64,000 nucleotides of DNA, taken from contig NZ_CP045798.1 in the NCBI RefSeq assembly GCF_000746025.2, positions 186,001 to 250,000 of the forward strand. Reading direction: 5' to 3'. The notes beneath the pieces were generated by a model. That model searched no databases. It was not told the DNA's origin and saw nothing but the letters and a program-made list of their open reading frames with translations. Below are positions 1 to 64,000 of this stretch, one piece after another. Source of the stretch: Thermanaerosceptrum fracticalcis. Its GTDB lineage: Bacteria > Bacillota > Peptococcia > DRI-13. The first letter of the stretch is position 1. Each line of letters begins with the position of its first letter. A program made the translations under genes and the position numbers.

Positions 1-193
1 CCATTTTTAATTATATTAAGAGTAAAATACTAAACCCCCAACTTAAGTTTCCCTTAGAGATAAGAAAACCGGTAAATACCATTACTGATTCTTCTGGTAT
101 TGGGAGAATGCCAACCATGCCAAATAAGAGTAGGAAGAAAACAGCATAGTAACCATAAGACTAGATAAACTGCAAAAAGTTTTCAGCAGACAT
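1..193 (-). pseudogene. Decayed DedA-family membrane protein gene (partial at window edge)
   Basis: Read on the minus strand from an ATG at 193 behind a GGTGGGA ribosome binding site, the sequence gives MSAENFLQFI-stop-SYGYYAVFF and continues with GILPIPEESVMVFTGFLISK, the usual N-terminus of DedA/SNARE-associated membrane proteins. A TAG interrupts codon 11, where a serine is expected, and a TAA follows about 50 codons later, so no full product can be made. The start and ribosome site survive, so the decay looks recent. It lies just downstream of the intact DedA-PAP2 gene on the same strand. The rest of the gene is beyond the window. A sequencing error is unlikely to explain two separate stops. 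Confidence 0.7.
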
Positions 194-230
194 TCTTTGT
201 CCCACCTTTAAGTCCTAAATCCTTAATGGA

Positions 231-1520
231 TTATACATTGCTTCTATAATACCTAATAGCCTGCAACCCCAGAATACATCCTACCAGCCAGAATCCTCCG
301 GCAGCAAAACCTGCTAAAACATCACTCGGGTAATGAACACCTAAATAAATGCGGCTTATACCAATGGCGAAGACTAGGAACAAAAAAAGGGAAGTGAAAA
401 AATATTTAAGTTTTTTTGTCTTTAGGTTAATCCACATTAAATAAGCCAGCATACCGTAAAAAGCAAAGGAAATCATGGCGTGACCGCTGGGAAAGCTGTA
501 TCCCGTAACTTTTACCAGTCTTGCAATGTCCGGCCTGCTACGATGAAAAGCCCATTTTAATATTTCATTCATGATCCAACTACCGGCCAAGGCTGTAATC
601 ACCATGTTTGAATCCCAAAAGTGTTTTTTAACTTTGCGAAGATATACCAAAACTACAAGGGCAAGAAAAATCATAGTAGCAGGAGACCCCATACTGGTTA
701 TCCCTTTCATAATTAGGGTTGTTAATGGACTGTTAATTAGATTAATAACATCGATAACTATTTGATCAAATAGTTTTAGTTCGTTATTAATAAGGTCTTC
801 AGCCAGCTTGGCAAATAGAAGTATAAAGACCAGACCGAGGACTAATCCCCCTATAAGGTAGTTTCCGAAAGCTCCGAGAGGAGAAATCTTTTTCGTATAT
901 AAATCTTCTAATTTTGTACGACTTTTAATCCATAATTTACGAAAACCAATAATAATCTTTGTACTCCTAAAAATTAAATACAACATCATTACTACAAGAG
1001 CCACTACGACAGTAATGATTTCCAAATAACTACTTAAAAACTCCTTTGCCTTTACCCCCATACTAAAAAGCAAAAGTCCTTCTAGGAAAAAACGTGCACC
1101 ACGGCTTAAGAGGGAAGCTACTACGAACACAATTTTATTAATCCTGAAGATCCCGGCCCCAATGGTAAAAACCTTATAAGGGATAGGAGTAAAACCGGCT
1201 ATTGCTACTGCCCAGCCCCCATAATTTCTAAAAAGCTCTTCCATCTTCCTAATTCGCTCTGGAGCAATCCACTTTTGTAGTAATGGTCTTCCAGCCTTTA
1301 TGCCGATGAAATAACCAAAAATTCCGCCTAGAACCGAAGCTACAGTAGTGAGTAAGGCATACCACAAGGCTAATTTGGGTTCCCCCAATGACAAACCAAT
1401 GAGTAGTATATCTGGAGGAAGAGGGAAAAAAGAAGATTCAGCAAAAGATACTAAAAATAAGCCTAGACTGCCGTAAACCATGAGAAATTCGGCAGCACTT
1501 TGTAACCATTGACTAAACAA
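231..1520 (-). CDS. DedA-family / PAP2 phosphatase fusion membrane protein
   Basis: 429-residue fusion of two membrane modules. Residues ~1-190 are a DedA/VTT (YqaA-like) domain with FPLPPDILLIG and GFTPIPYKVFTIGAG, a family tied to lipid-carrier flipping and membrane homeostasis. Residues ~220-425 are a PAP2-type phosphatase with all three signature motifs: K-x6-RP (KWAFHRSRP), PSGH, and SR-x5-H-x3-D (SRIYLGVHYPSD). PAP2 enzymes remove phosphate from lipid phosphates such as undecaprenyl pyrophosphate or phosphatidylglycerol phosphate at the outer membrane face. The start is a TTG placed directly after the stop of the preceding gene, with GGGAGG upstream, so the two are translationally coupled. 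It is the last gene of the ECF sigma operon, which suggests envelope-stress control. The catalytic residues look intact; the substrate is inferred. Confidence 0.88.
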   Translation of the reverse strand: MFSQWLQSAAEFLMVYGSLGLFLVSFAESSFFPLPPDILLIGLSLGEPKLALWYALLTTVASVLGGIFGYFIGIKAGRPLLQKWIAPERIRKMEELFRNYGGWAVAIAGFTPIPYKVFTIGAGIFRINKIVFVVASLLSRGARFFLEGLLLFSMGVKAKEFLSSYLEIITVVVALVVMMLYLIFRSTKIIIGFRKLWIKSRTKLEDLYTKKISPLGAFGNYLIGGLVLGLVFILLFAKLAEDLINNELKLFDQIVIDVINLINSPLTTLIMKGITSMGSPATMIFLALVVLVYLRKVKKHFWDSNMVITALAGSWIMNEILKWAFHRSRPDIARLVKVTGYSFPSGHAMISFAFYGMLAYLMWINLKTKKLKYFFTSLFLFLVFAIGISRIYLGVHYPSDVLAGFAAGGFWLVGCILGLQAIRYYRSNV

Positions 1521-2339
1521 TTATGTCTCCCTCCCTGGTAACAGACTAACAGCTAAGGACCCCAGGGCTAAAACAAATATTACTATACCCCAGAATACCC
1601 CTAATAGTGGAAAATTAAGGAGAGCCGCAATAAATAAAGAACCGGTTAGAACCTGGTAAAAAGACTTGTTTCCCCGGGCAACACCTGTAAGTAAAAGCTC
1701 TCCAACTATTAAACTTAAAGCCCCCAAGCCAATTGGTAATAGGAAAATAAGCATGATCCCTAATAATACGGCTATAGGAATACCTATGATTGTTACCGTT
1801 AAAGCAACCAAAATTAAGCCTAATCCTAAAGTCGCTAATAAACCTAGCAACCCGGTTTTGATAAAGCTTTTTTGTAAAATGACTTTTGTTTGGTTAACCC
1901 TGGTTTTAAATAAAAATGCTGACATTAAGCTTGCTAATAATATAAACAAGGCTAAAAATAATTTCATAAGTTCAATGAAAATAAAGGCTCCTACACCTAA
2001 CAAGAGGCTATTCAAATTCTCATTGGCAAGACTAATATGGAAGATGCCTTTCCCCACTTGTGCCCCAGGCTCCTGGGTTAATTCACCACCTAAAAGGAAG
2101 ATCCGGTCTTTTATTCTAGCGGTATTAGTCAGAGTAAGATTTCCATTAATGACTACTACTTCATCAGTAACCTCACCAGAAATTATTCCGTCTTTCCCGT
2201 AAAGAAAAACATTATCGACTTTTTGGTTTTCAAAAATAATCATGGTCTTATTTGTTAGACCCTGCTCAGCCCAGACATTACCGGGGAAAAAGCTTAGAAA
2301 GAGAAGTAAGAGTAGCAGCAAACATATTTTTCGGCTCAT
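1521..2339 (-). CDS. Membrane protein with bactofilin-like beta-repeat extracytoplasmic domain
   Basis: 272 residues. An N-terminal signal peptide (KICLLLLLLLFLSFFPGNVWA) is followed by ~70 residues of short beta-type repeats (VDNVFLYGKDGIISGEVTDE, VVVINGNLTL) that resemble polymer-forming bactofilin-like domains, then about four hydrophobic helices from residue ~110 to the end. The export signal means the beta-repeat part is probably outside the membrane, unlike cytosolic bactofilins. ATG overlaps the TGA of the anti-sigma gene (ATGA), with AAGGAG upstream, so it is co-translated with it. Its placement between an anti-sigma factor and a DedA-PAP2 protein suggests a sensor or envelope-structure role in the same response. 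No enzymatic motif is visible. Confidence 0.7.
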   Translation of the reverse strand: MSRKICLLLLLLLFLSFFPGNVWAEQGLTNKTMIIFENQKVDNVFLYGKDGIISGEVTDEVVVINGNLTLTNTARIKDRIFLLGGELTQEPGAQVGKGIFHISLANENLNSLLLGVGAFIFIELMKLFLALFILLASLMSAFLFKTRVNQTKVILQKSFIKTGLLGLLATLGLGLILVALTVTIIGIPIAVLLGIMLIFLLPIGLGALSLIVGELLLTGVARGNKSFYQVLTGSLFIAALLNFPLLGVFWGIVIFVLALGSLAVSLLPGRET

Positions 2340-2848
2340 GATACCAACTCCTTTCTGGCCATAGTAAGATAAAGGCGAGCAAATCCGTAAAAGGCAAGGA
2401 TTCCGCCAGCCATAAATATTGCCCCGAGGGCGAGATTTATAGGAGACATAGGTACCCGCCAGCTTAGATCTACTACTAAGTTCAAGACAATTGTTAGGTT
2501 TTTAATAAGAACATACATTAAACCAAATAAGCTACTACCGAAGGGAACTAATACTATTCCTAAAGCAACCAGGCTTAAAATTCCCCAGGATTCAAACAAC
2601 CTAACAAAAGGTGTCTCACTAATTTCTTCAGTCTGCAATTGCCCTAAAACTTTCGTGGCTAAGAAGGGGTTAACTGAAGGCCGGGGTAATTCTTGAACTG
2701 CCTTGGAAAGCAACTGCATCAGGTTAAGTGCTTCCTTACATTTTTGACAGGTTTGAAGATGTTCTTCAATGACACTAGACAGTTCTGGTGTAATTTCCCT
2801 ATCCAAACAGGCAGATAAGTCTATTTCGCGGCAAGCACATTGGCCCAT
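2336..2848 (-). CDS. Anti-sigma factor, zinc-finger (ZAS/zf-HC2) type
   Basis: 170 residues. The N-terminus has the zinc-binding anti-sigma signature H-x3-C-x2-C at His30, Cys34 and Cys37 (EHLQTCQKC), preceded by Cys4/Cys6/Cys14. Two hydrophobic helices follow at ~90-120 and ~135-160, so the protein would hold its sigma factor at the membrane. It begins one base after the stop of the ECF sigma gene, with its ribosome site inside the end of that gene, and overlaps the next gene by four bases. Tight coupling to the sigma gene is the usual arrangement for a cognate pair. The inducing signal is unknown. Confidence 0.85.
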   Translation of the reverse strand: MGQCACREIDLSACLDREITPELSSVIEEHLQTCQKCKEALNLMQLLSKAVQELPRPSVNPFLATKVLGQLQTEEISETPFVRLFESWGILSLVALGIVLVPFGSSLFGLMYVLIKNLTIVLNLVVDLSWRVPMSPINLALGAIFMAGGILAFYGFARLYLTMARKELVS

Positions 2849-2849
2849 A

Positions 2850-3392
2850 TTACATGTCTCCCTCTTTCAATTTATTAAATAGCATTTTGCGAGCAGAAAA
2901 TAGGCGTGATTTTACTGTTCCCAGAGGAATATCCAAGACTTCACTTATTTCCTGGTAAGAATAATCCTCCCATTCCCTTAAGATTAAAGCTGCCCGATAT
3001 TCGTCAGGTAAGAACTTTAAAGCCTTAATTAGTTGTTCCTTTTCTTCCTGTTTTACCATAAATGTCTCTGGACTATCGCTAAAAGTAGTTTCAACTTGGG
3101 TTATTTCGTGAAGGGGGATTGTTTTAAACCTGCCTTTTTCTTTTGAACGCCGGAAGGAAAGATGAGTAATGATTTTTCCAAACCAACTTTTAAAGGCTTC
3201 TGCTGTCTTTAATTTTTTTATATTATGGAAAACCTGCAGGTAAGCTTCTTGTAAAACATCTTCCGCATCTAAAGTATCGTGTAAAATACCATAGGCTATA
3301 TTAAATCCTTTTTGCTGGGTACTCTGTAGAAGTTTTTCAAAAGCCGTCAGATTGCCCGCCTTTACCTGTTCTATTAATGAAGGATCTATCAA
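2850..3392 (-). CDS. ECF-subfamily RNA polymerase sigma factor
   Basis: 180 residues with sigma region 2 (~20-90: FNIAYGILHDTLDAEDVLQE, then FKSWFGKIITHLSFRRS) and region 4 (~120-175: ALKFLPDEYRAALILREWED, SYQEISEVLDIPLGTVKSRL). There is no region 1 or 3, as expected for extracytoplasmic-function sigma factors. The start is a TTG at 3392: an ATG eight bases upstream is followed by a quick stop, whereas TTG sits 8 bases after a strong AGGAGG. It heads a four-gene minus-strand operon with its anti-sigma factor, a membrane beta-repeat protein and a DedA-PAP2 protein. A candidate ECF-type promoter lies ~210 bases upstream, suggesting autoregulation. Confidence 0.9.
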   Translation of the reverse strand: MIDPSLIEQVKAGNLTAFEKLLQSTQQKGFNIAYGILHDTLDAEDVLQEAYLQVFHNIKKLKTAEAFKSWFGKIITHLSFRRSKEKGRFKTIPLHEITQVETTFSDSPETFMVKQEEKEQLIKALKFLPDEYRAALILREWEDYSYQEISEVLDIPLGTVKSRLFSARKMLFNKLKEGDM

Positions 3393-3603
3393 CGGGCCAT
3401 TCCTCCTTTTTGGCTCCCGTAATTTTACCGGCTAAAGAACCCCAGAGGTCTATAAGCTTCCCGGCAATTGGTTCTACAAAAAGCCATAATTTATTAGCTA
3501 AATAACTCCCTAATAATTTCTTCAGTACTTCCTTTTTTAAACCATATAATTACTAATACAATACCATAGAGTAAAACTCCCCACTTTGCTATTCACTTAT
3601 TAA

Positions 3604-3630
3604 GAGACAAGAAAATAAAAAAAAGTTCGC
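3604..3630 (-). promoter_or_regulatory. Candidate ECF-type promoter of the sigma operon
   Basis: On the minus strand a GCGAACTTTT block at 3621-3630 resembles the AAC-centred -35 element of ECF sigma promoters, and TGTCTC at 3604-3609 resembles the -10 element (CGTCTA type). The spacer is roughly 15-16 bases and T-rich, as is common. It faces the ECF sigma gene. Autoregulation is an inference. Confidence 0.42.
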
Positions 3631-3701
3631 AGAAAAAAATAAAAACAGCTAAAAAATTTAACTGTTAGTCTATAAGTTATTCTCAGTAACCAAATTGCTC
3701 T

Positions 3702-3785
3702 CTGCCACATACTTATTAAGTGTGCGGCAGGGGTACTCATATGGGATAAATACGCCCCGCTGCAGCAGCGGGGCATTTTCTTTAA
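3702..3785 (+). promoter_or_regulatory. Orphan leader with hairpin, intrinsic terminator and alternative pairing
   Basis: The gap 3393-3880 has no supported gene. A hairpin at 3702-3730 (CTGCC...GGCAG, ~10 pairs, one mismatch) is followed by a perfect 9-bp terminator stem at 3754-3774 (GCCCCGCTG, loop CAG) with ATTTTCTTT. The terminator points right, although no plus-strand gene lies upstream. GCGGCAGGGG at 3724-3733 can pair with GCCCCGCTGC at 3754-3763 (9 of 10, one G-U), which would break both hairpins. That is the layout of an attenuator or riboswitch expression platform for the ATPase gene at 3881, or alternatively the 3' end of a small RNA. No known riboswitch class was recognised. Confidence 0.5.
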
Positions 3786-3880
3786 GTTTAAATCAAAATT
3801 TCCCTCTCAGAAGCTATTGTGAGCACACAATGGGGTGGGCTCTACCATAATCTACAATGACGTAAAGGAGGAAAAGGGTA

Positions 3881-5005
3881 ATGTCAAAAGGAAAAGTGAA
3901 AAAGGTTTTTCCAGGCAACAATACTTCAGTAGGTTTTTATTCCTTCTATGACTACATCATTAAACCCGATGCCAAGCGAATTTTTGTGATTAAAGGAGGT
4001 CCTGGAGTAGGCAAGTCTACGATGATGAAAAACATCGGGGAGACTTTGGTGGAAAAGGGGTTTGATGTGGAATTTCATTGCTGTTCATCAGACAACGGTT
4101 CCCTGGATGGTGTGGTAATTCCTGCCTTAAATGTAGCTTTAATCGATGGCACTGCACCCCACATCGTTGACCCCAAAAACCCGGGAGCCGTTGACGAAAT
4201 TGTCCATCTGGGTGACTACTGGAACGAAGAGAAAATGGTTAAGGCTAAGGAGGAAATTATTCGCTGCAACAAACGGGTGGGAAGATTATTTAAAATTGCC
4301 TACAGCTATCTGAAAGAAGCCAAGGTAGCCCATGACGAGTTAGCCAGTTACTATGAAGAAGCGACAAACTGGGGAGCAGTTAATAAACTAATTTGGGAAG
4401 TAAATGCCAAGCTTTTTGCCGGTGTTACACCCCAGTTTGCCAAAACTGCTGAGATACGGAGGCTTTTTGCCAGTGCCAATACTCCCGGTGGTGCCGTTCA
4501 TTATATCGACACAATTTTAAGAGATGCAAAACAGCTGTATATGTTGAAAGGTGAGCCAGGTACGGGAATGGAGAAACTTCTGGATGCCGTACTGGAAGAA
4601 GGGGTCCGTTTAGGCCTGAATTGTGAGGCCTATCATTGTCCCTTTGATCCCAGTAAACTGGAACTCCTCTATTACCCAAAGTTCCGGAAAGCTGTTCTGC
4701 GTTTAACGGAGCGGTTGGCATTTGACCCTAACTCCTTACCTGATCTGCAGGTGCAGGAAGTCTTTGATTTTAATGAATTTGTAAATCCTGATGTGGTTAA
4801 GATCTATGCCGAGGAGATTGCTGACGCCAAAGCAAGAATAGCGGCCAATTTCCAGCGGGCCTGGAAGAAAATAAAAGAGGCCAAAGCTGTCCACGATGAT
4901 ATGGAGAAATATTATATTCCGGCTATGGACTTTGCTGCCATCGACAAGAAAAAAGAAGAAATACTGCACCGTATCCTGGCACTGGCAGCAGTTGCCGCCA
5001 AGTGA
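3881..5005 (+). CDS. P-loop ATPase of the PRK06851 type, tandem duplicated
   Basis: 374 residues. A Walker A motif GGPGVGKST lies at residues 39-47. A second P-loop-like segment, GEPGTGMEK at 224-232, sits at the equivalent place in the C-terminal half, but the lysine-serine/threonine core is shifted and partly lost. Both halves also end in a related helix (KEAKVAHDELASYY and KEAKAVHDDMEKYY), so the protein is an internal duplication with one probably inactive nucleotide site. The family is common in Firmicutes and its function is unknown to me. ATG follows AAAGGAGG by 9 bases. It stands alone between a structured leader and a terminator. The duplication is seen directly; ATP hydrolysis is inferred from the first site. 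Confidence 0.75.
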   Translation: MSKGKVKKVFPGNNTSVGFYSFYDYIIKPDAKRIFVIKGGPGVGKSTMMKNIGETLVEKGFDVEFHCCSSDNGSLDGVVIPALNVALIDGTAPHIVDPKNPGAVDEIVHLGDYWNEEKMVKAKEEIIRCNKRVGRLFKIAYSYLKEAKVAHDELASYYEEATNWGAVNKLIWEVNAKLFAGVTPQFAKTAEIRRLFASANTPGGAVHYIDTILRDAKQLYMLKGEPGTGMEKLLDAVLEEGVRLGLNCEAYHCPFDPSKLELLYYPKFRKAVLRLTERLAFDPNSLPDLQVQEVFDFNEFVNPDVVKIYAEEIADAKARIAANFQRAWKKIKEAKAVHDDMEKYYIPAMDFAAIDKKKEEILHRILALAAVAAK

Positions 5006-5007
5006 TG

Positions 5008-5036
5008 AAAGAGGGGTTAATCCCCTCTTTAATTTT
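5008..5036 (+). terminator. Intrinsic terminator after the ATPase gene
   Basis: Perfect 9-bp stem AAAGAGGGG / CCCCTCTTT with loop TTAAT (5008-5030), followed by AATTTTG. It ends the single-gene ATPase unit. Confidence 0.85.
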
Positions 5037-5117
5037 GTTTATGTTCTAAATATAGTATAATTAAGCAAATACTGTTTTGTTTTAAAAACAGGCAATAAAA
5101 TACAGGGGAGGGAGCCT

Positions 5118-6857
5118 GTGGATAAGGCGGCGATCTTGACAGTAGAAGAAGCCCTTCACCGGAATTTTTTAAAGGTTGCGCCGGCGTGTACCATAAGGGA
5201 GGGCCGCAGTTTAGTAAAAAATCCCGGAACTGTTTTGCTGGTCATGGACCAGGAACAGGTCTCTGGTGTGGTGTTCCCCGAAAAACTTTTTATACAAGAC
5301 CTGGACCCTAATGAAACCCTTGGTGGAATAATCTCCGGAACGATTGCCCTGCTCCCCCGGGAGGCCCTCAAACAACAGGTATTATCATATTTATCTTCCT
5401 TATGTTCGCATACCCTCATTATCATGGGACAGAAGAACGAGGTTTTAGGTCTTTTAGATTTACGGTTACTTTATCAAGAATTGTTACAGCGTTTAACGAT
5501 TGTCCAGGCACGCCTTAATGCGGTATTAGAGACTATTGATGATGCTATCTGTATTATTAATGACCAAGATGTGGTGGTAGAGTGGAACCAGAGGGCCGAA
5601 GAACTTTATAACATACCCAGGGAGAAAATCATTGGACACAGCATTGAAGAATTTTTTACCAATCTTATGGTTACAAGGATAGTTAAAGATTATAAAGCGG
5701 TACGTTCCGTACCCCACCAGCCTTGTAAAGGAACCCATGTTTTAATTAATGCCAGCCCCATAAAGAACGGGCATCAGGTAATTGGAGCCGTTTCAGCGGA
5801 ACGGGATATCACAGAAATAGTCAGGCTTAACCAGAAGCTGAATCACGCCAGCAGCCAGGTGCAGGAACTGCAGAATCAGCTGACAAGGATTGCGGCAGGA
5901 CGAAACCCCTTTGCGTCTATTAAAGGGCATAACCAGAGGCTGATGGATCTTATCAATATGGCGAAAAAAGTAGCCGGGACCAATGCCATAGTTTTAATCC
6001 GGGGAGAAAGCGGCACCGGCAAAGAGTTATTTGCCAGGGCTATTCATGAGGCCAGCCCCCGGGCTGAGAAACCCTTTGTCGTCGTAAACTGTGCGGCCAT
6101 TCCGGCTACCTTATTTGAAAGCGAGGTCTTTGGCTATGAAGCAGGAGCCTTTACTGGGGCCAACAAACGGGGCAAAACGGGGGTTTTTGAAACCGCTAAT
6201 GGCGGAACCCTGTTTCTTGACGAAGTGGCGGAACTGCCCCTGGATCTTCAGGTCAAGCTTTTACGAGTTCTCCAGAACCAGGTGTTCTACCGGGTAGGGG
6301 GCTCCACTCCTGTCAAAATTGATGTGCGCTTCATTACCGCCACTCACCGTAACCTGGAGGAAATGCTTCAGAAGGGGCAGTTCCGGGAAGACCTCTATTA
6401 CCGCCTCAATGTAGTAACCCTGGAAGTACCCCCTTTAAGGGATAGGAGGGAAGATATTCCCGAACTGGTTTACCAGTTTATTCAGGAATACTCCCAGATT
6501 TATGATAAACACATAACCAAAATCGAACCGGAAGTAATGTCCTTACTGCTGACTTTTACCTGGCCGGGCAATGTACGGGAATTAAAAAATGTCATTGAAC
6601 GCATGGTCATTTTGACAGAAGGCAATGTCATCACAGAAGAATTTATACCTCCCGTCTTGCGGAAGCAGTCAGGGGGAAGGGTACTATCCTCTTCAGTGGG
6701 TTTAGTTTCCGTGACTGAACAAACGGAACGGGAATTGATTGAGCGTACCCTCAAACAAACTAACGGTAACCGTTCCCAGACTGCACGCATGCTGGGGATC
6801 CCCCGCAGCACTCTTTATTATAAGATGCACCAATTGGGTTTACTCCCAAAGGAGTAA
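5118..6857 (+). CDS. Sigma-54-dependent transcriptional activator (PAS, AAA+, Fis-type HTH)
   Basis: 579 residues. Residues 1-120 form a ligand-sensing region resembling a CBS pair; ~130-235 are a PAS domain ([20 protein letters not shown]); ~265-500 are the sigma-54 AAA+ domain with Walker A GESGTGKE (296-303), the sigma-54 contact loop GAFTGA (343-348) and Walker B TLFLDEV (364-370); ~540-575 are a Fis-type helix-turn-helix ([20 protein letters not shown]). All motifs needed for open-complex formation are present. Start is GTG behind GGGGAGG. Two -24/-12 promoters lie downstream at 7018 and 22929, each preceded by a copy of the same 31-bp repeat, so this protein is the likely activator of the transporter/M24 genes and of the dehydrogenase operon. 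The ligand is not evident. Confidence 0.93.
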
Positions 6858-6887
6858 ATTTAAGAGGACTAGTGTCAGGTGTACTGG

Positions 6888-6918
6888 CAGGTGTTTAAAA
6901 AATTGGCATATTTATACA
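6888..6918 (+). repeat. 31-bp repeat, copy 1 (candidate activator binding site)
   Basis: Shares 26 of 31 bases with identical copies at 9774-9804 and 22707-22737; constant parts are CAGGTGT, an A6 tract, CATAT and TATACA. A second CAGGTGT lies just upstream at 6876-6882. It lies ~100 bases before the -24/-12 promoter at 7018, a normal distance for an upstream activator site. Surrounding bases do not match the other copies, so the site itself appears conserved. Confidence 0.55.
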
Positions 6919-6990
6919 CAATACAGAACTTCTTTAGACAGATTTTTTATCAATTATTTCATAGATTGTTATATTTATTGGAAAGTTTTT

Positions 6991-7014
6991 GGGACCTTTG
7001 TTTGGTCCTTTTTT
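6991..7014 (+). terminator. Terminator after the sigma-54 activator gene
   Basis: GGGACC, loop, GGTCC hairpin (6991-7008) followed by six T. It separates the activator gene from the -24/-12 promoter that begins four bases later. Confidence 0.7.
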
Positions 7015-7017
7015 CAT

Positions 7018-7033
7018 TGGCACAAATTTTGCT
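7018..7033 (+). promoter_or_regulatory. Sigma-54 (-24/-12) promoter for the SSS transporter
   Basis: TGGCAC-A-N4-TTGCT with GG and GC in the exact 10-base spacing of the consensus (TGGCACG-N4-TTGCW). It lies ~130 bases upstream of the transporter start, and an activator gene plus a candidate binding site lie immediately upstream. The rest of 6858-7162 holds only the repeat, the terminator and AT-rich leader. Confidence 0.85.
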
Positions 7034-7162
7034 ATAGTAATATATTGACATAATTAATATATAAATACAGAATATACCTATAGCAAAAGGGAGGTGGGTT
7101 AACTCTTACTATCTTTGTTTAATTCATTAAAGTTTCATTATTAAAAAGAGGAGGTATGATTG

Positions 7163-8575
7163 ATGGCTTTATCGCACAATCCCAGTCTTTTGTGGTATGT
7201 AATAGGTTACGGTCTTGTCATGGTGATCATTGGCATTATTTACTCCAAAAAGATTCACACCAGTGAGGATTTTATTCTGGCAGGAAGATCATTAGGACCC
7301 CTCGTCTTAATGGGGACCTTAATTGCCACATGGTGTGGAAGCGGAACAGTAACAGGGGGGCCCAATTCACTGGCCTATTCCTTTGGCTTATGGCCTGGAC
7401 TTTTATACACTCTCCCAAGTATTGTCGGAATATTTATCTTATATATCATCGGTCCTAAAATAAGAGAATATGGAAAATATACTGTTTCTGAAATATTAGA
7501 AGATAAATTTGGTACTACGGCCAGGAGTTTGGCAGGGATCATCATTATCCTGGCTTATGTGGGAATAGTTTCTTACCAGTTTAAAGGTCTTGGCTTTATT
7601 TTAAATGTAACTACTGGCATCTCCGTGGATGTGGGAACTATTTTAGGGGCACTTTTAATTATCTTTTTAGCCTTTGCCGGGGGATTAGTGACAGTAGCTG
7701 TGACCGATGCTATCAGCGCTTTTCTCATGTTATTTGGTCTCATGATTGCCGTTCCCGCTGTTATAAATGCTGCAGGTGGTTGGGATAAGATTGTTGCTAA
7801 TGTGCCCCCGCAAAACCTCACGTTTTTTGGCTCCCTTACGCCCCTTCAATTAATTGGTTATTATTTACCCCTTTTATTTCTGTTGTTAGGAGACCAGAAC
7901 ATGTACCAGAGATTAGCGGCATCAAAAGGAACTAAAGAAGCCAAGATTGGTATGAAGGGATGGTTTGTTGGTCTCTTAATCCTGAGTCCTGCCGTTGCCC
8001 TAATTGCCTTCGCCGCCAGGGCAATCTTCCCCAAAATTAATCCCGGGATGGCCTTAATTTCAACAACTCTGGTTATACCAACATTTGTTGGAGGAATGTT
8101 ACTTGCGGCAGCAGCGGCTTTTATCGTAACTACCGGAAATTCCTACTTATTGTCTGCAGCTACCAATGTTACCTATGACATTTATGGAAGGTATATCAAC
8201 CCTAATGCTACTGATAAAGAGAAGTTATTTTTTACGAAAGCGCTAGTACCTGTATTAGGTATTATTGCTTATGTCATGATACGTTTCTTCCCCACTATTT
8301 TAGCTGTACAAATGTATTCTTATACAGTTTATGCCGCCGGTATAACACCCGCTGTCTTAGCTGTATTTTTATGGAAACGTGTAACCAAGCCGGCGGGGAT
8401 ATCTTCCATGCTGGCCGGTGTAATCACTACACTGTTGTGGGAAATTCCTTTGGGGAAACCTTTTGCTTTGAATAGTTCAGTGATTTCCGTACCAGTAGCA
8501 ATCTTAGTACTGATCATCGTCACTTTAATCACCACTCCCCAAACAGACAGTCAAAAAAATATTACAATTAGCTAG
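7163..8575 (+). CDS. Sodium:solute symporter (SSS family)
   Basis: 470 residues, ~13 hydrophobic helices. The SSS signature is visible in the first helices (SEDFILAGRSLGPLVLMGTL, then WCGSGTVTGGPNSLAYSFG), and LFLLLGDQNMYQRLAASK matches the conserved region of the family (proline, pantothenate, urea and sugar carriers). ATG at 7163 sits 8 bases after GAGGAGG; an in-frame TTG one codon earlier is less well placed. It is the first gene behind the sigma-54 promoter and is followed 44 bases later by a creatinase-like gene, so the imported compound is probably a small nitrogenous molecule handled by that enzyme. The substrate cannot be read from sequence. Confidence 0.9.
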   Translation: MALSHNPSLLWYVIGYGLVMVIIGIIYSKKIHTSEDFILAGRSLGPLVLMGTLIATWCGSGTVTGGPNSLAYSFGLWPGLLYTLPSIVGIFILYIIGPKIREYGKYTVSEILEDKFGTTARSLAGIIIILAYVGIVSYQFKGLGFILNVTTGISVDVGTILGALLIIFLAFAGGLVTVAVTDAISAFLMLFGLMIAVPAVINAAGGWDKIVANVPPQNLTFFGSLTPLQLIGYYLPLLFLLLGDQNMYQRLAASKGTKEAKIGMKGWFVGLLILSPAVALIAFAARAIFPKINPGMALISTTLVIPTFVGGMLLAAAAAFIVTTGNSYLLSAATNVTYDIYGRYINPNATDKEKLFFTKALVPVLGIIAYVMIRFFPTILAVQMYSYTVYAAGITPAVLAVFLWKRVTKPAGISSMLAGVITTLLWEIPLGKPFALNSSVISVPVAILVLIIVTLITTPQTDSQKNITIS

Positions 8576-8619
8576 TTTTTAAATAAGCCTTAAATATTAA
8601 ACAAAAAAGGAGTGGGTTA

Positions 8620-9753
8620 ATGGATACCTCTAAACGTTTAGCAAAATTAAGAGAGTATATGGAGGAAAATGGGATAAGCTTAAGCATTATCATGCATCCT
8701 GAAAACCAGTATTATATCAGCGGTTTTAAAGCTATCATTTATTCAAGGCCCATTGCCTTAATGGTAGAACCTGCTGTAACGGCCTTAATCGTACCCGGTT
8801 TAGAGGAAAAGCATGCCGAAGCAGAAGCAGCCGTTGACCGGTTATATATTTACTATGAACATCCGGAAAAAACGGAAGATCCCAAATCATACATGGAGCA
8901 CTTGGATAAAATTATTTCTGCTTTTCCTAAAGGTACAAGAATAGGTGTAGAAGCCAGTGTAATGTCCATGGGTTTGGCCAATCATATAAAAAATGCGGGC
9001 TATGAATTACTTGACATAGGCAGAAAAATAAGTGAGATGAGATTCATCAAAGATGAGCAGGAGATAGAGTTATTGATTGAAGCCGGGAAATTAGTCAGTT
9101 TGGCCCTGAGTGAATCTCTCGAAAAGGCCAGGGCAGGGATTAGTGAAATAGAATTAGACCAATACGGAAATAAAGCCTTATTTGAAGAGACCGCTAAGAA
9201 ATATCCTAACGCCAGCTTAGATTATTTCGTAATGTCTCCCTCAGGTCTGATTCGAAGTGTAATGCCCCATGTTTTTTCGAATACCAGAAAATTAACGGAA
9301 AATGATATCGTTATACACAGCAGGCAAGTTGGCTTAAACGGGTACAGGGCTGAATGTGAGAGAACCTTTTTTGTAGGTGAACCAACGGCAAAGCAAAAAG
9401 AAGTGTTTAATGTAGCTGTTGCTGCCCAAAAAGCGGCCATGGAAATAATAAAACCGGGAATTATGGCTAAAGAAGTTGATATGGCCGCTCGTCAAATTAT
9501 TCAAAAGGCAGGGTATGGAGAATATTCTATCCACAGAACAGGCCATGGCATTGGTTTGGGTGTCCACGAAGAACCATCTCTCAGGTTCGATTCGGACTTA
9601 ATTTTACAAGAAGGTATGGCCTTTTCCATAGAGCCTGGTATTTACATACCTGGTATAGGTGGGTTCCGTCATTCTGATACGATAATCATAACGAAAGATG
9701 GAGCCAGAGTAATTACTGACTATCCCTGGGAATTGAAAGACCTAATTTTCTAA
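8620..9753 (+). CDS. M24 (creatinase / Xaa-Pro aminopeptidase fold) hydrolase with altered metal site
   Basis: 377 residues with the full two-domain M24 layout: creatinase N-domain (1-~130) and pita-bread C-domain. Of the five metal ligands in M24 aminopeptidases (D, D, H, E, E), most are changed: the first aspartate region reads VIHSRQVGLNG, the second AECERTF (Asp to Glu), and the final glutamate region reads GGFRHSDT; the histidine (HRTGHGIGLGVHEEP) and FSIEPGIYIPG remain. Loss of the metal site is characteristic of creatinase, which cleaves creatine to sarcosine and urea without metal. With a sarcosine/proline-dehydrogenase-like complex nearby, a creatinase-type amidinohydrolase or related C-N hydrolase fits better than a peptidase. 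Co-transcribed with the SSS transporter. A relic of its 3' end lies at 22624. Confidence 0.8.
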   Translation: MDTSKRLAKLREYMEENGISLSIIMHPENQYYISGFKAIIYSRPIALMVEPAVTALIVPGLEEKHAEAEAAVDRLYIYYEHPEKTEDPKSYMEHLDKIISAFPKGTRIGVEASVMSMGLANHIKNAGYELLDIGRKISEMRFIKDEQEIELLIEAGKLVSLALSESLEKARAGISEIELDQYGNKALFEETAKKYPNASLDYFVMSPSGLIRSVMPHVFSNTRKLTENDIVIHSRQVGLNGYRAECERTFFVGEPTAKQKEVFNVAVAAQKAAMEIIKPGIMAKEVDMAARQIIQKAGYGEYSIHRTGHGIGLGVHEEPSLRFDSDLILQEGMAFSIEPGIYIPGIGGFRHSDTIIITKDGARVITDYPWELKDLIF

Positions 9754-9850
9754 ATAGGGTTCAGTTATTCTGCCAGGTGTACAAAAAACTGACATATGTA
9801 TACAGTAAAAAGAAGCTCTCTTTCAAAGAAGCGTGTTGTTACACGCTTCT
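9693..9850 (+). repeat. Left copy of the direct repeat bounding the accessory segment
   Basis: Covers the last ~20 codons of the M24 gene, its stop, a 31-bp repeat copy (9774-9804) and the following hairpin. By eye it aligns with 22624-22790 in the same order, with about a dozen differences in the first ~119 bases but none in the 31-bp core. Together the copies enclose ~12.8 kb. Confidence 0.75.
9774..9804 (+). repeat. 31-bp repeat, copy 2
   Basis: Identical over 31 bases to the copy at 22707-22737 and 26/31 to 6888-6918. It lies just after the M24 stop and has no -24/-12 promoter downstream in the present arrangement, consistent with its original target having been moved away by the inserted segment. 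Confidence 0.6.
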
Positions 9851-9854
9851 TATT
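9826..9854 (+). terminator. Terminator after the M24 gene
   Basis: AAGAAGCGTGT / ACACGCTTCTT stem, loop TGTT (9826-9851), ending in a short T-rich stretch. A related hairpin follows the right copy of the direct repeat at 22761. Confidence 0.65.
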
Positions 9855-10266
9855 AGTACGAAAATAACCCTATCAAATAATCAATATGCTTGTAAGGCAA
9901 AAAAGACAATAACGAACTAGCAGATGCAAGTTCATGCATCTGACGGATTAATCCTTCTGGAGGATATAACTGTTAGACAGCTTACTGGACTTCTCTCACC
10001 TCCAGACCGAGTTTTTTAGCTTCGGCAATAATTCTTTTTACACGGAATTTTTCCTGTTTTAGTACGAAAATAACCCTATCAAATAATCAATATGCTTGTA
10101 AGGCAAAAAAGACAATAACGAACTAGCAGATGCAAGTTCATGCATCTGACGGATTAATCCTTCTGGAGGATATAACTGTTAGACAGCTTACTGGACTTCT
10201 CTCACCTCCAGACCGAGTTTTTTAGCTTCGGCAATAATTCTTTTTACACGGAATTTTTCCTGTTTT
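9855..10266. repeat. Tandem duplication of 206 bp at the IS110 element's 3' side
   Basis: Two back-to-back copies, 9855-10060 and 10061-10266, appear identical. Each holds the last ~25 codons of the IS110 transposase reading frame (minus strand) plus ~130 bases of its downstream flank. Only the copy at 10061 is joined to the rest of the transposase, so the outer copy is a detached element end. Confidence 0.9.
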
Positions 10267-11425
10267 TGTTTAGCTTTTTCAAAGGATGTCTCGTCGTAGT
10301 CAACATCTTTCTTCAATAAGTTGTAAATGATCACGAGGAGCTTTCTGGCTAATGCAATGAGAGCTTTCTTGGCCCCGCGGCGTTGTTTTATCTTCCAGTA
10401 CCAAGACGATAAATAGCTATCGCGTATTCGGGTGATGCACCAGGCAATTTCGCAAAGGATTCGTTTTAGATAGGTGTTGCCATGGGTGGTACGGGTGGAC
10501 TTTTTTTTCCTGCACTTTCATTATTACCAGGACTTAAGCCCGCCCAGGAACAGATATGTTCCGCGGTTTTGAATCGGCTCATATCAATGCCGATTTCCGC
10601 CAAGATTGCAGCAGCGGCGGTTTTGTCAATCCCCGGGATGCCGTCCAGTTGCTCCAGTTGTCTTTGATATTGCTTGAGTTTTTCCTCAAGCTTTTGCTCT
10701 ACCTGGTGAAGATGCTCGTAGTGCTGATCCAGCCACCCTAGCAAAAGCTTGAGGAACTCCCTTTGGTGAACATCCATTTTACCATTGACAGCCTGTTTGA
10801 TCTCATGGAGCTTGCTCTTAGCGCGCCCCTTTACAAATGTTTCTACTTCGCGGGCAGATATCTTCCCGTAGCAGCAAAGGTGATCTATAATTGCTCGGCC
10901 TGATACGCCGAATATATCGGTAAGAAATGTTGACAGCTTAAAGCCGCAGCTTTGTAAGTGCTTTTCAATCCGATTTTTCTGGGAAGTAATTTCCTCGACG
11001 ATGCTTTTACGGTACCGGGTCAGATTACGGAGTTCCCGGATAGGTTTCGAGGGGATAAAACTTCCTTCTAACAATCCGGCACGCAAGAGAGTGGCTATCC
11101 ATTCAGCGTCCTTCATGTCGGTCTTTTTGCCAGGAACATTCTTCATGTGCCGGGCGTTGGTAACAATCAAAACCATACTGCCGTCAAAGGCTTCTTCCAG
11201 TACGTTATATACAGGCTGCCAATAAACACCAGTACTTTCCATAGCCACATTCCGGCAGTTTTCCTCTTCCAGCCAGGCTTTTAGTTCATCAAGTCCAGCA
11301 AGAAGGGTGGAAAAAGTGCGGATGGTTTTAACTGGTTCCCCGTCAACATTGCCTTTTAATAAGCAGGCGACAACAGTTTCCTTGTGGACATCAAGACCAC
11401 AACAAATTTCCAGAATGTCTTGCAT
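10188..11425 (-). CDS. IS110-family transposase, frameshifted at an A8 tract
   Basis: N-terminal DEDD (RuvC-like) domain is clear: CGLDVHKETVVACLL, AMESTGVYW, TDMKDAEWIA. The C-terminal transposase domain begins at LEQLDGIPGIDKTAAAAILA and continues with CSWAGLSPGNNESAG. At ~10500 a run of eight A in the coding strand (GGA AAA AAA AGT) throws the frame out, giving an early stop at 10466. A -1 shift restores KKKSTRTTHGNTYLKRILCE and reads on to TAA at 10188, for ~412 residues, the normal family length. The shift may be programmed slippage on the A-tract or a disabling mutation. Start ATG at 11425 follows AGGAG by 8 bases; the GTG at 11434 lacks that spacing. Confidence 0.88.
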
Positions 11426-11435
11426 ACGACTCACT

Positions 11436-11590
11436 CCTGCTCCAATGGATTTCAGGGATGATTGCCCGAGAAAATATGGAGTTTAGTACCCGTGCTGTTC
11501 CCAAGTCCTTAAAAACAAGGGGCGACAATTGGCCGTGCTCAAAGGCAATCAGGTTAGGTTTTTAGTCGAGGTTATACCATCAAAATACAA
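11436..11590 (-). ncRNA. Candidate IS110 bridge-RNA region upstream of the transposase
   Basis: IS110-group elements encode a guide (bridge) RNA in the non-coding end upstream of the transposase. This stretch lies in that position, has no reading frame and contains several short complementary blocks, such as TTGGCC near 11530 and GGCAATCAGG near 11545. Placement rests on known IS110 architecture, not on a recognised sequence match. Confidence 0.35.
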
Positions 11591-11835
11591 TCAACCTTTG
11601 TCCCTGATAATTCCAATGTAGCAGAAAATTAGACCATTGTAATCACTTCTACATATTTTCATAATTGGTTGTGCCTTCTAGGCATGGGTGGTTTTTAGGT
11701 AATCTTATAATTTCCTAAAAATAGGGGTGTGTTAGGGGACTATTTTACCCGGAGGGAACTTAATGCTCCTTACTTATCCTGTGCATGGCCCGGGAAATAC
11801 TGATAATGATCCTGGATTGTAGAGGAGGTTTTGTT

Positions 11836-11892
11836 ATGCTAAAATTGAGCACGGATGAAGGAAGGGCGATAGGAATGGAGAGGGTGACCTAA
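11836..11892 (+). CDS. Possible 18-codon leader peptide
   Basis: ATG at 11836 is spaced 7 bases from a strong GAGGAGG and reads MLKLSTDEGRAIGMERVT before TAA at 11892, 19 bases ahead of the dipeptidase start. The good ribosome site argues for translation, and it may couple to the next gene. It could equally be the stub of a lost gene. The rest of 11591-11835 is AT-rich upstream sequence in which I see no clear promoter. Confidence 0.3.
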   Translation: MLKLSTDEGRAIGMERVT

Positions 11893-11911
11893 AGAATGGG
11901 GAGAGGATAAA

Positions 11912-13300
11912 ATGGAGATCGATTTGGACAGGCAAGTTCTCGTGTATAGAGAACAGATTGTGAAACATACTTCGGAACTGGTCAGGATAAAAAGCATACT
12001 GGAACAGCCGGCAGGTCCGGATAAGCCTTTCGGGGAAGGAATAGACGAGGCGCTGCAGTATGTGTTGCGGTTGGGAGAAGAACTAGGACTAAAAACAAAG
12101 AACGTGGACGGATATGCGGGATATGTGGAAATAGGCGAAGGAGCAGAAATGGTGGCCGCGTTATGCCACGTAGACGTGGTGCCCGAGGGGGACGGATGGA
12201 AATATCCGCCTTATGAGGGACAGGTGGTAAACGGGAAAGTATACGGCAGAGGGGCTTTAGACGACAAAGGACCTCTGATTGCCTGCTTGTTTGCCATGAA
12301 AGCCATCAAGGATACGAACTTAAATTTCGGGAAAAGGGTCCGGCTCATCATTGGTACCGATGAGGAAACGGGAGGAAGGTGTATCAAGCATTACCTGGAG
12401 AATGAGGAAAGGCCCTTGTACGGCTTTTCGCCTGATGCGGAATTTCCTGTCATATATGCGGAAAAAGGCATTTTAAGGTTTGAGCTGGAGGCAAGGTTCA
12501 GCCAGGAAGCCGTGGCAGGCAGTGTAATAGAGTATATAAAGGGCGGTACCAGGGCAAATGTAGTGCCGGATTATGCCGAGGCCCGGTACAAGACAGATGT
12601 GGGTATACATGAAGTTATAGACGCTCTGGGATTGGGAGAAAAAATAAAAGTTTACAGGGAGCGGGATGGCGTCCTTATCAAGTCTTATGGGATATCTGCT
12701 CATGCCAGTCTTCCGCACCAAGGTGAAAACGCTATTGGTCAACTGGTCAAGGTCTTAAGCAGGCTGGAACTGAAATCGGGGGAGATGAAGGAATTCCTCG
12801 CGAAACTGGATGGCAAGGTGGGTATGGGAACAGATGGGAAGGGCCTGGACATAAAATGTAGTGATGCCGTATCGGGCCCCTTGACGCTGAACATAGGCAT
12901 AATAGATTTAAGCCCCTCTGGCGGTAAAGTTGTTTTTGATGTAAGGTATCCTGTGACTGCAGATTTTGCCGGGATATGGGCTAGCATACAGCAAGGACTG
13001 GCTGATCAAGGAACAGAAGTAAACATAGCAAACCATAAACCACCCCTATATGTTGATAAGGATAAGCCTCCTATCGCCATGCTGCAGCGGGCGTACCAGG
13101 AAGTAACGGGCCTTGAGCCTACCCTGCTGTCCATCGGCGGGGGGACTTATTGCAGGTATGTGGAAAACACCGTGGCTTTCGGGCCGGTCTTCCCGGGCCA
13201 GATGGAACTGGCTCACCAGGTGGATGAGTACATTTCAACGGAGGATCTGGCAAAGATTGCGAGAATATATGCCCAAGCTTTGTATCTTATGGCCAGGTAA
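11912..13300 (+). CDS. M20 family dipeptidase (PepV / Sapep type)
   Basis: 462 residues, the usual length for PepV-like M20 metallopeptidases. Zinc-site motifs in order: HVDVVPEGDGW (His-x-Asp), GRGALDDKGP (bridging Asp), GTDEETGG (catalytic Glu-Glu), FSPDAEFPVIYAEKG (Asp) and AHQVDEY near the C-terminus (His). A dimerisation/lid insertion lies between. Such enzymes cleave dipeptides or N-acyl amino acids in the cytoplasm. The start is ATG after GGGGAGAGG. It opens the accessory operon, although a strong hairpin separates it from the next gene. Arginine is written almost wholly with AGG/AGA, as in the rest of this operon and unlike the flanking genes. Confidence 0.85.
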   Translation: MEIDLDRQVLVYREQIVKHTSELVRIKSILEQPAGPDKPFGEGIDEALQYVLRLGEELGLKTKNVDGYAGYVEIGEGAEMVAALCHVDVVPEGDGWKYPPYEGQVVNGKVYGRGALDDKGPLIACLFAMKAIKDTNLNFGKRVRLIIGTDEETGGRCIKHYLENEERPLYGFSPDAEFPVIYAEKGILRFELEARFSQEAVAGSVIEYIKGGTRANVVPDYAEARYKTDVGIHEVIDALGLGEKIKVYRERDGVLIKSYGISAHASLPHQGENAIGQLVKVLSRLELKSGEMKEFLAKLDGKVGMGTDGKGLDIKCSDAVSGPLTLNIGIIDLSPSGGKVVFDVRYPVTADFAGIWASIQQGLADQGTEVNIANHKPPLYVDKDKPPIAMLQRAYQEVTGLEPTLLSIGGGTYCRYVENTVAFGPVFPGQMELAHQVDEYISTEDLAKIARIYAQALYLMAR

Positions 13301-13329
13301 AAAATATAGATAGATTGTTCAGTAGAAAA

Positions 13330-13385
13330 GATGTACAGTGGCACCGGGCATTGCCCGGCAGGAGGCCATGTGCATCTTTTTTTTT
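13330..13385 (+). terminator. Strong terminator inside the accessory operon
   Basis: Long imperfect stem from GATGTACAGTGGC to GGCCATGTGCATC with an inner CCGGGC/GCCCGG helix, followed by nine T (13377-13385). It should stop most transcripts after the dipeptidase gene, so the genes from 13588 may have their own promoter or depend on read-through. Nothing else is evident in 13386-13587. Confidence 0.8.
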
Positions 13386-13587
13386 GGTAGGTGCAATTTT
13401 GTACAATTGGTACCCCAAAACAATGGGCAGTTGCATACAGGATGAAGCTGGTTCTTTGCTGAATACACTAGCAATGTTCCGGCCCTGCCGGAGCCAAAAC
13501 CCTTGTCCTTTAGCCCCCTTCATTCCTGGGAGCAATTTAGAGATTCAAAAAGTATAGAACATTCAGCGAGAAAGGAGCAAGGCAGGT

Positions 13588-14247
13588 ATGGAAAAATACA
13601 GGATTGGAGTTATCAGGGTTTTAACCACCCAGGATCCCCAAATATTGCACGCCCATGGAGATTTACTGGAGAGGTATTTCCCGCAGTTTCAAATCGAGAC
13701 CAGGTGCATCCCGGACCAGCCCTATGGAATATATGATGAGGTTACCTTTCAGGTGGCGCTACCTAAGATAATAAAGCTGGCACTAGAGTGGGCGCCTTAT
13801 TTGGACGGATTGATTGTAAGCTGTGCAGGGGATCCTGGGGTGGACGAACTAAGGAAGTTGCTGGCCATTCCCGTTGTGGGAGCTGGCACAGCCACAGCAG
13901 CCTACAGTCTGACCTTGGGAGAAAGAGTTGGCATCATAGGGATCGAGGAAAACAGCCCCGCTAAATATGACAGGATATTGGGCAGCAGGTCCGTGGGCTA
14001 TATCCGTCCGGAAGGAGTGAGAAACACACTGGATCTTCTCACTGAGGAAGGCAGGGAAGCTGTTTTACATGCTTGCAGGAGATTGAGAGGGCAGGGAGCA
14101 GAAGCAATTGCCCTGGCCTGTACAGGCATGTCTACCGCCGGGATAGTGCCTTTTTTGCAAAAGGAGGTTGCCATACCTGTGGCGGACCCTGTAATAGCTG
14201 AGGGCATCATGATGCTCGGCCAATGTGTCCATAAAAGAGCAAATTAA
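13588..14247 (+). CDS. Asp/Glu/hydantoin racemase-family protein
   Basis: 219 residues. The two catalytic cysteines of the family are present in matching halves: IVSCAGDPG (Cys79) and ALACTGMS (Cys178). VPVVGAGTATAAYSL-like and RVGIIGIE segments match the Asp/Glu/hydantoin racemase fold. Two-base racemases of this type interconvert D and L forms of amino acids or hydantoins in the cytoplasm. Start ATG follows GAAAGGAG. It lies upstream of a DUF917 gene, a family often found beside hydantoinases, which makes a hydantoin or cyclic-imide substrate plausible; no hydantoinase itself is present here. Arginine codons are nearly all AGG/AGA. Confidence 0.8.
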   Translation: MEKYRIGVIRVLTTQDPQILHAHGDLLERYFPQFQIETRCIPDQPYGIYDEVTFQVALPKIIKLALEWAPYLDGLIVSCAGDPGVDELRKLLAIPVVGAGTATAAYSLTLGERVGIIGIEENSPAKYDRILGSRSVGYIRPEGVRNTLDLLTEEGREAVLHACRRLRGQGAEAIALACTGMSTAGIVPFLQKEVAIPVADPVIAEGIMMLGQCVHKRAN

Positions 14248-14292
14248 AAACCTTTACAAGTGTGCCATAAAACAAGGGGAGATGAATTGTTT

Positions 14293-15381
14293 ATGGATGG
14301 GAGTATTATCACGATTACCCCCGAAATAGCTAGGGCTGCTGTATACGGAGGAGCGTTCCTGGGCGGGGGTGGGGGAGGATCTGTGGAGACAGGATTGATT
14401 ACGGCTCTGGAAGCGCTGAAACTGGGTGATATAAAGATTGTCCCCCTTGACTGCATCGCTGACGATGCCAGTGTTATAACAGCCTCGGCCGTGGGAGCAC
14501 CCGCTGCCCAGGAGGGGTATGTGACGGCTGAGCACTGCAAAAGGGCAATGGAGCTTTTTCAAGATTTTTTCCACCAGGAGATCAAAGGTGTGATTACCAA
14601 CGAGAATGGCGGTCATTCCACCACCAACGGCTGGGTCCTTTCTGCTATAACAGGTATACCCGTAATTGACGCTCCATGTAACGGCAGGGCTCATCCCACC
14701 GGGCAGATGGGCAGCATGGGACTCAGCATGGATCCTTCTTATGTTAGTTGCCAGGTGGCCGTGGGAGGTAAGGAAGAAACGGGAAAATACCTGGAAATGG
14801 CCGTCCGTGGCAGGCTTGATGCGGCTTCTAGGCTTGTAAGGCGGGCAGCGGTGGAGGCAGGAGGGCTGGTTACGGTCCTCAGGAACTGTGTAAAGGCTGG
14901 TTACCTGAGGAAAAATGCTGCACCCGGAGCATTGAAACAGGCTATTAAAGTAGGGGAAATTTTTCTAAATAATGAAGGGGACTATATCAAAATACTACAA
15001 GGTCTTTCTCGTTTAATGCCCCTCGAAGTAATAAGTGAGGGGACCGTTAGGGATTTTAAACTGGAAACCCGGGACGGGTTCGATGTGGGCAAGATGATGA
15101 TCAATGAGATTGAAGTCACCTTTTGGAATGAATACATGACCGTGGAAAAAGAGGGAGAAAGACTGGCCACCTTTCCCGATCTGATTGTTACGCTGGACTT
15201 AGAGACGGGAAAGGTGAAAACCAGCGCGCAAGTGGCAAAGGGCGATAAATTAGCCTTGATTAAGGTTCCCAAGCACGCATTGATCCTGGGTAAAGGCATG
15301 TATGACCAGCAACTGTTTGTAGAAGTGGAAAGGATAATCAATAAACAAATGGTAGATTATCATTTCTCGCAGGGGGATTGA
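14293..15381 (+). CDS. DUF917 family protein
   Basis: ~362 residues from the ATG at 14293 (an upstream GTG at 14260 would add 11 residues but is poorly supported; TTG 14287 is also possible behind AGGGGAG). The DUF917 hallmark is clear: a glycine-rich turn GGAFLGGGGGGS near the N-terminus, then NENGGHSTTNGW and DAPCNGRAHPTGQMGSMG. Members occur alone or fused to hydantoinase subunit A, and some act on thiohydantoins. The neighbouring racemase supports a role in handling a hydantoin-like or cyclic peptide-derived compound. The reaction in this organism is not known. Spaced 36 bases from the DUF1177 gene. Confidence 0.83.
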   Translation: MDGSIITITPEIARAAVYGGAFLGGGGGGSVETGLITALEALKLGDIKIVPLDCIADDASVITASAVGAPAAQEGYVTAEHCKRAMELFQDFFHQEIKGVITNENGGHSTTNGWVLSAITGIPVIDAPCNGRAHPTGQMGSMGLSMDPSYVSCQVAVGGKEETGKYLEMAVRGRLDAASRLVRRAAVEAGGLVTVLRNCVKAGYLRKNAAPGALKQAIKVGEIFLNNEGDYIKILQGLSRLMPLEVISEGTVRDFKLETRDGFDVGKMMINEIEVTFWNEYMTVEKEGERLATFPDLIVTLDLETGKVKTSAQVAKGDKLALIKVPKHALILGKGMYDQQLFVEVERIINKQMVDYHFSQGD

Positions 15382-15417
15382 TCACCGCGAAAAAGATTTG
15401 ATTTCAGGAGGATTGTC

Positions 15418-16362
15418 ATGGTCTTAAAACAGCTGTTAGAGATTTTTGAATTGCTTGACAAGGCGGATGCTAATGGTTATGAGGTAGCGGCTTTTTTGAG
15501 GAGTAGAGGGACCCAGGATGTGGAAGTAAAAACGGTTAAAGGTCCTAAAGGTTCTACGGATGCAATTAAGGTTTTAATCAGGGGAAGTAAGGGCAAGGCC
15601 GGTGGTGGTACTGCCCCCACCCTGGGAGTCATTGGCAGGTTAGGAGGACTGGGAGCGAGACCGGAAATTGTCGGGTTCGTTTCAGACGGTGATGGAGCTC
15701 TTGCTGCCCTGGCCGTAGCGCTAAAACTTGCAGACATGCAAAAAAACGGAGATTTGCTGAAAGGGGATGTGATTGTTACAACCCACATCTGCCCTGATGC
15801 ACCGACCAAGGAGCATAGGCCTGTTCCTTTCATGGATTCGCCCATAGATATCAAGACAATGAACGAACTGGAAGTAACTCCCGCTATGGATGCTATCTTG
15901 TCTATAGATACCACCAAGGGAAACAGGGTAATCAATACCAGGGGATTTGCCATCTCGCCCACAATCAAGGAAGGATATATATTAAAAACCAGTGATGACT
16001 TGCTGGACATTATGACGAGGACCACCGGAAAACTTCCCATTGTATTCCCCGTGACCCATCAGGATATCACCCCTTACGGTAATGGCCTTTATCATCTCAA
16101 CAGTATCTTGCAGCCTGCCGTGGCCACCAGCGCTCCGGTAGTAGGCGTGGCTATCACTGCTGAAATGCCTGTACCCGGTTGTGCCACGGGAGCCAGCCAT
16201 CCCCTTGACATAGAAGGAGCCTGCAGGTTTGTCATTGAGGTAGCTAAAAGCTTTGGCGACGGAAAATGTGAGTTTTACAACAAAGACGAATACACTAGAA
16301 TAACCCAGCTTTATGGAGATTTAAAAAGATTCCAAACTATGGGGGCTGTCGAAAGTGAATAG
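15418..16362 (+). CDS. DUF1177 family protein
   Basis: 314 residues matching the DUF1177 family by its running motifs: GVIGRLGGLGARPEIVGFVS, DVIVTTHICPDAPT, PFMDSPIDIKTMN and AEMPVPGCATGASHPLDIEG. Conserved His, Cys, Asp and Glu positions suggest a metal-dependent hydrolase-like fold, but no activity is established. DUF1177 genes are commonly seen beside OPT transporters and AroM-like genes, as here. The stop overlaps the start of the next gene by 8 bases, so the two are translationally coupled. Confidence 0.82.
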   Translation: MVLKQLLEIFELLDKADANGYEVAAFLRSRGTQDVEVKTVKGPKGSTDAIKVLIRGSKGKAGGGTAPTLGVIGRLGGLGARPEIVGFVSDGDGALAALAVALKLADMQKNGDLLKGDVIVTTHICPDAPTKEHRPVPFMDSPIDIKTMNELEVTPAMDAILSIDTTKGNRVINTRGFAISPTIKEGYILKTSDDLLDIMTRTTGKLPIVFPVTHQDITPYGNGLYHLNSILQPAVATSAPVVGVAITAEMPVPGCATGASHPLDIEGACRFVIEVAKSFGDGKCEFYNKDEYTRITQLYGDLKRFQTMGAVESE

Positions 16363-17881
16363 GGTTCAGTTTACGTTGACAGTGGAAGAAGGTAAACAAC
16401 TCATAGCCAGGGGGGTGGCCCAGCACCCCCTGTTAAAAAACGCTCTAATTAACGGGAAAGTAGTATTGAAAGGTGGAACCACGGTATCGAAAATTGCGGA
16501 GATACTCATTGGCAGGCCCTTAAGAATTTCCGGAAGAATCACGGAAAGAGGGACTGTTGCCGGTCTCATCGATACCAGCGATCCCCATTCGGTGCTTATC
16601 GAAAAGGGAGATTGGAGAAACATCGATGACACTATTGTGGAAGAGGTACAGCAGTTGGGCCCCAGGGACGTAATTGTTTCCGGAGCCAACGCCATTGATG
16701 GAAACAAAAAGGCTGCCCTGATGGCCGGCAGCGCAGGCGGCGGCAATGTAGGTAAATCCTTGAGTTCCTGGTACTGCGAGGGGGCTCACGTCTTGATTCC
16801 TGTAGGCCTGGAAAAGCTAGTGCCTGGAAACCTGGAGGAAATAATCAAGGAGACCGGCAGGAAGGGGAAAGACCTGTCGTGGGGCATGTCTGTAGGGCTG
16901 ATGCCCATATACGGGGAGGTTATAACCGAGATTGAAGCGGTAAAACATCTTGCTGCCGTTGAATGTCACGCCATTGGTGCAGGAGGGATTGGCGAGGCCC
17001 AGGGCAGTGTGACCCTGGAAGCATGGGGGCAGGAAGAAGAAGTATTAAAGCTTATCCAGGTTATCAGCGAGATCAAAGAAGGTGTTAACGAAGTATCGGG
17101 CACCAGGCAGTCCCTGGTCCAGTGCCAGACCCCCTGCCAGGGATGCGGCAGGCATATTGGCTGCGGGTATAAGCTGAATATGATAAAAGAGAAAAAGAGA
17201 GTTAAAATCGGCGCCATCACCATAGGACAGTCACCCCGAGACGATATGGTTCCCGATATCGAACGGGTCCTCGGTCAACACATCATGATCATACAAAAGG
17301 GAGCCCTGGATGACTTTACTTATGAACAGGTTGTGCACAGCTTCAGCCCCAAGGAGGGAGACGAGGTCCTGGTCACGCGCATGCGGGATGGCAGGCAGGT
17401 TAAAATTGCCGAGCATCACCTTTTGCCCCTGTTGCAAAACGCCATCGACCAACTGGAAAGGCATGGTGTGGAGGCCAATCTCCTATTATGCACGGGGAGG
17501 TTCCCCGAATTTAGGCATAGCAATCTCTTGCTGAAACCCCAGGACCTTCTTCATTCTGTAACGGCTCAGGTGGCCGCTGGACAACCGGTGGGCCTTCTCA
17601 TACCCGATGAAGACCAGCGGGAACAAATTGCCGCCTGGTGGAACAGAAGCGGAGTCAAGGTTGAGGTCGAAGTGGCGTCCCCTTATCAAGACTTCAGGCA
17701 CATAGAGGATGCAGCCGAAAGGTTGAAAACAAAAGCTGTCTCCTTGATTTTCATGGACTGTATGGGTTATACGGTAAAAATGAAGAACAGGGTCAAGGAG
17801 ATTACGGGGAAACCTGTGATGCTGCCCAGGACGCTGGCGGCCAGGGTAGTCGCGGAATTGTTTAATCCTGTGACTGCCTGA
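16355..17881 (+). CDS. AroM-family protein fused to an unrecognised N-terminal domain
   Basis: 508 residues, about twice the usual AroM length. Residues ~280-508 are a complete AroM domain starting VKIGAITIGQSPRDDMVPDI and containing LLLCTGRFPEF and IFMDCMGYT. Residues 1-~275 belong to a family I do not recognise; notable parts are a glycine-rich AGSAGGGNVGKS at ~128-139, CHAIGAGGIGEAQGS and a cysteine cluster CQTPCQGCGRHIGCGYK just before the AroM junction, which could bind a metal or iron-sulfur cluster. AroM proteins have no settled function; they resemble Asp/Glu racemase-like folds. The GTG start overlaps the DUF1177 stop. No internal ribosome site is seen at the junction, so the fusion looks real. 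Confidence 0.75.
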   Translation: MNRVQFTLTVEEGKQLIARGVAQHPLLKNALINGKVVLKGGTTVSKIAEILIGRPLRISGRITERGTVAGLIDTSDPHSVLIEKGDWRNIDDTIVEEVQQLGPRDVIVSGANAIDGNKKAALMAGSAGGGNVGKSLSSWYCEGAHVLIPVGLEKLVPGNLEEIIKETGRKGKDLSWGMSVGLMPIYGEVITEIEAVKHLAAVECHAIGAGGIGEAQGSVTLEAWGQEEEVLKLIQVISEIKEGVNEVSGTRQSLVQCQTPCQGCGRHIGCGYKLNMIKEKKRVKIGAITIGQSPRDDMVPDIERVLGQHIMIIQKGALDDFTYEQVVHSFSPKEGDEVLVTRMRDGRQVKIAEHHLLPLLQNAIDQLERHGVEANLLLCTGRFPEFRHSNLLLKPQDLLHSVTAQVAAGQPVGLLIPDEDQREQIAAWWNRSGVKVEVEVASPYQDFRHIEDAAERLKTKAVSLIFMDCMGYTVKMKNRVKEITGKPVMLPRTLAARVVAELFNPVTA

Positions 17882-17989
17882 TATTTAAGTTCAAGGTTTA
17901 TATAGATGATTTCTCATCAATAAAACAAGGGCAATAATCTGAATATAAAGGAATATCGAGTTAAATCAATAAAGACAGGGTGGTTTGTT

Positions 17990-19054
17990 GTGGAACTAAA
18001 CATTGGAATTGAGCCGGCAAGTCAATATCTCTCTTTTGAAACGGCAAAGGGTGCCTTGAAGTTGGTGAAGGATGTGATGCTGGTTAAAGAAGGGGAAAAC
18101 GTGGTTATCACGGCTGATACTGCCACCGACAGGAGGGTTGTGGAGGCTGCGGCCAATGCCGTATATTCTATTGGCGCTATCCCTACCGTAATCTATTACC
18201 CGACCGCTCCCAACGCGTGCATTGAACCGCCTAAACCGATAGGTTCAGCGGTAGCCGATGCCGATGTTTGGATTGAATTTACCTATTCGTATATTATGCA
18301 TACCCCTGCCTGGAAAAAGTCGATCAAAAACGGGGTCAGGTATATTTGCCTTACGGGTATGGATGTGGAGATGATGGTCAAAACCATTACAAGAGTGGAT
18401 TATGACCTGATGATAGAGATGGGAGAAAAACTTAAGGAAATCTGCCAGTCTGCCGATGAAGTAATTATCAAAAGTGAGAACGGGACTAACCTTAAAGCAT
18501 ACAACCGGGGCAGGAAAGTACGCCATTCAGGGCAAAAAGCCATCCATAAAGGCTATCCTGTCATGCTGGGAGGACAAGTGAGCTGGTGTCCTATCGAGAG
18601 CACGATCAATGGGACTCTGGTCTTTGATGGTGCCTTGTTCCCGCCCTTCGAGCTGGGGATCTTGCGAAACTCCGTAAAACTGGAACTTCGGGAAGGTAGA
18701 GTGGTTGATATCCAAGGTGGAGTAGAAGCCCAGATTTTTGCTAACTGGCTGAAATCATTCAACGATCCCAATATGTACCGGCTGGCCCACTATTCCCTCG
18801 GTTTTAATCCCGGTGTAACCAAACCCACAGGAAGGATAGTTGAAGACGAGAGGGTCTTTGGTTGCATCGAAATGGGTATTGGCAGCCAGGGGGCCCAAAT
18901 TATGGGTGAATGCTGGTCCGCCGCTTCCCACACGGACGGCATTGTCTTGAGGCCCACCATAATTCTGGACGGTGTCACCCTTGAAGAGAACGGGATCTAC
19001 CAATTGCCTGAAATCAGAGAATTCTGCAAAAAATTAAATATTACAGGCTATTAA
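17990..19054 (+). CDS. M29 aminopeptidase / NicX-like metalloenzyme
   Basis: 354 residues of the family that joins M29 (aminopeptidase T) peptidases with 2,5-dihydroxypyridine 5,6-dioxygenase (NicX). Supporting segments are LVKEGENVVITADTATDRRV near the N-terminus, GGQVSWCPIESTINGTLVFD in the middle, and the C-terminal ligand motifs AHYSLGFNPG (His) and ASHTDGIVLRP (His-x-Asp). The start is GTG behind AGGGTGG. In an operon with an OPT transporter and an M20 dipeptidase, a peptidase role is more likely than ring cleavage, but both belong to this fold. AGG-rich arginine usage continues. The 108-base gap upstream has no obvious terminator. Confidence 0.75.
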   Translation: MELNIGIEPASQYLSFETAKGALKLVKDVMLVKEGENVVITADTATDRRVVEAAANAVYSIGAIPTVIYYPTAPNACIEPPKPIGSAVADADVWIEFTYSYIMHTPAWKKSIKNGVRYICLTGMDVEMMVKTITRVDYDLMIEMGEKLKEICQSADEVIIKSENGTNLKAYNRGRKVRHSGQKAIHKGYPVMLGGQVSWCPIESTINGTLVFDGALFPPFELGILRNSVKLELREGRVVDIQGGVEAQIFANWLKSFNDPNMYRLAHYSLGFNPGVTKPTGRIVEDERVFGCIEMGIGSQGAQIMGECWSAASHTDGIVLRPTIILDGVTLEENGIYQLPEIREFCKKLNITGY

Positions 19055-19171
19055 TAAGTTAGACTTTATCTAATGTTTGGCTTAAGGAAAGGGGGTGATT
19101 ATCAAATTACACCGTGAATTCACCGGAGAGCGCTGGAATGTATTTCAAATTAAGAGTAAAGGGGGAAGTAT

Positions 19172-20782
19172 ATGGATAAATATAATGGCGACACAACTAA
19201 ACACGTTTCTTTGTTTGAACCGCTTACCTTGGTTTTGATTCTAGCCACAGGTATTTTTGGAGCCATTATTGGCCTGCAATTAATTGTTTCATTGGGTATT
19301 ACCGCCAATACATCCATTATAGGGGCCCTGATCGCCATGGCTGTCGCCAGGCTTCCTATCAGTATATGCCGCAGGTTTAGGAATGTGCACCGGCAGAACT
19401 TCATTCAAACTTCGATTTCGGGGGCCACGTTTGGTGCGGCCAACAGTTTATTGATTCCTATAGGTATACCGTATCTCATGGGCAAACCTGAGCTGGTAAT
19501 GCCAATGTTGATTGGTGCGGGGGTGGCCATGATTGTCGATGCCACTATTCTGTACCGGATGTTTGACTCCAAGGTATTCCCCGCCAGTGGGGCGTGGCCG
19601 CCCGGGGTAGCTACCGCCGAAGCCATCATTGCCGGCGACCAGGGAGGGAAAAGGGCCAGGCTGCTGGGTTACGGTGTAGCCGGCGGTGTTTTGGGCTCTT
19701 ATCTCGGTATTCCCATGTCTGCTTTCGGTGTGGCATTTATAGGTAACATCTGGGCTTTGACCATGTTTGGTATAGGCCTGTTGCTCCGCGGGTATTCCAT
19801 CTCCCTTTTCGAGATTGACATCAATAAATTGTATATCCCCCATGGCATAATGATTGGTGCCGGGCTGGTAGCCCTGATCCAGGTTACCCTGGTGATATTC
19901 CGGAAGAAAAAAGAGGAAGTAGCCAGGTCAGAATCGGCGGCAGCTAAGGAATATAGTTTTACCAGGACGGAAAAAGACGCCCAGCAAACACTGGTTTACG
20001 GGGCCGCTGCCTACATTATTATCTCTGTTCTCATCGCTTTCTTTGGTGGTATTTATGCTGAGATGTCCTTAGGCATGTTATTGCTGTATCTTATTTACGC
20101 TGCTTTTGCCGCCTACGTTCATGAAATCATCGTTGGTATTGCGGCCATGCATTCCGGATGGTTCCCTGCTTTTGCTGTTGCCTTAATTACTTTAGTAATT
20201 GGAATTTTAATTGGTTTTCCCCCCGTTGCCCTTGCCCTCCTTGTTGGATTCAGCGCGGCCACGGGCCCGGCTTTTGCTGATATGGCTTACGACCTGAAGA
20301 CAGGTTATATCCTCCGCGGTTACGGGAAAGACACGGAGTTTGAAATGACAGGGCGCAGGCACCAATTCTATGCCGAGTTGATCGGTTTTGCCATTGCTTT
20401 TGTAACGGTACTGTTGAGCTACAAGCTGTACTTTGCTCAGAATCTTTTCCCGCCCGTAGACAGGGTTTATGCCGCCACAATCAAGGCCGGCGTATCCAGC
20501 GACATAGCGAGGCAGCTGTTCTTGTGGGCCATACCGGGCGCCATCATTCAATTGCTTGGCGGCCCTGAACGCCAAATGGGCGTGCTCTTAGCTACCGGTC
20601 TTTTGATTTTGAATCCCAAAGCAGGTTGGGCAGTGCTTACCGCCATTTTGATCAGGACAATTATCCTGAAAGTCAAAGGCAAGGAAGCCGAGACCCCAAT
20701 GAGCATTGTTGCCGCAGGCATCATTGCCGGCGATGCCTTATACAGTTTCTTCAGTTCGTTGTACAAATATAAGAAGCTGTAA
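19172..20782 (+). CDS. OPT family oligopeptide transporter
   Basis: 536 residues with ~14 predicted membrane helices. OPT features include SLFEPLTLVLILATGIFGAI at the N-terminus, FIQTSISGATFGAANSLLIP, the FPASGAWPPGVATAEAIIAG segment, and GFSAATGPAFADMAYDLKTG. OPT carriers are proton-coupled importers of oligopeptides, modified peptides or metal chelates. ATG is preceded by AAAGGGGGAAG. It is the last gene of the accessory operon, ending at a terminator shared with the convergent PucR gene, and is the probable entry point for the operon's substrate. Confidence 0.9.
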   Translation: MDKYNGDTTKHVSLFEPLTLVLILATGIFGAIIGLQLIVSLGITANTSIIGALIAMAVARLPISICRRFRNVHRQNFIQTSISGATFGAANSLLIPIGIPYLMGKPELVMPMLIGAGVAMIVDATILYRMFDSKVFPASGAWPPGVATAEAIIAGDQGGKRARLLGYGVAGGVLGSYLGIPMSAFGVAFIGNIWALTMFGIGLLLRGYSISLFEIDINKLYIPHGIMIGAGLVALIQVTLVIFRKKKEEVARSESAAAKEYSFTRTEKDAQQTLVYGAAAYIIISVLIAFFGGIYAEMSLGMLLLYLIYAAFAAYVHEIIVGIAAMHSGWFPAFAVALITLVIGILIGFPPVALALLVGFSAATGPAFADMAYDLKTGYILRGYGKDTEFEMTGRRHQFYAELIGFAIAFVTVLLSYKLYFAQNLFPPVDRVYAATIKAGVSSDIARQLFLWAIPGAIIQLLGGPERQMGVLLATGLLILNPKAGWAVLTAILIRTIILKVKGKEAETPMSIVAAGIIAGDALYSFFSSLYKYKKL

Positions 20783-20803
20783 CGCCAGTTGGCGAGCAGT
20801 GTA

Positions 20804-20836
20804 GGGTGCTGTCTTTATGGAAAGCACCCTTTTTTT
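20804..20836 (+). terminator. Terminator of the accessory operon
   Basis: GGGTGCT / AGCACCC hairpin with a 12-base loop (20804-20829) followed by seven T. It lies between the convergent OPT and PucR genes. Confidence 0.8.
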
Positions 20837-20839
20837 GTT

Positions 20840-22474
20840 TTATTTGACAATATTTTTTATATCATGGAATTTCAGGTTAAGCAGCAAAAGGAGTCTGCCT
20901 TCACTGTCATAGGGGTTGTAGCCTGTAATCTCTGTGATTTTTTGGAGCCTGTTGTACAGGGTGTTCCGGTGAATAAACAGTTTTTTGGCCGCATTGCCAA
21001 TCTTGCCGTCGGAGTCTATAAAGGTTGCCAGGGTTTTTAAAAGCTCGCTCCCGTTTAACTGGTCGAAGGAGGTCAGTTTTTCCACGGTGTTTTCATATAT
21101 TTTCATCATCATGGGGTGATTGGCATATTCGTATAGGAGATGATAAACTGTTAGGTCCTTGTAGAAGTATACGCCGCGTACCATACTTGAAACCCTGGGA
21201 CCAATATAACAGCTGAGCAGGGCTTCTTCGTAAGCCGCTTTGAGATCTTGCAGAGTGTCATGTTCTCTGCTGACCCCAGCGATAAACGTATGCTGTGAGG
21301 AGGTATCGTTCAGAGTGTTCAGGATCCTGGCAAAATAGTCCCGTGTTAACAAACTGCCACTGTCCTGGGCCAGATGGATGCAGATGAGCTTGCTGTCATC
21401 GGCGATAAACGTCGTATCAGGGCAGTATTTTTCCGCCTTTAGGCGGGCCTTATCCATTATGGTCCCGGTATTTTTGCCCTTGCTGTTTTTTTCCTGTTTG
21501 CTTTCCTGGAGGCTTATGACCCAGACCAGGTTTTTCGTGTTGATGTCCAGCTTGTAAAAAGTAGCGTCCCGGTGCAATTCACTGTTGTTGAGATAGTTCC
21601 CGTGCAGCAGGTCCAGGAAAAAATCTTCCTTGGACTTGTTCTGAATCTTGTCTTTATGGTTGGAAATCATCCAGATGGTCAGATAAAGAATGGTTTCTTT
21701 GATTAGTTGCAGGTACTGAGGCAGAAAATCCTGATCATAGCTGGTATCGATGATGCACAGGTAGCCCAGCAATTGTTCCGGTTCTTTAATAGCAAATATA
21801 TGGTAATAGGCATTTTCGTCCTTGTATGTAAAAGGCACATTTATGAACTTTATCTGGTCAGAGTGTTCCTGAATGACATTGATCATGCGGCTCACGGGGA
21901 GCCGCTCCAGGGCTTTGGTCGGGTGCTGGACAGTGTTTAATATCTTGTAACGGTTGGAGAGCATAAATATAGGCATGTTGATGTAGGTTTTTAACAAATG
22001 AAGAATGTTGTTAAGATCAAAGTTTTGATTGGCAATGGATGAAAGGTTGTTGGTGAATTGTTCAAAGACATAGGAAGAATAGCTCCTTTCACCCAGCAGC
22101 TTGCTCATAATGGGCCGTGTGAGGTCGCTATAACCCAGCTGTATGGGAATTTCAAGGAGGGGAACCCCAATCCTGTTGGCGAGCTCCAGGATTTCCGGCG
22201 AGAGTTTTTTCAGGAATCTCCCTGTTTTTATACCGATACCGGAGCATTTCTTGCTGTTTAAGACCTCTATGGCATGATAAAGGCCTTTTTGGTCGTTTTG
22301 GAAAACATAGCCGGTTGTGATAATAAAATCTCCCTCTTGGGCCCAGTAGATGCCATCGGGTACTTCCAAAATTTCCACATCTTTGATGACCCTGTTTATC
22401 CCTTTGGAGCCGGCTATAATCTGGATATCTTTGAAATTCTTATCCAAATACAATAAGTCCTTGACCCTTAACAC
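20840..22474 (-). CDS. PucR family transcriptional regulator
   Basis: ~544 residues. Residues ~5-120 form the PucR N-terminal sensing domain (GINRVIKDVEILEVPDGIYW, GDFIITTGYVF, GIGIKTGRFL), a GGDEF-like middle follows, and ~480-540 are the PucR C-terminal helix-turn-helix (GNAAKKLFIHRNTLYNRLQK). GTG at 22474 lies 6 bases after GGGGG; the GTG three codons earlier overlaps the ribosome site. PucR regulators usually respond to a small catabolic substrate (first known for purine breakdown). Its convergent position next to the OPT operon within the same direct-repeat-bounded segment makes that operon the likely target. No binding site was identified. Confidence 0.88.
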   Translation of the reverse strand: MLRVKDLLYLDKNFKDIQIIAGSKGINRVIKDVEILEVPDGIYWAQEGDFIITTGYVFQNDQKGLYHAIEVLNSKKCSGIGIKTGRFLKKLSPEILELANRIGVPLLEIPIQLGYSDLTRPIMSKLLGERSYSSYVFEQFTNNLSSIANQNFDLNNILHLLKTYINMPIFMLSNRYKILNTVQHPTKALERLPVSRMINVIQEHSDQIKFINVPFTYKDENAYYHIFAIKEPEQLLGYLCIIDTSYDQDFLPQYLQLIKETILYLTIWMISNHKDKIQNKSKEDFFLDLLHGNYLNNSELHRDATFYKLDINTKNLVWVISLQESKQEKNSKGKNTGTIMDKARLKAEKYCPDTTFIADDSKLICIHLAQDSGSLLTRDYFARILNTLNDTSSQHTFIAGVSREHDTLQDLKAAYEEALLSCYIGPRVSSMVRGVYFYKDLTVYHLLYEYANHPMMMKIYENTVEKLTSFDQLNGSELLKTLATFIDSDGKIGNAAKKLFIHRNTLYNRLQKITEITGYNPYDSEGRLLLLLNLKFHDIKNIVK

Positions 22475-22623
22475 ACGGTTCACCCCCTTCGCCAGTATTC
22501 TGATCCCTTGTAGATGAGCTATCTTCTACAAAAGGCAAATAGCTGGTTGTTCAAATATTGGTCCAAGTCTGAAATTTTTTGCTTTAATTCTAGCATAATT
22601 TTAAAAACCAAGGTACATTAAAA

Positions 22624-22743
22624 TGAAAAATGAAGCCAGGGTGATTACTGACTATTCCAGGGAATTGAAAGATCTAATTTTCTCAATAGGGTTTCAGTAA
22701 TCCTGTCAGGTGTACAAAAAACTGACATATGTATACAGTAAAA
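22624..22743 (+). pseudogene. Relic of the M24 gene 3' end (right copy of the direct repeat)
   Basis: Reads EARVITDYSRELKDLIFSIG, matching the C-terminus ARVITDYPWELKDLIF of the intact M24 protein. The original TAA has become TCA, so the frame runs on to a later TAA. Homology continues through the 31-bp repeat and the next hairpin (to ~22790). Nothing of the upstream part of the gene is present. The flanks 22484-22623 hold only AT-rich upstream sequence of the PucR gene. Confidence 0.8.
22707..22737 (+). repeat. 31-bp repeat, copy 3 (candidate activator binding site)
   Basis: Identical to 9774-9804. It lies ~190 bases before the -24/-12 promoter at 22929, within the range used by sigma-54 activators. 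The core has no changes while the surrounding duplicated DNA has diverged, which argues for selection on the site. Confidence 0.6.
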
Positions 22744-22760
22744 CAATTTCTTCTGATCAG

Positions 22761-22788
22761 AGAGCGTGTGTTTACACGCTCTTTTTTT
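22761..22788 (+). terminator. Terminator following the M24 relic
   Basis: Perfect stem AGAGCGTGT / ACACGCTCT, loop GTTT, followed by T6 (22761-22788). It is the counterpart of the hairpin at 9826 and would isolate the dehydrogenase operon from upstream transcription. Confidence 0.85.
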
Positions 22789-22851
22789 AAAAAATACAGA
22801 AGTATAAGTTTGAGGAGGCATAAGTGCAACTAAGGCTTCCGCCTGCGACAA

Positions 22852-22932
22852 GGCTTGCACCACGGCACAAGTCTCGCTGCGTCGCCGTGCTCCTAGTCTC
22901 GTATGGCGCAAGCCAAGTTTTCTTTACTTGGC
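22852..22932. repeat. GC-rich nested inverted repeats overlapping the sigma-54 promoter
   Basis: GGCTTGC (22852) pairs with GCAAGCC (22908), and CACGGC (22861) with GCCGTG (~22884). GCCAAG (22912) pairs with CTTGGC (22927), which contains the -24 element. Base composition differs sharply from the AT-rich surroundings. This may be a mobile palindromic repeat or a regulator site. Confidence 0.5.
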
Positions 22933-22944
22933 ATACTTCTTGCA
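22929..22944 (+). promoter_or_regulatory. Sigma-54 (-24/-12) promoter for the dehydrogenase operon
   Basis: TGGCAT-N5-TTGCA with the exact GG-to-GC spacing of sigma-54 promoters, 36 bases before the first gene of the operon at 22980. It is paired with the upstream 31-bp repeat at 22707. Confidence 0.85.
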
Positions 22945-22979
22945 ATATATAGTGATTACAACGACAGGGGGGAACAACC

Positions 22980-23285
22980 ATGCGCGTATACGAACATCCC
23001 ATCTTAGATTTTACAAGGGAAAAGAAGATTAAGTTTACCTATAACGGCCGGGAATTAGAAGGCTTTGAAGGCGAGACCGTTGCCGCAGCACTCCACGCTA
23101 ACGGGATACGAACCATGCGGGAAAGTATTCACCTGCACCGCCCCCGGGGCTTGTTCTGCAATATTGGCAATTGTTCATCCTGTTTAATGATTGTGGATGG
23201 CAAACCTAATGTGCGGGTATGTGTGGAAAAATTACGGGAAGGTATGAATGTTATGACCCAGAAAGGGAAGGGTGAGTTGAAGTGA
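22980..23285 (+). CDS. (2Fe-2S)-binding subunit of an amino-acid dehydrogenase (HcnA-like)
   Basis: 101 residues. A plant-type [2Fe-2S] domain equivalent to the N-terminus of heterotetrameric sarcosine oxidase alpha and to HcnA; cluster ligands appear in CNIGNCSSC and a later Cys (VRVC). It should pass electrons between the flavin subunits and an acceptor in the cytoplasm or at the membrane. ATG is preceded by GGGGGGAA. It overlaps the next gene by four bases and is the first gene behind the -24/-12 promoter. Proline, D-hydroxyproline, sarcosine, glycine-cyanide and opine dehydrogenases all use this subunit, so the substrate is not fixed by it. Confidence 0.85.
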   Translation: MRVYEHPILDFTREKKIKFTYNGRELEGFEGETVAAALHANGIRTMRESIHLHRPRGLFCNIGNCSSCLMIVDGKPNVRVCVEKLREGMNVMTQKGKGELK

Positions 23286-24403
23286 TAGCGTGTGAAATTT
23301 GTGTTATTGGCGGAGGTCCGGCGGGCCTGATGGCAGCCCTTCATGCCGCTTCCTTGGGGGCTTCCGTTGTCATTATTGACAGGAATGATTACCTGGGGGG
23401 GCAGCTAATCAAGCAAACCCATCGTTTCTTTGGTTCCAAAGAACAGCGGGCTTCAGAACGGGGTGTCAATATTTCACGGGAACTTTCTTTTGCTGTGGAA
23501 GAGGAAGAAAACATTAAAGTTCTGACTGCCGCAACAGCCCTGGGCTACTATAAAGACGGCGTAGTGACTGTAGAGAAAGATGAAAGGTTCCTGAAAATCA
23601 AGCCCCAAAAAATCATTGTAGCCACCGGAGGAGCTGAAAAGACCCTGCCGTTTCCCAACAATGATTTACCTGGCGTTTATGGGGCCGGAGCCGTACAAAC
23701 CCTCGTCAACGTCTATGGGGTCAAACCTGGGCAGCGGGTTTTAATGGTGGGAGCAGGTAATATTGGAGTTATAGTAAGTTATCAGCTCCTGCAGGCCGGG
23801 GTGGAGGTAGCCGGGATAGTAGAGGCGGCCCCACGGATTGGGGCCTACTGGGTTCATGCGGCCAAGGTAGTACGGGCTGGCGTACCCATCTATACCAGGC
23901 ACACGATTAAGGGGGCCTGGGGGGAAAAGGAAGTAGAAGGTGCCACGACCGTGGAGTTGGATGATCAATGGCGGCCCATACCGGGGACAGAAAAAGATTT
24001 TGACGTGGATGTTATCTGCCTGTCTGTAGGACTAAGCCCCCTTACGGAAATTCTCTGGCAGGCGGGTTGTGCTATGAAATATGTTCCCGAATTAAGCGGT
24101 TATGTTCCCTTAAGAAACGTGGACATGGAGACCTCGGTACCGGGTATTTATATTGCCGGTGACGCAGGCGGTATAGAGGAAGCATCGGCAGCCATGATGG
24201 AAGGTGCCCTGGCGGGGCTAAGTGCCGCCAGAGCCCTGGGATATTCAGCATCGGACTTTAACAGCCGCCGGGCCAATATTTTAAGGGAATTGGAGAACTT
24301 ACGCTCAGGACCGGTGGGAGAGAAAATCAGAAAAGGACTGAAAAAAGTGACCCTAATCGAGAGGCAAGAATTTAGAGTTTTACCTCTAAGCTCTAATTTC
24401 TAA
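23282..24403 (+). CDS. FAD/NAD-type oxidoreductase subunit (HcnB / sarcosine oxidase alpha-like)
   Basis: 373 residues with two Rossmann folds: FAD-binding GGGPAGLMAALHAASLGA near residue 10, and a second nucleotide-binding GAGNIGVIVSYQLLQAG at ~157. A C-terminal YIAGDAGGIEEASAAMMEG closes the FAD site. It corresponds to HcnB or the alpha subunit of multi-subunit proline/hydroxyproline dehydrogenases, transferring electrons from the amine-oxidising subunit to NAD or another carrier. GTG start overlaps the preceding stop (GTGA). The cysteine-rich C-terminal part found in some homologues is supplied here by the separate genes at 24427 and 24923. Confidence 0.88.
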   Translation: MIACEICVIGGGPAGLMAALHAASLGASVVIIDRNDYLGGQLIKQTHRFFGSKEQRASERGVNISRELSFAVEEEENIKVLTAATALGYYKDGVVTVEKDERFLKIKPQKIIVATGGAEKTLPFPNNDLPGVYGAGAVQTLVNVYGVKPGQRVLMVGAGNIGVIVSYQLLQAGVEVAGIVEAAPRIGAYWVHAAKVVRAGVPIYTRHTIKGAWGEKEVEGATTVELDDQWRPIPGTEKDFDVDVICLSVGLSPLTEILWQAGCAMKYVPELSGYVPLRNVDMETSVPGIYIAGDAGGIEEASAAMMEGALAGLSAARALGYSASDFNSRRANILRELENLRSGPVGEKIRKGLKKVTLIERQEFRVLPLSSNF

Positions 24404-24426
24404 GATCTAACAAAGGGGGTAGTATT

Positions 24427-24921
24427 GTGTTAGCAGAAAACGGTGTTCCCACCATAGAAGACCTGGCCCAGGTTTTACCCGCTCCGGAGAGGTTAGCCCG
24501 GGGGCCTGTAGCCATTGCCGAATGTTTTCAGGAAATACCTTGTGATCCCTGTTATCACAGCTGCCTGCGGCGGGCCATCGCTCCTTTTGCCGATATTAAT
24601 GAAAGACCGCGGATTGACCATGAAAAATGTAACGGCTGCGGTTTATGCGTTAACCGCTGTCCGGGGTTGGCTATCTTCGTAGTTGACCAGACTTACAGTG
24701 ATAGTGAGGCCCTGGTAAAACTGCCTTATGAATTTTTGCCTTTACCGAAACCGGGAGATATCGTTAGCGCTATTAACCGTTCAGGGGCGGCAGTGGGCGA
24801 AGCCCGCGTGGTGAAGGTCCAGTCCGGGAAGCAAATGGATGGTACAAATATCGTCTGGTTGGCCGTACCCCAAGATCTTTCTATGGAAGTGCGTCATTTT
24901 AAAATGGAGGAGGTACGGTAA
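24427..24921 (+). CDS. 4Fe-4S ferredoxin-like subunit of the dehydrogenase complex
   Basis: 164 residues. One canonical [4Fe-4S] motif CNGCGLCVNRCPG lies at ~75-87, and an upstream cysteine group CDPCYHSC at ~42-49 may hold a further metal or half cluster. The C-terminal half (LPKPGDIVSAINRSG...) is a domain of unknown role seen in such subunits. It is comparable to the delta (ferredoxin-like) subunit of multi-subunit dye-linked proline dehydrogenases of archaea. GTG start follows AAAGGGGG. Lies between the FAD and BFD-like subunits with minimal spacing, so it is probably a structural member of the same complex. Confidence 0.78.
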   Translation: MLAENGVPTIEDLAQVLPAPERLARGPVAIAECFQEIPCDPCYHSCLRRAIAPFADINERPRIDHEKCNGCGLCVNRCPGLAIFVVDQTYSDSEALVKLPYEFLPLPKPGDIVSAINRSGAAVGEARVVKVQSGKQMDGTNIVWLAVPQDLSMEVRHFKMEEVR

Positions 24922-24922
24922 C

Positions 24923-25222
24923 ATGGCGGGAAAAGAATATGCAAAGGAAGAAGAATTTACCATAATCTGCCGTTGTGAGGATGTGATCCTGGAGGAAATC
25001 CATTCCTTTATCAGCCGGGGCATAACGGACATGGAACAGCTAAAACGTCTTCTGCGGGTTGGCATGGGACCCTGCCAGGGCCGTACCTGTTCTGCTTTGC
25101 TTGCTGGGGAAATTGCCAGGACTACGGGCAAATACGTTGGCGACATAAAATTTACCACTTTCCGTCCCCTTGCTGCACCCATCAAACTAGGCATACTGGC
25201 AAGGGGGGAGAGCCATGACTAA
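24923..25222 (+). CDS. BFD-like (2Fe-2S) subunit of the dehydrogenase complex
   Basis: 99 residues. The cysteine pattern CRC near residue 17 and GPCQGRTC near residue 50 is that of the bacterioferritin-associated-ferredoxin-like [2Fe-2S] domain that ends HcnB and sarcosine oxidase alpha subunits; here it is a separate gene. It corresponds to the gamma subunit of archaeal proline dehydrogenase complexes. ATG at 24923 follows GGAGGAGG two bases after the previous stop, and its end overlaps the next gene by 8 bases, indicating translational coupling. Confidence 0.82.
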   Translation: MAGKEYAKEEEFTIICRCEDVILEEIHSFISRGITDMEQLKRLLRVGMGPCQGRTCSALLAGEIARTTGKYVGDIKFTTFRPLAAPIKLGILARGESHD

Positions 25223-26363
25223 AACGGCAGATGCGGTAGTCATCGGTGGAGGAATTGTAGGCTGTGCTACTGCCTATAACCTGGCCAAATTAGGCTGTAA
25301 AAAAGTAGTATTGGTTGAGGAAAAATACCTGACCAGCGGGGCTACCGGCCGCTGTGGTGCGGGAGTTCGCATGCAGTGGGGTACTGAACCTAACTGTATT
25401 CTTGCCCGGGACAGCATCAAAATGCTGGAAAACCTGGAAGAAGAACTGGAATATCCGGGCAGTATCGAATTTAAGCAGAGTGGTTACCTGCTCCTGGCCT
25501 ATACGGAAAAAATGGTGGAGCAGTTTCATATGAATATTGGGCTCCAGCATAGGCTGGGTATTCCCTCGTGCTGGGTGACTCCTGAAGAAGTCAAAGAGAT
25601 TGTACCGCATTTAAATACCCAGGGCTTACATGGAGCTACCTATTGTCCCAAAGATGGGCACTGTAATCCTTTCAAAACTACGGATGCCTATGCCCAGGCC
25701 GCCAAACGACTGGGTGTCGAAATTCTGACATATACCAAAGTCACTGACCTGCCCCGGAACAGCGACAAGATCAAAGGGATAGAAACTACGGCCGGTATTA
25801 TTGAAACACCTCTGGTTATCGCCTGTGCCGGTGCTTATACCCGGCAGTTGGCCCGGCTGGTAGGCGTAGATTTGCCTATCTATCCGGAACGGCACCAGAT
25901 TCTGGTGACTGAACCTGTAGAACCCCTGCTGGGACCTATGGTCATGTCCTTTTACCATGGCACCTACTGCCAGCAGGTACCTCACGGAGGTTTTCTTATG
26001 GGTTTGGGTGATCCCCATGAGGTTAAAGATTTTAACGAGGATTCTACCTGGCAGTTCCTCCATGAAACGGCGGCCAAAATTACCTTTATGCTGCCTGTTC
26101 TTAAAGAAGTAAGGGTGGTGCGCCAGTGGAGCGGTCTTTATGATTTAACCCCGGATAAAACCCAAATCTTGGGGGCTATTCCCGAAGTGCCTGGTTTCTT
26201 TGTGGCAGCCGGTTTCTCCGGGCACGGTTTTATGATGGCCCCTGTGGTGGGCAAATTGATGGCTGAGGTTATGCTGGGCCTGGAACCTCAATATCCTATT
26301 GAAATGTACGGGGTCAAACGTTTCGCCGAGGGCAGTTTGTATGTGGAACCCAGCGTAGTATAG
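25215..26363 (+). CDS. DAO-family FAD-dependent amino-acid dehydrogenase, catalytic subunit
   Basis: 382 residues of the D-amino-acid oxidase fold: N-terminal FAD site GGGIVGCATAYNLAKLG, RCGAGVRMQWG near the flavin, and C-terminal GFSGHGFMMAPVVGKLMAE. It corresponds to HcnC, sarcosine oxidase beta, or the beta subunit of proline/hydroxyproline dehydrogenase, which oxidises the C-N bond of a secondary or primary amino acid. With the three electron-transfer subunits upstream it makes a complete soluble complex. Given the creatinase-like protein under the same predicted activator, sarcosine is one candidate and proline or hydroxyproline others. The following gap is filled with repeats and has no obvious terminator. 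Confidence 0.88.
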   Translation: MTKTADAVVIGGGIVGCATAYNLAKLGCKKVVLVEEKYLTSGATGRCGAGVRMQWGTEPNCILARDSIKMLENLEEELEYPGSIEFKQSGYLLLAYTEKMVEQFHMNIGLQHRLGIPSCWVTPEEVKEIVPHLNTQGLHGATYCPKDGHCNPFKTTDAYAQAAKRLGVEILTYTKVTDLPRNSDKIKGIETTAGIIETPLVIACAGAYTRQLARLVGVDLPIYPERHQILVTEPVEPLLGPMVMSFYHGTYCQQVPHGGFLMGLGDPHEVKDFNEDSTWQFLHETAAKITFMLPVLKEVRVVRQWSGLYDLTPDKTQILGAIPEVPGFFVAAGFSGHGFMMAPVVGKLMAEVMLGLEPQYPIEMYGVKRFAEGSLYVEPSVV

Positions 26364-26560
26364 TTAGTTCGCAGTTCGCAGTTGGCAGTACTTAAGTTAT
26401 TAGTTCCTAGTTACTAGTGGTTTTGGGTCGGACTTCGGTAGTCGGCGATCGGATGTCGTTTTCCGGTTACTGGTCACTGGGCTCTGGTCACTAAGATTGA
26501 TATCGGAAGTCGGAAAGCGGAAGTCCGAGCGGCGCAGCCGTATTTCTTAAAACAATATCC
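26364..26560. repeat. Composite intergenic repeat, locus 1
   Basis: Filled with short recurring words: TTCGCAGTT/TTGGCAGT, TAGTTCCTAGTTACTAGT, GGTCGGACTTCGGTAGTCGG, GGTTACTGGTCACTGG, TCGGAAGTCGGAAAGCGG and GGCGCAGCCG. The same words recur around 34936, 37050, 38610, 44940, 47950, 52985, 54130 and 59640. No gene, promoter or terminator could be supported inside. Confidence 0.7.
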
Positions 26561-26574
26561 GGAGGTGAAGAAAA

Positions 26575-26964
26575 TTGAAAAGATTGGCCAAAAAAGTAGA
26601 GTTGTGTACTGCATGTCAGATCTGTGAGGATCTGTGTTCCAAGACTTATTTTAAAGAGGAAAACAGGGAAAAATCATCCATCAGAATTGAGACTGGAGAG
26701 AAGGGGGCTTCGAGCATTAATGCCTGTACCCAGTGCGGTGTCTGTATGGAGGTTTGCCCGGCTTTAGCTATCTATCAAGACAAGAACGGTGTAATCAGAA
26801 TAAAGAAAGACCTCTGTGTAGGCTGCTTTGTCTGTGTAGGATTCTGCCCCGTGGGAGCCATGTTCCAACATCACGAATACCTGGAGCCTTTCAAGTGTGT
26901 GGCTTGCGGGATTTGTTCCAAGCAGTGTCCTACGGGAGCCATTTTTATTGAAGAAGTAATCTAA
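26575..26964 (+). CDS. Polyferredoxin subunit associated with aldehyde:ferredoxin oxidoreductase
   Basis: 129 residues. It carries four cysteine groups: CTACQICEDLC, CTQCGVCMEVCP, CVGCFVCVGFCP and CVACGICSKQCP, enough for about four [4Fe-4S] clusters. Start is TTG, 9 bases after CGGAGG. It immediately precedes the AOR-family gene, the arrangement of two-subunit AOR enzymes in which the small subunit relays electrons from the tungsten/molybdenum site to ferredoxin or another partner. The 5' neighbour is repeat DNA, so a promoter must lie in or just after the repeat, but none stands out. Confidence 0.85.
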   Translation: MKRLAKKVELCTACQICEDLCSKTYFKEENREKSSIRIETGEKGASSINACTQCGVCMEVCPALAIYQDKNGVIRIKKDLCVGCFVCVGFCPVGAMFQHHEYLEPFKCVACGICSKQCPTGAIFIEEVI

Positions 26965-26988
26965 ATGATGATGGAGGAGGCGAAAAAG

Positions 26989-29142
26989 ATGAGTGTAGAG
27001 AAGTTGAAAGAAGCCCATAGGCTGTTAGCCCAGTTTAAATACACACCGGGTACGGTGGAAAAAGGCTATGCCAACAGAACCTTGTATGTCAATCTTTCGG
27101 AGAATAAAGTGGCTGAAAAGTTCGTTATCCAGGAGATGAAGGAAAAATTCATCGGCGGCAGGGGCTTTGGGCTCAAGTTGTTATGGGATGGTATTACGGA
27201 AAATACCAAATGGGATGATCCCGAGAATGAAATCATCATCGCTCCAGGACCCATCGCAGGTATTACTCAGTACCCCGGTGCCGGTAAGTCATATGTGGTG
27301 AGTTTGTCACCCCTTACCCATACTGTCATTGACAGCAACGTGGGCGGTTATTTCGGTCCTCTTCTCAAGTTTTCCGGCTTTGATGCCCTGGAAATCCAGG
27401 GTAAAGCTGAGAACGACGTTATTGTCTTTATAGATGGCGTCAATGGAACGGTCACCATTGAAGAAGCACCCCTGGAAGATGTTAACAGTCATATCCTGGT
27501 GGAACAGCTTACGGAAATGTATGCCGCTAACGAAGAGGACAAAGTAAATGTTTCTGTGGTTTCTACAGGGGCGGCGGCGGAGCATACCCTCATCGGCATG
27601 CTTAATTTCTCTTTTTACGACAAAAGAAGGAAGGCTGTACGAATTAAACAGGCGGGAAGGGGTGGTATTGGCACGGTCTTCAGAAATAAGAAAATTAAAG
27701 CCTTGGTGGTCAGAGGCCCCAGGATTAAAGGCGACTTAAATCACCCCGCTGATAAGACCCTCCTGGATAAGGCAGGGATTAAACTTCATAAGGAGATTGC
27801 TACCCTGGACAATTCCCAGAACAAGATGCGTATCGGCGGTACCACCTATCTTACCAAGATCATGAACGATTATGATATTCTGCCTGTCAATAACTTTAAG
27901 TTTGGCTCCCACCCCGCTGCTAAAAATATTACTTCGGACGCCTTTATCAAATACTTTAACCTGACGGGTCATGACGGCTGCTGGTACGGGTGTACCCTGT
28001 CCTGTGCCAAGGCCATCAATGCTTTCGAATTAAAGACCGGTCCTTATAAAGGGCAGAAGGTCCTGGTGGACGGACCGGAGTACGAAACTGTAGCCGGCGT
28101 GGGGTCTGTTTGTGGTATCTTTGACCCGGAATATATCATTGAAAACAACTTCTACTGTGACACCTACGGTATTGATACTATATCTTTTGGCACCATTATG
28201 GCTTTTCTCATGGAGTGTTACGAAAACGGCATTATCAACAAGGAAATCACCGGAGGCCTGGAACTCAATTTCGGCAATGCAGAAGCTGCTATGGAAGTCC
28301 TGCATCAGATGGCCCGCGGTGAAGGATTCGGCAAGATTGCCGGCCTGGGTGTGCGCCGTCTGAAGAAGCTCTTCGTAGAGGAGTACGGCGCAGATCCTGC
28401 TTTCTTACAGGACATCGGCATGGAAGTTAAAGGCCTGGAGTATTCTATCTATCTTCCTAAGGAATCCCTGGCCCAGCAGGGCGGCTATGGGTTAACAAAC
28501 AAAGGGCCCCAGCATGATGAAGCCTGGCTGATCTTTATGGATATGGTTAATAACCAGATTCCCACTTTTGAAGATAAAGCGGAAGCCCTCCACTACTTCC
28601 CCATGTTCCGGACCTGGTTCAGTCTCAACGGGCTCTGTAAGCTGCCCTGGAATGATATTGTACCTGCGGACAACCGCACCACGGCAGAACCTGCCAAAAT
28701 ACCCGAACATGTCCAGAACTATGTAGACCTCTTTAACGGCGTTACCGGCATGAATATTACGAAAGAAGACCTTATTACCCAGTCTGAGCGGGTATATAAC
28801 TTCCAGAGGGTCTTCAACCTGAGAATGGGCTTTGGTACCCGGAAACATGACCAGATACCCTACCGCTCTATGGGGCCGGTGACCGTGGAGGAATATGAAG
28901 CCAGACCGGAAAGGTATGACAGGCAGTTAAAAGAAAAGGTGGGTTTTGATCCTGAGGGTAAGACTACGGAAGAGAAAATGGCTGCCTTAAGAAAATACCG
29001 GGAAGACCAGTATCAAAAACTGTGTGATGCTGTGTATAAGAGAAGGGGGTGGACGGAAAATGCTGTTCCGACACTATCGACCCTGCAGAGGCTGGGTATG
29101 GATTTCCCGGAGGTATTGGAGGTTGTGAAGAGATATCTATAA
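26989..29142 (+). CDS. Aldehyde:ferredoxin oxidoreductase family tungsten/molybdenum enzyme
   Basis: ~717 residues. The N-terminal AOR domain shows GGRGFGLKLLWD and APGPIAGITQYPGAGKSYVV for pterin binding. The [4Fe-4S] cysteines C-x3-C-x3-C appear in CWYGCTLSC at about residue 330 and the last in LNGLCKLPWND at about 549. These enzymes oxidise aldehydes to acids or reduce activated acids, using ferredoxin. ATG at 26989 is 8 bases after GGAGGAGG; three ATG codons at 26965 precede this ribosome site and are unlikely starts. The ferredoxin subunit lies upstream and a ThiS/MoaD-like gene downstream, supporting a complete cofactor-dependent module. It could dispose of aldehydes from amino-acid breakdown; the substrate is unknown. 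Confidence 0.88.
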   Translation: MSVEKLKEAHRLLAQFKYTPGTVEKGYANRTLYVNLSENKVAEKFVIQEMKEKFIGGRGFGLKLLWDGITENTKWDDPENEIIIAPGPIAGITQYPGAGKSYVVSLSPLTHTVIDSNVGGYFGPLLKFSGFDALEIQGKAENDVIVFIDGVNGTVTIEEAPLEDVNSHILVEQLTEMYAANEEDKVNVSVVSTGAAAEHTLIGMLNFSFYDKRRKAVRIKQAGRGGIGTVFRNKKIKALVVRGPRIKGDLNHPADKTLLDKAGIKLHKEIATLDNSQNKMRIGGTTYLTKIMNDYDILPVNNFKFGSHPAAKNITSDAFIKYFNLTGHDGCWYGCTLSCAKAINAFELKTGPYKGQKVLVDGPEYETVAGVGSVCGIFDPEYIIENNFYCDTYGIDTISFGTIMAFLMECYENGIINKEITGGLELNFGNAEAAMEVLHQMARGEGFGKIAGLGVRRLKKLFVEEYGADPAFLQDIGMEVKGLEYSIYLPKESLAQQGGYGLTNKGPQHDEAWLIFMDMVNNQIPTFEDKAEALHYFPMFRTWFSLNGLCKLPWNDIVPADNRTTAEPAKIPEHVQNYVDLFNGVTGMNITKEDLITQSERVYNFQRVFNLRMGFGTRKHDQIPYRSMGPVTVEEYEARPERYDRQLKEKVGFDPEGKTTEEKMAALRKYREDQYQKLCDAVYKRRGWTENAVPTLSTLQRLGMDFPEVLEVVKRYL

Positions 29143-29163
29143 AATGACTGGGGGAATGTCAGA

Positions 29164-29361
29164 ATGATCAAGGTCAACGGGGAAGAATCTCCCTGGGAGG
29201 AGGGCCTCACAGTCAAAAAGCTGCTGGAGAAGAAAGGTTATACTTTTCCCACCATTGTTGTACTCATTAACGGCTTATCTATTCCTGAAAATGAATACGT
29301 CAGTACCATCATTCCGGATGGTGCTGACGTAAAAGCCATTCATTTGATAGCTGGGGGTTAG
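29164..29361 (+). CDS. ThiS/MoaD-like sulfur carrier protein
   Basis: 65 residues with a ubiquitin-like beta-grasp pattern and the C-terminal Gly-Gly (HLIAGG) required for adenylation and thiocarboxylate formation. Located 21 bases after the AOR gene, so it is most simply the sulfur donor for the pterin dithiolene of the tungsten/molybdenum cofactor. ThiS of thiamine synthesis and MoaD are hard to tell apart at this length; context favours a MoaD-like role. Start ATG behind GGGGGAA. The operon ends shortly after. Confidence 0.8.
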   Translation: MIKVNGEESPWEEGLTVKKLLEKKGYTFPTIVVLINGLSIPENEYVSTIIPDGADVKAIHLIAGG

Positions 29362-29529
29362 GTTTAACATACCTGGCTTCCACCCTTATGTTAAACCAGT
29401 CTTTAATATCTGAAATCACCTATTTTACGGGAATGTATATTATTAAGGTCTGCCATAAATAGAGGGTCTTGCGCTGCGGCTTTTATTGCATTATATAATT
29501 TTTTTCAATAGTAATACTAATTTAAAAAA

Positions 29530-29570
29530 CAGTCCGGTAATTGTTTAAAAACAATTACCGGACTGTTTTG
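29530..29570 (+). terminator. Terminator of the AOR operon
   Basis: Perfect 17-bp inverted repeat from CAGTCCGGTAATTGTTT (29530) to 29565, followed by TTTTG. Between the last gene and this hairpin (29362-29529) nothing else is evident. Confidence 0.85.
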
Positions 29571-29597
29571 TGTTATGTACGTCTAAAATTAAAGACT

Positions 29598-29699
29598 GTA
29601 TACACCATACACTATTATAGAACAGTATACAATATTCTTTTCTTGTATACAATATTTCTTCTGAATTCCAGTTCCCATCCAGATGAAAACTGTTATAAT
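29598..29699 (+). promoter_or_regulatory. Promoter of the glutamate synthase operon with three GTATACA sites
   Basis: GTATACA occurs at 29598, 29625 and 29645; the last two share GTATACAATATT as a direct repeat 20 bases apart, and the third is the palindrome TTGTATACAA. A consensus -10 TATAAT lies at 29694-29699 with a weak -35 near 29671. The operators sit just upstream of the polymerase site, suggesting activation or repression by an unidentified dimeric regulator (GntR-like sites have this form). Confidence 0.55.
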
Positions 29700-29776
29700 A
29701 TACACTAACAAAATAAATGGTGTTATGAAATTACCGGGTAGTACAGCAGTTCGGGAAATAAAGGAGGTATATTGTA

Positions 29777-30916
29777 ATGTTACGTGAGGGAGTTGTAAGG
29801 ATACCATCAGGATGCGCCATTAGCGGCATGATGAATAAAAAAGGCAAATGTTTCTCCGGGGAAGATATCATTAAATCCATCGCTATCATGCATGACCGGT
29901 CCAACGGACTGGGAGGCGGGTTCGCCGGCTATGGTATTTACCCAGACTTTAAAGATGATTATGCTTTCCATTTCTTCTTTGATGACGATACTGTCAAAGA
30001 GACTGTGGAAACTTTGCTGAACAAGCAGTTTACCATTATTTTTGACGAACCTATTCCTACCCGTAAAATAAAGGCCATCAAGGATGCTCCCGTGATCTGG
30101 CGCTACTTTGTTCAGCCCAAGAGTAAAATGGTCATTCAAGCAGGTTTACCTGAAGAAGAATATGTGGTCAAGTTTATCATGAAGGTCAACAGTGAAATTG
30201 AAGGAGCCTATATCTTTTCCAGCGGTAAGAACATGGGAGCTTTCAAAGGTGTAGGTTATCCCGAGGATATCGGCGAGTTCTTCCGCCTCGATGAGTATAA
30301 AGGGTATATCTGGACGGCCCACGGCCGTTTCCCCACCAATACTCCCGGCTGGTGGGGAGGAGCTCATCCCTTTACCTTACTGGACATTTCCGTTGTCCAT
30401 AACGGGGAAATCTCCTCTTATGGCACTAATAGACGTTTCCTGGAAATGTACGGCTATAAATGTACTTTACAGACAGATACAGAAGTAATGGCTTATATCT
30501 TCGACTATTTAATGAGAAGACAGGGGCTGCCCCTGGATGTGGTGGTGGCCGCCATGGCCAGTCCCCTCTGGATGGAAATTAACCGGATGGACCCCGAAAA
30601 GCGGGAACTGGTAAAGGCTATCAGGGCTGTTTACGGCAGCCTCCTGGTGAACGGGCCTTTCTCCATCCTGGTGGGCACTAACCAGGGCATGATTGCCTTG
30701 AATGACCGTATTAAACTGCGTCCCTCCGTGGCCGCCATCAAAGGCGATTTCCTCTATGTGGCCAGTGAAGAATCGGCCATCCGGGAAATCTGTCCCAAGC
30801 CCGATAAAGTATGGGCTCCCCGGGGCGGTGAACCGGTCATTGGTCTTTTGGAAAATGCCCAGGTCAATTACAACTTTGCTGCGGGAGAGAATGAGCGTAT
30901 TGCTATTAATTCCTAG
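29777..30916 (+). CDS. Archaeal-type glutamate synthase, glutamine amidotransferase subunit
   Basis: 379 residues of the class-II glutamine amidotransferase fold. Cys13 (PSGCAISGM) is the probable N-terminal nucleophile after removal of a 12-residue propeptide. AHGRFPTNTPGWWGGAHPF and VVHNGEISSYGTNRRFLEMY are the conserved glutamine-site segments. It supplies ammonia from glutamine to the FMN subunit encoded next. In ordinary bacteria this is the N-terminal part of one ~1500-residue GltB; here the enzyme is split as in archaea. Start ATG follows AAAGGAGG. First gene of a five-gene operon. Confidence 0.87.
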   Translation: MLREGVVRIPSGCAISGMMNKKGKCFSGEDIIKSIAIMHDRSNGLGGGFAGYGIYPDFKDDYAFHFFFDDDTVKETVETLLNKQFTIIFDEPIPTRKIKAIKDAPVIWRYFVQPKSKMVIQAGLPEEEYVVKFIMKVNSEIEGAYIFSSGKNMGAFKGVGYPEDIGEFFRLDEYKGYIWTAHGRFPTNTPGWWGGAHPFTLLDISVVHNGEISSYGTNRRFLEMYGYKCTLQTDTEVMAYIFDYLMRRQGLPLDVVVAAMASPLWMEINRMDPEKRELVKAIRAVYGSLLVNGPFSILVGTNQGMIALNDRIKLRPSVAAIKGDFLYVASEESAIREICPKPDKVWAPRGGEPVIGLLENAQVNYNFAAGENERIAINS

Positions 30917-30937
30917 CACTAGAAGGAGAAGATCTAC

Positions 30938-32440
30938 ATGACTTTAAGCTACTTGACACCGGCTTTTCTCGTGGAAAGAAACGATAAACGTTGTATCCAA
31001 TGCAAGGTGTGCGTCCAGCAGTGTGCCAATGAAGTCCACCGCTTCGATGAAGAAGAGGGGGAGGTGCTCGCCGACGAGTTAAACTGCGTTAACTGTCAAC
31101 GTTGTGTGGTAATGTGTCCCACCCGGGCTTTGTCCATCAGGAAGTCTCCCAATGAATTCAGGCAGAATGCCAACTGGACCGCTGATGCCATTAAGTCTAT
31201 CTATATCCAGGCGGAGACAGGTGGCGTGCTTTTGACAGGGATGGGCAACGACAGGCCTTACCCCGTCTACTGGGACCATATGCTCTTAAATGCCAGCCAG
31301 GTTACGAACCCCTCAATTGACCCCTTAAGGGAACCTATGGAATTAAAAACCTTTCTAGGCCGTAAACCTGATTCCCTGGTTATTGAAAACGGTAAGTTGA
31401 AGGAAAAGATTCCACCCCAGTTGGAATTGGATATACCCATAATGTTTTCTGCCATGTCTTTCGGTTCTATCAGCTTGAATGCCATCAAATCGTTGGCCCG
31501 GGCTGCTCGACAGGAAGGAACCTTTTACAATACGGGGGAAGGAGGCCTCCACAAGGACTTATATGAGTACGGTGCCAATACTATCGTCCAGGTAGCCTCC
31601 GGCCGTTTTGGAGTTCATCCCGAGTACCTCCAGGCAGGAGCAGCCATTGAGATAAAAATAGGCCAGGGTGCCAAGCCCGGTATCGGCGGGCACTTACCCG
31701 GGGAAAAGGTGGGCCGGGAGGTATCGGAAACCCGGATGATCCCCGAAGGCACCGATGCTATCTCGCCGGCACCTCATCATGATATTTATTCTATTGAAGA
31801 TTTAAGCCAGTTGATCTATTCTCTGAAAGAAGCCACCAATTATGAAAAGCCCGTTTCTGTGAAAATTGCCGCTGTGCACAATGTAGCCGCGATTGCCTCC
31901 GGTATTGCCCGGGCGGGTGCCGACATCATCGCCATTGATGGTTACCGTGGCGGCACAGGAGCAGCCCCTCTGCGGATTCGTGACAATGTGGGTATTCCCA
32001 TTGAATTTGCCCTGGCTGCCGTGGATTCCCGCCTGCGGGAGGAAGGTATTCGCAACCAGGTATCTCTAGTGGTCGCCGGCAGTATACGAAACAGCGCCGA
32101 TGTGGTGAAGGCTATTGCTCTGGGGGCTGATGCCGTTTATATTGCTACCGGTGCCCTCATTGCCCTGGGCTGTCACATGTGCCAGAAATGTTTTACCGGC
32201 AAGTGCAACTGGGGTATCGCCACCCAGGATCCCCAGCTGGTCAAACGCTTAAATCCCGAAATCGGGGCCCAACGGGCCGCCAATTTACTGCGGGCCTGGA
32301 AGCATGAGATTAAAGAAATGCTGGGCGGTATGGGTATTAACGCTATTGAAAGCTTGCGTGGAAACCGCCTGATGCTGCGGGGGATCGGTTTGACGGAAAA
32401 AGAGCTGCAGATTCTCGGAATCAGCGCTGTGGGAGAATAG
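30938..32440 (+). CDS. Glutamate synthase FMN/Fe-S subunit (archaeal-type GltB central domain)
   Basis: 500 residues. Two [4Fe-4S] motifs at the N-terminus (CIQCKVCVQQC, CVNCQRCVVMCP) precede the FMN-binding TIM barrel (IMFSAMSFGSISLNAIKSLA; AIDGYRGGTGAAPLRIRDNV). A cysteine set for the third cluster is in CHMCQKCFTGKC. The enzyme joins ammonia to 2-oxoglutarate and reduces the product to glutamate. It lacks the amidotransferase and GXGXG domains, which are encoded separately at 29777 and 34195. The N-terminal ferredoxin domain implies electrons enter through iron-sulfur carriers such as the next gene product. ATG follows AGAAGGAGA. Confidence 0.9.
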   Translation: MTLSYLTPAFLVERNDKRCIQCKVCVQQCANEVHRFDEEEGEVLADELNCVNCQRCVVMCPTRALSIRKSPNEFRQNANWTADAIKSIYIQAETGGVLLTGMGNDRPYPVYWDHMLLNASQVTNPSIDPLREPMELKTFLGRKPDSLVIENGKLKEKIPPQLELDIPIMFSAMSFGSISLNAIKSLARAARQEGTFYNTGEGGLHKDLYEYGANTIVQVASGRFGVHPEYLQAGAAIEIKIGQGAKPGIGGHLPGEKVGREVSETRMIPEGTDAISPAPHHDIYSIEDLSQLIYSLKEATNYEKPVSVKIAAVHNVAAIASGIARAGADIIAIDGYRGGTGAAPLRIRDNVGIPIEFALAAVDSRLREEGIRNQVSLVVAGSIRNSADVVKAIALGADAVYIATGALIALGCHMCQKCFTGKCNWGIATQDPQLVKRLNPEIGAQRAANLLRAWKHEIKEMLGGMGINAIESLRGNRLMLRGIGLTEKELQILGISAVGE

Positions 32441-32450
32441 GAGGGCTTTC

Positions 32451-32915
32451 ATGAAAAGGGTATATGCCAGGGAAGAGTTCTGTGTGGGCTGTCGCTTGTG
32501 TCAAGTTCATTGTGTGACGGCTCACTCACCATATAAAAATGATATAGTGAAGGCTTTCAAGAAAAGCAATCCCCGCCCCTTACCCAGGGTCATTGTGGAA
32601 GAGAACCGTCCCCTCTCCTTTGCTTTACAGTGCCGCCACTGTGAGGAGGCCAACTGTACCAAAGCGTGTATCACAGGGGCTATGCAGAAGGACCCTGTAA
32701 CCGGTGTGGTGACCAATGACGAAACACGCTGTGTGGGCTGCTGGACCTGCATCTTGGTCTGCCCCCACGGAGCCATTGTCCAGGACGAACGGGGCAAAAA
32801 GGTGGCCGCTAAATGCGACCTCTGCAGCGGCCTGAAAGAGATGCCTGCCTGTGTCCAGCATTGTCCCAATGGAGCGCTTCTTTACCAGGAAGACGAATCT
32901 CAGGTTAGGGCTTAA
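32451..32915 (+). CDS. 4Fe-4S ferredoxin of the glutamate synthase operon (HycB/CooF type)
   Basis: 154 residues with four [4Fe-4S] motifs in the order typical of HycB/CooF-like electron-transfer subunits: CVGCRLCQVHC, CRHCEEANCTKAC, CVGCWTCILVCP and CDLCSGLKEMPACVQHCP. It is placed 10 bases after the FMN subunit and 14 before a flavin oxidoreductase, so it most likely relays electrons between them. Start ATG after AGGAGG. Such ferredoxins are widely reused, so the partner is inferred from order alone. Confidence 0.85.
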   Translation: MKRVYAREEFCVGCRLCQVHCVTAHSPYKNDIVKAFKKSNPRPLPRVIVEENRPLSFALQCRHCEEANCTKACITGAMQKDPVTGVVTNDETRCVGCWTCILVCPHGAIVQDERGKKVAAKCDLCSGLKEMPACVQHCPNGALLYQEDESQVRA

Positions 32916-32929
32916 GGAGGGGAGAAAAT

Positions 32930-34198
32930 ATGGAATACGTAATCATTGGCAATTCTGCCGCAGCTATCGGGGCTGTGGAGGGAATTCGCAAAGTTGATGC
33001 AGATAACCCTATTACCATCATTGCAGCCGAACCGTACCATACCTATTCCCGGCCCTTAATTTCTTACTACCTGGCCGGTAAGGTGAGCGAGGATAAAATG
33101 TATTACCGTCCCCGGGATTATTACGAAAAATACGGGGTAAACTTCCGTGGCGGTGTGGCCGCTTCCGGGATTGATGTGGAACAAAAGAAAGTGATTTTGG
33201 CTGACGGAGCGGAAGTTTCTTATGATAAACTGCTCATCGCCACAGGGGGTAAACCCTTTATTCCTCCCATGGAGGGATTGGATAAAGAAGAGATTTACAC
33301 CTTTCAAAAGTGGGATGATGTTAAGGCCATTGGGCAGGTAGCCCGGATTAATAAAAAAGCCGTCATCATCGGCGCCGGCTTAATCGGCATGAAGGCAGCC
33401 GAAGCCCTTTATTATGCAGGTGTAGATGTGACAGTGATAGAACTGGCTAACCGGGTTCTCAGTTCCATTCTCGATGAAAATGCAGCCAGTATCGTCCAGA
33501 ATGTGATGGAAGAACGCGGGATAAAATTTGTTTTAAATACAACGGTATCCCGGATTTTGGGGGATAAAGCCGTGACAGGTGTGTTGCTGGCCAACGGGGA
33601 AGAACTGGAATGCGATTTTCTCATCGTAGCCATTGGGGTTATTCCTAACACAGATCCGGTAAAAAACACCCCTGTACGGGTGAACCGGGGCATTCTTGTG
33701 GACGAAAAAATGGCGACCAGTGTTCCCGATGTTTATGCAGCCGGTGATGTGACCGAAGGAAGGGACGCCATTCTCCAGGTTGACAGGGTTATTCCCATTT
33801 TACCCAATGCCTATAAGCAGGGAGAGGTAGCAGGGCAAAATATGGCAGGGGCTCAAGTAACCTTTTCCGGAGGATTTGCCATGAATGCCATTGGCTTTTT
33901 CGGTTTTCCCATGACCACGGCAGGAATCCTGGCCGCACAGGGTCCGGAATATGAGGAAGTAATCATCAGCCACCCCAAGGACAGGGTTTATCGCAAGCTG
34001 GTTCTCAAGGATGATCAGATCGTAGGGTATATTGCTCTGAAGGAGATTAACCGTATAGGTATGCTGACCAGTCTTATTTCCGAAAAAATCCCTGTGAAGC
34101 TTTTCAAGGATAAATTGCTGAAGAAGGATTTTGGCTACATTGACTGGCCAGATGAATTACGAAAAGAAAGAATGTTGGCGGGAGGGAGCAGCAGATGA
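32930..34198 (+). CDS. FAD-dependent NAD(P)H oxidoreductase of the glutamate synthase operon
   Basis: 422 residues. A FAD-binding N-terminus (IIGNSAAAIGAVEGIRKVD) and TYSRPLISYYLAGKV are typical of the NADH:rubredoxin/nitrite-reductase-like reductases. A second dinucleotide site reads IIGAGLIGMKAAEALYYAG, and VYAAGDVTEG closes the FAD site. It probably replaces the GltD small subunit, moving electrons from NAD(P)H into the ferredoxin next door. The stop overlaps the GXGXG gene by four bases, strong evidence for joint function. Start ATG after AAGGAGGGG. Confidence 0.88.
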   Translation: MEYVIIGNSAAAIGAVEGIRKVDADNPITIIAAEPYHTYSRPLISYYLAGKVSEDKMYYRPRDYYEKYGVNFRGGVAASGIDVEQKKVILADGAEVSYDKLLIATGGKPFIPPMEGLDKEEIYTFQKWDDVKAIGQVARINKKAVIIGAGLIGMKAAEALYYAGVDVTVIELANRVLSSILDENAASIVQNVMEERGIKFVLNTTVSRILGDKAVTGVLLANGEELECDFLIVAIGVIPNTDPVKNTPVRVNRGILVDEKMATSVPDVYAAGDVTEGRDAILQVDRVIPILPNAYKQGEVAGQNMAGAQVTFSGGFAMNAIGFFGFPMTTAGILAAQGPEYEEVIISHPKDRVYRKLVLKDDQIVGYIALKEINRIGMLTSLISEKIPVKLFKDKLLKKDFGYIDWPDELRKERMLAGGSSR

Positions 34199-34935
34199 TT
34201 ACAATCGATGCCCGCGGGATGAAATACAAAGAGTTAAACGAACTGGTGAAACAATCCATGGCCCATGGGGCCCAGGAGATCAGCATCAAGAACGTCAACG
34301 GCCATCGTTTTATCGGTGACGGGCTCAAGGGAAGACAAAAGATTATTATTAAGGGCACACCGGGTAACGACATGGCCGCTTTTATGGATGGGCTTCACCT
34401 GGAGATACTGGGCAACGCCCAGGATGCTGTAGGGAATACCATGAATGACGGCATCATTGTCATCCACGGTGATGCCAGGGATACCCTGGGCTACGCCATG
34501 CGCGGCGGCGAGATCTACGTGCAGGGCAACGTAGGCTACAGGGTGGGCATTCACATGAAGGGATATATGGATAAAAACCCAGTGATTGTGGTGGGCGGTA
34601 AGGCCGGAGACTTCTTTGCCGAATATATGGCCGGGGGTATACAGATTGTTTTAGGCCTTAACCTGAAATCCGGGGAAAAAATTGTGGGCGACTACTGCGG
34701 AGCAGGGATGCACGGCGGTGTCATCTACCTGCGCGGTGAAGTAGATCCCCAGCAGCTGGGTAAAGAGGTTAAAGTAGTTCCCCTGGAAGAGGAAGACTAC
34801 ACTATTTTAAATAAATACGTGGGACGATTTGCCGCATATTTTAAATTTGATGCCGAAGAGATTATGAATAAGGAATTCAAAAAACTCATTCCTTATAACA
34901 AGCGGCCTTATGGCAATATGTACGCCAAATGGTGA
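34195..34935 (+). CDS. Glutamate synthase GXGXG-domain subunit (GltB C-terminal domain)
   Basis: 246 residues forming a right-handed beta-helix GXGXG domain: the repeated pattern appears in GDARDTLGYAMRGGEIYVQG, GKAGDFFAEYMAGGIQIVLG and GDYCGAGMHGGVIYLRGE. In full-length GltB this domain is structural, holding the ammonia tunnel between the two active sites. As a separate gene it completes the split enzyme. ATG overlaps the preceding TGA (ATGA). Last gene of the operon. Confidence 0.88.
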   Translation: MITIDARGMKYKELNELVKQSMAHGAQEISIKNVNGHRFIGDGLKGRQKIIIKGTPGNDMAAFMDGLHLEILGNAQDAVGNTMNDGIIVIHGDARDTLGYAMRGGEIYVQGNVGYRVGIHMKGYMDKNPVIVVGGKAGDFFAEYMAGGIQIVLGLNLKSGEKIVGDYCGAGMHGGVIYLRGEVDPQQLGKEVKVVPLEEEDYTILNKYVGRFAAYFKFDAEEIMNKEFKKLIPYNKRPYGNMYAKW

Positions 34936-35083
34936 TTTAGTTACTAGTTATCAGTTACTAGTTACTAGTATATGCGTGTGAATATATTACAGTAAATAAA
35001 AGGGTCTGTAGCACTTATATGCCACAGACTCTTTTTGTTTATTACTGGTTTACTAATAACTAGTAACTAGGAATAGGAACTAA
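34936..35083. repeat. Composite intergenic repeat, locus 2, with bidirectional terminator
   Basis: Two arms of TAGTTACTAGT words (34937-34970 and 35050-35075) are inverted with respect to each other and flank a hairpin at 35001-35031 (AGGGTCTGT...ACAGACTCT) followed by TTTTTG. The hairpin serves the glutamate synthase operon and may serve glnA from the other side. The inverted arms resemble those at 44940/45240. Confidence 0.72.
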
Positions 35084-36418
35084 TTAATATGTCGCCAAAT
35101 ACCGATCGATTTCCCACTGGTGCACTCTGGTGCGGTATTCGTCCCACTCCTGGTACTTGGCTTCCAGGTAGCGGTTATAAACATGGGGGCCTAAGGCTTC
35201 CTTAATGACTTCATCGCGGGACAGTTCCTGCAGGGCTTCCTGGAGAGTACCGGGCAGGCTGGCGATACCCAACTCTTCCCGTTCCTGGGGAGACATTTCA
35301 TAGATGTTGCGGTTGCAGGGAGGAGGAGCCTGGAGTTTATTCTTAATGCCATCCAGACCTGCTTTGAGGGCTACAGCCAAGGCTAGGTAAGGATTGCAGG
35401 TGGGATCGGGGTTTCTCAGCTCGATGCGTGTAGAAAGACCGCGCTTGGCCGGAATGCGGATGAGGGGGCTTCTGTTTTGGGCAGACCAGGCAATATACAC
35501 AGGGGCCTCATAGCCGGGCACCAGGCGTTTATAAGCATTAACGGTGGGGTTGGTGATAGCGGCGATAGCCCGGGCATGTTTCATGATACCGGCGATATAC
35601 TGCAGGGCGGTCTCACTAAGCTGGTCAGGTGCCTGGGGATCCCAGAAAATGTTTTTCCCGTCTTTAAAGAGGGATTGGTTCATGTGCATGCCGTTACCGG
35701 CCTCACCAAAGATAGGCTTGGCCATGAAAGTGGCATGGAGGCCGTGACGCTGGGCCACAGTACGCACTACCATCTTGAAAGTAATAATTTTGTCGGCGAT
35801 ATCCAGGGCATCGGAATATTTAAAGTCGATTTCGTGCTGGCCAGGGGCTACCTCATGGTGGGAGGCTTCAATTTCAAAGCCCATTTTCTCCAGGGTCAGG
35901 ACCATATCCCGGCGGGCATTTTCCCCCAGGTCTACAGGTGAAAGGTCAAAATAACCGGCCTTGTCATGGGTGTTGATGGTGGGGGAACCGTCGGGGGCAG
36001 TATGAAAGAGGAAAAACTCAGCTTCTGGTCCCACATTGAAGGTAAAGCCCATCTCCGCCGCTTCTTTTAAGGCACGGCGCAGGACATAGCGGGGGTCACC
36101 GGCGAAGGGAGTGCCGTCCGGGTTATAAATGTCACAGATCATTCTGGCAACAGCCCCCTCTTCAATAGGGCGCCAGGGATAGATCACGAAAGTGTTGGGA
36201 TCCGGATACAGGTACATATCCGATTCTTCAATTCTGACAAAACCTTCTATAGAGGAACCGTCAAACATCAGTTCGTTGTTGAGGGCTTTCTCCAACTGGC
36301 TAATGGTAATGGAAACATTCTTCGGAATACCTAAAATGTCTGTGAACTGCAGCCGGATAAAACGCACGTTATTTTCTTTACACAGCCGTAAGACATCTTC
36401 TTTAGTATATTTCTGCAA
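35084..36418 (-). CDS. glnA: Glutamine synthetase type I (first copy)
   Basis: 444 residues from a TTG at 36418 that lies 8 bases after AAGGAGG; the ATG at 36442 would include that ribosome site inside the gene and is not the likely start. All GS-I hallmarks are present: [26 protein letters not shown], the ATP/glutamate site ([22 protein letters not shown]), [31 protein letters not shown] and [20 protein letters not shown]. It makes glutamine from glutamate and ammonium. It follows the amt and P-II genes but is separated from them by a terminator and has its own promoter. A second glnA lies at 38715. Confidence 0.93.
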
Positions 36419-36463
36419 ATCTCTAAACCTCCTTATGGCCAATATATTATCTACATTAGGTAT

Positions 36464-36493
36464 ATTTTAGCAATACTGTTTCTCCTTGTGCAA
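36464..36493 (-). promoter_or_regulatory. Probable sigma-A promoter of glnA (first copy)
   Basis: Minus-strand TTGCAC (36488-36493) and TAAAAT (36464-36469) with an 18-base spacer, ~45 bases upstream of the TTG start. No ANTAR-type stem-loops are visible in this leader. Confidence 0.55.
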
Positions 36494-36510
36494 GTAAATT
36501 TATTGTTCTA

Positions 36511-36540
36511 GAAAAAAATAAGTTACCCCGAAGGGTAACT
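36511..36540 (-). terminator. Terminator after the P-II gene
   Basis: Perfect 8-bp stem AGTTACCC / GGGTAACT with a TTCG tetraloop on the minus strand, followed by TATTTTTTT. It separates the P-II gene from glnA. Confidence 0.85.
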
Positions 36541-36580
36541 CGTGAAAGGGAAAAAAAGGGGAGGTATAGTGTATCAAACC

Positions 36581-36919
36581 TTATAGTGCGGCGTCGCCTT
36601 GCTCGCCTGTCCTGATGCGGATGGCGTTTTCGATGGTGTAGATGAAGATTTTCCCGTCGCCAATCTCACCGGAATAGGCTTTTTCCCGGATGATCGTGAC
36701 GATATCATCCAACCAGCGATCCGGCACTACGATTTCAATTTTAATCTTGGGTAAAAGGTGGATGTCATAAGTGGTCCCCCGGTATATTTCTTTACGCCCT
36801 TGCTGGAGCCCGCAGCCCATAACCTGGGTGACAGTCATACCGTGGATACCGAATTTACTCAGGGCTGCGTTTACATCATCTAATTTTGTGGGCCTGATAA
36901 TACACTCTATTTTCTTCAT
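36581..36919 (-). CDS. Nitrogen regulatory protein P-II
   Basis: 112 residues from the ATG at 36919 (GGAGG 8 bases upstream; an ATG five codons earlier overlaps that site). Features: MKKIECIIRPTKLDDVNAAL, T-loop with Tyr51 at the uridylylation position (YRGTTYDIHLLPK), and the C-terminal DGKIFIYTIENAIRIRTGE. P-II trimers sense ATP/ADP and 2-oxoglutarate and bind Amt, glutamine synthetase or regulators. It lies directly downstream of amt in the same orientation, the standard GlnK-Amt pairing, so it probably closes the ammonium channel when nitrogen is ample. Confidence 0.93.
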   Translation of the reverse strand: MKKIECIIRPTKLDDVNAALSKFGIHGMTVTQVMGCGLQQGRKEIYRGTTYDIHLLPKIKIEIVVPDRWLDDIVTIIREKAYSGEIGDGKIFIYTIENAIRIRTGEQGDAAL

Positions 36920-37105
36920 TGATTTGACCTCCATTCAATTTGAGGTAATTCAAGCAGTCTACTAAAGGTTTGCTATAAACAATTTTAGGAAAGAAGAGGC
37001 CAGTGACCTTCCCTTAAACTTGCTAGTGTCCTATTACATCTTTCAATTTATGGGGAAATCGGCAGTCGGAAGGCGAATAGGGGCAGTCGATTTCGAAAAG
37101 CCATT

Positions 37106-38452
37106 TTATTTGCTAGCCAGGGAGGTTGCTGCGATACTCTTAGGATTAAGGGAATAATTTTCGTATGCTTCTAAACCATGTTCGCCTAAATCCAAACCTT
37201 CCAGTTCTTCTTCTACGGTTACACGGATGCCTACAGTAGCCTTGAGCAGCATGAAAACGAGGGAGGAAAGTACCATGGACCAGGCAGCTACGCTGAAAAC
37301 CCCAATAGTCTGGGTTATAAGCTGCGCTGCACCACCACCGTATAGTAAACCAGTTTCCTGAGCAAATAGACCCACACAAAGGGTACCAAAACTGCCGCAG
37401 ACACCGTGTACTGAAATAGCACCAACCGGGTCATCAATGCGCATTACTTTTTCTACGAAACTCACAGAAATAACCAGGACGATACCGGCCAGGGCACCGA
37501 TAGCCAGGGAACCTGCTGCGGTGACTACTTGAGCCCCAGCTGTGATAGCTACAAGTCCGGCCAGGGCGCCGTTTAAGGTTAGGCTCGCATCAGGCTTACC
37601 GTATGCCAGCCAGGTGTAGAATAGAGCACCGATGGTGCCGGCTGCTCCGGCCAGGAGGGTGGTGGTAGCGATGTGGGCGATATCGGAGGACATGCCAGAG
37701 AGGGTGCTGCCGGGGTTGAAACCGAACCAGCCAAACCAGAGAAGGAAAACACCTAAGGCACCCAGGGGGAAATTGTGGCCAGGGATTACATTAATCTTGC
37801 CGTCGGGGGTAAATTTATTAAGGCGTGCCCCTACCAGGTAGGCGCCTACTAATGCTGACCAACCACCTACGCTATGGACTACCGTGGAACCGGCCAGGTC
37901 GATAAAACCTCTCTGGAACAGCCACCCGCCGCCCCAGATCCAGTGGCCCACGATAGGATAAGTAACAGAAGTAATAACCACGGTAAAGAGACAGTAAGCT
38001 ATAAACTTGGTCCGTTCAGCAACGGCACCGGAAACAATGGTGGCGGCCGTAGCGGCAAAGACGGCCTGGAAAAACCAGAAACCTTCCAGGGGAACAGTAA
38101 AAGCTTCTTCATTCACACCCTGGAGAGCAAAACCGGTAACCCCAAGAAATCCGGCTACGTCTTGACCAAACATGAGGGCAAAGCCTACTAAGTAAAAAGT
38201 AACAACACCAATAGCGACCGTGAGCAGATTTTTCATAATAATGTTGACAGCATTTTTAGCCCGGGTAAAGCCGGTTTCCACCATAGCAAAACCAGCGTGC
38301 ATGATAAAGACCAAAAAGGCAGCGAGCAGGACCCAGATGGTATCAATGCTTTTTACCACATCAGCTACGGTAGGTTCAGCGGCCAAGAGAGGATAAGAAA
38401 AGATGAGACTGAGCAAGGTAAGCAGGAAAGGGAGCATAATTTTCTTTTTCAT
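37106..38452 (-). CDS. amt: Ammonium transporter (Amt/Mep/Rh family)
   Basis: 448 residues with an N-terminal signal-like segment (KKKIMLPFLLTLLSLIFSYP) and 11 core helices. Family motifs: DTIWVLLAAFLVFIMHAGFA, ETGFTRAKNAVNIIMKN, FFQAVFAATAATIVSGAVAE, VHSVGGWSALVGAYLVGAR and SVHGVCGSFGTL with the pore histidines. Conducts ammonium across the membrane under nitrogen limitation. ATG follows AAGGAGG. Its leader carries an ANTAR-type antitermination structure, and P-II is encoded next. The 38576-38714 stretch further upstream has repeat words (GTGAACCGTGAACCG, GGTTAACTGTTAACGG) and no gene. Confidence 0.93.
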   Translation of the reverse strand: MKKKIMLPFLLTLLSLIFSYPLLAAEPTVADVVKSIDTIWVLLAAFLVFIMHAGFAMVETGFTRAKNAVNIIMKNLLTVAIGVVTFYLVGFALMFGQDVAGFLGVTGFALQGVNEEAFTVPLEGFWFFQAVFAATAATIVSGAVAERTKFIAYCLFTVVITSVTYPIVGHWIWGGGWLFQRGFIDLAGSTVVHSVGGWSALVGAYLVGARLNKFTPDGKINVIPGHNFPLGALGVFLLWFGWFGFNPGSTLSGMSSDIAHIATTTLLAGAAGTIGALFYTWLAYGKPDASLTLNGALAGLVAITAGAQVVTAAGSLAIGALAGIVLVISVSFVEKVMRIDDPVGAISVHGVCGSFGTLCVGLFAQETGLLYGGGAAQLITQTIGVFSVAAWSMVLSSLVFMLLKATVGIRVTVEEELEGLDLGEHGLEAYENYSLNPKSIAATSLASK

Positions 38453-38484
38453 TTAAAATACCTCCTTGAAAATGATATTGATAG

Positions 38485-38575
38485 AAAATAAAAAAGGACA
38501 TTCTTAACCCGGGAAATAAACCCGGTTGTTAAGAACGCCCTTGTTCTTCATAAGACCATACCACATCATTGTGGC
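38485..38575 (-). promoter_or_regulatory. ANTAR-type antiterminator leader of amt
   Basis: On the minus strand: P1 (38560-38575), GCCAC / GTGGT with hexaloop AATGAT; P2 (38531-38548), perfect AAGAAC / GTTCTT with hexaloop AAGGGC; both loops have A at position 1 and G at position 4, the ANTAR recognition rule. A terminator (38499-38536: GTTCTTAAC...CCGGG, CCCGG...GTTAAGAA, then TCCTTTTTTATTTT) uses the 3' arm of P2 as its own 5' arm, so the folds are exclusive. Binding of an ANTAR regulator to P1-P2 would prevent termination. The regulator is encoded at 40242. Confidence 0.82.
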
Positions 38576-38714
38576 AGAATAAATATTCTATTGTTTATGA
38601 AGACGCTAATCGTGATGACGTGAACCGTGAACCGTATTATAGCTAAACCCTGTTGTCTTTTAAATACGGTTAACTGTTAACGGTTAACGTGGTACTACAG
38701 GTATACTTAAGCTT

Positions 38715-40052
38715 CTAAAATGTTGCCAGATAACGGTCAATTTCCCACTGGTGTACTTGGGTGCAGTAATCCTGCCATTCAGCGGTTTTTGCAGCCATAT
38801 ACCGCTGGTAAACATGGGGCCCTAAGGCTTCAATTAAAAGCTGGTCTTTACTCAGTTCTTCCAAAGCTTCTCCTAAACTTACGGGTAATTTTTCAATTTT
38901 GTGTTCCAGCCTTTCCTCATCCGTCAATTCATAGATATTGGCATTATAAGGAGGAGGTGGTGCTAATTTTTCTTTGATTCCTGCCAGCCCTGCCTTTAAG
39001 GTTACGGCCAGGGCCAGATAGGGGTTGCAGGAAGGATCGGGGTTACGCAGTTCTATGCGGGTGGAGAGTCCGCGTTTGGCCGGGATACGGATAAGGGGGC
39101 TTCGGTTACCGGCGGACCAGGCAATGTAAATGGGTGCTTCATAACCAGAGATCAGCCGTTTATAAGAATTTACCGTAGGGTTGGTGATAGCGGCGATAGC
39201 CCGGGCATGTTTCATAACGCCTGCTATAAACTGAAGGGCAGTTTCGCTTAACTGGTCCGGGGCCTGGGGATCCCAGAAAATATTTTTACCATCTTTAAAA
39301 AGGGAAATGTTCATATGCATACCGTTGCCGGCCGCACCAAAAATGGGTTTAGGCATAAAGGTGGCATGAAGACCGTGACGCTGTGCTATAATCCTGACTA
39401 CTGTTTTAAAGGTAATAATTTTATCGGCAACGTCTAAAGCATGGGAGTACTTAAAGTCTATTTCGTGCTGGCCGTTGCCCACTTCATGGTGAGCGGCCTC
39501 AATTTCAAAGCCTATTTTCTCTAAAATCAGGATCATATCCCGTTTGGCTGCTTCTCCCAAATCGAGAGGGGAGAGGTCAAAATAGCCGGCCTTGTCATGG
39601 GTGTTGAGCGTAGGTGAACCATCGGTATCCGTATGGAAAAGATAAAACTCCGCTTCAGGACCAACATTCATGATATAACCCATCTCTGCCGCTTCTTTTA
39701 AGACCTGTTTTAAAATATAGCGGGGATCGCCGATGAAAGGAGTGCCGTTGGCATTATAGATATCACAGATAATCCGGGCCACCGCTCCTTCTTCCACCGG
39801 ACGCCAGGGAAAAACAAGAAAGGTGTTGATGTCGGGGCGTAGGTACATATCTGATTCCTGAATCCGGACAAATCCTTCAATAGAAGAGCCGTCAAACATA
39901 AGCTCTCCATTAAGTGCTTTCTCCAGTTGATTTGCGGTAATAGACACATTTTTCGGTATACCCAGGATATCTGTGAACTGCAGGCGGATAAACCTGATGT
40001 TGAATTCTTTTACCTTTTTCAGAACATCTTCACGGGTCATTGCCAAAACCAT
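38715..40052 (-). CDS. glnA: Glutamine synthetase type I (second copy)
   Basis: 445 residues from ATG 40052 (AAGGAG four bases upstream); ATG 40040 is an alternative, and longer readings run into the leader terminator. It has the same catalytic motifs as the first copy ([60 protein letters not shown]) and similar length; the two proteins are close paralogues, most different near the C-terminus ([20 protein letters not shown]). Unlike the first copy it is controlled by an ANTAR-type leader and sits beside the ANTAR gene. It could be a condition-specific isoform. Confidence 0.92.
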
Positions 40053-40065
40053 CACACTCCTTCCG

Positions 40066-40150
40066 GAAAAAATAAACGTCCAGGAACAAAACCTAGAAGG
40101 TTTGCTCACTGGACGTCATTGCCCATACTTTGAGATACTTCTTCGTATCT
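40066..40150 (-). promoter_or_regulatory. ANTAR-type antiterminator leader of the second glnA
   Basis: On the minus strand: P1 (40133-40150), AGATAC / GTATCT with hexaloop GAAGAA (G at position 4, but G rather than A at position 1); P2 (40110-40125), TGGGC / GTCCA with hexaloop AATGAC (A1, G4). The terminator (40076-40116: ACGTCCAG...CTGGACGT, inner AAACC/GGTTT, then TTTATTTTTT) starts with bases of the P2 3' arm. Same architecture as the amt leader, adjacent to the gene for an ANTAR protein. Confidence 0.8.
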
Positions 40151-40174
40151 AGAAAATATGCTATTGTTTATACT

Positions 40175-40203
40175 TATTCTAACAGGGAATTAAACGAATG
40201 CAA
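40175..40203 (-). promoter_or_regulatory. Sigma-A promoter of the second glnA
   Basis: Minus-strand TTGCAT (40198-40203), 17-base spacer, AGAATA (40175-40180); transcription would begin about 20 bases before the P1 hairpin. A shared ATAAACAATAG word follows here and precedes the amt hairpins. Confidence 0.6.
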
Positions 40204-40229
40204 GGGCATAGCTGAAAAAATAATGTATT

Positions 40230-40255
40230 CCTGAGTCCTCTTTATTGAGGACCTT
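40230..40255 (-). terminator. Hairpin at the end of the ANTAR gene
   Basis: Minus-strand GTCCTC / GAGGAC stem with hexaloop AATAAA that contains the stop codon of the ANTAR gene; a T6 run follows ~14 bases later. A weak terminator, or an autoregulatory hairpin since its loop is also six bases, though without G at position 4. Confidence 0.4.
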
Positions 40256-40826
40256 TTAATTCATCATTAAGAATGATGGCTTCAGACAGAGTTTTCATGG
40301 ATATGCCTTTATCCATGCTTTGTTTTTGTAAACGACGGAAGGCCTCGGGTTCTGAAAGCTTCAAATCACGCATGAGGATGTGTTTGGCTCTCTCCACCAG
40401 TTTACGGGTTTCCAGGGTATCTTTAAGTTTGTTAATTTCCAGTTCCATCTGCTCCATTTTCCGGAAGTTAGCCAGGGCTGTACGGATACTGGATTCTAAG
40501 GCCCATCTATTAAGAGGTTTTACTACGTAGGACATGATGTAGTGTTCTTCGATGGCATTCATTACTTCCTGGTGATGAGGGGAGGTTACAAGAATAACGG
40601 GGGCTAACTTTTCCCTGGCAATGATGAGAGCGGCCTCCAGTTCACTGTACTGGTATAATTCTACATCTACCACTACAATATTGGGACGGGCAGACCGGGT
40701 AAGGCGCAGGGCCTGGGGTCCATCGGAGGCCTCGCCCACCACGGTTAAACCCATTTGCTGCAAGAGAGAGGTGATTTTATTACGTTTTCTTGTATCTGAA
40801 CTGCATACCACAACGGAGACGACCAT
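40242..40826 (-). CDS. ANTAR-domain response regulator, transcription antiterminator
   Basis: 194 residues: receiver domain (1-~120) with phospho-acceptor Asp54 (IVVVDVEL) and a C-terminal ANTAR RNA-binding domain (~130-190: LEINKLKDTLETRKLVERAK, ILMRDLKLSEPEAFRRLQKQ). ANTAR regulators bind paired hexaloop hairpins and prevent termination. Two such leaders are found in this window, on the adjacent glnA and on amt, so these are the likely targets. No histidine kinase is encoded nearby; the activating partner is elsewhere, or the receiver works without phosphorylation. ATG follows GGGGAG. Clostridial glnA genes are known to have such neighbours. Confidence 0.9.
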   Translation of the reverse strand: MVVSVVVCSSDTRKRNKITSLLQQMGLTVVGEASDGPQALRLTRSARPNIVVVDVELYQYSELEAALIIAREKLAPVILVTSPHHQEVMNAIEEHYIMSYVVKPLNRWALESSIRTALANFRKMEQMELEINKLKDTLETRKLVERAKHILMRDLKLSEPEAFRRLQKQSMDKGISMKTLSEAIILNDELKGPQ

Positions 40827-40922
40827 CTCACACTCCCCTTTTCTCTTTCAATTACCCTTAAATATAAGGGAATTGATTAGGGGGTGTCAAGGTGCTTTGC
40901 GTAAAGCTAGCCGTGTATATTT

Positions 40923-41651
40923 TCAAAGGTCTGGCAGTTGGTGGTCTGGCATTCTTTGACAAACAGCGGACAGGGGGCAATTTTGGCAAGATAGAGTGCC
41001 CTGGCAGGGTTTCTTTTTAGCGGGCAGTTCATAATTACGCTCTACGGGGAAACGGCTCCAGCCGATAGCGGCCGTTATGGATTTCACCGGCTGCAGGAGG
41101 CAATGGGGAGTAACGCCGAGGTTGATTTTCCAGGCGTCGATGCTTTCCAGGAAAGCCTTCTGCCAGGAAAGAGGCCAGTCTCCATACCCAGGGCTGAAGC
41201 GAGCCGTGGGGAAATAACCTTGCCGCCTGATTTCCCGGGAGATATGCTGGTCTAACTGTTCGGCCATTTCCTCAACAGCGGCGGAAGCCACGCCATCCAG
41301 GATCAGGGCGTGGGTAGGTTCCCGCTGGCCCAGTTCCTCCAGTAAGTGATCTATGGTGCTGCCCAGGGTGACGGCCAACAGGGATACTTTCACGGACGTG
41401 TCAAAATGGGGGACCGTTTTCATCCCTTCGATGACCAAAGGGCTGGTCTCCAGGGTGATGCGTTCTGGCGAGATATCTTTTACCGCATAAGTCTGCCAGA
41501 GGCCCTGGGGTTTAGCCAGTTCTTTTATTGACTGCAGGTAATGTTGGATAAGGTTCATCAGTTCCGGAGCTAGCCGGGCGCCGGATGTAATGCCCAGGAA
41601 GGGGAAAATCTCCTCGGGTGAAAGGTTTAGGGGGAGTTGTACCAGTTTCAT
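40923..41651 (-). CDS. Vitamin B12-dependent methionine synthase activation-domain protein
   Basis: ~242 residues. The centre and C-terminus match the MetH reactivation domain, notably RFSPGYGDWPLSWQ (AdoMet binding) and VTPHCLLQPVKSITAAIGWS. The C-terminal cysteines CQGTLSCQNCPLSAVC could bind an iron-sulfur cluster, a feature of stand-alone clostridial versions. It probably re-methylates oxidised cob(II)alamin on the MetH protein encoded immediately upstream, using AdoMet and an electron donor. ATG at 41651, 9 bases after GAGG, is one base past the MetH stop; a TTG at 41660 would overlap MetH by 8 bases. Confidence 0.82.
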   Translation of the reverse strand: MKLVQLPLNLSPEEIFPFLGITSGARLAPELMNLIQHYLQSIKELAKPQGLWQTYAVKDISPERITLETSPLVIEGMKTVPHFDTSVKVSLLAVTLGSTIDHLLEELGQREPTHALILDGVASAAVEEMAEQLDQHISREIRRQGYFPTARFSPGYGDWPLSWQKAFLESIDAWKINLGVTPHCLLQPVKSITAAIGWSRFPVERNYELPAKKKPCQGTLSCQNCPLSAVCQRMPDHQLPDL

Positions 41652-41652
41652 C

Positions 41653-44067
41653 TTAGCCAACCTCGGTTTCCTTGAGAAGGGCCTGCACTATTTTCACAGC
41701 TTCCACGGCATCCTTGCCGTAGCCGTCGGCTCCGATTTGCCGTGCGTAATCCTCAGTAACAACAGCGCCCCCTACGATAATTTTTACTGGGAGATTTTCT
41801 TTTCTGGATTCTTTAATCACCCGTTCCATTTCCACCATGGTGGTGGTCATGAGGGCGCTCAAGCCTAAAATCTGGGCACCTTCCTTTTTTACGGCCGCAA
41901 TAAATTCTTCTGCGGGAATATTTTTGCCTAAGTCGATTACCCTGTACCCGTAGTTTTCCAGGAGGGCACGGACGATGTTTTTACCAATATCGTGGACATC
42001 TCCTTTCACCGTACCGAGGACGATGGTTCCCTTGTGCTCCAGGGCCTGTCTAGGAAGATGTTTCTTTAGCAGGTCAAAGGCTTTCTTGGCGGCATCACCT
42101 GAAAGCATAAGCTGGGGCAGGAAGACTTCGCCCTTGGCAAAGAGTTCACCGATTCTTTCGAGGGGTGGGATGATCCCCTCGTTGATGATGGTAAGGGGGG
42201 CAGCTTTCATTAGCAATTTTTCCAGGAGATTGACAATTTGGTCCTGCTGGCCGTGGATGATGAGTTCATGGAGGGTTTCCAGGGACGGTTCTTTGTTTGT
42301 TGATCCCGGATCTTTCCTTTCCTCCACGATAGGAGCAGTTTTCCCACTCCTGACCAGGTAGTTCTGGGCACCGGGGTCCCGTCCTGTAAGCAAAGCGGCA
42401 GAGGCTACAGTTTCTCCGACCCTGGTATCCAGGGGATTGACGATGGCGCCGTCCAGGCCGGCACCCAGGGCCAGGGCCAGGAAAGTACTGTTCAGCCACG
42501 AGCGCTGGGGAAGGCCGTGGGAAACATTGCTTACCCCCAGAACAGTGGAAACTCCCAGACGTTCTTTTACTAACTGGATGGCCCGGACAGTTTCCATGGC
42601 AATACCGGGTGAGGTAGCGGCCGTGAGGACCAGGCAGTCTATGACCACATCCTCTTTGGCTATATCATACTCCTGGGCTCGCCGGACAATCTTTTCGGCA
42701 ATAGCCAGCCGCTCTTCCGCTTTTTCCGGGATACCTCTCTCGTCAAGGGTGAGGCCGATGACAGCGGCACCGTATTTCCTGGCCAGGGGCAGGATACTGT
42801 TAAGGCTTCCTTCTTCACCATTGACCGAGTTGATTAAGGCTTTACCCTGGTATTCCTGCAGGCCCTTCTCCAGGGCTTCGGGACGGGTGCAGTCCAGGAC
42901 CAGGGGCACATCCAGGGCCAGCTGGAGATGCTGAACCCCCTGAGCCAGAAGATGACCTTCATCTAAACCGGGTACCCCCACATTTAAATCCAGGGCCAGG
43001 GCCCCGGCCTTTACCTGGTTTCTGGCTTCCTCGTTCAGTAAGGGCCAGTTTTCTTGCCGGAAAGCCTCGGCTATTGTTTTGCGGGCTGTGGGATTGATGC
43101 GTTCACCAATCATTAAGGGGAGTTCACTTGTACCCAGGGAGACTACCTGGGTACGGCTGGCCAAGCGGGTGGGGAAAGTCCGGGGTGAAGGCCATACGGG
43201 CTCCCGGGAGACAAAGGCCTGGGACATGGCTTTAATATGTTCCGGCGTACTGCCGCAGCAGGCGCCGATCAGGTTGACACCCAGTTGACGGAAAGGTTCT
43301 ACGTAGCGAGCCATTATTTCCGGGGAAAGTTTGTAGACCGTTTTGCCGGCGATAAACTCAGGCATACCGGCATTAGGTTCTACCAGGAGTGGTAAATTGG
43401 TAGCTTTCCGGTAGGCAGCCATTACCTCCAGTAATTCCTCAGGGCCCGTGGAACAATTGGCGCCCACAAGGTCAGCCCCCATGGCTTCTAAGACTACGGC
43501 GGCGACCTCAGGGGTGGTCCCTGTAAGGGTACGGCCTTTTGTATAAGTTAAAGAACAGGCTACAGGCAAAGAAGTGTATTGTTTGGCGGCATAAAGGGCA
43601 GCCCGGGCCTCCCCCAAGTCCGAAAAGGTTTCTAAGAAGATAAAGTCGGCACCCCCCTCGGCCAGGGCCTGTACCTGTTCAGCGAAGACTTCCACAAGTT
43701 CAGTCCAGCTTATATCACCCAGGGGAGCAGGAAAGTGACCGCTTGGTCCCACAATTCCGGCGACAAAAGCCTTTGTTCCTGCCACCTCTTTGGCCAGTTT
43801 AGCTGCTTTTATATTAATTTCCCTAACCAGAGAAGAGGCGTGATATTCCTTGAGTTTGATGGCATTAGCTCCGAACGTATTGGTTTGGATTACTTCCGAA
43901 CCCGCTTCCAAATAGGCCTGATGAATCTTTTTAATAGTCTCGGGATGTTCCGGCATCCATAGCTCCGGACTCTGCCCAGGCGGGAGTCCTAAGGCCGCCA
44001 GCATCGTTCCCATGGCGCCATCCCCAAGAAGTACTTTTGTCTTTAACGTACGAATAAAATTTGACAC
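41653..44067 (-). CDS. metH: Cobalamin-dependent methionine synthase, short form
   Basis: ~804 residues. Modules in order: homocysteine S-methyltransferase (LLGDGAMGTML; zinc ligands in GANCSTGPEE and GACCGSTPEHI), pterin-binding methyl-tetrahydrofolate domain (MIGERINPTARKTIAE; LALDLNVGVPG), cobalamin cap and B12-binding domain with the DVHDIGKNIV signature carrying the lower-axial His. The C-terminal activation domain of E. coli MetH is missing, and is supplied by the next gene. Start GTG at 44067 follows GGAGG by 8 bases; the earlier GTG at 44076 abuts that site. It transfers a methyl group from methyl-folate to homocysteine. Confidence 0.93.
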   Translation of the reverse strand: MSNFIRTLKTKVLLGDGAMGTMLAALGLPPGQSPELWMPEHPETIKKIHQAYLEAGSEVIQTNTFGANAIKLKEYHASSLVREINIKAAKLAKEVAGTKAFVAGIVGPSGHFPAPLGDISWTELVEVFAEQVQALAEGGADFIFLETFSDLGEARAALYAAKQYTSLPVACSLTYTKGRTLTGTTPEVAAVVLEAMGADLVGANCSTGPEELLEVMAAYRKATNLPLLVEPNAGMPEFIAGKTVYKLSPEIMARYVEPFRQLGVNLIGACCGSTPEHIKAMSQAFVSREPVWPSPRTFPTRLASRTQVVSLGTSELPLMIGERINPTARKTIAEAFRQENWPLLNEEARNQVKAGALALDLNVGVPGLDEGHLLAQGVQHLQLALDVPLVLDCTRPEALEKGLQEYQGKALINSVNGEEGSLNSILPLARKYGAAVIGLTLDERGIPEKAEERLAIAEKIVRRAQEYDIAKEDVVIDCLVLTAATSPGIAMETVRAIQLVKERLGVSTVLGVSNVSHGLPQRSWLNSTFLALALGAGLDGAIVNPLDTRVGETVASAALLTGRDPGAQNYLVRSGKTAPIVEERKDPGSTNKEPSLETLHELIIHGQQDQIVNLLEKLLMKAAPLTIINEGIIPPLERIGELFAKGEVFLPQLMLSGDAAKKAFDLLKKHLPRQALEHKGTIVLGTVKGDVHDIGKNIVRALLENYGYRVIDLGKNIPAEEFIAAVKKEGAQILGLSALMTTTMVEMERVIKESRKENLPVKIIVGGAVVTEDYARQIGADGYGKDAVEAVKIVQALLKETEVG

Positions 44068-44216
44068 AGCTAACACCTCCAGTTTAGCTCATTCTAGCTA
44101 GTAATCGAGAGGAAGTCAATAATATCCGGAAGGCTATAATATCCGGAAGGCTAGTCATATTATTTAAGGGGGGACAATATACTTTAGGTAAAAGACCGTG
44201 TTTGAGGGGGATGACC

Positions 44217-44942
44217 ATGAGTAAATTGTGGGAACCAGCGGGGAAATTTAACTACCGGTCCTGCTACAACAAGCGTAAATCACCTTGGGAAGGTCTCAAG
44301 AAGAGTGGCCGTTTCACAAAAATACTATGGCAGATTTTGGCTTCCCTTGTGATTTTTTTCTTAGTCTGGGGGGTATTCCAGTTTGAGGGACCTTTTGTAT
44401 CTTCTGTGCAAAGTACGGTGAGGGGCTGGTTTACCGAGGATTACGATATCCAGCCGGTACTGAAGTTCTTTTCCAAGGTGGGATTATGGGGTGACAGTTT
44501 TGAGCGGGCTGCCTTTGAGACAATAAAAAAAGAGGAGGATTTAGGACCCCTGACGGTTCCCGTATCCGGGCAGATCACCAAACCATTTGGCTGGATTGTG
44601 GGAGCCGATAATGCTCAAATATTTCATGATGGGATTATTATCGCCGCACCTGAGGGCACTCCTGTCAAAGCTGCCTTAAGCGGCGTGGTTACTCTTATTG
44701 GCAATGAAGAGGCTTTAGGACGGGTGGTGGAAGTCACCGATGCAAAAGGAGTCGTCTGTAAATATGCACACTGTAAGGAGATTCTGGTGAATCTAAACGA
44801 CCAAGTATCTCAGGGTCAGGTGATTGCCAGGGTAGGCAAAACGGGTAAAGCTGCCAATCCCCAGTTATATTTTAAAGTAACCAATAAAGATGAGCCCCTG
44901 GATCCGGCCAAACTCTTCATGCCTGTGAGCAGCAAGACTTAG
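44217..44942 (+). CDS. SpoIVFA-like membrane protein with degenerate M23 domain
   Basis: ~241 residues. A basic N-terminus, one membrane helix (ILASLVIFFLVWGVF at ~45) and a C-terminal LytM/M23 domain. The zinc ligands are lost: the H-x3-D site reads FHDGIIIAAPEG, and the last His of the fold is Tyr in PQLYFKV. Inactive M23 domains of this kind define SpoIVFA, which holds the sigma-K-processing protease SpoIVFB in the forespore membrane. Position before TIGR03960-TIGR03936-rng-rplU matches the clostridial spoIVF locus, but no M50 protease (SpoIVFB) is present; repeat DNA occupies that place. Start ATG 44217 behind GAGGGGG; upstream TTG and ATG are less likely. Confidence 0.75.
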   Translation: MSKLWEPAGKFNYRSCYNKRKSPWEGLKKSGRFTKILWQILASLVIFFLVWGVFQFEGPFVSSVQSTVRGWFTEDYDIQPVLKFFSKVGLWGDSFERAAFETIKKEEDLGPLTVPVSGQITKPFGWIVGADNAQIFHDGIIIAAPEGTPVKAALSGVVTLIGNEEALGRVVEVTDAKGVVCKYAHCKEILVNLNDQVSQGQVIARVGKTGKAANPQLYFKVTNKDEPLDPAKLFMPVSSKT

Positions 44943-45260
44943 TTGTTAGTTGGTAGTATCTAGTTCGCAGTTGGCAGTGGAACAACGCTTCCCGCTTCCC
45001 GACTCCCGAAGTGAAATGAATTTACGGGTAACTGGTAGCGGGTGACGGGTAGCGATATAAAATCCAATTCTGGACACTGGTTACCGGCCACTGGTCACGG
45101 GTCATAATAGTTGTTAGTGGGCAGAGGATATGATAGATAATCATTTCATGAGACCACGTCGCTGGTCTCATTTTTACTTTCCTTACTGCGCTTTAGCCTT
45201 CTTATGTCATGTCAATCCATTAACAACCAACAACTACCAACTACCAACTAACAACTGAGT
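44943..45260. repeat. Composite intergenic repeat, locus 3, with internal terminator
   Basis: A left arm (TTAGTTGTTAGTTGGTAGT, 44940-44962) is the inverse of a right arm at ~45228-45258. Between them lie CCCGCTTCCCGA, GGGTAACTGGTAGCGGGTGACGGG and CACTGGTTACCGGCCACTGG words, and a perfect 9-bp terminator at 45148-45176 (ATGAGACCA / TGGTCTCAT, then TTTTTA). Similar middle words occur at 54130. 45261-45371 holds a TATAAT at 45334-45339 as a likely -10 box for the next gene. Confidence 0.75.
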
Positions 45261-45371
45261 CATTGCCATCTGCAGGAAAGAATTGTATATTAGACATAGT
45301 AGATTTTTTCTAGGCCTATTTATCCATAATAGATATAATAAGGAATCATGGTTTTGAGGAGGCAATTGATT

Positions 45372-47270
45372 TTGAATCAGTTGAGGCAAGTTCTGGAAGG
45401 AGAAATTTTACCAAAAGTAATTAAACCATTACGCTATGTGGGCAATGAACATAATGTAGTGAAGAAAAACTGGGATACGGTTAAGCTGCGTACCCTTTTT
45501 GCTTTTCCCGACCTCTATGAGGTGGGGATGTCCCATCTGGGGCTGCGCATTCTTTATCATCTGGTGAATGAACAGCCGGATTATTTGATGGAACGAACTT
45601 TTGCCCCCTGGACCGACATGGAAAAGGAGCTGCGGGAAAGAAACATTCCCCTCTTTGGCTTGGAATCTTACCGGCCCCTCAGGGATTATGACTGTATCGG
45701 TTTTACTTTGCAGTATGAAATGAGTTATACCAATATCCTGAACATGTTGGATTTAGGTGGTATACCCCTAAAGGCAGAGGAGCGGGATGATTCATATCCT
45801 CTGATTATGGCCGGGGGACCGTGTGCCTATAATCCTGAACCTCTGGCAGATTTTTTCGATTTTTTTGTTATCGGCGAAGGAGAAGAAGTTATTCTGGAAA
45901 TCTTTGAACTGATAACAAGGCACCGGGAGGTTCGCCAGGGTCGCCAGGAGAAAAAAGTACTCCTTAAGGAATTGGCCCAAATCCAGGGTGTGTATGTTCC
46001 CGTTTTTTATGAACCACGTTACGGTGATGACGGGAAATTACAGGAAATCAGGGTAAAAGAACCCGGTGTGGCGCCCAGGATCGTGAAGAGAGTGGTTAAA
46101 GACCTGGATGAGGCCTATTTTCCAGAAAAACCTCTGGTGCCTTACATGGAAGTAGTACACGACCGCATTATGCTGGAAGTGCTGCGGGGCTGCAGCAGAG
46201 GCTGTCGTTTTTGCCAGGCGGGCATGATCTACCGGCCCGTACGGGAGAGGAGCAAAGAAGTATTAAGCAGGCAGGCGGAAAAACTGGTGGAAACCACGGG
46301 GTATAATGAAATCTCTCTTACCTCCCTTAGTACCAGTGACTATACGTGTGTGGAGCCTTTGCTGCAGGAACTGTTGGATAAGTATCAGAAAGAAAGTATT
46401 GGGGTGTCACTGCCCTCACTCCGGGTGGATTCTTTTTCCATGAACCTGGCTCAGGAAGTACAGCGGGTCAGAAAGACAGGACTTACTTTTGCCCCCGAGG
46501 CGGGAACCCAGCGTCTGCGCGATGTCATTAACAAAGGGGTTACGGAAGAAAACCTCCTGAAAGTAGCTGCTACCGCTTTTGAGGCGGGATGGTCCCAGAT
46601 TAAACTGTATTTTATGATCGGTCTCCCTACCGAAACTTTTGAGGATATCGAGGGTATTGCCATTCTCGCCAAAAAAGTTTTGGATATTGGCCTCAGTATT
46701 ACCAAGAGCCAGGGGCGCCATAAGTCTCCCAAGGTCACCATCAGTGTCTCTTCCTTTGTCCCCAAAGCCCATACACCTTTCCAGTGGGAAGCCCAGGATA
46801 AACTGGAACTTTTAAAAGAGAAACAGCAGTTTTTAAAAAGCAAAATAAGCGATAAGCGAATAACCTACAATTATCATGATGCTTCCTTAAGCCTCCTGGA
46901 AGCAGTTTTTGCCAAAGGTGACCGGCGTATGGGGAGAGTCTTGGAAGAAGCCTGGCGCCAGGGCTGTAAATTTGACAGCTGGTCGGAACACTTCCGGTTT
47001 GCTGCCTGGATGCAAGTCTTTGAAAAGCTTGGCATTAAGGTGGAAGATATCGCCAATGTGCCATTTTCTTATGATGATGTGCTGCCCTGGGACCACATTG
47101 ACATGGGAGTGACCAAAAAATATCTCTGGTTGGAAAGAGAAAAGGCTTATCAGACTGCTACAACCGGGGACTGCCGTTTCCAGCATTGTACTGTGTGTGG
47201 TATCTGCCAGGATTTAGACGTAGCCATGATTTTGCGGAAAGGTGGGAAAGTCGATGTTACTGCGCGTTAA
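45372..47270 (+). CDS. TIGR03960 family B12-binding-type radical SAM protein
   Basis: ~632 residues. N-terminal B12-binding-like region (LFAFPDLYEVGMSHLGLRIL, GGIPLKAEERDDSYPLIMAG), then a radical SAM domain with C-x3-C-x2-C (RGCSRGCRFCQAG at ~272) and FAPEAGTQRLRDVINKG. A C-terminal GDCRFQHCTVCGICQD could bind another metal. The family is always found beside TIGR03936 and ribosomal genes in Firmicutes; it is thought to modify a translation component, but the reaction is unknown. TTG at 45372 (GAGGAGG 10 bases upstream) is favoured because a TATAAT box at 45334 puts transcription start near 45346; ATG 45348 is the alternative. Confidence 0.85.
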   Translation: MNQLRQVLEGEILPKVIKPLRYVGNEHNVVKKNWDTVKLRTLFAFPDLYEVGMSHLGLRILYHLVNEQPDYLMERTFAPWTDMEKELRERNIPLFGLESYRPLRDYDCIGFTLQYEMSYTNILNMLDLGGIPLKAEERDDSYPLIMAGGPCAYNPEPLADFFDFFVIGEGEEVILEIFELITRHREVRQGRQEKKVLLKELAQIQGVYVPVFYEPRYGDDGKLQEIRVKEPGVAPRIVKRVVKDLDEAYFPEKPLVPYMEVVHDRIMLEVLRGCSRGCRFCQAGMIYRPVRERSKEVLSRQAEKLVETTGYNEISLTSLSTSDYTCVEPLLQELLDKYQKESIGVSLPSLRVDSFSMNLAQEVQRVRKTGLTFAPEAGTQRLRDVINKGVTEENLLKVAATAFEAGWSQIKLYFMIGLPTETFEDIEGIAILAKKVLDIGLSITKSQGRHKSPKVTISVSSFVPKAHTPFQWEAQDKLELLKEKQQFLKSKISDKRITYNYHDASLSLLEAVFAKGDRRMGRVLEEAWRQGCKFDSWSEHFRFAAWMQVFEKLGIKVEDIANVPFSYDDVLPWDHIDMGVTKKYLWLEREKAYQTATTGDCRFQHCTVCGICQDLDVAMILRKGGKVDVTAR

Positions 47271-47943
47271 GTACGCTAAAACACCGGAAGGGCGTTTCCT
47301 CTCCCACCTGGATATGGCCAGGACCATGGAAAGGGCCTTTCGCCGTGCCCGCTTACCGCTGGCTTTCTCCGAGGGTTTTAATCCCCATCCCAAGTTCTCC
47401 TTTGGTTCTGCCCTGGCCGTAGGGGTAACCAGTGAAGGAGAGTACCTGGATATTGAATTAAGAGAAGACCTGCCCGTGGAAGAAGTGCGTTCCAGGCTGG
47501 AGGCTGCCTTACCGCCGGGACTGAAGCTCCTGGAAATGAAGAAATTAGAAAACCGGGGAGAAAGTCTGACCGCTCAGATTAACATGGCCCGTTATATACT
47601 TGCGATCCCTTTGCTCCAGACGGTGAGCCGGGAGCAGTTAGATGAAGCAATTGCCGCCATCTTGGCCCAGTCCGCTTTCACCATTACCCGGCAGGGGAAG
47701 AAGGGACCCCGGGAAGTGAATATCAGAGAAGGCATTTTCGATCTCAAGGGGAAAGTAGAAGATAATATTGTGCTGTTAGAAATGGATCTGCAAACCGGCA
47801 GTGAAGGAAATGTTAAACCCGATGAAGTACTGCAAATGCTAAGAGATAAGGGAAATATCCCCTTGGCACCGATTGTGAGGATTCACCGGCAGGGCTTGTT
47901 TATCCGTAAAGATGACAGGATCAAGACCCCTATGGAGGAATAG
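47254..47943 (+). CDS. TIGR03936 / DUF2344 family protein
   Basis: 229 residues. Characteristic opening LLRVKYAKTPEGRFLSHLDM and FSEGFNPHPKFSFGSALAVG. The family is either a separate gene after a TIGR03960 radical SAM protein, as here, or fused to it, so the two work together. ATG at 47254 overlaps the upstream gene by 17 bases. Its exact role is unknown; it may bind the RNA or protein substrate of the radical SAM enzyme. Confidence 0.85.
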   Translation: MLLRVKYAKTPEGRFLSHLDMARTMERAFRRARLPLAFSEGFNPHPKFSFGSALAVGVTSEGEYLDIELREDLPVEEVRSRLEAALPPGLKLLEMKKLENRGESLTAQINMARYILAIPLLQTVSREQLDEAIAAILAQSAFTITRQGKKGPREVNIREGIFDLKGKVEDNIVLLEMDLQTGSEGNVKPDEVLQMLRDKGNIPLAPIVRIHRQGLFIRKDDRIKTPMEE

Positions 47944-48150
47944 TACACGATTAGCGCTAGCCGACATCCGACATCCGATTTTAAGAGTACTTTTTCAGAG
48001 AGTTAATTTGTCAGTGACCAGTGTCCGAAGCCTGACGTCTTTCATGAGTGGGTTAACTTTTAACGGTTCAGCTGAAAATTACTGCCATTTATGGTCTGTC
48101 GGAATTCGGAAGTCGGAACACGGAAAGTCGTTTTTTGAGTAGGAGTGACC
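47944..48150. repeat. Composite intergenic repeat, locus 4
   Basis: Contains GCCGACATCCGACATCCGA near 47960 and its inverse-type word TCGGAATTCGGAAGTCGGA near 48100, about 140 bases apart, so the ends could fold together. No gene or clear terminator is visible. It separates two genes that are usually close in clostridia. Confidence 0.62.
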
Positions 48151-48154
48151 ATTG

Positions 48155-49633
48155 ATGTACAGAGAAATACTCGTACAAGTCGCAGAAGAGGAAACGAAAG
48201 TAGCTGTGCTGGAAGAGGGACAGCTGGTGGAAATCTATGTGGAACGGGCCCTCAACCAGCGTTTGGTGGGCAATATTTACAAGGGTGTGGTACATAATGT
48301 ACTGCCTGGCATGCAGGCTACCTTTGTCGATATCGGGCTGGAGAAGAATGCTTTCTTGTATGTGGAAGACGCTCTGGCTAATGTCCTATGGCAAGATGAG
48401 GAGCATGTTCCTGTAAGAGATGGGGTACGTCCCAATATTCGCGATATCGTCAAAGAAGGACAGGAGATTGTGGTCCAGATTGCCAAGGAACCGGTGGGTA
48501 CCAAAGGGGCCAGGGTTACCACCCAAATTACATTGCCAGGACGCTACCTGGTACTCATGCCTACCGTGGATTATACGGGTATTTCCAGGAGAATTGAGGA
48601 AGATGAGGAAAGAGAGAGGCTCAAGGCCATTGCCGAAGAGATTAAGCCTCCCAACATGGGGGTTATCGTCCGTACCGTTGCCGAGGGTTCCCTCCGAGAA
48701 GACCTGGAGCAGGATATCAAAAGCTTGCTGAAAATCTGGCAGCGTATCAAAAACAAGGCCCAAACCGTTTCGGCGCCGGCTCTCTTACATAAAGATTTAG
48801 AACTGGTCCAGCGCATTTTGCGCGATGTCTTTACTGATGATGTCCAGCGTTTAAGCGTGAATTCCCGTCCTGTCTTTGAAAAGATTATTGATTTCTTGGA
48901 AGCCACGGAAACCCATCTTAAAGGGAAGGTATTTTTAAGTGATACCAACAATCTTTTTGAAAAATATGCCATCGACCATGAGTTAGCCCAGGCCCTTAAG
49001 AGAAAAGTATGGCTCAAAAGCGGGGGCTATCTGGTGATTGACCAAACGGAAGCTCTCACGGCTATCGATGTGAATACGGGAAAATTCGTGGGCAGTACGG
49101 ATTTAGCCGATACTGTTCTGAAAACGAATTTGGAAGCTGCCCTGGAAATAGCCCGGCAGCTGCGTTTACGAAATATTGGCGGTATTATAATCATTGATTT
49201 CATCGATATGACGGATCCCCACCACAAAGAACGGGTACTTAAGGTCCTGGAGGAGGAATTGAAAAAAGACAAGGTTAAAGCCCACATTTTGGGCATTACT
49301 CCCCTGGGGCTGGTAGAAATGACCCGTAAAAAGGTGCGGCAATCCCTTTCCAGTACTTTGGAAAAATGCTGCCCCTATTGTGAAGGGAAGGGAACGGTAC
49401 TTTCCGAAGAGACCGTCCTCCTTTCCCTCAAGAATGAATTAAAAGAAGTGGCAGCCCGGACAACCTCCGATACTCTCCTGGTGGAAACTCATCCTCATGT
49501 GACGGCACTCCTGACCGGTGCAGGAGCCAGGGAACTGAGGAACCTGGAACAACGACTGGGCAAACGGATCATTGTTAAAAACAAAGAACAATTTCATTTA
49601 GGGCATTATGAGGTGAAAACACAGTATCCTTGA
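48155..49633 (+). CDS. rng: Ribonuclease G (RNase E/G family)
   Basis: 492 residues. S1 RNA-binding domain at ~35-125 (GNIYKGVVHNVLPGMQATFV, DIGLEKNAFLYVEDA), RNase H-like and DNase I-like catalytic parts with the Mg-binding aspartates (TAIDVNTGKFVG; IIIDFIDMTDPHHKERV), and the zinc-link CCPYCEGKG near 408. Endonuclease acting on 5'-monophosphorylated RNA, with roles in 16S rRNA maturation and mRNA decay. No long C-terminal scaffold as in E. coli RNase E, so RNase G-type. ATG at 48155 follows AGGAG by 9 bases; a TTG one codon earlier is less likely. Confidence 0.93.
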   Translation: MYREILVQVAEEETKVAVLEEGQLVEIYVERALNQRLVGNIYKGVVHNVLPGMQATFVDIGLEKNAFLYVEDALANVLWQDEEHVPVRDGVRPNIRDIVKEGQEIVVQIAKEPVGTKGARVTTQITLPGRYLVLMPTVDYTGISRRIEEDEERERLKAIAEEIKPPNMGVIVRTVAEGSLREDLEQDIKSLLKIWQRIKNKAQTVSAPALLHKDLELVQRILRDVFTDDVQRLSVNSRPVFEKIIDFLEATETHLKGKVFLSDTNNLFEKYAIDHELAQALKRKVWLKSGGYLVIDQTEALTAIDVNTGKFVGSTDLADTVLKTNLEAALEIARQLRLRNIGGIIIIDFIDMTDPHHKERVLKVLEEELKKDKVKAHILGITPLGLVEMTRKKVRQSLSSTLEKCCPYCEGKGTVLSEETVLLSLKNELKEVAARTTSDTLLVETHPHVTALLTGAGARELRNLEQRLGKRIIVKNKEQFHLGHYEVKTQYP

Positions 49634-49664
49634 CATCTCCAGCCATCTATGATACTCTTTCTTA

Positions 49665-49752
49665 TTGTAGGCGCTTACGCCTGCCAAACCGCACAACTCA
49701 GGTTTAAATGCGTCAAGCTACCTTGGAGATGGCGAGTCTAGGACAGGGAGGT
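49665..49752 (+). ncRNA. Ribosomal protein L21 leader RNA
   Basis: The stretch between rng and rplU has the recognised Firmicutes L21-leader pattern: TAGGCGCTTACGCCTG hairpin, AACCGCACAACTCAGGTT, GCGTC..., then GAGTCTAGGACAGGGAGGTG running into the ribosome site. This leader is thought to control the rplU operon autogenously. The match is from memory of the motif and was not scored. Confidence 0.8.
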
Positions 49753-49758
49753 GTAAAA

Positions 49759-50070
49759 ATGTACGCAATTATTGAAACCGGTGGTAAGCAGTTTAAGGTA
49801 CAGGAAGGCGACGTTCTGAACGTAGAAAAACTTCAGGCTGCTGAAGGCGAAACTGTGGAAATTACCAAAGTCTTAGCCGTTGTTAAAGATGGCGAGGTTG
49901 TTGTAGGTACTCCCGTAGTACCGGGCGCTAAGGCTGTTTTAAAGGTTTTAAAGCATGGCAAGGGTGACAAGATTATCGTTTTCAAATATAAGCCCAAGAA
50001 AAACTACCGTAAAACCCAGGGCCATCGTCAACCCTTTACGAAAGTTGTTGTAGAAAAAATCATGGCTTAA
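49759..50070 (+). CDS. rplU: 50S ribosomal protein L21
   Basis: 103 residues, standard length. [18 protein letters not shown] is the universal start, and [17 protein letters not shown] the conserved C-terminal RNA-binding part. Longer readings upstream run through the leader RNA and are not real; ATG 49759 follows GGGAGG. First gene of rplU-prp-rpmA. Confidence 0.97.
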
Positions 50071-50071
50071 C

Positions 50072-50416
50072 ATGATACACGCGGATATTTATTTTGACGG
50101 TTCCCTGTTGAAGGGTTTCATCATTAAAGGTCATGCCGGCATGGCGGAATCAGGGAAGGATATTGTATGCGCCAGCGTTTCAGCCCTCGCCCAGACAACC
50201 CTTCTCGGGTTAGACGCCTATTTGACGGTGAAGCCGAGATGGCAGCTTGATGACGAGGGTTACATAGAATGCTGGTTACCGGAAGGCTTAGCTCCTGAGG
50301 AAATGACGAAAGCCCAGGTAATCATGCATACTATGGAACTTGGACTTCTATGTATTGAAGAAAGTTATGGACAGTATCTGAAGGTCAGCAAGAGGAGGTG
50401 GACCAAATGCTGTTAA
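50072..50416 (+). CDS. prp: Ribosomal-processing cysteine protease Prp
   Basis: 114 residues. Catalytic dyad visible: His21 in [19 protein letters not shown] and Cys33 in the same segment. Prp removes the N-terminal extension of L27, and the L27 encoded next has exactly such an extension. It begins two bases after rplU and overlaps rpmA by 10 bases, the invariant order in Firmicutes. Essential in Staphylococcus aureus; probably essential here too. Confidence 0.93.
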
Positions 50417-50697
50417 AAATGAACCTGCAACTTTTTGCTCACAAAAAAGGGGTGGGCAGTTCACGTAACGGACGGGACAGCGAGGCTAAACGCCTTGGTG
50501 TGAAACGTTTTGACGGGCAGTTTGTTACTGCCGGTAATATCCTGGTTAGACAAAGAGGTACTAAAATCCATCCCGGTGAAAACGTGGGCATTGGTAAGGA
50601 TGATACACTCTTTGCCCTGATCGACGGATATGTGAAGTTTGAACGTAAAGGGAAAGAAAAGAAACAAGTGAGCATTTATTCCGAAGCAGTTATGTAA
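50407..50697 (+). CDS. rpmA: 50S ribosomal protein L27 with Prp-cleavable leader
   Basis: 96 residues from ATG 50407 (AGGAGG 8 bases upstream). The N-terminus [19 protein letters not shown] carries the Firmicutes cleavage motif with the cut expected after Phe, exposing AHKKG for the peptidyl-transferase centre. The remainder ([20 protein letters not shown]) is canonical L27. The GTG at 50398 lies inside the ribosome site. Ends at a strong terminator. Confidence 0.97.
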
Positions 50698-50701
50698 TGT
50701 T

Positions 50702-50730
50702 AAGCCCCGGTTAAACCGGGGCTTTCAATT
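50702..50730 (+). terminator. Terminator of the rplU-prp-rpmA operon
   Basis: Perfect stem AAGCCCCGG / CCGGGGCTT, loop TTAAA (50702-50724), then TTCAATTTTTC. Confidence 0.88.
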
Positions 50731-50794
50731 TTTCTTTTGTGATGGTAAATTATAGATACAAAGGTAGGTATTTGTGCGAAACTGGCGATAAGGT

Positions 50795-52679
<1,885 letters not shown>

Positions 52680-52727
52680 AAACTAAATCCTTAGCTTTTG
52701 ACAGAAATGGAGGTACCTTCACACACC

Positions 52728-52925
52728 ATGCAGTGTTTTGAATGCGGTAATTGCCGTGAAGATGTGGTCACATATTACTGCACAGCCAAAAATGAGTTTG
52801 TTATCAAGAATACGAACAATGTCATCGAGAAACAAAGAGGGAATTTTGGCTGGAAAAAGGGTGATCCCCGTTATGAAACCAGGAGAAGGTCGAGCCGCGG
52901 GGAGGAAGCAAAGAAAATAGTGTAA
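52728..52925 (+). CDS. Small Cys-rich protein of unknown function
   Basis: 65 residues from the ATG at 52728, reading MQCFECGNCREDVVTYYCTA, i.e. C-x2-C-x2-C plus a fourth Cys, likely a small metal (zinc or iron) site; the rest is charged and ends in a basic tail. The start is uncertain because GGAGG lies 14 bases upstream; TTG 52698 and ATG 52707 would lengthen it by 10 or 7 residues. Similar short C-x2-C-x2-C proteins are frequent in clostridia. It may be co-transcribed with obg. Function unknown. Confidence 0.6.
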   Translation: MQCFECGNCREDVVTYYCTAKNEFVIKNTNNVIEKQRGNFGWKKGDPRYETRRRSSRGEEAKKIV

Positions 52926-52932
52926 GAAGATA

Positions 52933-52976
52933 AAGGTCTATCCGGTTTTGTTCCCGGACAGACCTTCTATTTTTGT
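52933..52976 (+). terminator. Terminator of the obg transcription unit
   Basis: AAGGTCT-A-TCCGG / CCGGA-C-AGACCTT stem (52933-52966), followed by CTATTTTTG. Convergent with the gene ending at 52982. Confidence 0.8.
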
Positions 52977-52981
52977 TCTTG

Positions 52982-53980
52982 TTATTCGGATGTCGGATGG
53001 CGGATGGCGGAAAGCGCAGGTTGTCCAGCGGCTCTCCTAGGATACTTTTTGCCCAGACAGGCTCCGGTAATCTGCAGGTTTTGGTTCAGGGTCACTGTAG
53101 CAAAAAAGGGATGATAATCCCGGAAACGATAGCGCAGGTCCGTAAATTTTACTTCATGTCCCTCTGAACAAGTTTTATAAGTTATCATGGGATGACGGGC
53201 AAAATCCTGAAAAGCCTGGATAGGTTCGGCTTGCAGGGCGATATTCAATAGGCCAGGCGGAACGCTGTTTTTATAATATACCCCTTCTACCTGGAGGGTA
53301 GAGGGTAAACTGGCCCTTCCCGTATAATACTTCTCCTTTTTTTCCACGATAAAATCCCATTTCGAAAAATTTAAGGTGGGAACGAGACTTAAAGCGTCAA
53401 TACCGGGAGCAAAATGCTCTACCAGGAGAAGGTAGAGTTTCCTGCGTGTATAGAGGCGGACCAGAATATAAATGAGGATTAGCGAGAAAACTCCTAAGAA
53501 AACCCAACCGGGAGGATAACCCCGCCAGGTAAGGACAAAGCCTGCACCCAGGAGAAGGAGTATAGGTACTTCAATAATCATCAGGACATCCCAGGCCAAT
53601 TTCGTAGGGGAAAAGGGAAAGAAGGCCTGCGTTCCGTAGGATGTTAACAGGTCAAAAAAGACATGGAGGACGGTAGCTGCCAGTGCCCATAGAAAGACAA
53701 GGAGAGGGGAAACAGAAGGAAAGATTATTTTTAAGACTAGGGTAGTTACACCGGGAATCAAAAACTGGGCCATGAGGGAATGGGAGAAGCCCCGGTGGTG
53801 TTTAAGATAAGCAGTTTCTCCCTTAAAACGAAAAAAGATGTCAAGGTCCGGCGCCTGGGAGCCAGCCATAGTTGCCCAAAAGATAGCTTTTTGGGTTACA
53901 GGATCCTGAGCCACCTGGGGTGATAAATGGGCCAGCTGAGTAAGACCTATGGCCGTTAACGCATGTGTCAGTGTGTCCAA
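52982..53980 (-). CDS. YdjM-type membrane-bound metal-dependent hydrolase, copy 1
   Basis: 332 residues. The family opening MDTLTHALTAIGLTQLA, SQAPDLDIFFRF and KHHRGFSHSLMAQFL, with its conserved His/Asp ligands (H-x-x-x-G-x-x-H), and four to five membrane helices followed by a C-terminal soluble region. TTG start behind GAGGAAAGG. The last residues (ALSAIRHPTSE) are encoded by repeat words of the composite intergenic family (TCGGATGGCGGATGGCGG), so the C-terminus appears to have been extended by a repeat insertion. A paralogue lies at 55904. The natural substrate of the family is unknown. Confidence 0.82.
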   Translation of the reverse strand: MDTLTHALTAIGLTQLAHLSPQVAQDPVTQKAIFWATMAGSQAPDLDIFFRFKGETAYLKHHRGFSHSLMAQFLIPGVTTLVLKIIFPSVSPLLVFLWALAATVLHVFFDLLTSYGTQAFFPFSPTKLAWDVLMIIEVPILLLLGAGFVLTWRGYPPGWVFLGVFSLILIYILVRLYTRRKLYLLLVEHFAPGIDALSLVPTLNFSKWDFIVEKKEKYYTGRASLPSTLQVEGVYYKNSVPPGLLNIALQAEPIQAFQDFARHPMITYKTCSEGHEVKFTDLRYRFRDYHPFFATVTLNQNLQITGACLGKKYPRRAAGQPALSAIRHPTSE

Positions 53981-54372
53981 ATAGTATCAGCCTTTCCTCA
54001 AAAGTATTCATTATCCATTATAACTGTTTTCCGGTGGTTTTATGACGCAAATATTATTACTAGACATCCATGCCGGTAACAGCACCAGCAGAAGAATGAA
54101 ATTATTCTTTCAGGCTTGCCATCATGTTACGCTTTCGGCTCCCCGCTTCCCGAATTTTTATCTTATGATTTATTTCCGGGTAGCGGGGATCGGGTAACGG
54201 GTAGCGACCACCGTGTTTACGGTTAAAATGGATGGCAAGCAATAGACCCTGCTTTATTGATGTGAGAAGTACTACGCCTATGCCGGCACATACCATGCTG
54301 TAAAACTTTTTAGAAAAATAGAGGAATTCCCCCCTCCGCAGCTAATTTATACCTAAAAAAGGGGGGATTTTC
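53981..54372. repeat. Gap with composite repeat (locus 5) and a C6/G6 inverted pair
   Basis: 54125-54215 contains CCCCGCTTCCCGA and GGGTAGCGGGGATCGGGTAA words nearly matching those at 44990-45055. CCCCCC at 54329-54334 can pair with GGGGGG at 54361-54366, which is the ribosome site of the next gene. No gene is supported; a 64-codon minus-strand reading (54102-54296) runs straight through the repeat. Confidence 0.6.
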
Positions 54373-54894
54373 ATGTTGGAACAGGATTTGGTAACGAAGG
54401 CCAAAGATTTGGCGGCAGCCAACTTTAAGGAAAAGATGAACTGCGCAGAATCTGTCTTTTCTGCCCTACGTGGTGTAGGGTTAATCGATTGTCCGGCGGA
54501 GACAGTAGCCCTGGCAACCGGCTTCGGTGGTGGGATAGGCTTGACGGGGTATGCTTGTGGGGCACTGCTGGGAGCCGTGCTGGCTGTGAGCAGTGTCTAT
54601 GGTCGGAAGAACCCCTTGGAAGGCAGTACAGGAGAAGAGAGATTGCAAAAACTTTATGGAAAACCGGGGATTTACCGCCTTTTTAATTCCATGCCCCAGC
54701 AATTCCAGGCCCGTATGGGAGCCGTAAACTGCCGGGAGCTATGTGCGCCTTATGAATGGCAGAGTAAGGAAAGGAATCTAAACTGTCGTAAGGCTGTGGA
54801 GACGGCGGTGGAAATCGCGGTAGAGCACATCCTGGCCGGTAGAACGGACGGGTTAATGCGTACTTTTGGACCGAATGTGGCCGGGGCCGAATAG
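54373..54894 (+). CDS. C_GCAxxG_C_C family (redox-type) protein
   Basis: 173 residues. The family cysteine pattern is present: MNCAESV, then GFGGGIGLTGYACGALLGAV, and two late cysteines in VNCREL and NLNCRKAV. Members are small putative redox or metal-cluster proteins of unknown role, found in anaerobes. Start ATG after AAGGGGGG, whose G tract can pair with an upstream C tract, so translation may be structure-controlled. Stands apart from neighbours. Confidence 0.8.
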   Translation: MLEQDLVTKAKDLAAANFKEKMNCAESVFSALRGVGLIDCPAETVALATGFGGGIGLTGYACGALLGAVLAVSSVYGRKNPLEGSTGEERLQKLYGKPGIYRLFNSMPQQFQARMGAVNCRELCAPYEWQSKERNLNCRKAVETAVEIAVEHILAGRTDGLMRTFGPNVAGAE

Positions 54895-54970
54895 AAGGGG
54901 GCTATTACAAAAAATGGAAAATGGTATACTATTATTATAAGTATTAAGAAGAATAGCGAGGGTAATGTAT

Positions 54971-55195
54971 ATGAAACCACCCATTAAAGCCGATGAGTTT
55001 ATAAACAGGAATAAAGAATGTTTTTTAAAAGCTACAGGAGGGAAAAAAATAAAAGCGCCAAGAGCCAAACCAAGGAGCAGGGAAGAATTCATTGCCATAG
55101 GTCGGGCAGTAGTTGCTGCAATAAGAAAGGCTGAGGCTGACGGCCGTTTTAGTTATGACCCGCAGAAAGGATTGAGAATCAAATGGAAGAGCTAA
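54971..55195 (+). CDS. Small basic protein, possible antitoxin-like partner
   Basis: 74 residues from ATG 54971 (GAGG 9 bases upstream; ATG 54965 adds two). Rich in Lys/Arg, with PRSREEFIAIGRAVVAAIRK as a likely helix and FSYDPQKGLRIKWKS at the end. No family recognised. It overlaps the next gene by 13 bases, so the two are translated together; small first gene plus nucleotidyltransferase-like second gene is a common toxin-antitoxin layout, but nothing here proves it. Confidence 0.55.
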   Translation: MKPPIKADEFINRNKECFLKATGGKKIKAPRAKPRSREEFIAIGRAVVAAIRKAEADGRFSYDPQKGLRIKWKS

Positions 55196-55752
55196 AACGG
55201 AAACTCACTGAGATTCTATCCAATCAAGACAGTATAATGCGCCGGATTGGTGTAGTGGCAATATTAACTCAGGCTTTTAAGAAATATTTTATCATTCCTG
55301 TCATAGTAGGCGGATTTGCAGTAGAGCTGTGGACCATGGGCAAGTATGCCACCATGGATATTGATTTAATTGCCGATGGTATAGCTGAATACGGTTCTAT
55401 CTTACGTGAACTGGGTTTTAAGAATAAGGGTGGTGTTTGGACCTATCCCGGAAGTGATATTGTCATTGAGTTCCCAAAGCCTCCATTGGATGGTGATTAC
55501 TCCAGGTTACAACCCCTTGAATTTGAAGATTTCCAGCTCTATGTTTTGGGCATCGAAGACATTATTTTAGATAGAGTTTCTGCTGCCAAACACTGGCAGG
55601 ATTTGTCAAGTAAGGAGTGGGCCACTTATCTAATAGCCGCACACTACGATAAGATTGATTGGACCTATTGTGAAAGAAAGGCCGAAGAAAAACAAATTAT
55701 TGAGATGCTTCAAGAAATCAAAACAGAAGCACAAAACCTTAATAAAGGATAG
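55183..55752 (+). CDS. Nucleotidyltransferase-fold protein (AbiEii/DUF6036-like)
   Basis: 189 residues. The nucleotidyltransferase signature appears as VGGFAVELWTMGKYATMDID, i.e. GG near a helix followed by the T-x-DID metal-binding acidic pair, with a further acidic position in DIVIEFPKPP. LGIEDIILDRVSAAKHWQD resembles the C-terminal part of AbiEii or DUF6036 proteins. Such proteins act as toxins that modify tRNA or protein, or as antitoxin-type transferases. Overlaps the upstream small gene. AT-rich compared with surroundings, consistent with acquisition. Confidence 0.68.
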   Translation: MEELKRKLTEILSNQDSIMRRIGVVAILTQAFKKYFIIPVIVGGFAVELWTMGKYATMDIDLIADGIAEYGSILRELGFKNKGGVWTYPGSDIVIEFPKPPLDGDYSRLQPLEFEDFQLYVLGIEDIILDRVSAAKHWQDLSSKEWATYLIAAHYDKIDWTYCERKAEEKQIIEMLQEIKTEAQNLNKG

Positions 55753-55903
55753 GTTAAGCCAGGGAGAAAGCTCCTTGGCTTATTTGTATGAAATCCTCAT
55801 GCTACGTGTTATGTTTATGTTGGTAACAAGTACCAGCCATCACTCACCTCATTCCCATGTTATAATGTCAGAGTCGAATATTGTCGAAAATGAGGTGAGG
55901 ACG

Positions 55904-56848
55904 ATGGATCCACTTACACATGCTATTGTGGGTATGGCATTGGGTGCCCAATCGGGCGGCGGGGTATCCCTGGCTAACGGCGCTTTGATGGCGGCAGCGC
56001 TGGGGGCGGTAGCGCCGGATTTGGACGTGGTGGCCCAGTTTTGGGGGGATTTGGCATATTTAAAACAGCACCGGGGCTTTTCCCATTCCCTGCCGGGACT
56101 TACGGGTATTGCTTTAGTGGTAGGTGGACTGCTGAGTCCTTTTTACCATGACGTATTCTTCCTGAACCTGGTGGGCTGGGCTTTTGTGGGAGGTTTTTCC
56201 CATACCATCTTGGATTTGTTTAACTCTTACGGGGTGCAGATTTTTTGGCCGTTCAGCAGAAAAATGTATACGGCCAGCCTTTTGATGATTTTTGATCCTA
56301 TACTCATGACTCTTTGCTTTACGGCTATAATTTTAGGAGCACGCGGTGTTAAATCTCCCTGGTTAGGTGGAATTTTTGTTATTTATCTTGGGGTTCGCTG
56401 GGTGATGCGCATGTGGGCCACCCACCTGGTCAAGAAGCGTCTCTCGCGGCATTATCACGAAATTAAAGTGGTGACCATGCCTTCCCTAAACAGTCTTTTC
56501 AAATGGGATTTTATTGCCCGTGTACCCGGGAGAAACATTGTGGGTAGTGTGGACCTCCTGAGAAAGCGCCTAAAAATCCTGCGCAGGCTTCACTACATCA
56601 AAGAAGACATGAAGAAAATTCTGGTGAACTCCTGCCTGGGCAGGCACTTCCAGCAATTTACGCCTTTCTTCCATGTATTTTACGAAAAGCATGAAGATAA
56701 AGTCATTGGTCGTTTCATGGATTTGCGTTATTACGTGAAAGATAGATTCCTCCATAATGGTATGATTGTCATGAACGAGGACCTGGATGTGGAGGAGGCT
56801 GTCTTCCAGCCCTACAGCCTCTCCCGCCGTGTTTATCTCTCCGATTAA
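55904..56848 (+). CDS. YdjM-type membrane-bound metal-dependent hydrolase, copy 2
   Basis: 314 residues from ATG 55904 behind GAGGTGAGG; longer readings run back into the upstream gene. MDPLTHAIVGMALGAQSGGG, VAPDLDVVAQFWGDLAYLKQ and HRGFSHSLPGLTGIAL parallel copy 1 at 52982, with the same helix layout and a C-terminal soluble domain (MPSLNSLFKWDFIARVPGRN versus VPTLNFSKWDFIVEKKEKYY). The two are diverged paralogues on opposite strands about 2 kb apart. Function unknown. Confidence 0.82.
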   Translation: MDPLTHAIVGMALGAQSGGGVSLANGALMAAALGAVAPDLDVVAQFWGDLAYLKQHRGFSHSLPGLTGIALVVGGLLSPFYHDVFFLNLVGWAFVGGFSHTILDLFNSYGVQIFWPFSRKMYTASLLMIFDPILMTLCFTAIILGARGVKSPWLGGIFVIYLGVRWVMRMWATHLVKKRLSRHYHEIKVVTMPSLNSLFKWDFIARVPGRNIVGSVDLLRKRLKILRRLHYIKEDMKKILVNSCLGRHFQQFTPFFHVFYEKHEDKVIGRFMDLRYYVKDRFLHNGMIVMNEDLDVEEAVFQPYSLSRRVYLSD

Positions 56849-56850
56849 AA

Positions 56851-56885
56851 AGACCCTGGACTAATGTTGGTCCAGGGTCTAATAT
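56851..56885. terminator. Bidirectional terminator
   Basis: Perfect 11-bp stem AGACCCTGGAC / GTCCAGGGTCT (56851-56880) between convergent genes, flanked by A-rich sequence on the left and TAATATTTATATTATTTT on the right, so it can work in both directions. Confidence 0.82.
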
Positions 56886-56890
56886 TTATA

Positions 56891-57271
56891 TTATTTTGGT
56901 TTTTTCTCGGCCCTGATTAAGCGTAGTTCCCGTTCATAGGTATCTATCTTATAATCATAATCCAGCAGGCGTCTAGAGATAGAAGAAACTTGTTGTTCAA
57001 TCCTTGCTTGTCCATCCTTCAGGCTTTCAAAATAATCCATTTGTAGGGAATTGGCATCAAAAAGAACACGAACTTTATCGAGCAATTCATTCTCTATTCG
57101 CACCACGCTGGTTTTTACTTCGTTTAAGCCATTCTGCAAGGACATAGTCTCCTGGGCCACCATATCAATGGATTGTGTGTTTTTCTGGGTATTACTTTCA
57201 ATAGATTGGATACTTTTTTGTAATTGGGCCAGTTGTAATAAGACTAATTCCTGAAATTTTTCATTATCCAT
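56891..57271 (-). CDS. Coiled-coil protein of unknown function
   Basis: 126 residues from the ATG at 57271 behind GGGGGTGGGG. Nearly all of it is predicted long helix with heptad-like spacing (LLQLAQLQKSIQSIESNTQK, SVVRIENELLDKV, RIEQQVSSISRRLLDYDYKI) and few cysteines or enzymatic motifs. Likely a structural or adaptor protein; single-gene unit ending at the shared terminator. Confidence 0.65.
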   Translation of the reverse strand: MDNEKFQELVLLQLAQLQKSIQSIESNTQKNTQSIDMVAQETMSLQNGLNEVKTSVVRIENELLDKVRVLFDANSLQMDYFESLKDGQARIEQQVSSISRRLLDYDYKIDTYERELRLIRAEKKPK

Positions 57272-57463
57272 AAACCCCACCCCCAACTACTTTATTATCT
57301 ATAGTAAAGATTTGGTGTACTGTAACTCCATTATACGTTACCTAATACGACAAAAAAATAGTTCAAAAGGGGGGATAACATGTTTTATTCAGTGAAGCAG
57401 GAACCCCCGGAGAGGGGATTAGAAAGTAAAGATTATGGCTAAACTTGAAAGGGAGGGATGACC

Positions 57464-58375
57464 GTGAACTTATTCAAAGCTTGTAAAAAAATCTGGAGGA
57501 ACTGGCGTTATCACAGAATGCTGCGCGACTACTACTGGAGCCAAAGCCAAAAACCCCGGGGGGAAAGTATTTTTCTGTATCTCTTAGGTTTTTTCGTAGC
57601 GCTGCTCTTTGTTTTTCGCCGCTCAGCCACTTTTCGAGAAGCCCTGCTCTCCCTGGCTTTCCTCTTCGTTCTCCTGGTTCTTACCGTCAATGCCGTCAAC
57701 AGGAGAAAATTTGCGGAGATCAAAGGCCAGTGCCAGCAAAGTCTCATAGAAAAAGAGTTTGCCAAACGCCTGGAGAATACTCCTGTAGAAGAAGTGCTCC
57801 ATTGTTTACGGGAAGAAATCATAAAAAAATATCCCGTTCAGGATTTAGCCGCCGGTGAGGATTATTTAACCGGCAACTATAAAGGAGAAAAGCTGGCTGT
57901 TTTGTACCGGCACCTGAACGAGGGAGAAGTCCTGGAAACGAAAGATGTAGTACGGATCGTACGGCACTGCCAGCAGAAAAATATCGAGCAGGTCCGTATC
58001 TTTACAAATAGAGATTTCAGTCCCAAAGTCAAAGTCCTGAAGGAACGTTATCCTTCATTAAAAGTATATAACGGTGATCAACTGAGAGGTATCCTCAAAG
58101 ATAGTTATTTGCACCCCACCACTGAACAAATTACCGCTATCGTTGAAAAAGAGATTTCCCAGCGGAAAAAGAAACTAAGTATTCTGAGAAACCAGGCTCT
58201 GCAAAGCGAAAAATTTTTCACGTATTTTGTTTACAGTTTCGTTTTGCTCTGCCTGGCCAGGCTTAAGGTTGGTGTCTATTATCTCAATCTTATTTTTGGT
58301 GTTCTGCTTTTAGCATTAGCTGTATTGTCTATCATCAGGAGTACCTCGCCGGAGGAAGAAGAAATCGTATTTTAA
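57464..58375 (+). CDS. Membrane protein with central soluble domain, unknown function
   Basis: ~303 residues. Two hydrophobic helices near the N-terminus (IFLYLLGFFVALLFVF, ALLSLAFLFVLLVLTV), a soluble centre (~85-235), and two helices near the C-terminus. The centre (DYLTGNYKGEKLAVLYRHLN, VRIVRHCQQKNIEQVRIFTN) recalls the restriction-endonuclease-like fold of Mrr/NERD membrane proteins, but the catalytic D-ExK set is not clear. GTG 57464 lies 7 bases after GGGAGG; the ATG two codons earlier touches that site. The gap 57287-57457 shows nothing. Confidence 0.55.
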   Translation: MNLFKACKKIWRNWRYHRMLRDYYWSQSQKPRGESIFLYLLGFFVALLFVFRRSATFREALLSLAFLFVLLVLTVNAVNRRKFAEIKGQCQQSLIEKEFAKRLENTPVEEVLHCLREEIIKKYPVQDLAAGEDYLTGNYKGEKLAVLYRHLNEGEVLETKDVVRIVRHCQQKNIEQVRIFTNRDFSPKVKVLKERYPSLKVYNGDQLRGILKDSYLHPTTEQITAIVEKEISQRKKKLSILRNQALQSEKFFTYFVYSFVLLCLARLKVGVYYLNLIFGVLLLALAVLSIIRSTSPEEEEIVF

Positions 58376-58388
58376 CAAGAAATAAAAT

Positions 58389-58406
58389 AAGGGGGTCACC
58401 CCCCTT
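58389..58406 (-). terminator. Terminator between convergent genes
   Basis: AAGGGGGT-CA-CCCCCCTT hairpin at 58389-58406. Read on the minus strand it is followed by ATTTTATTTC and overlaps the stop of the DUF1657 gene; read on the plus strand no T-run follows. Confidence 0.6.
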
Positions 58407-58683
58407 ACTGCAACCTCGTTTTCACAGCATTTTTCTGCTGGTTATTTTGTTGTTGTTGTTGAGGCTGCATAGCCTGGTTAAATACCTTGTACTGAGGTTC
58501 TTGTTGTTCAATATAGTCGCAGCGGGCACTCATACCTTGGCAGATGCTTTCTAACTGCTGGGCATACTGAGCAAACATTTGCTTGGCGGTCTTGTCTTCG
58601 GTGTCCAGGGCAAAAGATTTCATATTAGCCGCTGCAGATTCTAAAGTTGCCAAGGTCTGGTGCATTTTTGTACCAATTGTCAT
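58405..58683 (-). CDS. DUF1657 family small protein
   Basis: 92 residues. MTIGTKMHQTLATLESAAAN and the helical core (FALDTEDKTAKQMFAQYAQQ, YIEQQEPQYK) are typical of DUF1657; the C-terminus is a glutamine/asparagine-rich tail. In Bacillus and clostridia this family lies near spoVA-type and other sporulation genes and is presumed to be a spore protein. ATG behind AAGGAGG. No spoVA genes are present here, so only the family supports the inference. Confidence 0.85.
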   Translation of the reverse strand: MTIGTKMHQTLATLESAAANMKSFALDTEDKTAKQMFAQYAQQLESICQGMSARCDYIEQQEPQYKVFNQAMQPQQQQQNNQQKNAVKTRLQ

Positions 58684-58777
58684 GGTAAAAACCTCCTTAA
58701 GGTATTTTAGTTGGGCCGCTATTATTATTTGCAGTTGTAGAAATAATATAATTAGTATAATTAGGGGGATTATGAAA

Positions 58778-59050
58778 TTAAAGTTTATTTAGGCCAATAA
58801 AGATAAGGGTAACGCCGCATAAGATGGTTAACATTTTAACCAGTGAAACCTTATCGGAGATACCAATAATACCCAGAGTTGTCACTAAAATCATAATAGT
58901 AGGGCCAATCATGGCCAAAACAGCGTTAATTTTTAAAGCAGTTTCCACCCGGTTGAAGTAAAGCATCAGAGCAGCTGCTGAAAGTTCGATACAGCCAGAA
59001 AGGACCCGCAGCATACCCATAGCAAAAACGATCGAGAGAACCTTTGCCAA
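58778..59050 (-). CDS. YqhV-like (DUF2619) small membrane protein
   Basis: 90 residues from a TTG at 59050, 8 bases after AGGAGG; the GTG three codons earlier directly follows the ribosome site. Three hydrophobic helices. MAKVLSIVFAMGMLRVLSGC and AALMLYFNRVETALKINAVL match the DUF2619/YqhV family found beside spoIIIA in Bacillus. Function unknown; association with sporulation loci is by family. Confidence 0.8.
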   Translation of the reverse strand: MAKVLSIVFAMGMLRVLSGCIELSAAALMLYFNRVETALKINAVLAMIGPTIMILVTTLGIIGISDKVSLVKMLTILCGVTLIFIGLNKL

Positions 59051-59168
59051 TAGTCCCACCTCCTGGTGAGAATGTATGCCAGGGTGGTACTATTTAATAC
59101 CAGAAATGTTATAACTTTATCTCCTCAGGCATATTTTTAAATATAATTAACCTGGGAGGAGAGTTCTA

Positions 59169-59621
59169 ATGTGGGGTGAAACACTGCTTGTCATCTTAAT
59201 TCTGGTCGGTGTCATTGGTAAAGCTCCTCTCATCGCTACATCGGCGTGCGTCTTACTAGTCTTAAAACTAACTAACCTGCAGCATTATTTCCCGTTAATA
59301 GAACGGAGAGGCTTAGAACTGGGACTCTTGTTTTTAATGCTTTCGGTTTTAATACCTTTTGCCGGGGGAAAAGTTACGCCTAAAGACCTGAAGGATAACC
59401 TGTTGACAGTACCCGGTTTATTAGCCTTGCTGGGTGGGGCCCTGGCTACTTATATGAACGGTGACGGTTTACGGATGTTAAAATACCAGCCCGAGTTGCT
59501 TTTAGGGCTGGTGGTGGGTTCTATTATCGGCATTGTCTTTTTTAATGGTATTCCGGTAGGCCCACTAATGGCAGCGGGGCTGACAGCCTTATTCTTAAAA
59601 CTGTTTAGTATTTTTCGCTAA
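59169..59621 (+). CDS. DUF441 family membrane protein
   Basis: 150 residues with four hydrophobic helices. [40 protein letters not shown] and [10 protein letters not shown]-like [10 protein letters not shown] are typical of DUF441 (YtwI-like) membrane proteins of Firmicutes, function unknown. ATG follows GGGAGGAGAG. Single-gene unit; the downstream gap is repeat DNA. Confidence 0.83.
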
Positions 59622-59819
59622 AACTAGGAAAAGATTTTTCTTAAGTTCAAAGGTACTGGGTTCGCAGGGCAGTAACCGATGACCCCTAACCTGTGACCGG
59701 TTACCAGATAATTACTCCACTGGTCACCGGCCAGCGGACTCCGGTCACCAAAATGGGAAAGCGGAAATCAAAGTGGCGGCATAGCCGCATTTTTAACAAA
59801 GCCGTTTTATATTTTTAGT
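59622..59819. repeat. Composite intergenic repeat, locus 6
   Basis: Contains TTCGCAGGGCAGTAACCG, TGTGACCGGTTACCAG, CACTGGTCACCGGCCAGCGG and GGAAAGCGGAAATC...GGCGGCATAGCCGCATTT. The last block matches the end of the repeat at 26500-26550 (GGAAAGCGGAAGTC...GGCGCAGCCGTATTT). No gene supported. Confidence 0.68.
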
Positions 59820-59888
59820 TTGCGTATTGATCATTTCATATCAGCAAAAACTAGCACTCAGACAGCAATAAAGGGAGTGTGTTTTGCT

Positions 59889-61115
59889 TTGCAGAAAAAA
59901 AGCCTCATGTCTCTGGGTGCGTTATGCGGTGTCCCTTTTATCATGGTTTTGGGTAATTCCATGCTTATTCCTGTTTTACCCCAAATGAAACAAGCTTTAG
60001 ATATATCCCAGTTTAAGGTTAGTTTAGCCATTACCCTGTTCTCTATACCTGCCGGGCTGGCTATACCGGTAGCAGGCTTCCTTTCTGACCGTATCAACAG
60101 GAAAAGCATCATTGTCCCTGCATTGATTACTTACGGTTTAGGGGGGGTTATTGCCGGACTTGCGGCAGTTTTTTTCAAGTCCTATACGTTGATTATGGCA
60201 GGCCGTATTTTGCAGGGGATAGGAGCGGCCGGGACAGCGCCCATAGCCATGGCTCTGGCCGGTGACATTTTTACCAGCAGTGAACGCAGTAAGGTGTTAG
60301 GTTTGCTGGAAGCGTCCAACGGTTTAGGCAAAGTCGTAAGCCCTATCCTGGGTTCTCTCATAGGATTGCTGGCCTGGTGGGCAGTATTTTTTCTTTTCCC
60401 TGTCCTTTGTATACCCATTGCCCTGGGAATCTGGTTTCTGGTAAAAGAACCCAAGAGTCAAAACGAAGCCAAACCGGTAAAACAGTATCTGACTACTTTA
60501 AAAAAGATTTTCGAAAATAAAGGGGTGTCTTTAGTTTCAGTTTTCCTGGCCGGGACGACCGTACTTTTTGTCTTATTCGGCGTATTATTTTACTTATCAG
60601 ATCACCTGGAAACCAAGTATAAAATTGAAGGAGTCTTAAAAGGCCTGATTTTAGCCATTCCTGTATTGGCTATGTCCACCACTTCGTACATTACCGGCAT
60701 AGTGACACAGAAAAAAAGTTCCTTTTTTAAACTGTTGGTAGTAGCAGGACTTTTTCTTTTGAGCGGGTCTATGGCCATCGTACCGTTTTTCCGGGACAAT
60801 ACCTATATTTTAGTTGGAGCTCTTATTTTTGCGGGAATTGGTACCGGCTTAGTCCTACCCTGTCTCAATACCCTCATCACGAGCTCTTGTAAAATCGATG
60901 AACGGGGAATGGTTACTTCTTTGTATGGAGGCGTTCGCTTTTTCGGTGTGGCAGGTGGACCGCCGCTTTTTGGGCTCTTGATGGAAAAAAGCCCCACCTG
61001 GACTTTCTTAGTGCCCGCTATTTTAGCCGCCAGTGTAGGTGCCATTAACCTCTTCTTTCTGAAACAGGATGTATTAAAGAAGGCTGAAACTGAGAAAGAA
61101 CAAGAAAAGAATTAG
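59889..61115 (+). CDS. MFS drug:proton antiporter-type transporter
   Basis: ~408 residues from a TTG at 59889, 11 bases after AAGGGAG; the upstream reading from 59820 starts inside repeat DNA. Twelve hydrophobic helices. The MFS motif A region reads GFLSDRINRKSII, and GRILQGIGAAGTAPIAMALA is the antiporter motif C-type helix seen in multidrug and tetracycline efflux pumps (TCR/Bmr group). Substrate unknown. The C-terminus is charged (KKAETEKEQEKN). Single-gene unit. Confidence 0.85.
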   Translation: MQKKSLMSLGALCGVPFIMVLGNSMLIPVLPQMKQALDISQFKVSLAITLFSIPAGLAIPVAGFLSDRINRKSIIVPALITYGLGGVIAGLAAVFFKSYTLIMAGRILQGIGAAGTAPIAMALAGDIFTSSERSKVLGLLEASNGLGKVVSPILGSLIGLLAWWAVFFLFPVLCIPIALGIWFLVKEPKSQNEAKPVKQYLTTLKKIFENKGVSLVSVFLAGTTVLFVLFGVLFYLSDHLETKYKIEGVLKGLILAIPVLAMSTTSYITGIVTQKKSSFFKLLVVAGLFLLSGSMAIVPFFRDNTYILVGALIFAGIGTGLVLPCLNTLITSSCKIDERGMVTSLYGGVRFFGVAGGPPLFGLLMEKSPTWTFLVPAILAASVGAINLFFLKQDVLKKAETEKEQEKN

Positions 61116-61221
61116 ACTGGCTCCGGCTGATATTATTTGTATATAATAAAAAGGGAAATAGGCTGTTTATGTAGAAAAATCTTTAACGTATCTTCGGAGA
61201 TACTTTAGGGAGGGTGATAAG

Positions 61222-61731
61222 ATGAACATTACACCAAAATTCATAACAAGAAGTGCTTTATTATTAGCTCTAGCCATTGCCGTCCAGAGTTTTAAGCTGC
61301 CCCAACCCATAACCGGTCCCCTGGTGAACGCTATACTTTTCCTAGCAACCGCCACCGTAGGGACTATGAGCGGCGTCATAGTGGGTCTTTTTACACCCGT
61401 TCTGGCCTTTGTCTTTGGCATTATGACTCTTTTTCCCGCTGTTCCCCTGATTATGGCGGGTAACGCCGCCCTGGCCCTTGTTTATGGAATCTTACAAAAA
61501 AGGCCTGTGACAGGCATTGTTGCTGCTTCCCTGGGCAAATATGCCCTTTTAACTTTAGGTGTTCATTATGTCTTACCCCTTTTCCTCAGCAAACCGTTAC
61601 CTGCTAGAGTCATCTCTCTTCTCACCACACCCCAGCTTTTTACTGCTTTAGCCGGTGGGGTATTGGCTTTTCTGGTTTTACAAGGATTGTCGATGCTGAA
61701 AAAAGAAAAGGAAACGAATTCCAACCAATAG
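61222..61731 (+). CDS. ECF transporter S component-like membrane protein
   Basis: 169 residues, about five to six helices. ALLLALAIAVQSFKLPQPIT, GPLVNAILFLATATVGTMSG and AVPLIMAGNAALALVYGILQ match substrate-binding S components of energy-coupling-factor vitamin importers. The energising A and T components are not encoded nearby, as usual for group II ECF systems, in which S components share one module. The vitamin is not evident. ATG follows GGGAGGGTG; a small hairpin (GTATC, TTCG loop) lies in the leader at ~61190. It is 17 bases from the next gene. Confidence 0.75.
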   Translation: MNITPKFITRSALLLALAIAVQSFKLPQPITGPLVNAILFLATATVGTMSGVIVGLFTPVLAFVFGIMTLFPAVPLIMAGNAALALVYGILQKRPVTGIVAASLGKYALLTLGVHYVLPLFLSKPLPARVISLLTTPQLFTALAGGVLAFLVLQGLSMLKKEKETNSNQ

Positions 61732-61748
61732 CAAGCTGAGAGGAAACA

Positions 61749-63383
61749 ATGAGTGAATTAAAGAACACATCCAAAATATATACTTTCTACAGGTCGCCTT
61801 CACCGGAAGATCCTTACCTGAACCCTGGCAGGCACGGTTCCATCATTGATTGTTTTGACCATCACTGTAATACTTATCACACCGTAAATTCCGCGGGAGA
61901 AGTGGACTTTTATTTTTTGCTCCCGGGGGATTCGGATATAGAAAACTTATTGGAAGAGGATGAAGAATTAGATTTGCTGATTGAGCATCCGGGGGGATTA
62001 GAGCTGGTGATCTCTTACCCGGACGACAGGGGAAACATCAGGGGTTGTTATCTCTTTTCTTTGTCTGATCCTATGCACAGTTATAGTTTGAAATGGCTGG
62101 TGACCAATAAGAGGCTGAATATTTATTATATCGTTTTATACGAAGGGGAATATGTTTGTACCGGTGTAAAATGTGTTTATCTTCCGGAGATTGTGTGTTA
62201 TGAGCTCCTGCGTTATTTAGAAGGGAAAAAACCCCTTTTGTTTCCCAAATTTCATAACCATTCCCTTAGCGACGAGGTCTTGACAGAGGAAAGGTTAAGG
62301 AGAGAAGCCTGGGGGTTTTATCTGGATTATACCGGTATGAAGAGCAGGATAGGTAGTTCCACGGATGCCGAAGAAATTATTTCCCGCCACATTCTCCACG
62401 GTTTGGCCTGTTTGCAAAGGAGCAGGCGGCCTAAAATCAAAGAGGACATGCTTATCTTTTGGGTGGGACGTAAGATTAGTCTTAATCCCCACGATATACC
62501 CAGCGAATATTATAGTGTCTATCTCTCCGGTGACTTATTAAGCGGCCATGCCTCCCGCGATCCGGTCAGGCATGTGATGGAAGAGGTTCTGGGGGAAATT
62601 CCCGAGTACCGCGGAAGTTCCTGGGTTTGCCCTGTGGCTGAAGAAGGGGTTCCTCTGGTTGTGATCAGGAATAATCACCTGTACCGCCTGGAACTGTCGC
62701 CGAACTTTTACAACTCTGCCCACCTCATCTTTCAAGAATGCAGCCTGCCTCACACCGGTTATCAAAGTTATTATCAGGAGGTCCTCAGCACCGGTAAGTA
62801 TAACCGGTCCAATGCCAAGATTTATACCTTTCCTGATAAAAGCAGGGATAAAGGCGTCCAAACATTAGACGAGGTAAAACCCTTTTCCAGGGGCGATCTG
62901 CTTAATATCATTGAAGAGGGGCGAGAAGAGAATTTATCCCGGATTTTCGCCACGCTCCCCCAGGTCCCCGGTAAAGATATGGACGAAATTGTCGTCTCCA
63001 TCTGCGAAAAGTTTAAAAAGAAGGCGGAACCGTACTTTCTCGCTTTTCTTGATGTGTCTGCTTTTCCCCTTAAAGCTGCAGCTATTATGGGCGTGGGTAT
63101 TCTGGAAAGTGTCAAGGCCATACCCAATCTCATCGAGATCATGAAAGGACCTGCACGGGAGGCAGTCTATGCCAAATATGCGCTGGGTATGATCGGAGAC
63201 CCTGCCTTTCCCTTTGTGGAGCCCCTTTTGCGTGACAGAAAAATGGACATACGCATCAGGGCCATTGAAACATTAAGTCTCATCGGTACGCGAGAGGCCT
63301 ATGCAGCTATTGAGAACATGCAAAAGGACCGCAGCGCCAAAGTGGAACAAGTGAGGAAGCGGGTATTAACACCGCTAAGCTAA
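61749..63383 (+). CDS. HEAT-repeat protein with unrecognised N-terminal region
   Basis: 544 residues. Residues ~420-540 are alpha-helical HEAT/PBS-type repeats (AAIMGVGILESVKAIPNLIE, AVYAKYALGMIGDPAFPFVE, IRAIETLSLIGTREAYAAIE), usual in protein-protein contact. Residues 1-~380 match no family I recognise; they are rich in aromatic residues (YTFYRSPSPEDPYLNPGRHG, DCFDHHCNTYHTV) with several His/Cys that could bind metal, and a possible internal echo: KIYTFYRSPSPEDP near residue 9 and KIYTFPDKSRDK near 357. ATG after GAGAGGAAA. Downstream of and close to the ECF S component but no functional link is obvious. Confidence 0.6.
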   Translation: MSELKNTSKIYTFYRSPSPEDPYLNPGRHGSIIDCFDHHCNTYHTVNSAGEVDFYFLLPGDSDIENLLEEDEELDLLIEHPGGLELVISYPDDRGNIRGCYLFSLSDPMHSYSLKWLVTNKRLNIYYIVLYEGEYVCTGVKCVYLPEIVCYELLRYLEGKKPLLFPKFHNHSLSDEVLTEERLRREAWGFYLDYTGMKSRIGSSTDAEEIISRHILHGLACLQRSRRPKIKEDMLIFWVGRKISLNPHDIPSEYYSVYLSGDLLSGHASRDPVRHVMEEVLGEIPEYRGSSWVCPVAEEGVPLVVIRNNHLYRLELSPNFYNSAHLIFQECSLPHTGYQSYYQEVLSTGKYNRSNAKIYTFPDKSRDKGVQTLDEVKPFSRGDLLNIIEEGREENLSRIFATLPQVPGKDMDEIVVSICEKFKKKAEPYFLAFLDVSAFPLKAAAIMGVGILESVKAIPNLIEIMKGPAREAVYAKYALGMIGDPAFPFVEPLLRDRKMDIRIRAIETLSLIGTREAYAAIENMQKDRSAKVEQVRKRVLTPLS

Positions 63384-63405
63384 AAGCCAACCCGGAGGTT
63401 GGCTT
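63384..63405. terminator. Terminator between convergent genes
   Basis: Perfect 9-bp stem AAGCCAACC / GGTTGGCTT with CGGA loop. No long T-run on either side, so probably a modest terminator for both flanking genes. Confidence 0.6.
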
Positions 63406-63406
63406 A

Positions 63407-64000
63407 CTAATTGCTTACTTTTTGTTCTCGATGTTGGATGATAGTCAGGAGGTCCCTTAAATCCTGCAAAACATAAGTTGGTTTTTCCGCTGCCAGAGCC
63501 TCTGGCGGCAAAAGTGAATAGGAAACCAGGGCGCTGTCTACCCCGGCATTTCTGGCGCAGCGTAAGTCCATGGGGCTGTCTCCCACCATTAAGGCATGTG
63601 GGGCTTTCACCTTCATTTCTTTCAGTGCTTTTTCAATGGGTGCCGGATGGGGTTTGTGCTCTGGAATATCGTCGAGTCCGATAATCACTTCAAAAAAGGG
63701 GGTCAGCCTAAACAGTTCCAGGCCTTTTAAGGCTGAGGGTTTAAACTTGGAAGTGACAACACCCAGTTTTATTCCCATCTCATAAAGCTGGGCCAGGGTT
63801 TCCCGCACATGGGGAAAAATGGTGGTCAGTTCATCGTGTTTTAGCGCATTATGGGCCCGGTAAGTGGCAACCAATTCATCAACATTCTTTGGGGCAAAGC
63901 GGCTTAATGTCACTCGCAAGGGTTCTCCAAAATACGGTGTGAGTTCCTGGGGTTTAACTTGGATACCAAGATGCTTTTCCAGGGTATACTGAAAAGTATG
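63407..64000 (-). CDS. ppaX: Pyrophosphatase PpaX / HAD hydrolase (5' end beyond window)
   Basis: At least 198 residues are present, with the reading frame open to the window edge. The cap region (HTFQYTLEKHLGIQVKPQEL, PYFGEPL), DELVATYRAHNALKHDEL, the motif-II TS in LGVVTSKFKPSALKGLELF, and GLDDIPEHKPHPAPIEKALK and LMVGDSPMDLRCARNAGV (motifs III-IV) match PpaX, which hydrolyses pyrophosphate released by Hpr kinase/phosphorylase. The catalytic DxDGT motif should be just off the end of the window. A related HAD phosphatase such as phosphoglycolate phosphatase is the alternative. Confidence 0.8.
   Translation of the reverse strand, partial: HTFQYTLEKHLGIQVKPQELTPYFGEPLRVTLSRFAPKNVDELVATYRAHNALKHDELTTIFPHVRETLAQLYEMGIKLGVVTSKFKPSALKGLELFRLTPFFEVIIGLDDIPEHKPHPAPIEKALKEMKVKAPHALMVGDSPMDLRCARNAGVDSALVSYSLLPPEALAAEKPTYVLQDLRDLLTIIQHREQKVSN

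Follow-up and report, generated by a model that had tools for sequence, protein, structure and literature searches.

Organisation of the locus

The window, i.e. the whole 64,000-nucleotide stretch of the Thermanaerosceptrum fracticalcis genome under analysis, was checked for ORFs, and eight intact ones were found between positions 11912 and 22483. The initial annotation had placed the locus at 11912-22474; its eight intact genes were recovered, but its 3′ limit was not, as the PucR gene extends to 22483. The following features were assigned:

11912..13300, plus strand: M20/PepV-type dipeptidase (NCBIfam NF005591, nearest structures, conserved residues)
13324..13382, plus strand: intrinsic-terminator hairpin 3′ of the M20 gene (RNA fold -31.4 kcal/mol, z -5.6, then a U-run)
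13588..14247, plus strand: Asp/Glu/hydantoin racemase-family protein (PF01177, nearest structure 2eq5, invariant C79 and C178)
14260..15381, plus strand: DUF917/S-Me-THD-like protein (PF06032, PF20906; DUF1177-operon clade)
15418..16362, plus strand: DUF1177 (PF06675; predicted clan MH (M28/M42/M20) fold)
16355..17200, plus strand: N-terminal part of the AroM ORF (separate gene in relatives; 53 columns invariant among 10 homologues)
17201..17881, plus strand: AroM domain (PF07302, NF007788; invariant C379 and C469, ORF numbering)
17990..19054, plus strand: putative NicX/M29-superfamily metalloenzyme (nearest PDB entry 7cn3, NicX; H267, H314-x-D316)
19172..20782, plus strand: OPT-family importer (PF03169; orthologues at other DUF1177 loci)
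20803..20836, no strand assigned: terminator hairpin separating the OPT and PucR genes, which converge (-16.4 kcal/mol, z -4.6)
20840..22483, minus strand: PucR-type regulator (PF07905, PF13556)

The core unit spans 13588-20782 (racemase, DUF917, DUF1177, AroM, M29/NicX-like protein and OPT) and is ended by the hairpin at 20803-20836, with the PucR gene convergent to the operon. The M20 gene probably has a transcript of its own, since a strong terminator hairpin directly follows it. The true start of the DUF917 gene is probably nearer to 14293 than to 14260. No riboswitch or known regulatory RNA was detected at Rfam gathering scores between positions 7000 and 24000.

Protein families encoded in the cluster

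The M20 protein scored 506.7 bits with the NCBIfam model 'dipeptidase PepV' (NF005591, cut-off 435), and its nearest solved structures were 3khx (1.1e-79) and PepV itself (1lfw). H86, D117, E151, E152 and H435 were retained in 14 of 14 cluster homologues. With a score above the equivalog cut-off and its catalytic residues kept, the protein is an ordinary member of the PepV/Sapep dipeptidases, showing no notable difference from them.

Of the two probable peptidases annotated initially, this is the clear one; the label "M29-like peptidase" did not hold for the other. That protein reached 17.5 bits with Pfam M29, below the cut-off of 27, and its nearest PDB entry (1.4e-10) was 7cn3, the ring-cleaving enzyme NicX (2,5-dihydroxypyridine 5,6-dioxygenase; PMC7910607), which is its closest solved relative, at a distant similarity only. 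H267 was aligned to the Fe ligand H265. H314 and D316, both outside the stretch aligned to 7cn3, were invariant in 19/19 sequences and form an HxD motif comparable to His318/Asp320 of NicX, whose fourth ligand is Ser302 (PMC7910607). Judged by this similarity and by the H/HxD ligand pattern, the protein belongs to the NicX/M29 superfamily of metalloenzymes. An assignment as an ordinary aminopeptidase was rejected because of the score below the M29 cut-off and the nearer match to NicX. An oxygenase role is unlikely, since COX1 is absent from the genome, which looks anaerobic.

The racemase-family protein matched PF01177 (Asp/Glu/hydantoin racemase, 8.8e-25) and was closest to the structure 2eq5, 'hydantoin racemase' (1.7e-66). 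It had been described initially as a two-cysteine protein, and both C79 and C178 proved invariant (27/27). The protein, a putative racemase, fits the profile and carries two catalytic-type cysteines. The DUF917 protein contains the S-Me-THD/DUF917 domains PF06032 (5e-24) and PF20906 (3e-23) and remained below both NCBIfam equivalog cut-offs for S-methyl-thiohydantoin/thiohydantoin desulfurase (276.6/440 and 262.5/450 bits). The importer matched PF03169 (2.9e-32), and the regulator matched PF07905 (4.8e-28) and HTH_30 (PF13556, 8.5e-20).

DUF1177 and the AroM ORF

Searches for sequence relatives with a solved structure gave none that was convincing for DUF917, DUF1177 or the N-terminal domain of the AroM ORF. 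DUF1177 (PF06675, 2.7e-137) yielded an AF2 model with pLDDT 85 and pTM 0.89, which was compared with known structures and gave Z 18.0 to 5ds0 (227 aligned, 3.1 A) and Z 17.8 to 3b35. The model thus predicts the fold common to the clan MH metallopeptidases (M20, M28 and M42), at Z about 18, while hhalign showed no sequence-level match to M42. The ligand set appears to differ. When the dizinc ligands HxD/D/EE/D/H of the clan were mapped by hand by motif onto 62 sequences, nearly all of these had R74-x-G76 in place of HxD, I/V124-C125 in place of EE and C255 in place of the last His, and D90 and D164 were the only two ligand Asp residues apparently kept. DUF1177 therefore apparently lacks the classical metallopeptidase ligands, an observation that counts against the system proposed below. 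When the Klebsiella copy of the DUF1177 gene was compared with E. coli genomes at the DNA level, no match was obtained, and a literature search on the function of DUF1177 gave no functional paper.

The AroM domain occupies residues 285-503 of a 508-aa ORF (PF07302, 1.6e-78, 263.7 bits) and scored 212.3 bits with NF007788 (cut-off 198); C379 and C469 were invariant in 34/34 sequences. The sequence of E. coli AroM dates from 1986, and the protein is still described as uncharacterised in a 2024 study that cites this early work (PMC11055893). The N-terminal domain showed 53 invariant columns across 10 homologues and nothing above a Pfam cut-off, the family having no Pfam entry. Its model (pLDDT 70, built from 3 sequences) gave Z 10.8 to eIF2B over 153 residues with no sequence match, and tentatively suggests an ISOCOT-like (eIF2B/RpiA/CoA-transferase-like) fold with a C-terminal Cys/His motif. 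The AroM fusion of the initial annotation is indeed one ORF in the window, but it is not a conserved architecture. The two parts were separate genes in 31 near relatives and at all loci read, so the fusion is specific to the window and may be a sequencing artefact. A second apparent fusion, in genome G310, proved to be no more than a GC-rich open frame that lacks the N-terminal domain.

Co-occurrence and synteny in other genomes

Co-occurrence beyond this genome, named at the outset as the refuting test, was determined in a sample of 398 genomes of the same phylum. DUF1177 was carried by 46 and AroM by 41 of them, and the two occurred together in 36 (Fisher p 1.3e-36); in 28 of 34 cases the pair lay within 5 kb, usually adjoining. 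At least four of the five partners (OPT, racemase, DUF917, AroM and M29-like) flanked DUF1177 in 18 of 59 neighbourhoods, and OPT, DUF917, DUF1177 and AroM were found together in 18/59. OPT orthologues adjoined DUF1177 in 19/59 and PucR genes were near it in 33/59, and elsewhere, too, the cluster genes were on the same strand and tightly spaced. The window-type DUF917 copies of DUF1177 operons, a haloarchaeal one included, formed one clade (support 100/100) apart from the DUF917 proteins linked to the hydantoinase HyuA (100/100). A chance neighbourhood of unrelated catabolic genes was ruled out by the co-occurrence, the synteny and this dedicated clade. The initial idea survived this test, and the view of the set as coherent and conserved, comprising an importer, a racemase, a peptidase and a regulator, was supported. 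DUF1177 may have a wider role than the gene set, because none of the partners was found in 18/59 neighbourhoods at the thresholds used, which also counts against the system proposed below. Being encoded next to each other in an operon that is conserved and co-inherited, together with an importer and a regulator, DUF1177 and AroM each acquire a testable role.

The cluster was distributed over Bacillota, plasmids of Enterobacterales and Halobacteria. Plasmids of Klebsiella and Sodalis carried an operon of OPT, DUF1177, AroM and racemase with the dipeptidase PepE, an Asp-X specific enzyme; a haloarchaeal cluster contained a gene annotated as aspartoacylase-like; and in Bacillaceae and Planococcus DUF1177 was accompanied by an NCS1 permease, HyuA/HyuB, DUF917 and a nitrilase-family hydrolase. 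The importer was interchangeable between OPT, dipeptide-type ABC and NCS1 transporters, all of which import small amides, peptides or heterocycles. Regulators found with the cluster were PucR, IclR or Lrp. Both subunits of a cyclodipeptide oxidase (CDO A and B) were encoded inside the DUF1177 operon at one locus (L068) and beside it at another (L008). No extra pathway enzyme beyond the core set recurred in all full clusters.

Comparison with CDO and hydantoin clusters

Racemase (PF01177, hydantoin racemase), DUF917, AroM, OPT and peptidases have been reported as enriched around orphan (non-CDPS) CDOs (PMC11055893), and all five are present in the window. DUF1177 and the family of the AroM N-terminal domain are not among the companions named in the accessible part of that report. 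A complete defining pair of such clusters, CDOA (PF00881) plus CDOB (PF19585), is lacking: PF19585 was absent from the window's genome, whereas the same search found it in 10 of the 398 genomes, and a CDO, searched for through its B subunit, was rejected for this genome. Co-occurrence of DUF1177 with CDOB by genome (3/10, p 0.10) was suggestive only. CDO loci of the same phylum had the toolkit of M29-like, DUF917, PucR, M20 and ABC importer genes in common with the window type, but their DUF917 belonged to a different clade. As a natural counterpart that has no CDO, the window cluster may help to establish the function of the many orphan CDO clusters.

Hydantoin utilisation clusters (NCS1 permease, HyuA/HyuB, hydantoin racemase, carbamoylase/nitrilase) have racemase and DUF917 in common with the window, and in Bacillaceae DUF1177 itself joins them. 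In contrast, the window cluster has an OPT importer, a separate DUF917 clade and no HyuA/HyuB or carbamoylase of known type; none of its eight proteins matched PF05378 or PF01968. It had been claimed that no known pathway contains the whole set. For the set as a whole this stands, as no paper on it was found in the literature searched, and the set is widespread but undescribed as a whole; the association of racemase, DUF917, AroM, OPT and peptidase, however, is already on record for orphan CDOs (PMC11055893).

Proposed function and alternative explanations

The cluster has about an even chance of being a dedicated, inducible system for the import and breakdown of a small peptide-like amide, likely a dipeptide that is cyclic (diketopiperazine- or hydantoin-like) or D-/iso-configured. 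This reading and the inferred substrate class draw on the conserved set, the DUF1177/AroM co-occurrence, the dedicated DUF917 clade, the importer swaps, the variant partner enzymes, the toolkit shared with CDO loci, the PepV catalytic residues and the published companions of orphan CDOs. In line with the modified, cyclic or D-amino-acid-containing peptide proposed initially, the related DUF1177 loci, with their hydantoin-type genes, dipeptide ABC importers, PepE and two CDOs, fit a peptide-like substrate that is unusual or cyclic. In a catabolic rather than biosynthetic direction, the steps might run as follows. PucR would sense the substrate or product and OPT would bring the substrate into the cell, where its ring or unusual amide might be opened by the DUF917 protein, by DUF1177 or by both. 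Epimerisation or isomerisation of the product might follow, catalysed by the racemase and by AroM, each of which has two invariant cysteines, and the resulting linear dipeptide would be cleaved to amino acids by the PepV dipeptidase together with the NicX/M29-like metalloenzyme. The window cluster contains no cyclic dipeptidase of known type, HyuA or CDO, which counts against this system. More tentatively, the cluster may represent a broadly distributed but so far unrecognised route that degrades cyclic dipeptides or dipeptides of unusual stereochemistry. DUF1177 (a metallopeptidase fold whose active site would be rebuilt), AroM (as a second two-cysteine isomerase) and the family of the ISOCOT-like AroM N-terminal domain would then be three new enzyme families that cooperate and need neither the CDO nor the hydantoinase of known routes.

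An offshoot of hydantoin utilisation that scavenges nitrogen from hydantoins or ureides (allantoin-like), with the racemase as hydantoin racemase and DUF917 as hydantoinase, is unlikely. The nearest racemase structure, the PucR regulator, whose family controls purine catabolism, and the Bacillaceae and Planococcus loci where DUF1177 accompanies NCS1, HyuA/HyuB, DUF917 and nitrilase genes are all in its favour, but the DUF917 clade is separate from the HyuA-linked one, the genome has its own NCS1-DUF917-HyuA-racemase cluster at another place, and OPT, dipeptide ABC importers and dipeptidases indicate peptide-like substrates. Recycling of aspartyl dipeptides that have been damaged to D-Asp, iso-Asp or aminosuccinimide forms, by Asp/Glu-family racemases and dipeptidases, would explain PepE on the enterobacterial plasmids and the haloarchaeal aspartoacylase-like gene; it is rather improbable, as both names derive from annotation, neither gene is present in the window, and the substrate does not follow from membership of the Asp/Glu racemase family.

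That the cluster makes or modifies a secondary metabolite, and is not catabolic, is quite improbable. Purine metabolism or peptide-based secondary metabolites are suggested for orphan CDO clusters in PMC11055893, but synthetase and exporter genes are lacking in the window cluster. Importers, a dipeptidase and PucR/IclR/Lrp regulators are present instead, and the spread from Bacillota to plasmids of Enterobacterales and Halobacteria is broad. Uptake of metal as a peptide or opine chelate, with the enzymes freeing the metal, is suggested by the OPT/YSL family of the importer, members of which carry metal chelates in plants, but can hardly be right, as genes for a metal regulator or for making a chelate are absent from the cluster and dipeptide ABC or NCS1 permeases replace the importer in relatives.

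Gene set and transcription units

All eight genes named in the initial annotation (M20 peptidase, racemase, DUF917, DUF1177, AroM, M29-like, OPT importer and PucR regulator) were present and intact at their place in the window, which covers positions 186001-250000 of a 3.8-Mb single-contig genome. Profile searches placed seven of the eight labels above curated cut-offs, while 'M29-like' fell below (17.5 vs the Pfam 27 bits). Six of the genes probably form one core transcription unit, with which the PucR gene, on the opposite strand, is convergent. The M20 gene is followed by a strong hairpin and U-run of its own and is therefore probably transcribed separately; despite this, the same M20 subfamily was found again in clusters of relatives.

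13324-13382, hairpin and U-run after the M20 gene (RNA fold z -5.6, strong)
13588-20782, probable core unit, racemase-DUF917-DUF1177-AroM-NicX/M29-like-OPT
20803-20836, terminator hairpin with U-tract, 3' end of the core unit

Conservation across genomes

ORFs were called mechanically in 59 neighbourhoods (19 DUF1177 loci from species genomes and 40 from 398 sampled genomes of the phylum to which the window belongs) and compared with profiles built iteratively from the window proteins. All neighbourhoods were seeded on DUF1177, so that partner shares are conditional on this gene. At strict score thresholds, OPT, DUF917, DUF1177 and either part of AroM occurred jointly in 18 of the 59; four or more of the partners OPT, DUF917, AroM, racemase and M29-like were likewise present in 18. 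No partner was detected in a further 18 at the thresholds used, some of these being contig ends. Clustered genes were mostly on the same strand, with gaps of a few bases or overlaps. In the 398 genomes, DUF1177 was found in 46, AroM (strong matches) in 41 and both in 36; the Fisher p of 1.3e-36 overstates the association, as species are not independent, yet DUF1177 carriers span 37 genera. The two genes lay at most 5 kb apart in 28 of 34 pairs compared. The families thus co-occur beyond this genome, both within and outside the phylum, and the idea of the initial annotation survives the refutation it had named. Outside the phylum the set is joined by other partners: Klebsiella and Sodalis plasmids carry IclR-OPT-DUF1177-AroM-PepE-racemase, a haloarchaeal plasmid carries ABC importer-DUF917-DUF1177-AroM-aminopeptidase-racemase-aspartoacylase, and a Niallia megaplasmid has the order PucR-racemase-OPT-DUF917-DUF1177-AroM-M29-like. 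The location of the OPT-DUF1177-AroM-PepE-racemase operons on K. pneumoniae pRHB26-C08_2 (L125) and Sodalis pHS1 (L128), the former flanked by insertion sequences and borne on a conjugative plasmid, indicates that the system is probably mobile. DUF1177 at L089:9028-9971 and DUF917 at L129:6906-7975 were each split into two ORFs, which may reflect decay or sequence errors.

In a maximum-likelihood phylogeny of 38 DUF917 proteins, a long branch (support 100/100) separated all 23 copies from window-type clusters, the haloarchaeal one among them, from HyuA-linked and CDO-linked copies (CDO, cyclodipeptide oxidase). Two further DUF917 genes in a remote region of the window's own chromosome lay on the other side of this branch. 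The window protein thus belongs to a subfamily associated with DUF1177 and AroM, and is not a stray hydantoinase partner. At the remote region (L131, 3374000-3393900 of the genome), an NCS1 permease-DUF917-HyuA-racemase-M19 dipeptidase cluster faces the second DUF917 gene; the genome holds at least two distinct DUF917 pathways.

Predicted structures and active sites

The AF2 model of DUF1177 (pLDDT 85, pTM 0.89) matched clan MH aminopeptidases (Foldseek 3e-8), with Z 18.0 to TET M42 5ds0 and 17.8 to the Aeromonas/Vibrio aminopeptidase 3b35. Motifs were mapped by hand. In this mapping D90 and D164 are consistent with the bridging Asp and the third-ligand Asp, whereas the positions of the clan's HxD, EE and final His hold R74-x-G76, I/V124-C125 and C255 in almost every one of 62 sequences. 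If this mapping is right, the active site would have been rebuilt.

The closest solved structure to the M29-like protein was the non-haem Fe dioxygenase NicX (7cn3, 1.4e-10). H267 aligned to His265, an Fe ligand of NicX, and H314-x-D316, which is invariant, has the same form as the NicX ligands His318/Asp320 (PMC7910607). A shorter paralogous type, with Glu at the first position, replaces or accompanies it in relatives. As cytochrome oxidase COX1 was absent from the genome, the protein would act as a hydrolase or in another O2-independent reaction.

The racemase was closest to 2eq5 (1.7e-66), and its C79 and C178 were invariant in 27 homologues. C379 and C469 of AroM were invariant in 34 homologues, which, with the resemblance of AroM models to racemases reported in PMC11055893, suggests a second two-thiol isomerase. 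The N-domain of the AroM ORF matched no Pfam family; it has 53 invariant columns in ten homologues and a C-terminal Cys/His motif, and its moderate-quality model is ISOCOT-like (pTM 0.77; Z 10.8 across 153 residues). More distant forms occurred in 107 of 398 genomes. The fusion (16355-17881) was seen in this genome only, the N-domain and AroM being separate genes in all relatives read; it may reflect either a true gene fusion or an error in the sequence.

Proposed function

Importers varied among clusters (OPT, dipeptide-type ABC or NCS1 permease), as did hydrolases (PepV, ArgE/DapE-type, PepE, aspartoacylase-like, nitrilase, HyuA/HyuB); each of these variant partners imports or hydrolyses small amides. 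The constancy of DUF1177 is an effect of the search query and shows its company, not its universality in such pathways. A CDO A and B pair lay within the operon of one relative (L068) and beside that of another (L008), and CDO loci in the phylum carry M29-like, DUF917, PucR, M20 and ABC importers. From these partners, the CDO pairs and the shared toolkit we infer the substrate, the preferred reading being degradation of dipeptide-like amides that are cyclic or D-/iso-configured. DUF917 and/or DUF1177 would open the ring, the two-cysteine proteins would isomerise, and the NicX/M29-like protein and PepV would cleave. At L117:5294- (G171), one 324-aa ORF matched both CDO profiles, adjoining an M29-like gene with DUF917 nearby; it is of the same kind as the fused CDO mentioned in PMC11055893.

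Racemase, DUF917, AroM, OPT and peptidases are enriched around orphan CDOs, according to that paper. A full-text search of open-access papers returned no functional paper on DUF1177 and none on the entire set, in keeping with the earlier statement that no known pathway contains it. Added here are the placing of DUF1177 and the AroM N-domain in the core set, a dedicated DUF917 clade, a CDO-free form, the DUF1177 fold and a corrected M29 label.

Neighbouring genes

Three further sets lie near the cluster, the first separated from it by a transposase.

5118-9753 (+), sigma-54 regulator, sodium:solute symporter, M24 Xaa-Pro-dipeptidase-like protein
10466-11434, IS110 transposase
22980-29142 (+), Fer2_4 protein, pyridine-nucleotide-type FAD oxidoreductase, ferredoxin, small ORF, DAO-family oxidoreductase, ferredoxin, aldehyde ferredoxin oxidoreductase (AOR)
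29777-34935 (+), split glutamate-synthase-like proteins (glutaminase-like, FMN-binding, FwdC/GltB C-terminal-like) and PadH/NirB-like FAD reductase

The upstream genes form a second peptide-type uptake set, whose regulator resembles PrdR (591 bits, under the 795 cut-off); M24 and an adjoining PLP-aminotransferase-like ORF also occurred near the DUF1177 locus L076. The DAO-family protein is sarcosine/D-amino-acid-oxidase-like, and AOR relatives were also found near DUF1177 in L085, L087 and L088.
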